Part shown: positions 1 through 32,692 of the stretch, piece by piece | How the letters are laid out: every line of letters starts with the position of its first letter | How positions within the stretch are numbered: the first letter of the stretch is position 1 | Assembly (NCBI GenBank): GCA_010093515.1 | Contig: MU001673.1 | Location: 220,642-253,333 of the forward strand | From: Lineolata rhizophorae | Taxonomy: Eukaryota; Ascomycota; Dothideomycetes; Lineolatales; Lineolataceae | Reading direction: 5' to 3' | DNA: 32,692 nt | Made by a program: the position numbers and the translations under genes | Notes under the pieces: model-generated | Told to the model about the DNA's origin: nothing | Databases searched by the model: none | The model's input: only the letters and a program-made list of their open reading frames with translations

Positions 1-398
1 TTTCGGAGTGGTGGTGGTGATGAGTGAGACACTCGATGGGGTGAGACACTCGGTGGGTGATTACGTTACTTTACTCGTGCTAACTTGATGAGCTTCATTT
101 GAACGTCGACTTGTGCCTTGATCATGTAAGACTAGCAAATACTTGGACTTTAAATGAAATTTATGATACCCGTGCTCCAGCATGTTAAGATTCGCTTGCG
201 CTCTCTAGTCTTTTGAAGTGGCCTTAAAAACGAGAAAACAAAACTTAATTTAAAGCGCTGAACGAATTCCAACACAAATATACAGCAGACATTTCTAGGA
301 TCGAAACTGCTAGCCTAACATAGAAGTTGCCGAGTCTATAAGCAAATAAATAGCTTACTCCTGTGAGCCATTGAAGCTCCAACTCTTACAGAGCGCTC
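1..398. other. Left-edge intergenic DNA with a 17-bp tandem duplication
   Basis: I see no gene here. It lies 3' of the Gfo/Idh/MocA gene and is AT-rich. Positions 24-40 and 41-57 are two adjacent 17-bp units, GTGAGACACTCGATGGG and GTGAGACACTCGGTGGG, differing at one base. They follow GTGGTGGTGATGA at 11-23. A similar layout occurs in inverted orientation at the right edge of the window, so this may be the promoter of a gene that reads leftward out of the window. That link is an inference. Confidence 0.4.
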
Positions 399-1661
399 TC
401 ACAACTTCGGCTGCTCAATCCGGCGACCTGTCTCATCAAAGTGGATCTTCGTGCCAGTAATCAAGCTTTCCTGCAGCGCACAACCAATCTTGACCGCCTT
501 AACGGCGCCTTTAAGCTTGAAAGGTAGCTTGGTGCCGTTGAGGCAGCAATCGGTGAACTCATTCATCTCGGTTACGAAGGCGTACTCGAAGCGGCCGTAG
601 TAGTGTGGCGGGATCTCATGGCGCACGCCGTTAGGCTCCCACATGTCGACGAGCGAGTCGCGCGGGTTGGCGTTGACCGTCAGCTTGCCCTCGGTGCCGA
701 TGATCTCCGTCATGTCGTGCTGGCCCGAGGCCATCATGCGGCTCGAGTAGAAGTAGGCGATCTTGCCACCATAGAATTCAACCACGCCAACGCCGTTGTC
801 CACGTCCTTGTGCTTTTGCAGCTCCGGCTGAACGGCCGTGATGCCCACCGCCATCACCGACTTGACCACGCTGTCCTCGCCCAGGAACCACAGCGCCAGA
901 TCGATGTCGTGGATGTTGCAGTCGACGAAGATGCCACCCGAAAAAGCGGAGTACTGCACGAAGAAGCCAGTCGGGTCTAATTTATCGCATGTCTGCGAAC
1001 GGAAGACGGAGGGCCGACCGATACCGCCCGAGTCCGTCCGCTCCCATGCATCTCGGTACGAAGCATCAAAGCGCCGGGAGAAACCACACATGACTTTGAG
1101 GTGCGGTTTGGCCTTTGCTGCATCAAAGACGGATTGTGACTAAACCGCGCTTGTAAGTACCAAGGCATTTTCTCTATTTCAATCAAATTCCACATATGTA
1201 GAGTAGGAAGTAGCACACGTTACAGAGCTTTGCAAATCTACCCTTGGTGTAGGGAAAGCCATGTTGAAGTTAAGGATATAGAACAATAGCGACAAATGTA
1301 AAACTTGCATAAGATAATAGTCGGGATCACTCACAATTTCAACGCTCGTGCTTAATGGCTTTTCACACAACACGTGCTTATCGGCGGTAATGGCCTTGAT
1401 GGTCTGCTCCGCATGCACCGTCGTCACGGTAGCGACCACGACAGCGTCGAGACCCGCGTGCTTCAGCATCTCGTCGTAGTCCGTATAGAGCTTGACGCCC
1501 CATTGGGCGAGGTTCTGCTGGGCCCAGCTCATCTCGCCTTCGTCCGGAGTGAACACGGCCACAAGCTGAGCCCGCGGCGTGCGGCTCAGCACATTGGTCG
1601 CATGGCGCTTGCCCATGCGCCCAAGGCCGGCGACAGCCACTTGCAGGCGACGTGGAGCCAT
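399..1661 (-). CDS. Gfo/Idh/MocA oxidoreductase, inositol 2-dehydrogenase-like
   Basis: Two exons (minus strand): 1661-1335 and 1139-399. The 195-bp intron has donor GTGAGT and acceptor TTTAG in phase 0. The product is 355 aa, usual for the family. The start at 1661 places the Rossmann strand directly at the N-terminus; an in-frame ATG at 1703 would only add a tail. Residues 10-16 carry the dinucleotide glycine motif (AGLGRMG). Residues 100-102 are EKP, giving the conserved lysine K101. D182 and H186, in the pattern D-x3-H, match the catalytic Asp/His pair of bacterial IolG, so the active site looks intact. The C-terminal alpha/beta domain (about 125-345) is complete. The family oxidises or epimerises ring polyols such as myo-inositol with NAD(P). 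Near the myo-inositol oxygenase it may feed or interconvert inositol isomers, but substrate cannot be read from sequence. No targeting signal is evident, so it is probably cytosolic. Confidence 0.87.
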
Positions 1662-2726
1662 TGCGGAGTCCAGATGGCCGGGAAATATGGAGAGAAAGAG
1701 CAACGAGCCGTCCGAATAGGTATTTGAGGAAAGAGACGAGTTGGTCCAGGGAAAGACAGGCGATTAAGAAAGAGCTCCAACCTCACGATAACAAAAAAAG
1801 TTTTCCGGGGTGAAACATTCCCATCTAACGAACCGTGCGGACCCAACAAACTGGCAATTGAAAAGCATCCAGTCAGCAGAGCTAACAGCGCGATTGTCGT
1901 CACCGTCAATTGACGAGTTCTAGGTATGTCCCGTACACGGCGCGCTCGCTGACACTTGCAGAAGCTTGCGGCGAGATAGCTGGACCCCCGTGTGAACACA
2001 CGGCTTCCTCGCCCGCTGCTCCCGCCGTTTCCCGGCCCCACAAAAACAGAAAAATCCATCGTGTATCGCTGCGGCAACCTGCACGATAACAGCTCTAGCT
2101 CCCGGCGCCCGCTCGCTGCCGACCGAGCCGCCGTTGATGTTGGACCCCTGGCCGAGGGTGGTTGAGTCGACGATCAGAATCGCGCGCGTTTGCCCCGGAG
2201 AGTACGCGTTGAACGCGGTGCAGATAATCTTTGGCGCGCTGGCCCTTGTGGCTTCGCCGAAAATTGCCTCCTTGGGCGCCGCGGACGCGCCGTTGCAGCC
2301 GGCTGCGCGTGTGGTGGGGACCCGCAGGAAGCGCCCTGCGTCCTGCGCCCCGCCGCGGGGTACGGGGTGTTGTCATTGGTGTGTGAGGCTGCGGGTGTAG
2401 GTGAATCGTGTGCTTCAAGCGTTGGCTCGCACGAGAAAAAATTTCTCTGTTGTCGAGTTACTTACGAATGTTAGAGTTAAGCACTCACCAAGCCGATTGG
2501 CACAATATCTGGGGCAAATAGCAGCAGCTAGAAGTTGGCAAGAAGGCGTTGAGCAAACCTCACTTGGTAAGTTCTTCCCACATGGACGTCAAGGGTCGAA
2601 AAGGAGCCATACAGTAAAAAGTGTAGAAATTCCATGGTCGAACGTCTAAAAAACACATATTCTATATGCAAATCTAGTGGTCGTCAAAGCTGTTCTACTA
2701 ACCAACCGCGGAAACCTGGGGCTCTT
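1662..2726. promoter_or_regulatory. Intergenic region upstream of the Gfo/Idh/MocA gene, with a GC-rich block
   Basis: This 1.06-kb stretch holds the promoter of the leftward oxidoreductase gene and the 3' flank of the zinc dehydrogenase. A perfect 12-bp palindrome, CGTCAATTGACG, lies at 1904-1915, about 240 bp upstream of the start at 1661. Roughly 2095-2400 is clearly more GC-rich than its surroundings and open in several frames on both strands; it is listed separately. From 2400 to 2726 I see nothing recognisable. Confidence 0.5.
2095..2400 (-). other. GC-rich open block, possible unrecognised exon or gene remnant
   Basis: I do not recognise a gene here. The block is GC-rich in a more AT-rich setting and all three minus frames are open over much of it. 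One minus frame ends in S-stop at 2095. Another, reading through phrases such as FGEATRASAPKIICTAFNAY and VDSTTLGQGSNINGG, has the high third-position G/C seen in genuine exons of this window, but it begins after a stop without an ATG. A plus frame (about 2134-2400) is also open with a hydrophobic stretch, as expected of a mirror frame. It could be an exon of a spliced gene, a decayed gene copy, or GC-rich regulatory DNA. Confidence 0.25.
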
Positions 2727-4150
2727 TCACAATCTCGCCCGATCATCCTCCTCGACCTCCATGACCACTTTGAGCACCAACTTCCCACTCTCGTCCTTCG
2801 TCCGACCAGCCATGTCGAAGGCTTCTACCGCGGATTCCAGGCCACTGTACCGATGGGTGACCAATTTGGAAAAGTCCGGGTAATCCGGGCCAGACTTGGA
2901 CACCACTTCAATGCCCGTTGGGTATGTGTTGGCATATCTAAACACACCAACTAGGTCGACTTCACGCAGTGCCGCCGCTGAAATCGGGAGAGTTTGTACC
3001 GGCGTACCCATCCCGATAAGCATGATGCGTCCGCCATTCCGTGTTGCCTAGCGAAGAATGGTCAGCATTCAGCTGTTGAGTAGCATCATTTATTGCCTCT
3101 CCAACTTACGAAAATGGCAGCCTGTAAGCATGACGGTACGCCGGTGCACTCAAACACGGCATCAACTTCTCCAACCGGACCCTGGCCTCCGCTTTTATTC
3201 AGCTTCCCTATCCCCGCCGCCGTATCCCGCGCAATGTCCAGCATCTGTTCTGTTGTTTCTCCTCGCCTCAGTTGTACGGCGAATGGCACGTGTGCGAATC
3301 CGTTTTTTACAGCGAAATCGACACGGCCCGCATCGATATCTGCAATAATGACAGTACCGGCTCCAGACAGCTTTGCCATAGCTGCGACGAGTAGACCCAC
3401 AGCACCGGCTCCAAAGACGAGCACCGTAGCGTTCGGAGGTAGCTGCGCGCGACGTGATGCATGGATAGCGACTCCGAGCGGCTCCAGTAGGGCGCCGAGG
3501 TCGAGAGATACATTTTCCGGGAGTCTGTTCATAGCTCAAGTTAACAATCCAGACACAATGCCGCCAGAATAGTGAACTGTAACCTGAAAAACATGAACAA
3601 GTCGAAATCTATCTCTGTTCTAGGAACACTCACTTATGGCACCACGCCGCAGGATGGTTTATCCTCTCCTGCAGCGTTCCTTGAGCATGTGGAAATGCTT
3701 TTGCGGAGCTCCGAAACTGCATTCCTTTGCAGATATTGTAACGGCCTTCGCGGCATCGTTCGCATGCTCCGCACGGCAGACCAACTTCAAGGGCGACTTT
3801 ATCGCCGACCGCGAATCCATTGACACTAGAACCGACTGCAACAACAACACCGGCGGACTCATGTCCCAATGACATGGGCTCCCGCACTATGATATCCCCA
3901 TTTTTGTAATGTTTGTAGTAGTGCAAGTCACTACCGCAGAGTCCTGTAGCGCGTACCGCAACTTGAAGTTCATTTGGGAGCGGAGGATCGATGGACCTAT
4001 TCTCCTGCAAGCAATGTTAGAAACACCCGAAGAATGAAGTCTGTTGCGCTGAGGGTGCAGCGCTCAAGATGAACTAACGACCCGGAGATCCTTAGCGCCG
4101 TGTAGCACCGAGGCTTTAATTTGACGGCTGTAAGATTGAGAAAGAGCCAT
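2727..4150 (-). CDS. Zinc MDR dehydrogenase, sorbitol/L-idonate dehydrogenase-like
   Basis: Four exons (minus strand): 4150-4079, 4004-3634, 3524-3110 and 3047-2727, with introns of 74, 109 and 62 bp. The product is 392 aa. It is a medium-chain zinc alcohol dehydrogenase: catalytic zinc ligands C47, H72 and E73 (in GLCGSD and GHES), structural zinc cysteines C102, C105, C108 and C116, a conserved E162 in the LLEPLG motif, and the nucleotide motif GAGAVG at 186-191. D210, at the end of the second beta strand, favours NAD over NADP. The family oxidises secondary alcohols of polyols and sugar acids (sorbitol, xylitol, L-arabitol, L-idonate). It is divergent from a KduD/IdnO-like SDR, which recalls the bacterial IdnD/IdnO pair, so L-idonate 5-dehydrogenase is a plausible role. 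A general polyol dehydrogenase is the alternative. No targeting signal is seen. Confidence 0.9.
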
Positions 4151-4734
4151 TATGCTTGTTGTCGTATATGAACGGTATAAACGGAAAACTGGGAAAAGCT
4201 TTGGTGGTGGTTAAACGACACGCAGAAGAGCCAGAGCAGAGCTCGGAGAGAGTATTGCAATTGGAGGAAATGCTTCAGACCAGTCTCTCGGATAAGGTCC
4301 GAGATCGCCGTGCTCCAGGTCCCTAATAGTGCAATCCGAACGTGGAAATTCAGCCACCGACTCAAGGCGCCCCGGCGTTGGCGGCAAATCTGCTGTCCAA
4401 GAGAGAAGGCCCGGCCGGCCTACATGCTCTCCGCCGAGGATATCCTCCACACCGCTTAGAGATGTACCTAATCATGTGTAGCAGCTGCTTGCTGCTTATT
4501 TTTTTTTCCGAATGCAGATTCCCGTACAATCGCCATATCTGGGGCCGAGGGGCCGAGTGGTGCCGCCGAGGTCGGGGAAATTTGTTGGCTCCAGTTCTGC
4601 TTGTCTGCGTAACTACTTTTGACTTGCTCTTTATGTCTTTAGAATCCTGGTTTACGAATTTCATGGCAGCGTCACGACTATCCCAGGTCCAAAAGCATAT
4701 CGAGCCCAATTCAAACAGCAGTGGACCGTCGAAT
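4151..4734. promoter_or_regulatory. Divergent promoter between the zinc dehydrogenase and SDR genes
   Basis: This 584-bp region separates two gene starts that point away from each other, so it probably drives both. It contains a perfect 7-bp inverted repeat with a 5-bp spacer at 4286-4304, listed separately. In-frame ATGs at 4633 and 4663 on the plus strand could lengthen the SDR by 34 or 24 residues, but family alignment does not need them. Confidence 0.6.
4286..4304. promoter_or_regulatory. Palindrome TCTCGGA-N5-TCCGAGA, candidate Zn2Cys6 site
   Basis: The two 7-bp arms are perfectly complementary around the spacer TAAGG. The core reads CGG at 4289-4291 and CCG at 4299-4301, that is CGG-N7-CCG. 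Inverted CGG triplets with a fixed spacer are the usual target of dimeric fungal Zn2Cys6 regulators. Its place in a divergent promoter supports a regulatory role, but which protein binds it is unknown. Confidence 0.45.
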
Positions 4735-5712
4735 ATGCCGTCGGTGCAGGAATTGTTCTCTTTGGCGGGGCAGACCGCGATGGTGACTGGGGGGACGCGG
4801 GGGATCGGACAAGCGATGGCGGTAGCAATGGCGGAGGCTGGAGCCGACGTCTTGCTCGTGCAGGTGAGTCGAGCTCGCCAACTCCCTTCAGATCTCCTAC
4901 GAAAGTTCGAGCACATAGAAGTTCATAGTCCCACGAGTTTCCGTCGAAACGTTGAAGAAATCAAAAAGTATTCTCGTTGGAGAGATGCTGTCCTTGCTAA
5001 CACAGCCCCAATTCAGCGCGATACCTCAAATACCGAAACCAAGTCCTTAATCGAAGCCCTAAACCGCAAAGCCACGATCTACGCCGCCGACCTCTCCTCG
5101 CACGACTCCATCACCGCCCTCACACCCACCATTCTCGCCGACGGCCACCGCATTGACATCCTGCTCAATTGCGGCGGCATTCAACGCCGGCACCCAGCGC
5201 ACCAGTTCCCGTCGACCGACTGGGACGACGTGTTGCAGGTGAACCTCACGTCCGTCTTCACACTGTGCCGTGACGTGGGCGCGCACATGCTGTCGCGGCA
5301 GCCCGCGGCGCCGGGTTCCGCCGGCGGTGGCGGCGGCGGCAGCAGCAGCAGCCAACGCCGCGGCGCCATCATCAACGTAGCCTCGCTGCTCAGCTTCCAG
5401 GGCGGCATCACGGTGCCGGCGTACGCAGCCAGCAAGGGCGGCGTCGCGCAGCTGACCAAGGCGCTGAGCAACGAGTGGGCGGCCAAGGGCATCGCCGTCA
5501 ACGCAATCGCGCCAGGCTACATCGCGACGGAGATGAACACGGCGCTGTTGAACGACGAGGCTCGCGCGGCGAGCATCCTGGCGAGGATACCGGCTGGGCG
5601 TTGGGGCAGCCCGGAGGACTTCAAGGGCGCAGTAGTATTCCTGGCAAGTCGCGCGAGCGGATATGTGTCTGGCGAGATCTTAACGGTAGATGGAGGGTGG
5701 ATGGGGCGGTAG
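4735..5712 (+). CDS. Short-chain dehydrogenase, KduD/IdnO (5-keto-gluconate reductase)-like
   Basis: Two exons: 4735-4863 and 5017-5712; product 274 aa. The 153-bp intron (GTGAGT...TTCAG, branch TTGCTAACAC) is a multiple of three and has no in-frame stop, so a retained form would stay in frame. The start at 4735 gives the typical family N-terminus leading into the motif TGGTRGIG (18-25). The classical SDR residues are N119, S166, Y179 and K183 (YAASK). The usual NNAG motif appears as NCGG (94-97). The C-terminus ends in the usual VDGGW. The closest family I recognise is KduD/IdnO, which interconverts keto- and hydroxy-forms of gluconate-type acids. With the divergent zinc dehydrogenase, reduction of 5-keto-D-gluconate to D-gluconate is the likeliest role. 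A Gly/Ser-rich insertion at about 139-156 lies before the catalytic serine strand and is unusual; it coincides with GGC/AGC triplet repeats. Confidence 0.9.
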   Translation: MPSVQELFSLAGQTAMVTGGTRGIGQAMAVAMAEAGADVLLVQVSRARQLPSDLLRKFEHIEVHSPTSFRRNVEEIKKYSRWRDAVLANTAPIQRDTSNTETKSLIEALNRKATIYAADLSSHDSITALTPTILADGHRIDILLNCGGIQRRHPAHQFPSTDWDDVLQVNLTSVFTLCRDVGAHMLSRQPAAPGSAGGGGGGSSSSQRRGAIINVASLLSFQGGITVPAYAASKGGVAQLTKALSNEWAAKGIAVNAIAPGYIATEMNTALLNDEARAASILARIPAGRWGSPEDFKGAVVFLASRASGYVSGEILTVDGGWMGR

Positions 5713-6841
5713 TGTGCTATAGTGTTTGGCCTAGACTTGAATTGGGGCTACATAGATACAATGAAGCGAATAACAGTCTCAACAGCTCTGAGAAGACTTG
5801 CACTTGGTTACGAGGAGAATTCTAGGGACCCCTCTCCCCACCACAACCCGGCTTTACAATCGACTTTCACGGAGAATATTAAATGTTTCTAGCATTTTCA
5901 TCAAATATAGAAGCTCGATATAAGGAAAAACTTATCACACAATTGACGCTGGTACTAAGTCCAGAAGGCTCGTGATGTGTCTTCAATGCATCACAAGCGT
6001 CGAAGTCATTGTCAGTTTAGATTAGTCTTCCAAATAATTCCTTGGGACCATGTGACCATTTCTTAAGCAATTGCTCTCCAGTTCTCCGCAAGCTCAAGTC
6101 GTGCAAACCATGCGTAGCCGAAATGACCGCCTAAGTGGCCGTCGTGACGATGAGAGCTTCGGCACGTCCACGTGGGCATGCAGTAAACCTCAACGGTTCC
6201 CCGGTATCAAGCCATCTCTCCAAGGTATTGCTGCTCTTTCCGAAACTCCAGCATTAATCATATACGTTGTCCCAGTACCATAGTTCCTATGCAAATCGAC
6301 GGCCAAAAATAACCGAATGAGGCAACTCTCGCCTACACAGCCGAGCCCTATTGATGGGTCGGTATGTACCTAGCTCATCGGCTCCACATTAAGATTTTTT
6401 GCATTAGTTGGCTTATAACATTTAGAAGTTCCAGGCTCTGTCTTCAGACGTAATGTAGAACTAGCACGCTGGCGTGACTAAACTGCGAAATAGAATGAGG
6501 TGCTATTTGCACTGTACGTACAAACCAAAGTTTGGGCGTCTAGCAAAGTCAATTCACTTCTTTTGACTAATGAACCAAGAAATTTGGCTTTACTACACTA
6601 GATCGTAAAATCTATTCCCCTCACGGAGCCTGCTAGGAGCAAGCCAGCTAGCTTATAGCTAAGCTCTCTGTTTGTGTCGCGATGAACATGTTTCAATTTA
6701 TTCATCTTCTGGGGCATTGCCCCAGTCGCTATTTACTCAACAAATGCCATTAATCGTTACTGACATAGGAGCTTTTGACTATTTGGCAGAACAATACAAA
6801 TCGAGAAAGCACGCTAGTTTAGAATTTATGAAGATGCAAAT
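5713..6841. other. Convergent 3' intergenic region, no gene seen
   Basis: This 1.13-kb AT-rich stretch lies between the converging SDR and myo-inositol oxygenase genes. Open frames are short and unlike any family I know. A perfect GC hairpin lies at 6709-6725, listed separately. A weaker inverted repeat lies at 6650-6665 (AGCTTA, four bases, TAAGCT). The octamer CAATTGAC occurs at 5940-5947. Confidence 0.6.
6709..6725. terminator. Perfect hairpin downstream of the myo-inositol oxygenase gene
   Basis: CTGGGGC-ATT-GCCCCAG forms a 7-bp perfect stem with a 3-nt loop. It lies about 117 bp beyond the oxygenase stop codon and would probably be in its 3' UTR or just past it. It may affect 3'-end formation or transcript stability. 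Fungal polymerase II terminators are not normally hairpins, so the functional label is tentative. Confidence 0.3.
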
Positions 6842-7872
6842 TTACCACTTGATCACCTTGTTCGGGAAGAACTCGTCGATGAGCTCCAAGTAGTAGGGCT
6901 AGAGTCGTGTTAGTCCTCGTTTCTCATTTCAGGAAGGTCTCTTCGACATACCTTGAGGACTTCGACCTTGGGCATGTCATCGCTCTTGCTGTACAGATCG
7001 TACGGGTTGAAGGCGCGGACAGCCTCAAGCATCTTCTTGTCCTTCTCGTTCATCATCCACTCATAGGCACCCTCCTTGTGCCAGGGGTAAAACGAGTGGT
7101 AACGGATCATGGCCAGCGCCTCATCCGGCAGCGTCGACTGCTCCTTTACGACGTGATACAGGTACTCGTCGTGGCCCCAGGACAACATGACGTTGTCGAG
7201 ACCGCACCCGGGCGTGTATATTCCATACTTGGTGCCGTAAATCTCGTTGTCGTGGTCCGGATTCCCCTTGAAAGTATCGGGGTAGATGATGCGCTTGTCG
7301 AAGGCGCAGCCGACGGGAAACGTGTCGCCGACGACGTCCCATTGGCCCTGCGCACCATAGAAGAACAAGAGTTTGCCAAGGTCATGGATGAGACCCGTCA
7401 ACTGCATCCAGCGGGGCTTGCCGTCGCGGCGGATGGCCTCCGCGGCTTGGAGGAGGTGTTCGATCTGAGAGAGGGATGTGTCCGGGTCAGATTCATCGAT
7501 AAGGCTATTGAGCTTCTCGATGGCTTGCCACACGGACATTTCGGCGCGAGTGCGAGACTGGAAGTCGTTGCGCGCCTTGAGGTTGTAGGCGACCGTCTGA
7601 CGTTCATGCTGTTCCCGGTAGAAGTTCTTGACTCGGTCGCAGGCTTCCTCGTATTGCCGGAACTGCGTCTTGTCCTTCTCGGCATCGAATCGGGACTTTT
7701 CGTAGATGTCCCTCTCCTTATCGGTGGCAGTACCCTCTTTGACTTTCAGAGTGGCCTTGAGGACATTGACTTGGTCGATATCGTCAGACGTTGCTTCCAA
7801 GGCGAGACCATCCCTGTGGTCATTAAAGTTTTCGTTAACGTTAGGGGTCTCGACAAGCGCGCCGGGTGCCAT
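6842..7872 (-). CDS. MIOX: myo-Inositol oxygenase (EC 1.13.99.1)
   Basis: Two exons (minus strand): 7872-6952 and 6898-6842, separated by a 53-bp intron (GTATGT...CTCTAG, phase 0). The product is 325 aa. The enzyme is a di-iron oxygenase that cleaves the myo-inositol ring with O2 to give D-glucuronate. All six iron ligands known from the mammalian enzyme are recognisable: H139 (in IEHLLQAAEAIR), H163 and D164 (in GLIHDLGK), H234 (SWGHDEY), H259 (RYHSFYPWH) and D292 (NPYDLYSK). Hallmark segments such as VGDTFPVGC (181-189) and the C-terminal PYYLELIDEFFP are also present. The first 60 residues are less conserved and probably flexible. It is divergent from an aldo-keto reductase suited to reducing its product, which supports a shared pathway. 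No targeting signal is seen, so it is probably cytosolic. The long open frame on the opposite strand is a mirror of its codon bias. Confidence 0.97.
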
Positions 7873-9168
7873 GTTGAGACGATGGTAATAACAACAGGAC
7901 GTTTCCTACGAAATGAGGGAGTGTAGTATAAGGATAACTTCCGAGGATACAGAGAGAACGAGGAGTGAAGAGTGAAGACTAGTCGAAAGGGGCCAGTGAG
8001 AGTGGTATTTCAATGCTCTGGGGGCAGGCCTAACGCCGCAGAAGAAAAATGGGGATGATTGAAAAGGAAATTCGGGGCACATCACGGAGGCGAGTTCGTA
8101 GAGTGAGCTTCGGCGAGTTCTTCGGACAGTAGAGGCCGGCAACTCCAGGACCTTCGGTCTGCTTGATTGGCAATACGGTCCATCGGCCGCGATACGCAAT
8201 TCTAATAGGTTATTATGGAATTCAGGGATCCACAGACCGCGGACTGCCCGACTATTGTCCCTTCGCTACATGCGATGTGCAATAGGCAGGCAGTAGCTAC
8301 GAAGTACTTTGCTCCATCCCCGCAGCTGTCTTCCCCAATTGCGACCTATCATCAAGGGTTGGTGAGCCCCAGTGGCGAGCTTCTACACGAAAGGCGTGAA
8401 GGGTGCAGGCCGGTTATGACGTAGTGGAGGGTCGGCTGAGCCGTGCCGCTCGAACCTCGCTCGGCTTTACCTTGAAAACATCGAAGGAATACTGTCGCTG
8501 ACGATACTGCGCGAGGGGAAGAATGGATGGGTGGCGCGGAGGTTGGTTCGACGGGAGTCCGGTGCCCCTAGGCCCGCGCTTGGCCCAGGTGGAAATCGGC
8601 GGCGACAGGGGTGGGTCCCGAATCCGAAGAAGGCATTCCGCCGCGACGGCAAGAGGCGCCGCCTCCTTCCCTTCCTCGTCGAGCTCCCAGTTGCCCGACG
8701 ACATGCGCGCCAAGAACCGTCGGCCCATCCAGCCATTGTGAGTCGCGTCCTGAGCGCAACGGCTCTAAGCCACTGTGGCTTCCCCGAGCGCAATCACCAG
8801 GGCGGCGAAACTTCACGTGAGCCAAGTCGTCTTCGCGGTCGGCGGAGGCTCAGCCGTCAGGCAAAATTTCCCCTGTCGTGCCGGAGCGTCAGCGATGGTT
8901 TCTCCGTTCAGCCCACCCTTGGCCAATGTCACGGCCCGCGGGGCCCTATCGTCGTGCGTCAGTGGACGCGGGGCCCAGCCAAGCGCGTCCTGTCCCGGTC
9001 AAGTGGCCGGCAAAAAAAGTTCCGTTGACACAATTGACCCGCGGAATAGACGCGTCCAAACTAGCGTTGGACGCGATACATAACGTTCCCTAGCCCCAGA
9101 TGAATCCTCAGCTATGTAGGTTCATTCTAGCGCGCACTCCACGCCACGTCTTGGATCCCGAGCCCACA
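7873..9168. promoter_or_regulatory. Divergent promoter between the oxygenase and aldo-keto reductase genes
   Basis: This 1.3-kb region separates two divergent pathway genes. The part from about 8400 to 9000 is GC-rich and open in several frames on both strands, but no frame shows domains or splice structure I can support. A perfect 9-bp inverted repeat at 9051-9075 lies 94 bp upstream of the reductase start at 9169. The octamer CAATTGAC occurs at 9031-9038. A compact CGGCTGAGCCG palindrome lies near 8433. Confidence 0.55.
9051..9075. promoter_or_regulatory. Inverted repeat CGCGTCCAA-N7-TTGGACGCG upstream of the aldo-keto reductase
   Basis: Two perfectly complementary 9-bp arms flank the 7-bp spacer ACTAGCG. 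The site is 94 bp upstream of the preferred reductase start and only 25 bp from an alternative in-frame ATG at 9100. The symmetry suggests binding of a dimeric regulator. If it works in DNA, transcription probably starts downstream of it, which favours the later start codon. Confidence 0.5.
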
Positions 9169-10266
9169 ATGGACACCCGGTTTACGCTTAACAACGGCAC
9201 GACAATCCCCGCTTTGGGGCTGGGGACGTGGCAGTCTTCTCCTGGTGAAGTCAAGAATGCGGTCGCCCATGCTCTGAAAGTGGGCTACAAGCACATTGAT
9301 TGTGCGTTTTGCTATCAGAACGAGGATGAGGTCGGCGAAGGGCTCAAGGAGGCCTTTGCTGCTGGGGTGAAGCGCGAGGATATCTTTATCACAACCAAAT
9401 TGTGGTGCACCTTCCACTCCAGGGTTGAGGAGAATCTCAACATGAGCTTAAAGAGCCTGGGACTTGACTACGTCGACCTTTACCTCATGCATTGGCCGGT
9501 GCCGATGAACCCGCACGGTATAGCTCGCCCTTTGATGGCGACAATCCGCGATCAAATTCAATTGACAACAGCGCAGGCAACCACCCGCTCTTCCCAAAGC
9601 TTCCGGACGGCTCGCGAGATCTCGTCAAGGACTGGAATTACGTTGACACGTATAAACAGATGGAGAAACTGTTGAGTACGGGTAAAGTTAAGGCGATTGG
9701 CGTTGCCAATCATAGCAGACCGTACCTCGAAAACCTCGTGTCTAAAGTGGATGTCGTTCCAGCCGTCAATCAGATTGAGAACCACCCATACCTGCCGCAG
9801 GAGGAGGTCGTTGACTTCTGTCATTCAAAAGGGATCCACGTCACGGCGTACAGTCCCTTCGGCAGCACTGGTGGGCCGCTGATGCAAGAAGAGGGTGTGC
9901 AAAATATTGCGCAAAAGCACGCGGTATCTGCGGGGACAGTGCTTCTGAGCTACAACGGTCAGTTACCTACCAAATGCCTGTTAAAAATCACTACTAACAC
10001 TAAGTACCTAGTTGCGCGAGGCAACTCTGTTCTCCCCAAGTCTGTGACACCGTCAAGAATCGAGGAGAACAAGAACATAATCAAGCTTGACCAGTCGGAA
10101 GTAGACGAGTTGAACGAGATTCACAAGAAGAAGGGAATAACGAGATACGTGTACCCGCCGTTTGGTGTAAGCCCCAATACCTTCGCCTTTTTAGAACCTA
10201 CTCGCTAAGTCATTGCAGGTCAACTTGGGGTTCCCAGACAGGCAAGAAGGCGTCTCGATGTTGTGA
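9169..10266 (+). CDS. Aldo-keto reductase, candidate D-glucuronate reductase
   Basis: Four exons: 9169-9517, 9577-9957, 10012-10166 and 10219-10266. Introns are 59, 54 and 52 bp; the second has a textbook CTACTAACAC branch site. The product is 310 aa, typical for the family. The catalytic tetrad is D44, Y49, K77 and H108 (in [13 protein letters not shown] and LMHWP). The NADP-binding segment [12 protein letters not shown] is present near the C-terminus. It resembles the fungal glycerol/uronate reductase group. Next to the myo-inositol oxygenase, NADPH-dependent reduction of D-glucuronate to L-gulonate is the best guess; other aldoses are possible. An in-frame ATG at 9100 would add 23 residues rich in Arg and Leu and free of acidic residues until near its end, which could be a mitochondrial presequence. 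The start at 9169 matches family proteins better. The last 16-codon exon (VNLGFPDRQ...) completes the conserved C-terminus. Confidence 0.93.
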
Positions 10267-12654
10267 AGCTCTGGGGTTAATTGCACCGGAACCGTGTCGG
10301 ATACTTGGGCCATCCCCTGATACTGCGCGCTAAGTAGAGCAGGATGACTTGTTTTGAATAGAAGGTAACGGTAAATCTGTTGGCTGCTAGTGGTCGCCGA
10401 TGTCGCGGCAAGAGTGGAAAGTTGAATATCACGACATGCGTGAATCAAGCCGACCTGGCGGCATCACTAAACAAAGTGCTGTGGTGCTTGCGCGCTGCCA
10501 GGACCGGTCGCTGAATTTAGCCGAGGGCGGGCGCCATAATCAGGCTAAGAGGCCGAACCGCGAGAACGGGTCCGAGACAGCATCCGCGACGCAAGGACGG
10601 CGCATGAACAATCCAAATTCGCGTCGGGAGAGCCTCAAATCGGTTCTCTCAGCCACCTTCTCGCACATGTTCGAGGCAAGGGGGTGGCGTTCCGACGTTC
10701 GATTCTTGGAGGCAAGCTCCCGGAAGCGGAAATGAGCGAGCGTTTGGATGCGAATTCGCGAACCGTGGTTTGAGCGACCACGCGAACGGTGCTCGAAACC
10801 AGTCATGTGGGCCCGTTCGCAGGTGGCGGTGTGGCTCGCTTTTCGCGTCCTGTGACGGCAGATTGACACCTGTCTCGTCTCATTATTTCCGCGGATTTAT
10901 TTCTCAAGCCTACGGGTTCCGTGGAAAGCCAAGCTCATCGTGCGCCACCCGGATGGCTTTCAAGACTTCGGCTGGAAGCATCGGTGAACCATGCTGACGG
11001 TGCGATGTCCGATTCTTCATTTCCACATTCTCCCGCTTCCAGAAACATGGCGCTTCTAGCGAACCACAGATGCCGAGCGACGGTCGAAGATTCGACTCTT
11101 AATGCCGCTTTTGGAAATATGGCACTGGCCGGCCTATTCAAGTGGCGGCATGTCGTACACTAATATACGTATATAGATGGACCGTAGCATAGCAAGATGC
11201 CCATCCATATTTCCCCGAGCAAGCGGGCCTTTCTAACCCATGGGTATGCAAGAGGATCCGTAGAGGAGCATAGCTCACTCAGTCCAGGCGTACCGGATAA
11301 TCTCCACTCGACGAATCCTACATTCCAAGCCTACGCTTTCTATGTACATAAAACGCAGTGTTGGTAGTGTTCGATGTTAGTTTGAAGTTGCAGGTCGAAG
11401 CGGGTATTGCATATGAACTATAGGTTGTCGTCATCCATGTCCTATAAATAGGACAATCTATAGCATTCTGGAAGCCCGGCGCTCAATAATGCAAAACAGA
11501 GGCACGGATCTCTGCATTTCGGTTCAGGTCATTCCGGGCACCATGGCGACGTAGCGTGACAGAGATTGGACTCCACGTTCGACGATTCATTTCAGCGTCC
11601 AAGCCATCCTGAACTTGCTGAACCAAACTTTGGTTCCACGTTCAACGATTCATTTCAATATCCCCATCATCCTGGACATTGTGAACCAAACTTTGCCTCC
11701 ACGTTCAATTTTTCATTTCCGCATTCGGAAGCGACGGAATCAAGTCCGTGGAAAACGTAGATATTACCTTATGTAGCAAGCACTCCGTATTCGAGATGGT
11801 ATCTCGCGGGCCACATCCTGGGCGGTCTTGTTCCCTAGCCGGATTTATTCGGGATAGCACCGGAAGGTTGGATAGAAAGCCCTTCTAGTCCGAACTCCAC
11901 CTGCAATGTTCTGGCTATTAGACCGTGAGTGAAGTACCCGTCGGTCATAACTTTTGCGCTTAGGACTTCCCCTAGCTGCTCCTGGACGCCTCAGCCACCT
12001 TATTCTCGCTGCCTCTCGAAGGAAGTACCCCGCGTTCTTGGGCGCGATGTCCACATCAATGGGAGCCATGAAATCTTCCCAAGACGACTCTTCAGTCTTT
12101 TCAGACGCACCATCTCTAATCTCGCGCCAACAGCGAACAGCACAACCTGACGGCTTTACGTCCGTTTATTTGTACGAGAACTTTGAAAAGAAAAGGTAGG
12201 GAGTGAGAGAGAAGGCAGCATCAGAAACACTATCGTGAATATTCTAAGTTCGGCTTGTAGTTGGGTCTCTCTTTCGCTGATGCAGGGTTACTACCTAGAC
12301 TTAGAAGAAGTCGGGGATTGCCCCATGCACGGTCCATGCCGCGTCGGTAAAGGGCGTTAGGCACATGATTCCACTAAGCAACCTTTTGTACAGTTTTTGA
12401 GATCCTTTCTAAAACTAGGCGATAGCCATGCCGTCAAGCTAAACTTATGATATAATGTCAATCCATGGTAGTAAGAAAGTAGGCGGCGGAAACAGTGCGG
12501 GAACAAGACGGTAAGACTCACGTCACTTTAGCGCGCTCGGGTCCGAGGTGGCTGGACGCACGTGATGCGCATCCGGGACGAGGCGAGCTCGCCAACAATT
12601 TTGCTCTACAAGAGCATCCCTATTCTACCGCGAACCCCGCAGCAAGCTTCAATT
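10267..12654. other. Gene-poor region with a tandem repeat, no supported gene apart from it
   Basis: This 2.4-kb stretch has only short open frames without recognisable domains. It holds a 63-bp tandem repeat (11572 onward, listed separately). A small inverted repeat CGTGGT-N7-ACCACG lies at 10764-10782. A peptide-like segment near 11010-11040 (SSFPHSPAS in one frame) faintly resembles the end of the tandem repeat (FSFPHSEAT), so the area may hold remnants of an old coding sequence. Confidence 0.5.
11572..11735 (+). repeat. 63-bp tandem repeat, about 2.6 copies, open in one frame
   Basis: Units begin at 11572, 11635 and 11698, exactly 63 bp apart; each starts TCCACGTTC and the last is partial. 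The period equals 21 codons. The plus frame is open from about 11560 to 11760 and reads STF(D/N)DSFQ...EPNF in each copy, ending in a TAG at 11758. There is no ATG in frame after the preceding stop at 11557. A candidate splice acceptor (ACAG) at 11559-11562 could make it a terminal exon, but I found no convincing upstream exon. It may be a decayed repeat-protein gene. Confidence 0.6.
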
Positions 12655-13145
12655 ATGGCTAGCTCACTTCTACGACAGATATTCGCCCGGTTCCAGGCTC
12701 GGGAACCCACACCTGTCTTTGATCTCGAAAACAATCCTTGGAAAGCCAAGAAGAAATGGCCGCCGGACTTTTCGAAACTATCTCACAAGCAACAATTTGT
12801 TTTAGAGAAGCGATTCCGGAGGCGCGCAAAGATCGTATACTCCTGCCCGAGATACCAAAGATTTATGACGTTCTTCCAATGGGGAACCATCATCTGTATG
12901 CATGGAACCTCCAAAGCGCAGGCACCGTACTAACGACAGCCAGCTGCCACGGCGTACATGGTTCTATTCATGGACTGGAAAGACAACGATCGTGCCTTTA
13001 ACTCGGTAAGTTCTGGAGTCACTAGGCTCTGTACGCCTTGAGGCTAACATCATTCCAGATCCGAAGCTGGTATAGAAACCTCTCGAAATCCATCTGGACC
13101 GCAGACGAAAGGAAGACGGGACAGAAAGAAGACCACACACGATGA
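12655..13145 (+). CDS. Small conserved single-pass membrane protein, function unknown
   Basis: Three exons: 12655-12895, 12944-13005 and 13059-13145; product 129 aa. The introns are 48 bp (GTATGC...CCAG, branch GTACTAACG) and 53 bp (GTAAGT...TCCAG, branch GGCTAACAT), and both keep frame. The protein has a short N-terminal helix with a Phe/Arg pattern, a conserved-looking NPWKAKKKWPPDFSKLS segment (about 28-44), a very basic stretch FVLEKRFRRRAK (about 48-59), then one membrane span (FFQWGTIISATAYMVLFMDW, about 73-92) followed by a charged tail. The combination resembles small fungal proteins of mitochondrial or other internal membranes that I remember only as hypothetical; I cannot name a function. 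An ATG at 12565 would extend it by 30 residues but is less likely. Confidence 0.7.
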
Positions 13146-14635
13146 CAACGGAAACGATTGTTATTGCAATAATAATTCATGTTCAAGACATGCTGAACAT
13201 TTGGCATATCACGTTGGTCACGGGCTGCGAGGGGCATAATTGGTGAACAGTGGACAATCATCCAAGTGCCAGTATAACTGACCTAGGTGTGGAAATAGCG
13301 CGCACCTCCTAGGAGCAGACATGTCCTAACCTACTCGTGCTTAGACCGGTTCTCTGTATATTTTTGGCCTGGTTGCTTTATGTACGCGGTGTACATACGG
13401 ATGCATTTACTGGCGTATGTTGGGATTAGATCGGGCAACGTTGCGTCCGGTCCCAATTCCGAGGAGCAATTATGATTTACCACCTGGAGGAGGTAAATTT
13501 CTGTTTACTTCGAGCCGTCTTTCCTCACAGCAGTGCCATATGCGCAATGTACTGTTCCGAGAAGACCGAGGCATGGAGATAAAAATTATACGATCGAAAG
13601 GTTCTGTAGGATCTGAGCTTTTCTGGATCAAAGACGACGTTAGTCAGGGTTTTCATGGGGTGGCTTGACCTAAGTCTTGATGGCATATCACGAGAGCGCG
13701 ACCAGCCAATGAGCTAGTTGTATTTTCAGCTCCCACCAAGGCGAGACTTGTCGCACGCGCGGATAGCTAGGTGTATTTGCGGTAAGCCATCTCGTCCCCT
13801 TCTTCCTAGGGTATGTCGGGGAAACGGCAATGTGCATGCGTAGGATGGACCAACGCTATTGCCTGCCTAGAACAGCAAGAGCCTCAACTAATGGCAAGTC
13901 TGGCGGCCCCGCCTAGTGCGATCTACTCCGCATGACGATCCATTCTTGTCTTAGCTAGAGTTCGTTGTCTACAGGGCCAGACCGCCGCAACTCCTCGCTG
14001 CCGAAGGTAGCAGTGGTCTGGACCTAACAGCGATGCTGTATCGGGCGTCCGCTACTCCGTAGGTCGCCTAAGTCTACCATGCATACTGGGTGCTTCACGC
14101 GAATTCGATAAAAGGGAGAGTTCAGCGCAGCTCATCTAGCCCAGTTGAAACTCCTCCCATCGTGTGGAAAGAAACGCATTGCCGCGTTTATACATGCATG
14201 CGAGAGGGGTGCGTGTGACACGATCGAACACTATGTTGATGCCAAGAACAGCCCGCAGCGTTTATGTGTGCAGGGCACATCAGGGCGCCGAGAATGGACC
14301 AATGGCCGAAAGCCACACCGAGGACCAATGGGGCCATAAAAACTCAGTGGAGCTGACGCCAGGGTTCGGATAACCTTCCATTGGCCATGCATGTTCCGCG
14401 GGCGCATTTCATCGGGTATCGTGGAATCCAAGCGTATGATTAGCAGCCGGAAGCGATGGAATATTTTGGTCCCCAAGTCTTTAAGACTCTTTCCGCACCC
14501 GTAGATTTTTGCTCTTCTCTTTCGTCTCTCACACTTCCTCCCAGAGCCATTTCGGCCCCTCTTTTCCATAGTCTGCCCATGCCTATAGTTCTCTATGATT
14601 GAGAGCTGGATGACCGACCCATTGCAATCATTTCG
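13146..14635. promoter_or_regulatory. Intergenic region upstream of the Zn2Cys6 regulator
   Basis: This 1.5-kb stretch contains no gene I can support. Open frames are short or lack ATG and domains. It includes the promoter of the regulator that starts at 14636. The minus-strand open frame 14231-14800 overlaps the regulator's first exon antisense and looks spurious. Confidence 0.55.
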
Positions 14636-17392
14636 ATGGCCACCGTAACTGGACGGGCGTCTTCTTCGCGCATAGCTTCGGCGAATTTGACCACGCCTCG
14701 CACTCGAAGTGGCTGCCAGGTAAGACATCACTTCGCCTTTCCTACCTTGTAGGTTCAGTTTCTTTATTAACGAGAAGTGCTTTGCAGGGCTGTCGTGCAC
14801 GGTGAGTGATTGGTTTCAGTATTCAATTGATTTCAAGGTTACTTATTTCCCGTGGTATCCTAGCCATCTGAAGTGTAAGATCTCCGGACACGTCCCTAGA
14901 TTCGAGGTCTATTCCATTAACGCAGGGTCTTCAGGCGATGAACTACGACCGGCGTGTTCTCGATGTGTCAAAAGTGGAATCAAGGTGGCTATTGCTTTGA
15001 GTGGAAGTTGAGCGCCTAAATACTAATAATAAAACAGTGCATCAAGAACTCCAACATTCGTTTCCGACATGGAAACAATCCAAAGTTAGTTTTTTCGACC
15101 TTCCTATGATACGCAAGGGACCGGATTCTTTATGCTTGTCTTAGAGAGGTCCAACATATCAATCTTCCAGCCCTCGGCGGGAAGCTGACAGAAACACGAG
15201 TGCGACCAGGTCGGGGAACGCCTCTTTAGGAAAAGGAGAGTTTGACTTTTCCAAAAATCAAGTCTGGTGTCGAACTGCTCGCAGCTTGAGTTTTATCGAT
15301 GAAACTAGGGGTTTTACCGCACCGCATGATCAGGACTCGGATCCAGAAACAACTAGTGCTGCCAGGGCATCCTCTCTCGAGAAGGGGCAGATGCCAACTG
15401 ATCGTTCAATGCTACTTCTAAATACTTCAGCGGCAGCCTCGACTCTTTCTAGTCCAGTCGATGAATCGATGAATTCAAATTTCAACGAACTTGGAGGTCA
15501 CATCACTTCCGCAAAACGTAGAAAATTCGACTTTCCGCCTTCCCTGGACAATTCTCTTCATCGATCGCCACAGCATAGAGCATGGAACATGCATCACTCT
15601 TTGGGGAGGGAAGTGGGTAATATGCAAGCGGAGATGTCTCCGACATCGTCTGGGCAAGAAATCGTGCTTGGAAATATTCCCAATGTTCATCCAGGCGTCG
15701 AGAGCTCCCCATCGCAGCAACTGAGCTTTCAAGTCCTTTCTAATGGCTCAGAAACCTCGCCACATGTTTATTTCAACACGCCTGCGTGGCCCTTACAGGA
15801 CCAACAAGAGGCTAGGCTTTTGCGGCATTTCATCGACAACGTCGCTCCTTTTTTCGACCTTTGCGATCCACGGCGTCACTTCCAGATTACGATTCCGCAG
15901 CGAACAACCACTTGCCCAACGCTACTCAACGCCATACTCGCGGCTTCTGCCTCCCATCTCTGCCAGTTTGCTCAATTCGATTCTCTCGTTGCAAATTTTT
16001 ATGTTCAAGAATGTCTTCAACAACTATTACCCATGATGGGCGGCGTAACAGGAATGATGGATGAGAATTCATTTGCTGCTATCGTCATCCTGCGGTTCGT
16101 GGAAGAACTAAATGGTGAGTGGATTGTCTTCCCGACACATGTGAATTACTTCATGTGTAACTGTCGTCCTCCGAAGCGAAAGTCGCTCTACACATGGATG
16201 GTTCCCTCTTCTCATTTTGCTGAAACTGCCAGTTTCGTCTGGTATTTTAGTAATAAAAAGTTCTGCTGTTCGCAACTTTGAGCTCAAGACACGATCAACC
16301 TAGTGTTCTGTCATAGAGATATAAACGCGCAACCTTTGTTCACGCTTGCCTTCTGGCGTTGCGCACTAATTCCGTTGCAGCTCCGATGTCCTCTAGTCGT
16401 CATGAGTCGCCTAGGAGCCGTCTCCTTGATACTCACATTTTAGCCAACGCGCCAACAAATTGTATTGAGGTCAGCAGCGTACAAAGGGCTTCATACTGGG
16501 TTTGCATGCAACAAGACATCTACATGTCTTTTGTAGCTCAACAATCTACACTAGCGCCGCACGAATTTTGCACCGCCGACCGGTCCGTCGCTCAAGCTGA
16601 TGATTGGACCTGGACGAAGCGCATCATGCTTCACTGTGCTGACCTTCTGCTGTACTGCTTTGGCGAAGGCGAGCACAGCGTCGGCACGTACGACGCTCTG
16701 GTCCGGCAATGTGCCGACTGGTCGACGTTCAAGCCAGCCTCGTTCCATCCCATCTTCTTCAAGGAGCCTAGCATGCTCGGCGTCGACATATTTCCGGAGG
16801 TCTGGTTGCTAAATGATGCTGCCGCTGCAGGTATACAGCACTATCATCTCGGGATGATCCTCCTGACTGCACACAATCCAAAAGCGCCACTTGTAGGTCC
16901 GGATCAGAGGCAAGTGTTGAAATTGTTAGATGTAAGTCCACATCAGAGCGTCTGACAAACGTCCTATTTGAAAAAGCCTCCCCTGACACCGCTGCCTAAG
17001 GACGAAATCAAGGGCCATGTGCGAATCATTTGTGGCATTGCTAAGTCAAACGGCACGGCTTCATCCCCTTCCAACTGGCGGTAAGTCGAGTATCTGCCTA
17101 TTCCGTAAGCCTATTCTAATTCATATTGCTTATATCTCAGGACTGCCACGATGGCCATCTCCATGGCTGGTGATCGGTTTAGGGGTCGCCATGAACAGAT
17201 TGCTCTAATGAACGTGCTGGACACAACAGAGAAGAAGCAGATTTGGCCGACTAACACAATGTAAGTTTTGTTTCGAACCCCGCACCTATCCTTTCTGTAT
17301 TTGCTCTTCCCCTGTTTGAAATCCATCATTGACTCGTCGGATATCGAAGAAAGGCACACATCAAAGAAGCATGGGGTTGGAGGAGCGTATAA
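14636..17392 (+). CDS. Zn2Cys6 fungal transcription factor
   Basis: Ten exons: 14636-14719, 14788-14801, 14864-14874, 14935-14984, 15038-15084, 15171-16114, 16381-16931, 17001-17080, 17141-17260 and 17350-17392; product 647 aa. The spliced N-terminus gives a complete binuclear zinc cluster, C27-x2-C30-x6-C37-x6-C44-x2-C47-x6-C54. It is followed by a basic linker and the segment FDFSKNQVWCRTARSLSFIDE, common in fungal regulators. The middle (about 215-620) is an alpha-helical regulatory domain, and the end (AHIKEAWGW) matches the typical terminus of the Fungal_trans_2-type group; that family name is an inference. The zinc cluster is spread over five exons, including 14-nt and 11-nt microexons. 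The third intron (14875-14934) is 60 bp, in frame and stop-free, so retention would insert 20 residues between C37 and C44. The fourth intron has a weak donor (GTGGCT) but a strong TACTAAT branch site. Targets are unknown. Confidence 0.87.
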
Positions 17393-18051
17393 AATTGCGT
17401 CTTGGCGAGAGCCTGTCCACAAGCTGAAAGTATTATTCTGCCTATCGAGACAAAAATAAGCGTTGTCGTAATCATCCGGCGCTCGGGGAGAAGAGGGAAC
17501 TTGTTCAGACATCCAGAACGTCATCACATTCTTACTTTGGATCGATTCCGGCGGTGGTGTAACGAGTGACGTCTTCCAGCCCAGGGCATTGGAACGGTCG
17601 CCTAGTAACTTGCAACCAGGGTTTGATCGATCGGTACCCACTCGGCACTAGGTAGGTGCTTGCCTGACTGGGTAGAGGCGCAGTCCAGGGTTTCTCTCAC
17701 CAAACACGTCCTACAAACGGCCCGGATGACTCCCGTCGGCACCCACTCGGTCACATTGTTGCAGCCGCACGCATGTAACCGGCTACTGGATGAGGCAAAG
17801 AAGATGTGACAGCGCAAAATAGGCGTCAAAACTAATCTAGATACCATCTTAAGGTGTTGGACGGCCCGGGCTCGGGGAACCACGCACGGAGCATCTGGAC
17901 ACGAAGACCGAGCGCCCTTGGCTTCAACCGCGCTCTTCATACACCGTATTTCGCCTGATATGCAGTGCGAAATACCCGACCAACGCCAAAATAGCATGTC
18001 TAAATAGAGCACAGCTAACGCACATAATAAGAGAAACCACACTCGCGACAA
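17393..18051. other. Convergent intergenic region, no gene seen
   Basis: This 659-bp stretch separates the converging regulator and enoyl-CoA hydratase genes. It should carry both 3' UTRs. Open frames here have no domains or splice support. Confidence 0.55.
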
Positions 18052-19210
18052 TCACAGCTTACTAGGCTTCCAAACCGGCTTCCTCTTCTCCTTGAAAGCC
18101 GCCAGCCCCTCCCTCGTATTCTCTGCCTCCATCAATGCCGCATGATACCTCTCCAAGACGCTCTCCGTCGCCGCCTCGACGTTGCCGCGCTCCCACGCCT
18201 CCCTCAGCGCCGCCCTCGTCACCACGGCCGCATCCGGCGATATGGCCGCGATGCCATCGGCCAACCGCAGCGCCTCGCGCACCACGGCCTCGGTGCCCGG
18301 CCGGTCCGCGACGCGGTTTACGAGGCGCGCCGACAGGGCCTCGGCGGCCGAGAGGACGCGCCCGGCGAGCGCGATTTCGGATGCGAGCGGGAGGCCGACG
18401 GTGCGGACGAGGCGCGCGGGGCCGCCGGCCGCGGCGTAGATGCCGCGCAGGGCTTCCGGCAGGCCGAAGGTTGCGGTGGGTGAGGCTACGATCATGTCGC
18501 TGGGAAAGCGGAAAGTAGGAGGGGAAGGAGCCGGAAGTTAGTGAACGAACGATACGTTCCACGGCAGGAGAGGAGGCGGGACGGGAACGGGATCGGCGGG
18601 GAGGTGTTCGCCGGCTTTTGGTAGGTGGGGGCTCTCGCTGGACGAGGACGGGTAGAGATTCAAATAATGCAAGGACACAATGGACAGGTCGTGTAGCAAG
18701 AAGCACGGGGACGAAGATGAACGTAGGTATCTCGGAAAAGTCAAGCGGTCCATCAAGAGACTCCAAAGAAAGCCCAACCCGAACCTACCAATTCAACACG
18801 ATCTCAAACCCACCCCCCAACGCCAGCCCATTCACCGCCGCAATAACCGGCTTCTTCCCCTTCCTCCTGCTCAACCCCGCAAACCCTCCCGGCGGTAACC
18901 TCACGGAGCCCGCCTCGGCGGGCGGCCGCGCCGGCCCCGCCCGCAGCCGCTCGACCTCGATCAGATCTTGCCCAGCGCAGAAGGCCTTGTCGCCGGCGCC
19001 CGTCACGACGGCGACGCGCAGGGTGGGCTCGCGGTCCAGCCAGTCGAAGACGGCGTCGAGCTCCCAGTGCGCGGCGAAGGTGAGCGCGTTGTGGGCGCGC
19101 GGGCGGTTGATGGTGACGAGGAGGACGTGCGGCGCGGGGTAGGAGAGGAGGCAGGTGGTCGGGGAGACGGGCGGAGGAGGCGTCGTGGTGGGAGGTGGTG
19201 GAGATGACAT
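18052..19210 (-). CDS. Peroxisomal enoyl-CoA hydratase/isomerase family protein
   Basis: Two exons (minus strand): 19210-18789 and 18499-18052, with a 289-bp intron (donor GTAGGT, acceptor TTTCCCAG); product 289 aa. The crotonase fold is clear: an N-terminal NRPRAHNAL motif, the oxyanion-hole segment GDKAFCAGQDL, and GLALGGGFEIVLNCDMIVAS spanning the splice site. Both glutamates used by true hydratases appear to be present, one in GGGFE and one in FGLPEALRGI, which favours hydratase activity over isomerase-only members. The protein ends in Ser-Lys-Leu, a canonical PTS1 signal, placing it in peroxisomes, likely in fatty-acid or related acyl-CoA beta-oxidation. The first 18 residues are Pro/Thr-rich and poorly conserved. 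The intron is longer than others in the window, and its 5' part is GC-rich and open on the other strand. Confidence 0.92.
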
Positions 19211-20375
19211 GGTGGGCGGTGGCGATTTGGGCTTGCGGATCCGGGTGAGTACGGGATAGGTACGGCCTGATGGATTCTCGAGACGTAAAGACAGGCCTTT
19301 TCCAATTGTTGTGCTAGGAAACCGCAAACGCAGTAAGTCAAGGGAGGTCAAAACAGAAAGAAAACAGACGTAAGCGCGACGGAAGAGCTGGGTGCAGGCC
19401 CCTGGCCAAACAACCTCGCAACCTCGACGCGGCACTGGGCCCTCGAACGGCGGAGCGGCGGCAATCCCTGTCTCGGCGCCTCCAACTACCCCCGCATTTT
19501 GCGCTTCCCCAGGCTCCGGTCCCGTCGGCCGCGCCCGTCCCTCGCGACGCTCCCGCCCGCCCGGACGCCGCATTTGCGCGAAAAAGCAACTGCAGCGGTC
19601 CGAAACGTCACCTGCTCCTCCGCCCACGAAGCTGCCTTTCCAACCTTCCTGACAGCCGCTGCATGCATGATGCGTCAGCAGAGCTCACACCATCCAGGCC
19701 GTCTGCTCTTATCACGCGATTGCCGGAGGCGTCGTCCAAGGTCGAGAAAACCGATAACAGGGGAAGATTGGTCGAATAGCCTCATCCGCAGGCAATATGA
19801 ACATGTTGGCGGACTGCGAACGACGAAGCCTTGTTATTCGTACATTCGCCACTACCATATACAAGGTTAGGTACATGTTTGGCTATGGATACATAGATAC
19901 GCAGTAGTATAGTGTCGAAAGCGAGGAAAACGGTATTAGTTTCGTACCACTGCTTCCACGTAGCAGGTACGCGCGTGCTGACGGCGTGTCGTCTCTGTAC
20001 CTCGCAAGAACACGTCGAGGAGAAACAAAAAGGAACGCGCCAACTAGTCCGGCGGTCATCATGTAGGCGCAAGACAGGACAAAAAAAGAGAATTGATGAA
20101 CTGGTATCAAACTCCATAGCCGCCTAAGAGGAAGTAAACCCTTTTTTTTTTTGAGACCCCTCTTCCCTTTCGTTCCAGCCCAACTAGCCATTCCACCCGT
20201 AGTTCATAGGCATAGCTACCCACATTCAGACCAGAGCCGGATAAGAAATACAAAGAAAGAAAAACATTCGCCCGCAATCCAAATATCTCCGGCCTATCCA
20301 AAAAATAAAACCTGCAAAAGGAACGCGTCATGTACTGCCCCGACAAGGCTAACATGGCCAAAAAAAAAAAAAAAA
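19211..20375. promoter_or_regulatory. Intergenic region: hydratase promoter and receptor 3' flank
   Basis: This 1.17-kb stretch holds the upstream region of the leftward hydratase gene and the 3' flank of the receptor gene. I see no gene in it. A run of fifteen A (20361-20375) abuts the receptor stop codon, and a run of ten T lies near 20143-20152; both are simple homopolymers. The GC-rich part near 19390-19640 is open in several frames without domains. Confidence 0.5.
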
Positions 20376-21825
20376 TCACTCCCAGTGACGCTGGAACCCG
20401 GCATCTTTCACCTTGGTCCCCTTGGAGTCGGCCGCGCTGCTCGACCCGTCGCTCTCCGATACGGGCTCCTCGGAAATGTCCGTCGCGCGCTCGATGCGCA
20501 CCTCGACCTTGGTCTCGGCCTTGACGCCCTCGAAGGCCGCCGGCGGCGCCTTGATGATGGAGTCGGTGCTACCAGCGGGGCTCAGGCCGAGTAGGCTGTC
20601 GTCGCTCGGCTTCTGCAGCTTGTGGCCGTGGCCGTGGCCGTGGCCGTGGCCGTGGCGGGTCGCGCTCCCCGGGTGTCGTTGGATCCGGCTGCCGTGTAGG
20701 CTGCCGCCGAAGGCGGAGTCGCGGGCCTTCTGCCCGCCCGTGATGACGACGGTGCGCTGCGTCCTGGCGCCGGCACGGTCGACGCTCTCGAACTCGAAGC
20801 CCGTCAGTTGGGCCGTGTTGCGGTCGCGCGACGACGCCGCACCCGTCTCGCCGCTGATGAGCACGCGGCGCGTGAGTGTGTACAGCAGCGCGTCGATCCA
20901 GCCGCACGACGTCATGAAGGAGCCGGCGATGGTCCAATATGTGTAGGGTAGGTCGCGGCCGCTCATCGACGCCATGCGGCCGGCCGCAAGGGGTAGCGTC
21001 AGGATGCAGTAGGCGATCGGATAGAGCACCATGTAGCGAGCGGCCTGCTGGACCCTTGGCGATGGCCGGTTGGTGGTGGTGCTTGAGATGTGAGATAGCT
21101 GCCGGTGGAGGTAAAAGAAGATGAGGCCGTAGAATAGAATCACACCGAACTCGACAATAAAAATCCAAAGATAGTGTAGCCACAAACGTTCAGCTTCATA
21201 TTCCTCGGCAACCCAACACTGACATACAATGGTTAGCTTGGATGCACTGAAGTCGGCAATTGGGGGGAACTAGACTTACCCATGCACCGGCGCGGACAAA
21301 ATACCTGCCTTTATAGAGCGCCGGGCCAATGACGGTCATAAGGAGAGCGAATGCCCAGCACCCAATGATGGCGCTGACGAAGACAGAGTAGGAAATTCGA
21401 CGTCCTCGGACGACACTGAACCACGTATGCGCTGCGATTGCCATGATAAAGGCGCCGCTGGACACGTCCCCTATATGGACGAGCCACCCCTGGATGAAGC
21501 ATGCCGCGGTCGGTGCCACGATTCGATTTTCGCGCAGCCAGTGGAAACCGATGGCAAACGACATGGACTGCTGCAGGTCGGCAAGCAGTAAGTTGTAAAT
21601 CAGGAGAACATATTGGTTGTAGCCGACAAAGTTGTGATGTTTCCTTCTCCAAGTCACCAGCCGGAAAGTGAGGAAAGCTAGCAGGCTAACCGTGGAGGCG
21701 ATGGAGAGAAGCGCGAAGATGCTCACAGGGATGAGTCCTCGCCGAATCTCATCAGGCAGCGGGTCAATGCTATAGGGGTAGTCGAAGTATTGATCTTCTG
21801 GAGGCGATAGCGAAGAAGACGACAT
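20376..21825 (-). CDS. Putative seven-transmembrane G-protein-coupled receptor
   Basis: Two exons (minus strand): 21825-21280 and 21218-20376, joined across a 61-bp intron (GTAAGT...GTCAG, phase 0); product 462 aa. Seven hydrophobic helices are visible at about 31-58, 70-94, 107-138, 147-170, 195-220, 241-264 and 275-300. C109 at the start of helix 3 and C183 in the second extracellular loop can form the usual GPCR disulfide. The third inner loop is short (about 221-240) and the cytoplasmic tail is long (about 301-462), charged and low in complexity. The tail includes a His-Gly run encoded by a GTGGCC hexanucleotide repeat. The layout fits the fungal cAMP-receptor-like or Git3-like nutrient-sensing receptors; I cannot decide between them or name a ligand. 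It would act at the plasma membrane upstream of a heterotrimeric G protein. Confidence 0.85.
20622..20656. repeat. GTGGCC hexanucleotide microsatellite inside the receptor gene
   Basis: Five perfect GTGGCC units plus GTGGC cover 35 bp. On the minus strand they encode a (His-Gly) run in the receptor's cytoplasmic tail. Copy-number change would keep frame and only change the length of the His-Gly run. Confidence 0.85.
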
Positions 21826-24800
21826 TGTGGCTGTAGCTATCGTTGGAACCGAGATCCCCGCCCTCTACTCTCTCGCTCAACGGTGAAAAGGAAAGTGGCC
21901 ACGAGTTAAGTGGGCATTATCTGCCTCTAAAAGCGGGCTTGAAAGATGAGACCGACAGAAAAAAACAACCATGGGACAAGTGAAATAAGTGATCGTGGAG
22001 TAAGCAGGAACGACGTCGAAAGCAAACGGGTAGCACGAGAAGGATGATTAGTGTATGCGGGCCGTGGATGTACAGTGCTAGCAGTGAGTGTTAGGGCTTG
22101 TTTGCACGGAAGAGACACAGTGACTGAAGGACTGAGGCACTGAGTGCTCACGGACCGCGTCCCAGGCACACGCAGAACATAAGTATTTGGGCCCGAGGCC
22201 GTGGGCCGTGCCACCAAGAAATATCGACGGCCAAGTCGGCGGCCTCGATGGGACTTCAGGGCCATCCGTCAGGATCTGTGCCCATTACTCGCCCGTCGCA
22301 GGAGCCATTACGGCCGCCAGTGGCAGCAGCGGGTGTGCCACACAGGTGGTCGGATGCAGCCGACCCACCTCGACATGCACCTAGCGGATGAGGGCCAGTC
22401 GCGGCGACCGCTGCGCCAGCCCCGTGAGCAGCGAGCCGCCGAGGGAGGCGTTCGTACATGGCCAGTCCTTGGAGAAACTTAATCCAGGGATTGTTTTATC
22501 AGCATTAGCAAGGGCCGCCATCGATCGTCGCCCGCAAGCTCCCGTTTGCGGTGTCAACTCCACGTGTAGCTGCCGTGCCATTCGCCGGCAGCCGGGGCTA
22601 GCCCGGCCCATGCGCTGCACATGGCGACCGGGATGCTGTCACTTGGCGGTCCCAAGCCCAGGTCTTCAACCATCTTCAGAGCTGCCGGCCGGACGATGGA
22701 GGGTGGAGGCGAGCGGGGAAGGGCGTCGCGCAACTCGATAGCCAAGCGCACCATCTCCACACTTCTCTTTTCTCGGCGAGGACGCCCAGGTTCGCCATGC
22801 ATGCCCAGCCCGCCGCCGCAAAGCATACGTTCCGAAAGACGCGTGCGGAGAACTTAGTTGTCAAAAAACTCGGGTGCGTACCCCGAGCTGCCGTACGCGC
22901 TCCGGATGCGCACCCAGGCCGCACGGCCGGGGTAGGTACAAGCGCGGCGTTCCGTACGTAGTACACGATAGACGCGGCCACAGCAGCTGCCAGATGGCGC
23001 ATCCCTCCAGAATCAGTCCTTCGCCGGGTGCGCAGCCAACGCTGCCGTCCCCGTCGGCACCGTCCCCTTCGTCCATACTCCGGCGGGAACCAGTCCGAAA
23101 AGGAGGCCTCAAGGAACCGCATGCCGGCAGTTGGAATAGAGCCGTGGAACGGTAGAACGATGGAGCGGGCGGAAGCGTGAGTTACGGTATAGCGCGCCCA
23201 GGCCCGGGGCCAACCTTCTGCTGCACGCTACGCCATGCTCAAATTTTGGAAAATTCCCACCACGCGGCGCGGGCGGCGTGGCTTGCTGAGGCTTTCGCGC
23301 CAGAATGAACGCTCCGCGAATGTCTTCACCGGCGCCACGGCGCCCGGCACCGTTCAGCTGCCCTCTCTACTGACTCGCGAGCCGATTGTCTTTTTATCGT
23401 CTGGTCCAACCTTCGCAATCAGCCTCTGCGGTATTGCAGCGCCGGCGAAGACGGACGTCGAGAACGTGTCTCGGCGAAAGTTAAAATGGGCGACATCGAG
23501 GGACCGGCCGGATGGATGCGCGAAAAGGGGATGGCCTGACCCCAGCCAGATTTCCCGTTTCGATTCTCGTGACTCCCTACTGCGTAGCTCGTGGGGAATC
23601 CCCGGGGCCTTGCACGCCGTCGCGGCGACTACTGTCGCGCGAGCCAGAGCGCGAGCCCTCAATGATCGCCGTCGCTGCCCGCTCTAGAGCAGTGGAATCT
23701 TGTTGACGCGTGAAATGAGATGGTGACGAGTGTGGCTCAGGCCCGACGCCTTCGTCCGTCGCAATCCATCGAAAGAGAAAGGCGAAAGAAGTAAAAGAAA
23801 TTCATGCGGGCCAGGCTGCACCCCGCAACGCACCGCCGTTGAGCTGGAAAAAGCGGATCGTCTTCGGTACCTAGGTGGCCCGGGCCATACCCTTGTTCTC
23901 GCTGAATGGCAGCCATCCACCCTCCACTACGCTCCCCGGTGCGTTCGAGGGTTGCAGGACGTTGGGATCGTCTCGTCGCTGGCGATGCTAGAACTTCCCA
24001 CCCAGCAGCCAGTGGAAACAATCTGATCAACCTCCTTTTCCCTAGTCCCGGCTCGTCCTCCTAGTAGCACCAGGCACATAGACCACGAGCATCTCCGAGC
24101 TGATCCTAAAGGAAAATCCTACTAGACTAGGTGTTGCCGCAGAAGCTGCAATGTTTTCTCCCTGTGGCGAACCACGTCGCGCGCGTGCCTGGATGGGCCT
24201 GAGGGTCCTGGTCGCCTTGTTATGGATGCAACTGCACGTCGAAGCACATGCCGGCCGGCAAGTTACATCGCAACGGGTGCTAGTACCTGCAGGGGCCCAC
24301 CTTATCAAGCACGCCTGGCTCTTCTGATAACCGTGGAAAATAAGTCAAACGGGCGCATTAACAGATGTCGCCATCCGAGAAACGGGTCCTGGAGAGGCAG
24401 GCTGCGGCTAGTTAGGCTGATGGCTTCCGGAGCGTGCTGAAACTCCAGCTCGAAAACGCTAGCTCTGCGAAACGTATACGCCCTAGTACTCACGTCGCGC
24501 AGCTGTGTAGCCCTGAAGGCTGTGGAGAGTAGTTCGCAACCGGCAAATCCAAGCTGCGAAAGCATCGGTTGCTGGTGCATCGTTAAGCTTTGATGACCTG
24601 CCAGCATAAGACTTCTAGGCACATCGAAAATCTCTGATATCGGGTAAAGTAAAAGTCGACGATCTGATGCTCGCCCAGTACTGCTCGAGTTGGTAATAGC
24701 TCCCCCCTACCCCTTAGTTTGACGGATAAAGAAACGCGTCACTCTGGGTTAACATCCCATCTGATCCCTTCAGTAGTGCTTACATCGATCCACCATCGAC

Positions 24801-27083
24801 CAAACTGGTTTATAATCCCAGATAGGAAGGCCGCGGGCGCACTTTTGACCGCTGGATCCATATTATGATCAACTGGATGACCACGTTGCCGAACTCGTCG
24901 ACTTACCGCGTAGATGCTTTGTACTTCTCCTATAAGCTCGTACAATGAAATAATCTCGACTTCCAGGAACCGGGGCCCGACAGACGGGCCGTCTGCACAA
25001 ACACGGACGCAGTCAGCACCCAAAAGTGCCGTTGTACGCCGTCGATCGTTTAACCAGAACACGAACAATATAAATTCGGCATTACGAGCAAGGTCCCCCA
25101 GCTTAGCACTACTTAGTCTCCAATCCGCCCCTTCAGGTCGCGGTGGAAGAAAGAGATTTTTCTGCATTTCTCGTTTGGTTTATCCATCAAACAATGGCTT
25201 CACAGATCAAAGTTGAATTCCGGAGCTGATTTTTTGGACTGAGTAGCATTCTCAAATTTACTCCTGCACACTTCGTTGGCTGTTTAGACCGTACCAAAGA
25301 GTGACATACGTACGATGTGTATTCCAAACGGAACCTCGCATTCGGCGACCCACTGAGGGGATCAGCCAACCTGATTCCTTACAGGTCTCAAGGCGCCAAA
25401 CAGGATTGCGATATTTTGACTTCTCAAGTCCTAACGTATGATCGCCGTCCGATAAGGCGGAACTGATCGAGGACGAGGAGCGTGACAAGAAGAATTGCTT
25501 GCGTCTTTGCATAGCCAGGCGACCGTCATGACGAAAGGGTGACTCCACTTGGACCCGCCAAGAAATTGTAAACTTCAGACAAGAAAGCTTACTGCGGGTG
25601 TGTTTCATGCACTCTGATGCGAGCTTCTTACGCCGGATCCAGGATACCAGGAACTGTTGGCGGGGCTGCACTGTCGACCCACACTAGTCGCGCGCAGCCC
25701 AGCCGGTGAATACATTTGAGTTCCTGTCCAACGTCCACGTACCCCACGCGCCCGCTCAGATGTCCCGTTGTGCGTGCGGCGTACGTAGTAGGCGCAGAAT
25801 AAGGTGCGCGACCATGCAAGCCGACCGTTGGTCGGCCGTCTACGTAGCATAGCCCCAAATGCCTATTGATCCATGGTTCGCACTACACGTCCCGTCCCTC
25901 GCCGCTACCGCACTTCCTACGTACGCTACTACGCACGTGAGCCACACTCGCCACTTCCTGCGGCTTTTGAAGCAGATCAACACATGCACATCAGTACCGG
26001 CTAGGTACATCGAAACGTTTTCCAGGCGAGACTCATGCCTCTCAGCCCTCGACGAAGCCGCGTGCAGTTCTCGGGACCGCGCAGCTCGCCAGCCGGATTG
26101 ACTTTGTGCCTGCAGCTGTGCCGAGCCCGACCGCGTGCCTCGGCTTGCGTCCGGACCGGCAACGTGCTCGACGCTGCTCGGCCAGCAGAGAGCCATTGGT
26201 ACCGGCCTAGCGGCGCGTGCCTAGCCCGGGGGCCCTCCGGTCAGCTGAACTCCAACCACCCACATTAAAGAGAGACCGTCCTAAACTCGACTCTAGGCGT
26301 AGCGGTAGAGCGCTGCGAGGGCCGCCCTGAATATGTATCTTCTGTGACGAGCCTACCTCAACTAATGGTACCAAAGTCAAAATCGGAGCCAAAGCAAAAG
26401 CCAAGGATTTCGAAACTCTGTTCGTGCACTCATGGTCCTAGCTACCTACACCAGGCACTTTGCACCAGACATCTGAGGCAATGTGCATATGCAATTAGCA
26501 GGGCTTCTCGCGAGTATCCAGCCGTTCGAGACCCACGTTGGCCCTGCCAAGATCAAAATACAGGACGTATTTGTTCCCATGACCAGAACAAAGAGGTCCA
26601 GTTGGTTGATAGAATGCTGCCACAATCTTCTGTTCCGCAAGACAGCTACAGGCCCCCCTTGACATACAGTAGATACATACCCGTCCACTGCCACTACTGC
26701 GAGGCTGCCACGGCATCAATCGCAAGAGCCGAGAAAGCGATTAAACTAAGAAAACTCGCCTAAACCTTAACGCCATGGAAGTGAAGTGGATGGTGAGTCG
26801 CGATGAACCGCAAGCGGCATACTAGGAGCCTAGGAAAATTCAAGCCGACAAGCAGAACTCAAGGAGACTGCGAGAAAGGAGCAGACCCAAAAAAGTAAAG
26901 AAAAGGCTACGCGCATATGCAGCGCCTTTGTGCGCAATCGCTTAAACAGTCAAACCTAAAACTTTCCACAGTGCCGGCAAGCAAGCCCACTCCGACAATA
27001 AAACGCCACCCTAAAAGCCTTTCGAACTTTCCCGCACACGCGTCTAACCGGCTGGGCAATATTGTGTGTAACCATCCATGCCC
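21826..27083. other. 5.3-kb region with no supported gene
   Basis: The first part is the receptor promoter. From about 22190 to 24000 the DNA is GC-rich and open in several frames on both strands; from 24000 to 27080 composition is mixed. The longest ATG-initiated frames, such as 24739-25167 on the minus strand (142 aa), show no domain, no strong codon bias and no splice support. I see no transposase, reverse transcriptase or terminal repeats, and no tRNA. The region could contain non-coding transcripts or fast-evolving orphan genes that cannot be recognised by eye. Confidence 0.5.
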
Positions 27084-29837
27084 TTACCGATTGCGATCGA
27101 CCTCCTCATGCAGTTGATGTTCTCTCCTGATAGAGTCACCGCCTCTGCCGCCAAAAAACGAACCGAGACCGCGTGCTGCTGCCGTGGCCGACGCCTCAGC
27201 ACGTTCGACATCCGCGTCGAACTCGTCCGCCTCGTGCAGCAGTGGCAGAGCGGCAGAGGGAGAATCGTTCCTGTTTTCGGCAGCTTGGGCTTGAACATCA
27301 TCAGAGTCATCGTATCCCGCCGTCGGCGATCCAGCACCGAAGGTATCACCGCGAGCCATGGAACGCACGACGTCCCCCTTGCAGATCGGGCATGTACGAC
27401 GGCGTGTCGTCAGCCAGGGAGTTCTATCACGATGTCAGCCTCGACAAAAATAAAATGAGGAAGTAAATTAAACTTACATGCACTCAGCGTGAAACTCGTG
27501 ACCACAAGGCAGACTCATGACCCTGCTGATGCCATCGATATACTCTTCCAGGCAGACGACGCACTCTTTCTGTCGCCCGCCATAGCGGCGCCTCCACTCA
27601 GCCAGCCCTGAATCTCGTTTCTCTTGTTCTGATGAAGACGAAGAGGACTCAAGTCGCTCCACACATGGTCGATCGTTTCGGTAAGATGAGGCTGCAGTTG
27701 TGCTAGTACTAGCAGTGGAAATAATCTGCTCTGGAACCTCCGACGTGGTCCTTGACCTCGGCCGTGGCCGTGCGACCGCAGCTCGCGAAGAATGGTGTAA
27801 AAGGGGGGTGGTCGGATTAGTGGTTACGGGAGTGGTGAGTGGAGAGGATGTCGTCGTTGCCTCGTTGGAGGAAAGGGTGTGGTACGTGCGAACGGGTAAC
27901 CGCTCAACAACTGATTTGGGCGCTCGCCACCTGCGGCGCCTGATACGGGAGCGCAAGAGAAGCAGTGCGTAGACGACAGTAAGAGTAACAAGAGGGCTGA
28001 CGACCAGAACGAGAAGGGTATCAAAAAATGGACTCGACGACATGCCCGTAGGCGTTAGTGTAACCCAAAGCCCATCGTGCGCCTCACTTGAGTGCTCGTC
28101 CGCATGGGCCCCACCTGCATGGTGAACGGGAACGTCATTTTGGTGAGAGTGGCTCGATGATTTCGAAGATGTGCTACCATCTTCGTGGTCGTCCCCACCT
28201 AGTAGGTGATCTAGCCAACCGTCGTTGTGGCTATCCTCTTCGTTGTCTTCGCCTAACGAGCTGGCCGGAGATGTCCTTCCTGAAGAAGAGTCCGACGGCT
28301 CACTACCTGGTTTCTCATACTCGCCGCTCCCTGGCAGTATACTGCCACCATTCGGATGATTGGAATCTTGACTATTTTGGTCTCCGCTGCTTTGAGAATT
28401 TTGCGTTGCACCATTGACAGGTTCATTGTCGTCGGCCCCTTCCACTAAATCCGGGTCCCTCCAATCTTGGACCCCGATAACGAAGTCATCCCCCGATTTT
28501 GCAGCAGGAGTCGGGCTTGGCTTGGGTGAAGCTTTGCTCTTGGATGTTTGCTTTGGCCTGCTTGCGGGTAGTTCTTCGTCGTCGTCCCAGTCCTCCAGCA
28601 ATACCCAATCAATATTACCGCTGCTCGGAGGGCGCCGGCTATCGCCTTCGGTCGACGAACCAGAACCATGACCAAAGCCGAAAAGACCTAGCAAAGATCT
28701 AAACCAACCCCTCTTCTCGGCTCCGTTTACAGACGGAGAGCTGGGCTTCCCCGCTCCAGGGGCCGGTCTAGATTTGGACTCTTGAGGCCTAGTTGAGGAC
28801 TTGCCTCGCGAGTTGCTGTGTCCAGGACTGTTACCGTCCGTCTTCCCGTTAGACGATTTCTTTGCCCCTTCCAATCCCAACTTCCCGGTCGGGTGGGCGT
28901 GAGTGCCTTCTAATAATCCTCCAGAAGGAATAAGAGAGGATAGCAGATGCGCGGTGGTATGAGAAGTAAATAATGCCGGAATGGTGATGTTCGATGTGTC
29001 GCCTCTGGCATACATGGTTACGAGCGGTCCGCCGCGGATGTCGTCTCCGACGATCAGCGCAATACCTCCACGGCTCTGCACCCACTTAGCCTTTGCCAAA
29101 AATCCGCAACCTCCCCTACTCAGAAGAACAACTTTCCCCGCAATTTCAGCACTTTCTTGTAGAGATTGTATATCCGCGTGTTCAGGCGTAGTCGCGCCGT
29201 CAGCGGAGCCAGGCGTGCCGCCAGAGGCTGGGTCAGATCCGGCAAGGGGGTCGTGTAAGTGATCATCGGTGCCGTCATCGCCCTCCGTGGAATCGACACC
29301 ATCATCATCTCTTGGGGTTGTGTCTCTTCTCTTCATGCTACTGCCTTCTAGGCCCGACGCGTCCTTCGCCATCTGTCTCCTCGGGGATCCTGCATCTCCA
29401 CCACCAGGAGCGTGACCAGTCCCATCATCCCACCCGGGAATATCGCTGCATCCTAGCTCTCCTACAGCGCCGGTAGCCACCCCACCGCCTCTCCCTAAGC
29501 TGTCATCTCCAAACCCGCTCCCCACCCACAGCTGGCCGCTCAGTCCCTTGTTCGGCAGCTGCGGCCCGAACGCAGCCGGGCGGGCCAGGAAGAAGGTCGA
29601 GTTGTCGTCCGTAAGGCTGATGATGGCGGAGGGCGGAAAGAGCGACGAGGGCGAGTGGAAGGAGAAGAGGGCGCGCAGCTTGCCGTGCTTCTTGCCATGA
29701 TTGCTGCCGCTGGCGCTGGCGCCGTTCGGGCCCACGAAGCCGTCCTCGGCGGCCTCGGACGGTAGGCCGAGATACAGCAGAAGAGTGATGGCGACGATGC
29801 ACGAGGTGAGGGAGAGGAGGAGTCGAAGCGGCCGCAT
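27084..29837 (-). CDS. PA-domain, transmembrane RING-H2 E3 ubiquitin ligase
   Basis: Two exons (minus strand): 29837-27478 and 27423-27084, with a 54-bp intron (GTAAGT...GATAG) that splits an isoleucine codon inside the RING finger; product 899 aa. The N-terminus (1-29) is a signal peptide or signal anchor. Residues about 65-305 form a protease-associated domain, interrupted by an acidic, low-complexity insertion at about 135-220. A long disordered Ser/Gly/Pro/Asp-rich region follows (about 310-600), then a single membrane span (about 605-629) with a basic stop-transfer stretch RSRIRRRRW. The cytosolic part carries a RING-H2 finger: C759, C762, C778, H780, H783, C786, C798 and C801, with the conserved ITPWL segment. 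This is the PA-TM-RING architecture known for endosomal or vacuolar membrane ligases (GRAIL/RNF13-like), which ubiquitinate membrane cargo. The long linker between PA domain and membrane span is larger than in animal members. Confidence 0.93.
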
Positions 29838-30726
29838 GATGGGCGTATCGAGGAGGACGTTCTCTACTAAGAACTTCGGGCGTCAGTTGTTGTTGTCGTG
29901 CCGGCTTCGACCGGGCTATGGTCGAGGTGGCGGCTGCGCGGTGGTTTGGCCGTGGTTATGGGCGACGTACAGCCACGACGGGTTCTTACAGCCGCACGCT
30001 GCGAGCTTCGGGTGGCCTTGGACACATCCAGCAGCTCGGTCTAGGGCGACGATGCAAAAAGGTTGGCTGGCCGGTCGAGCGTGCAGGCTGGCGGCAGAGT
30101 GGCAAGCTCCGGTCGAAGCGGGACAGCAGTCTTGGCGAGGCGGGAGACGGCACCTGAGGGGCCGGGCCTTTGGCGGTGGCGCAGCAAGCTGCCTCGCGCC
30201 CGGCACCAGAGCAACGTGGCGAGATCGAACAAGACTGGTGAACACAAGTTGCGGCGCCAGAATTGAAGACCTCACGAGCAGGTGCAGGAATGTGGAAGGA
30301 TGGCGCGCAAAGGGTTTGCGTGCAGGAGATAGAGGGGAGAGGGACGGATGACCAGTACAAGGCTGCTAGGGCGGTGCTCCCGGCTCCAACCTGATCTCAG
30401 CCGGAGCCCGCCCGTCGACGTGCACATGGCCGGCCCGGCGCCACATCAGTCGTCACAGGCCTCAGCCGTATTGCGAAATGCATTCTACAACTCGAAAAAA
30501 CAGCCACGATCCCGCATATTTCCATGCTTTGCATCGCTGCAACCTCCTCTAAAAGTACATAGAAAAAGAAAAAAATTACACTGATTCCTCTTTACAATAG
30601 ACGCCTCTACCCCGCCACTTAGATGTTCAAATAGGCGAGGACATATCTAGGAATGCATTAATGATACATGAGGTTATGACACAGACATTGAATTACCACG
30701 CCCGATCCATCATAGCCTCGCAGCAC
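29838..30726. promoter_or_regulatory. Intergenic region upstream of the RING ligase gene
   Basis: This 889-bp stretch carries the promoter of the leftward RING ligase gene and the 3' flank of the F-box gene. A plus-strand open frame (29701-30351) runs through it but overlaps the start of the RING gene antisense and shows no domain. From about 30480 to 30726 the DNA is AT-rich and featureless. Confidence 0.5.
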
Positions 30727-32082
30727 TCACCATAAGGTGTTTGAATCACGCACCATCGTTAGCACACTTTCAGGGTCCGCCAGGACCCCATTCCTCTTGT
30801 TCTGTTCAACCAACATATTCTTGATCGACTGGAGCTTCTCACGACGTGCCCCACCCCAGATCGAGTGGTTCTCCCACAACACTTCGACGCGGCGCAAGCG
30901 TGGAAGACGCCCCTCGGCAATTGCATACACAAGGTCGATTGTCTCGAACCCGTCTTCGTACGATGGGCGAAGCCTTTGGAAGGCCTTGGCAGGATCTACG
31001 CTCCACAGCGAGAATTCCTCAAGAGGGTACTGCTTAACTCGCGGATTGTCCGCAACTGCGACGTAATTTCGAGCGAGGTTGCTGCAACGTGATAGGTCTG
31101 AGGAACGGCTGTTACCGTCGTCTGAGTTCTCCCCCTCCTCATTTGCGTCGCTATCAAGAGTGTCACCGTCGTCGTAGATGGTTAAGAAGTCGAAAGAAAT
31201 GAGACGATCCAGTAGAGTTAGATTGGTCAGATTCGGTAACAAGTCCAGTAACCCGTCACAGGGGCAGTCCTCATTGTCGTAGGGGATGAGCGAGGTAATA
31301 TGAGTTACCGATAGCTCTCGAAGCTGACCTCCTAGGCTAGTCATGAGCTCTCTGAAAGTTTCAGGGTTCAGCTGGCTTATCTTAGACAAGTGCAACTTCG
31401 TAACAGACTTCGGGAGGCGGCCGGCATCAGTGCAGAGCATGCCCCAGAATGCCGACGCCATGTTACCAGAGATGCTTAGTTCCTCGAGATGCGGGGGCCA
31501 AATCACCAGTTCATCATCGATATCGTCAGGAAAATTCCTTTGCGGGTATTTAGGGAAGGAAAACTCTTTTAGAAGCGGCATGGCTTTGAGGACATGCCGT
31601 ATGTTTTGCAGAGAAAGCTCTTCCTTTCGAGTGGTGAAAGTGCCTTGCGTGTGTTCCAATCGGAGAATGCACAAGCCCGTACACTTCGTAAGCGGCGCTA
31701 AGCTGTTGATAGCGAGTGACTGAACCGGGCTCGTGAAAGACTTAAGCTTGCCATGAGAGCGCCTGAGAAGGCGGGAGACGGCCGCCTTGTAGTTTGGGGT
31801 GAAAATTTCGTGCAGATCAAGGTCTTCCACGTATTTGGCCACATCGTTCTTGGCAGCACGACGCGTCGTCACACTCGGGGCGACAGTCGAAATGAATTTG
31901 TCGAAATTCTTATGCGTTAATTGAGGCCGCTTGTAGAGCAGCTTGGTCGCATAATGGCAGAAGGTGCGTGACACTCGGCAGCACGAAGCGAGTGTCTTCT
32001 GGCCAAGATCGACATCTTGTTGGATATACTCGAAGTATAGGAGGACGATTTCAGGTGGTTGGTGGACTTCACGACGCGCCAT
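30727..32082 (-). CDS. F-box-type protein with leucine-rich-like repeats
   Basis: Single exon, 451 aa from the ATG at 32082. The frame stays open up to 32244 but the only starts there are non-ATG, so the shorter form is chosen. Residues about 8-55 (PPEIVLLYFEYI...TLASCCRVSRTFCHYATKLLYKRPQL) fit a divergent F-box, the part that would bind Skp1 in an SCF ubiquitin ligase. The rest has irregular leucine-rich segments (for example LEELSISGN, VTKLHLSKIS, LRELSVTHI, LTNLTLLDRL) of the kind that form the substrate-binding face of fungal F-box/LRR proteins. An acidic Asp/Glu/Ser insertion lies at about 311-338. No substrate can be proposed. A donor-like GTGAGT overlaps the stop codon, but joining it to the nearest acceptor recreates a stop at once. 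Confidence 0.8.
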   Translation of the reverse strand: MARREVHQPPEIVLLYFEYIQQDVDLGQKTLASCCRVSRTFCHYATKLLYKRPQLTHKNFDKFISTVAPSVTTRRAAKNDVAKYVEDLDLHEIFTPNYKAAVSRLLRRSHGKLKSFTSPVQSLAINSLAPLTKCTGLCILRLEHTQGTFTTRKEELSLQNIRHVLKAMPLLKEFSFPKYPQRNFPDDIDDELVIWPPHLEELSISGNMASAFWGMLCTDAGRLPKSVTKLHLSKISQLNPETFRELMTSLGGQLRELSVTHITSLIPYDNEDCPCDGLLDLLPNLTNLTLLDRLISFDFLTIYDDGDTLDSDANEEGENSDDGNSRSSDLSRCSNLARNYVAVADNPRVKQYPLEEFSLWSVDPAKAFQRLRPSYEDGFETIDLVYAIAEGRLPRLRRVEVLWENHSIWGGARREKLQSIKNMLVEQNKRNGVLADPESVLTMVRDSNTLW

Positions 32083-32563
32083 GGCAGCCACGACTAGCTC
32101 ACCGCGCCGCGGGACGGCCTGGATTCCATAGAGAATTAACAAAGCACTCGCGTTTTTAAATGCGCCAACATATCCTTGCGACTCACGTAAGCGCAAACTG
32201 TCTGCGTCCGAGGTGTCAGATAAATGGCTGGTTGTAAGGGCCACAACTGAGTGGCATTATGGAATAAAGAAAGGTAGAAAGTTTAAGCGCAAGTGATGAA
32301 TTAAGTGGGTGGCGGGTGGCTGACTCAGCAATAACGAACCACGATTTTCGCGTCGCGTGCCGTCCACCTCGCGTAGGCGCGCGGTCACGGGACTAGCCCA
32401 TTGAGAGAGTTCAATCCCTCATCCGGCCCTCTTGTATAAGTCAAATTCAATCAATCAGATCCCATCCGATCCAGTTGGGATCCTTACCTCTACCGCGTAA
32501 TTCACCTCAAAACTAAGGGCTCGTGATTTGATTGGTTCAGGAGTCGGGAAGTATAAGCGAGTA
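32083..32563. promoter_or_regulatory. Upstream region of the F-box gene
   Basis: This is probably a divergent promoter shared with a plus-strand gene starting at the right edge. No gene is seen inside it. A reverse CCAAT box (ATTGG) lies near 32531. Confidence 0.4.
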
Positions 32564-32564
32564 C

Positions 32565-32692
32565 TATATAACGTGTAGTACCCCCTGGTCGGTCAGACCC
32601 CCTGGTCGGTCAGCTTCCATCATCACCACCACAAATCCTCTCATTACTCCATCAATTTTGAAGCAATTTCATCAGCTTGGGTATCATCATGA
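32565..32692 (+). promoter_or_regulatory. Likely core promoter and 5' leader of a gene leaving the window
   Basis: A TATATAA box lies at 32565-32571. It is followed by two perfect tandem 17-bp units (ACCCCCTGGTCGGTCAG) at 32580-32613, then a C/T-rich leader. An ATG at 32689-32691 is the last codon in the window. The spacing of about 120 bp from TATA to ATG suits a fungal gene with a short leader. Only the start codon would be in the window, so the protein cannot be identified. Confidence 0.4.

What the first reader, a model, noticed from the sequence alone, without database searches (positions are those of the whole stretch)
399..10266. Candidate myo-inositol-to-gluconate catabolic gene cluster
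Five adjacent enzyme genes, with no unrelated gene recognised between them, include a clear myo-inositol oxygenase, an aldo-keto reductase suited to its product, a zinc MDR enzyme and an SDR resembling the bacterial IdnD/IdnO pair, and an IolG-like dehydrogenase. Together they cover most of an oxidoreductive path myo-inositol, D-glucuronate, L-gulonate, (2-keto-L-gulonate, L-idonate), 5-keto-D-gluconate, D-gluconate. Fungal D-glucuronate catabolism through L-idonate and 5-keto-gluconate is known; having it physically joined to the oxygenase would be notable. The step assignments are inferred from family and neighbourhood.
Basis: partly seen in the sequence, partly recalled or inferred. Interest (0 to 1): 0.75.

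Follow-up and report, generated by a model that had tools for sequence, protein, structure and literature searches.

The report
Fungal inositol-to-gluconate enzyme gene cluster
In an unnamed fungus, the enzyme that opens the inositol ring sits beside four oxidoreductase genes that could carry its product towards gluconate, with a likely regulator gene nearby, so the cluster suggests a testable route for using inositol and a candidate for an enzyme still missing from the known fungal pathway.

Summary
The five genes are real, intact and at the stated coordinates: a Gfo/Idh/MocA dehydrogenase (-), zinc MDR (-), SDR (+), the genome's only MIOX match (-) and an AKR (+). MDR/SDR and MIOX/AKR are divergent pairs. 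Families, catalytic residues and inferred cofactors fit the D-glucuronate reductase, GluE and GluF steps of the Aspergillus niger pathway; the SDR shares short terminal stretches with GluF as read from published primers. No 2-keto-L-gulonate reductase lies in the cluster, and linkage in other fungi could not be tested. New: (1) the IolG-like gene belongs to a fungal clade on the scyllo-type side of inositol dehydrogenases; the nearest bacterial relative found adjoins iolG, and a Cryptococcus inositol dehydrogenase is co-induced with MIOX (published array). I favour an inositol-isomer dehydrogenase feeding MIOX; the unidentified fungal L-gulonate 2-dehydrogenase is the bolder alternative. (2) A Zn2Cys6 factor at 14636-16952 has homologues beside the second genomic copy of that dehydrogenase and beside its homologue in a second fungus, so it probably belongs to the cluster. 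A D-mannonate branch is unlikely (no UxuA match; gluconokinase match present). Substrates and regulation are inferred, not shown.

The parts
399..1661 (-). Gfo/Idh/MocA dehydrogenase (relative of scyllo-type inositol dehydrogenases), 2 exons, 355 aa
   Evidence: catalytic K101, D182, H186
2727..4150 (-). Zinc MDR dehydrogenase, candidate L-idonate 5-dehydrogenase (GluE-like), 4 exons, 392 aa
   Evidence: zinc-ligand residues and D210 at the end of beta-2 (roles recalled)
4735..5712 (+). [quoted passage not shown] alternative ATG at 4633
   Evidence: termini compared with GluF primers
6842..7872 (-). myo-inositol oxygenase, 2 exons, 325 aa, only PF05153 match in the genome
   Evidence: H139 H163 D164 H234 H259 D292 align with the recalled six iron ligands
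9169..10266 (+). Aldo-keto reductase, candidate D-glucuronate reductase, 4 exons, 310 aa
   Evidence: D44 Y49 K77 H108, K253 and R259 (roles recalled)
14636..16952 (+). Zn2Cys6 / Fungal_trans_2 transcription factor, likely cluster regulator (partial model, exon junctions after 14984 not settled)
4151..4734 (.). Region between the divergent MDR and SDR genes
   Evidence: gene models
7873..9168 (.). Region between the divergent MIOX and AKR genes
   Evidence: gene models
2507..2515 (+). 9-mer ATCTGGGGC upstream of MocA
   Evidence: weak
4537..4545 (+). 9-mer ATCTGGGGC between MDR and SDR
   Evidence: weak
9093..9101 (-). 9-mer ATCTGGGGC between MIOX and AKR
   Evidence: weak

Best explanation
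A catabolic gene cluster for inositols. MocA interconverts other inositols (for example scyllo-inositol) and myo-inositol through an inosose; MIOX cleaves myo-inositol to D-glucuronate; the AKR reduces it with NADPH to L-gulonate; enzymes encoded elsewhere (an unidentified L-gulonate 2-dehydrogenase and a 2-hydroxyacid-dehydrogenase-family 2-keto-L-gulonate reductase) give L-idonate; the MDR oxidises that with NAD to 5-keto-D-gluconate; the SDR reduces it with NADPH to D-gluconate, which an unlinked gluconokinase phosphorylates. A Zn2Cys6 factor whose first exon lies 4.4 kb beyond the AKR probably switches the genes on. Shown: gene families, intact catalytic residues, gene arrangement, TF-MocA association at three loci, a gluconokinase match, no UxuA match. 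Inferred: every substrate, the cofactors, the regulation and the flux.
For: Families and catalytic residues. The genome's only MIOX match lies in the cluster, as does its only strong KduD/GluF-like SDR: the next SDR place scores 71 bits against 506 for the window gene. The SDR holds LFSL near its N-terminus and ends GWMGR, as A. niger GluF does by its primers (PMC5814732, translated by eye). The MDR's best NCBIfam model is L-idonate 5-dehydrogenase. Inferred cofactors agree with those published for the D-glucuronate reductase, GluE and GluF. MocA: its nearest solved sequences are 4mkx/4n54 (8.5e-57, 1.3e-56); 4N54 is the L. casei scyllo-inositol dehydrogenase (PMC5969746, PMC9603128, passages). 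In an 11-row tree three fungal MocAs join a Sphaerotilus dehydrogenase (99/94) on the scyllo-type side (100/100), and that Sphaerotilus gene directly follows iolG. In Cryptococcus, inositol raised Mio1 32.63-fold and Idh1, described as inositol 2-dehydrogenase, 5.45-fold on an array (PMC3617100). TF: one search found three other places in the genome (a lower bound), two of them within about 7 kb of the MocA paralogue; in L019 a homologous TF lies about 1 kb from MocA. Gluconokinase match over cut-off; no UxuA match while 5 of 14 control genomes rang.
Against: No PF02826 (GluC/GluD family) match in the cluster; the nearest on the contig is about 90 kb beyond the window. By PDB sequence the MDR is nearer ketose reductase 1e3j (4.5e-74) and sorbitol dehydrogenase than L-idonate 5-dehydrogenase 6dkh (5.1e-38). 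AKR is nearest aldose reductase and D-arabinose dehydrogenase. The best NCBIfam models of all four proteins given to one search are below cut-off (MIOX was not given). The motif V marker residue of PMC9603128 is Gln in 3 of 3 fungal MocAs, neither Tyr nor His/Arg/Lys; but it also varies among the scyllo-type rows (Tyr, Asn, Tyr; His in Sphaerotilus), so it decides little. Cryptococcus Idh1 was not compared by sequence, and qPCR there confirmed MIO1 and MIO2, not Idh1. N. crassa has predicted orthologues of most pathway genes yet did not grow on D-glucuronate (PMC13158570). No transporter was recognised, but none was searched for by family and 5.5 kb on the left is N. Synteny in other fungi was not tested; L019 shows only TF and MocA and its contig ends 2.8 kb upstream of MocA.
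Confidence: 0.55

Rival explanations
1. [quoted passage not shown]
For: The step had no gene in the GluF paper (PMC5814732) nor in a 2026 paper (PMC13158570). MocA is the one cluster gene without a place between D-glucuronate and D-gluconate. Motif V carries Gln in 3 of 3 fungal members, weak because the position varies. The family oxidises secondary alcohols (recalled).
Against: Its clade lies among inositol dehydrogenases and the nearest bacterial relative found adjoins iolG; Cryptococcus Idh1 is described as an inositol 2-dehydrogenase. The parts of the A. niger papers that I read name no such gene on D-glucuronate, though their full expression lists were not seen.
Confidence: 0.2
2. MDR is an L-gulonate 5-dehydrogenase and SDR a D-fructuronate reductase, so the route runs to D-mannonate and needs neither 2-keto-L-gulonate nor GluC.
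For: It would make the cluster self-contained; MDR also matches RspB 4ilk at 3.7e-30 (the L-gulonate activity of that group is recalled).
Against: No mannonate dehydratase UxuA match in the genome; SDR termini match GluF; gluconokinase match present.
Confidence: 0.06
3. The genes are a mixed polyol or sugar neighbourhood: MDR a sorbitol or galactitol dehydrogenase, AKR a general aldose or glycerol reductase, with MIOX linked for other reasons.
For: PDB nearest neighbours of MDR and AKR; these families are broad; an MDR paralogue 56-57% identical by segment exists at C14.
Against: The single MIOX and the single strong KduD/GluF-like SDR lie together, in two divergent pairs, with a TF whose homologues accompany MocA elsewhere.
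Confidence: 0.19

Closest known systems
Aspergillus niger D-glucuronate pathway (GaaA, GluC/GluD, GluE, GluF)
   Same: GluE-type alcohol dehydrogenase and GluF-type SDR families with agreeing inferred cofactors; a divergent gene pair is used
   Different: In A. niger the clustered pair is gluD-gluE with a 455 bp shared promoter; here a GluE-like and a GluF-like gene are paired and lie beside MIOX, an AKR and an inositol-dehydrogenase-like gene, with no GluC or GluD in the cluster
Cryptococcus neoformans inositol catabolism (MIO1-3, Idh1)
   Same: MIOX entry, and a gene described as inositol 2-dehydrogenase induced together with it by inositol
   Different: Three MIO genes; the passages read describe no physical cluster and assign no genes to the later steps
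Scyllo-type inositol dehydrogenases (L. casei 4N54, Sphaerotilus second enzyme)
   Same: Same side of the tree as MocA; catalytic Lys/Asp/His kept
   Different: 32-42% identity; the Sphaerotilus gene lies beside iolG and no MIOX is annotated in the 25 kb shown
E. coli L-idonate pathway (IdnD, IdnO, IdnK)
   Same: [quoted passage not shown] gene names recalled)
   Different: MDR scores 194 against 469 for the L-idonate 5-dehydrogenase model and SDR 206 against 408 for a gluconate 5-dehydrogenase model; the SDR is nearer KduD

Membership tests
myo-inositol oxygenase (PF05153) | Full-length family match | tested here: met
   430.9 bits against cut-off 25, model 1-249 of 249
myo-inositol oxygenase (PF05153) | Di-iron ligands (positions recalled from the mouse enzyme) | tested here: met
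   Six of six aligned positions kept
Inositol dehydrogenase (Gfo/Idh/MocA) | Catalytic Lys/Asp/His triad (PMC9603128) | tested here: met
   K101, D182, H186
Inositol dehydrogenase (Gfo/Idh/MocA) | IolG equivalog model TIGR04380 | tested here: not met
   262 bits against cut-off 355: not filed as IolG
Inositol dehydrogenase (Gfo/Idh/MocA) | Motif V marker (Tyr in group i; mostly His/Arg/Lys in group ii) | tested here: inconclusive
   Gln in 3 of 3 fungal members; Tyr, Asn and Tyr in the three scyllo-type rows, His in Sphaerotilus
Inositol dehydrogenase (Gfo/Idh/MocA) | Activity on an inositol | not testable with these tools
   Needs purified enzyme
Fungal D-glucuronate pathway | GluF-like SDR | tested here: inconclusive
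Fungal D-glucuronate pathway | GluE-like NAD-dependent MDR | tested here: inconclusive
   Family and Asp at beta-2 agree; the C-terminus differs from that read by eye from a GluE primer; a paralogue exists at C14
Fungal D-glucuronate pathway | GluC or GluD in the cluster | tested here: not met
   No PF02826 match row inside C4:220642-253333; 14 rows elsewhere
Fungal D-glucuronate pathway | Gluconokinase in the genome | tested here: met
   TIGR01313, 150.9 bits over cut-off 113.75, with one TAG inside the matched stretch, possibly an intron
E. coli Idn system | IdnD and IdnO model cut-offs | tested here: not met
   NF007375 194 against 469; NF005983 206 against 408 (that NF005983 stands for IdnO is recalled)
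Bacterial iol pathway after inosose | Downstream Iol enzymes present | not tested
   Not searched in the genome

The most novel reading that the evidence does not exclude
The MocA gene encodes the fungal L-gulonate 2-dehydrogenase that the A. niger work could not find, having evolved from a scyllo-type inositol dehydrogenase inside an inositol cluster and perhaps keeping both activities; part of the route may even be peroxisomal (MocA ends PKL, as some peroxisomal amoebozoan inositol dehydrogenases do, and MDR ends ARL).
Probability: 0.15. Interest if true: 0.75.

Novelty: new variant of a known kind. Interest (0 to 1): 0.5.

Why it matters
It would tie fungal inositol breakdown, known genetically in Cryptococcus, to the D-glucuronate-to-gluconate route worked out in A. 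niger, as one regulated unit. It also names concrete candidates (MocA, the AKR, the Zn2Cys6 factor) for parts without a gene: L-gulonate oxidation, the second D-glucuronate reductase and a regulator.

Tried and rejected
Viral contigs: MIOX matched no pattern; SDR gave 3 stretches, none confirmed; the MocA alignment gave 39 loci at 23-37% identity, none of them studied. MIOX in the MAG that holds L019: no match, and the control rang nowhere, so this says little. Bacterial MIOX neighbourhoods on plasmids: 3 records matched. In the two annotated ones no inositol dehydrogenase, MDR or aldo-keto reductase is named near MIOX; an NAD(P)-dependent oxidoreductase lies about 7 kb off in one; the third record carries no annotation and I did not annotate it. 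Promoters: the 9-mer ATCTGGGGC occurs once in each of three intergenic regions and nowhere else in the window, but simulation (order-1 Markov, 200 runs) expects 0.085 shared 9-mers, up to 2 in a run, so it is weak; it contains CTGGGG, which fits the CreA consensus SYGGRG (recalled); no exact copy in L006, L007, L019 or L023. CGG-type spacings showed nothing clear. I tried to tell GluC/GluD among the PF02826 loci from primer-encoded ends and could not. The organism was not placed by marker genes. No structure was predicted. L002 and L005 were fetched and not read beyond their N runs. Papers: in searches I noticed no fungal MIOX gene cluster in the listings, of which 7 showed 20 of 55, 45 showed 20 of 29 and 84 showed 15 of 151; most subscription papers are not held, so absence is not shown. 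Papers seen: PMC5306355 parts 1-3 of 5; PMC5814732 parts 1-2 of 3; PMC4870679 passages and section 16; PMC13158570 passages and section 20; PMC3617100 passages and section 13; passages only of PMC6353982, PMC6540932, PMC9602106, PMC5969746, PMC9603128, PMC8629394, PMC8561382 and PMC12076931.
Full report
What is there. Five intact genes occupy 399-10266: MocA(-), MDR(-), SDR(+), MIOX(-), AKR(+). The MDR and SDR start codons lie 585 bp apart, back to back, and those of MIOX and AKR 1297 bp apart. MIOX is the only PF05153 match in the genome. I recognised no other gene among the five by eye. The bases immediately left (5.5 kb) and right (1.6 kb) of the window read N, so the cluster could continue unseen to the left. 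Beyond that gap lie a SurE-like gene and, further off, frames that look like SHY1 and other housekeeping genes (by eye). No family search for transporters was run.

Enzymes. MIOX matches the whole Pfam model (430.9 bits) and keeps the positions aligned with the six recalled iron ligands of the mouse enzyme. AKR keeps D44, Y49, K77, H108 and the NADPH-type K253 and R259 (roles recalled); its nearest solved relatives are aldose reductase and a D-arabinose dehydrogenase. MDR keeps catalytic and structural zinc ligands and has D210 at the end of beta-2, which suggests NAD; its best NCBIfam model is L-idonate 5-dehydrogenase, below cut-off, while by PDB sequence it is nearer ketose reductase and sorbitol dehydrogenase. 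PMC5306355 notes that GluE itself has only low homology to the other characterised L-idonate 5-dehydrogenases. SDR is nearest KduD; A. niger GluF had been annotated as 2-deoxy-D-gluconate 3-dehydrogenase (PMC5814732), and its primers, translated by eye, give LFSL near the N-terminus and GWMGR at the C-terminus, both present in the window SDR. Published cofactors (D-glucuronate reductase NADPH, GluE NAD, GluF NADPH) agree with those inferred here.

The known pathway and its gap. In A. [quoted passage not shown] a second D-glucuronate reductase and the enzyme from L-gulonate to 2-keto-L-gulonate are unknown, and a 2026 paper repeats that the latter gene is not identified (PMC13158570). That paper also reports that N. 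crassa, with predicted orthologues of all the genes except gurA (gluC), did not grow on D-glucuronate, a caution for reading growth from gene content. gluD and gluE share a 455 bp promoter region in A. niger; here a GluE-like and a GluF-like gene are divergent neighbours. The cluster has no 2-hydroxyacid dehydrogenase for the GluC/GluD step; one search lists 14 match rows elsewhere, the nearest at C4:341901. A gluconokinase match is present. A bypass through D-fructuronate and D-mannonate is unlikely because UxuA has no match while 5 of 14 control genomes rang.

MocA. Its nearest solved sequences are 4mkx/4n54 and 3cea (8.5e-57 to 1.1e-49), against 1.5e-27 for the inositol 2-dehydrogenase 4hkt and 2.4e-22 for the 3nt2 group. 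PMC5969746 and PMC9603128 identify 4N54 as the L. casei scyllo-inositol dehydrogenase and 3NT2 as B. subtilis myo-IDH (passages). A scan of the prokaryote genome contigs with a two-member fungal alignment gave 160 pattern matches and 2 confirmed loci: L020, two dehydrogenases side by side in a Saprospiraceae MAG, and L019, a contig filed under a deltaproteobacterium whose MocA is interrupted by introns, hence a second fungus by my reading. Its MocA is 70% identical to the window's, the paralogue at C41 63%. Among plasmids, 966 records matched and the best row, in Sphaerotilus, is 42% identical and directly follows iolG, with TIM-barrel proteins and regulators around. In a tree of 11 sequences the three fungal MocAs join the Sphaerotilus gene (99/94) within the scyllo-type side (100/100), apart from the IolG type; the tree is midpoint-rooted, several rows are PDB fragments, and the Sphaerotilus row has an unusual letter make-up. 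In Cryptococcus, inositol raised Mio1 32.63-fold and Idh1, described as inositol 2-dehydrogenase, 5.45-fold on an array; qPCR confirmed MIO1 and MIO2 (PMC3617100). I did not have the Idh1 sequence to compare. The published motif V marker is Gln in all three fungal proteins; characterised groups have Tyr or mostly His/Arg/Lys, but in my alignment the scyllo-type rows themselves vary (Tyr, Asn, Tyr), so this is inconclusive. The position that holds Asp or Glu in NAD enzymes is T38 here and Ser in 4mkx, which leaves the cofactor open. I weigh inositol-isomer dehydrogenase above L-gulonate 2-dehydrogenase.

Regulator. A gene with a Zn2Cys6 domain (PF00172, 36.3 bits; spliced from four short exons, last Cys added by me) and a Fungal_trans_2 match in its first long frame (37.6 bits; the second frame has no Pfam match) lies at 14636-16952, its first exon 4.4 kb beyond the AKR. 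Searching the genome with it gives four places at E 0.001 or better, a lower bound: itself; C41:116731-117745 (42-48% identity); C41:121687-122424 (25-38%); C14:437407-438157 (29-37%). Both C41 places lie within about 7 kb of the MocA paralogue at C41:123665. In L019 a homologous TF (41% over 113 and 31% over 213 residues) lies about 1 kb upstream of MocA. So TF and MocA sit together at three loci in two fungi. The two C41 TFs may be duplicates of each other, so they count as one event. The C41 locus is otherwise different: P450-like and diflavin-reductase-like frames (by eye) and, in C41:88800-148799, no match to the window MIOX, MDR, SDR or AKR at 1e-5.

Verdict. A real, non-random catabolic cluster; mechanism inferred from families; a new arrangement of largely known parts. 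The main uncertainties are the substrates of MocA and MDR and the lack of any synteny test in other fungi.

Noticed in passing
402-410, 2730-2738, 10255-10263: C-termini: MocA ends PKL (its C41 paralogue PRL, the L019 homologue AQM), MDR ends ARL, AKR ends SML. ARL fits the strict PTS1 motif and PKL the relaxed one quoted in PMC8629394, where peroxisomal inositol dehydrogenases of amoebozoans end PKL, SKL or AKL; SML fits neither. Expected by chance per protein: 0.2% strict, 4% relaxed. MIOX and SDR have no such ends.
   Followed up: partly
G000:C41:116731-125000 (L007, L023): Second MocA locus: two TF homologues, a P450-like frame and a diflavin-reductase-like frame around the 63% identical MocA paralogue; looks like a different pathway.
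   Followed up: partly
L019 (NYXK01000143.1:36513-48639): A public MAG labelled Deltaproteobacteria holds a contig with intron-containing, fungus-like genes (MocA, a Fungal_trans_2-type factor, an EMP70-like frame by eye): probably a mis-binned fungal contig.
   Followed up: partly
12532-12933: Small open frame without a Pfam match between the AKR and the regulator.
   Followed up: no
18052-32256: Beyond the regulator: an enoyl-CoA hydratase, a Gpa2-type glucose-receptor-like GPCR, a PA-domain RING protein and a 509-aa frame without a Pfam match; no evident link to inositol.
   Followed up: no
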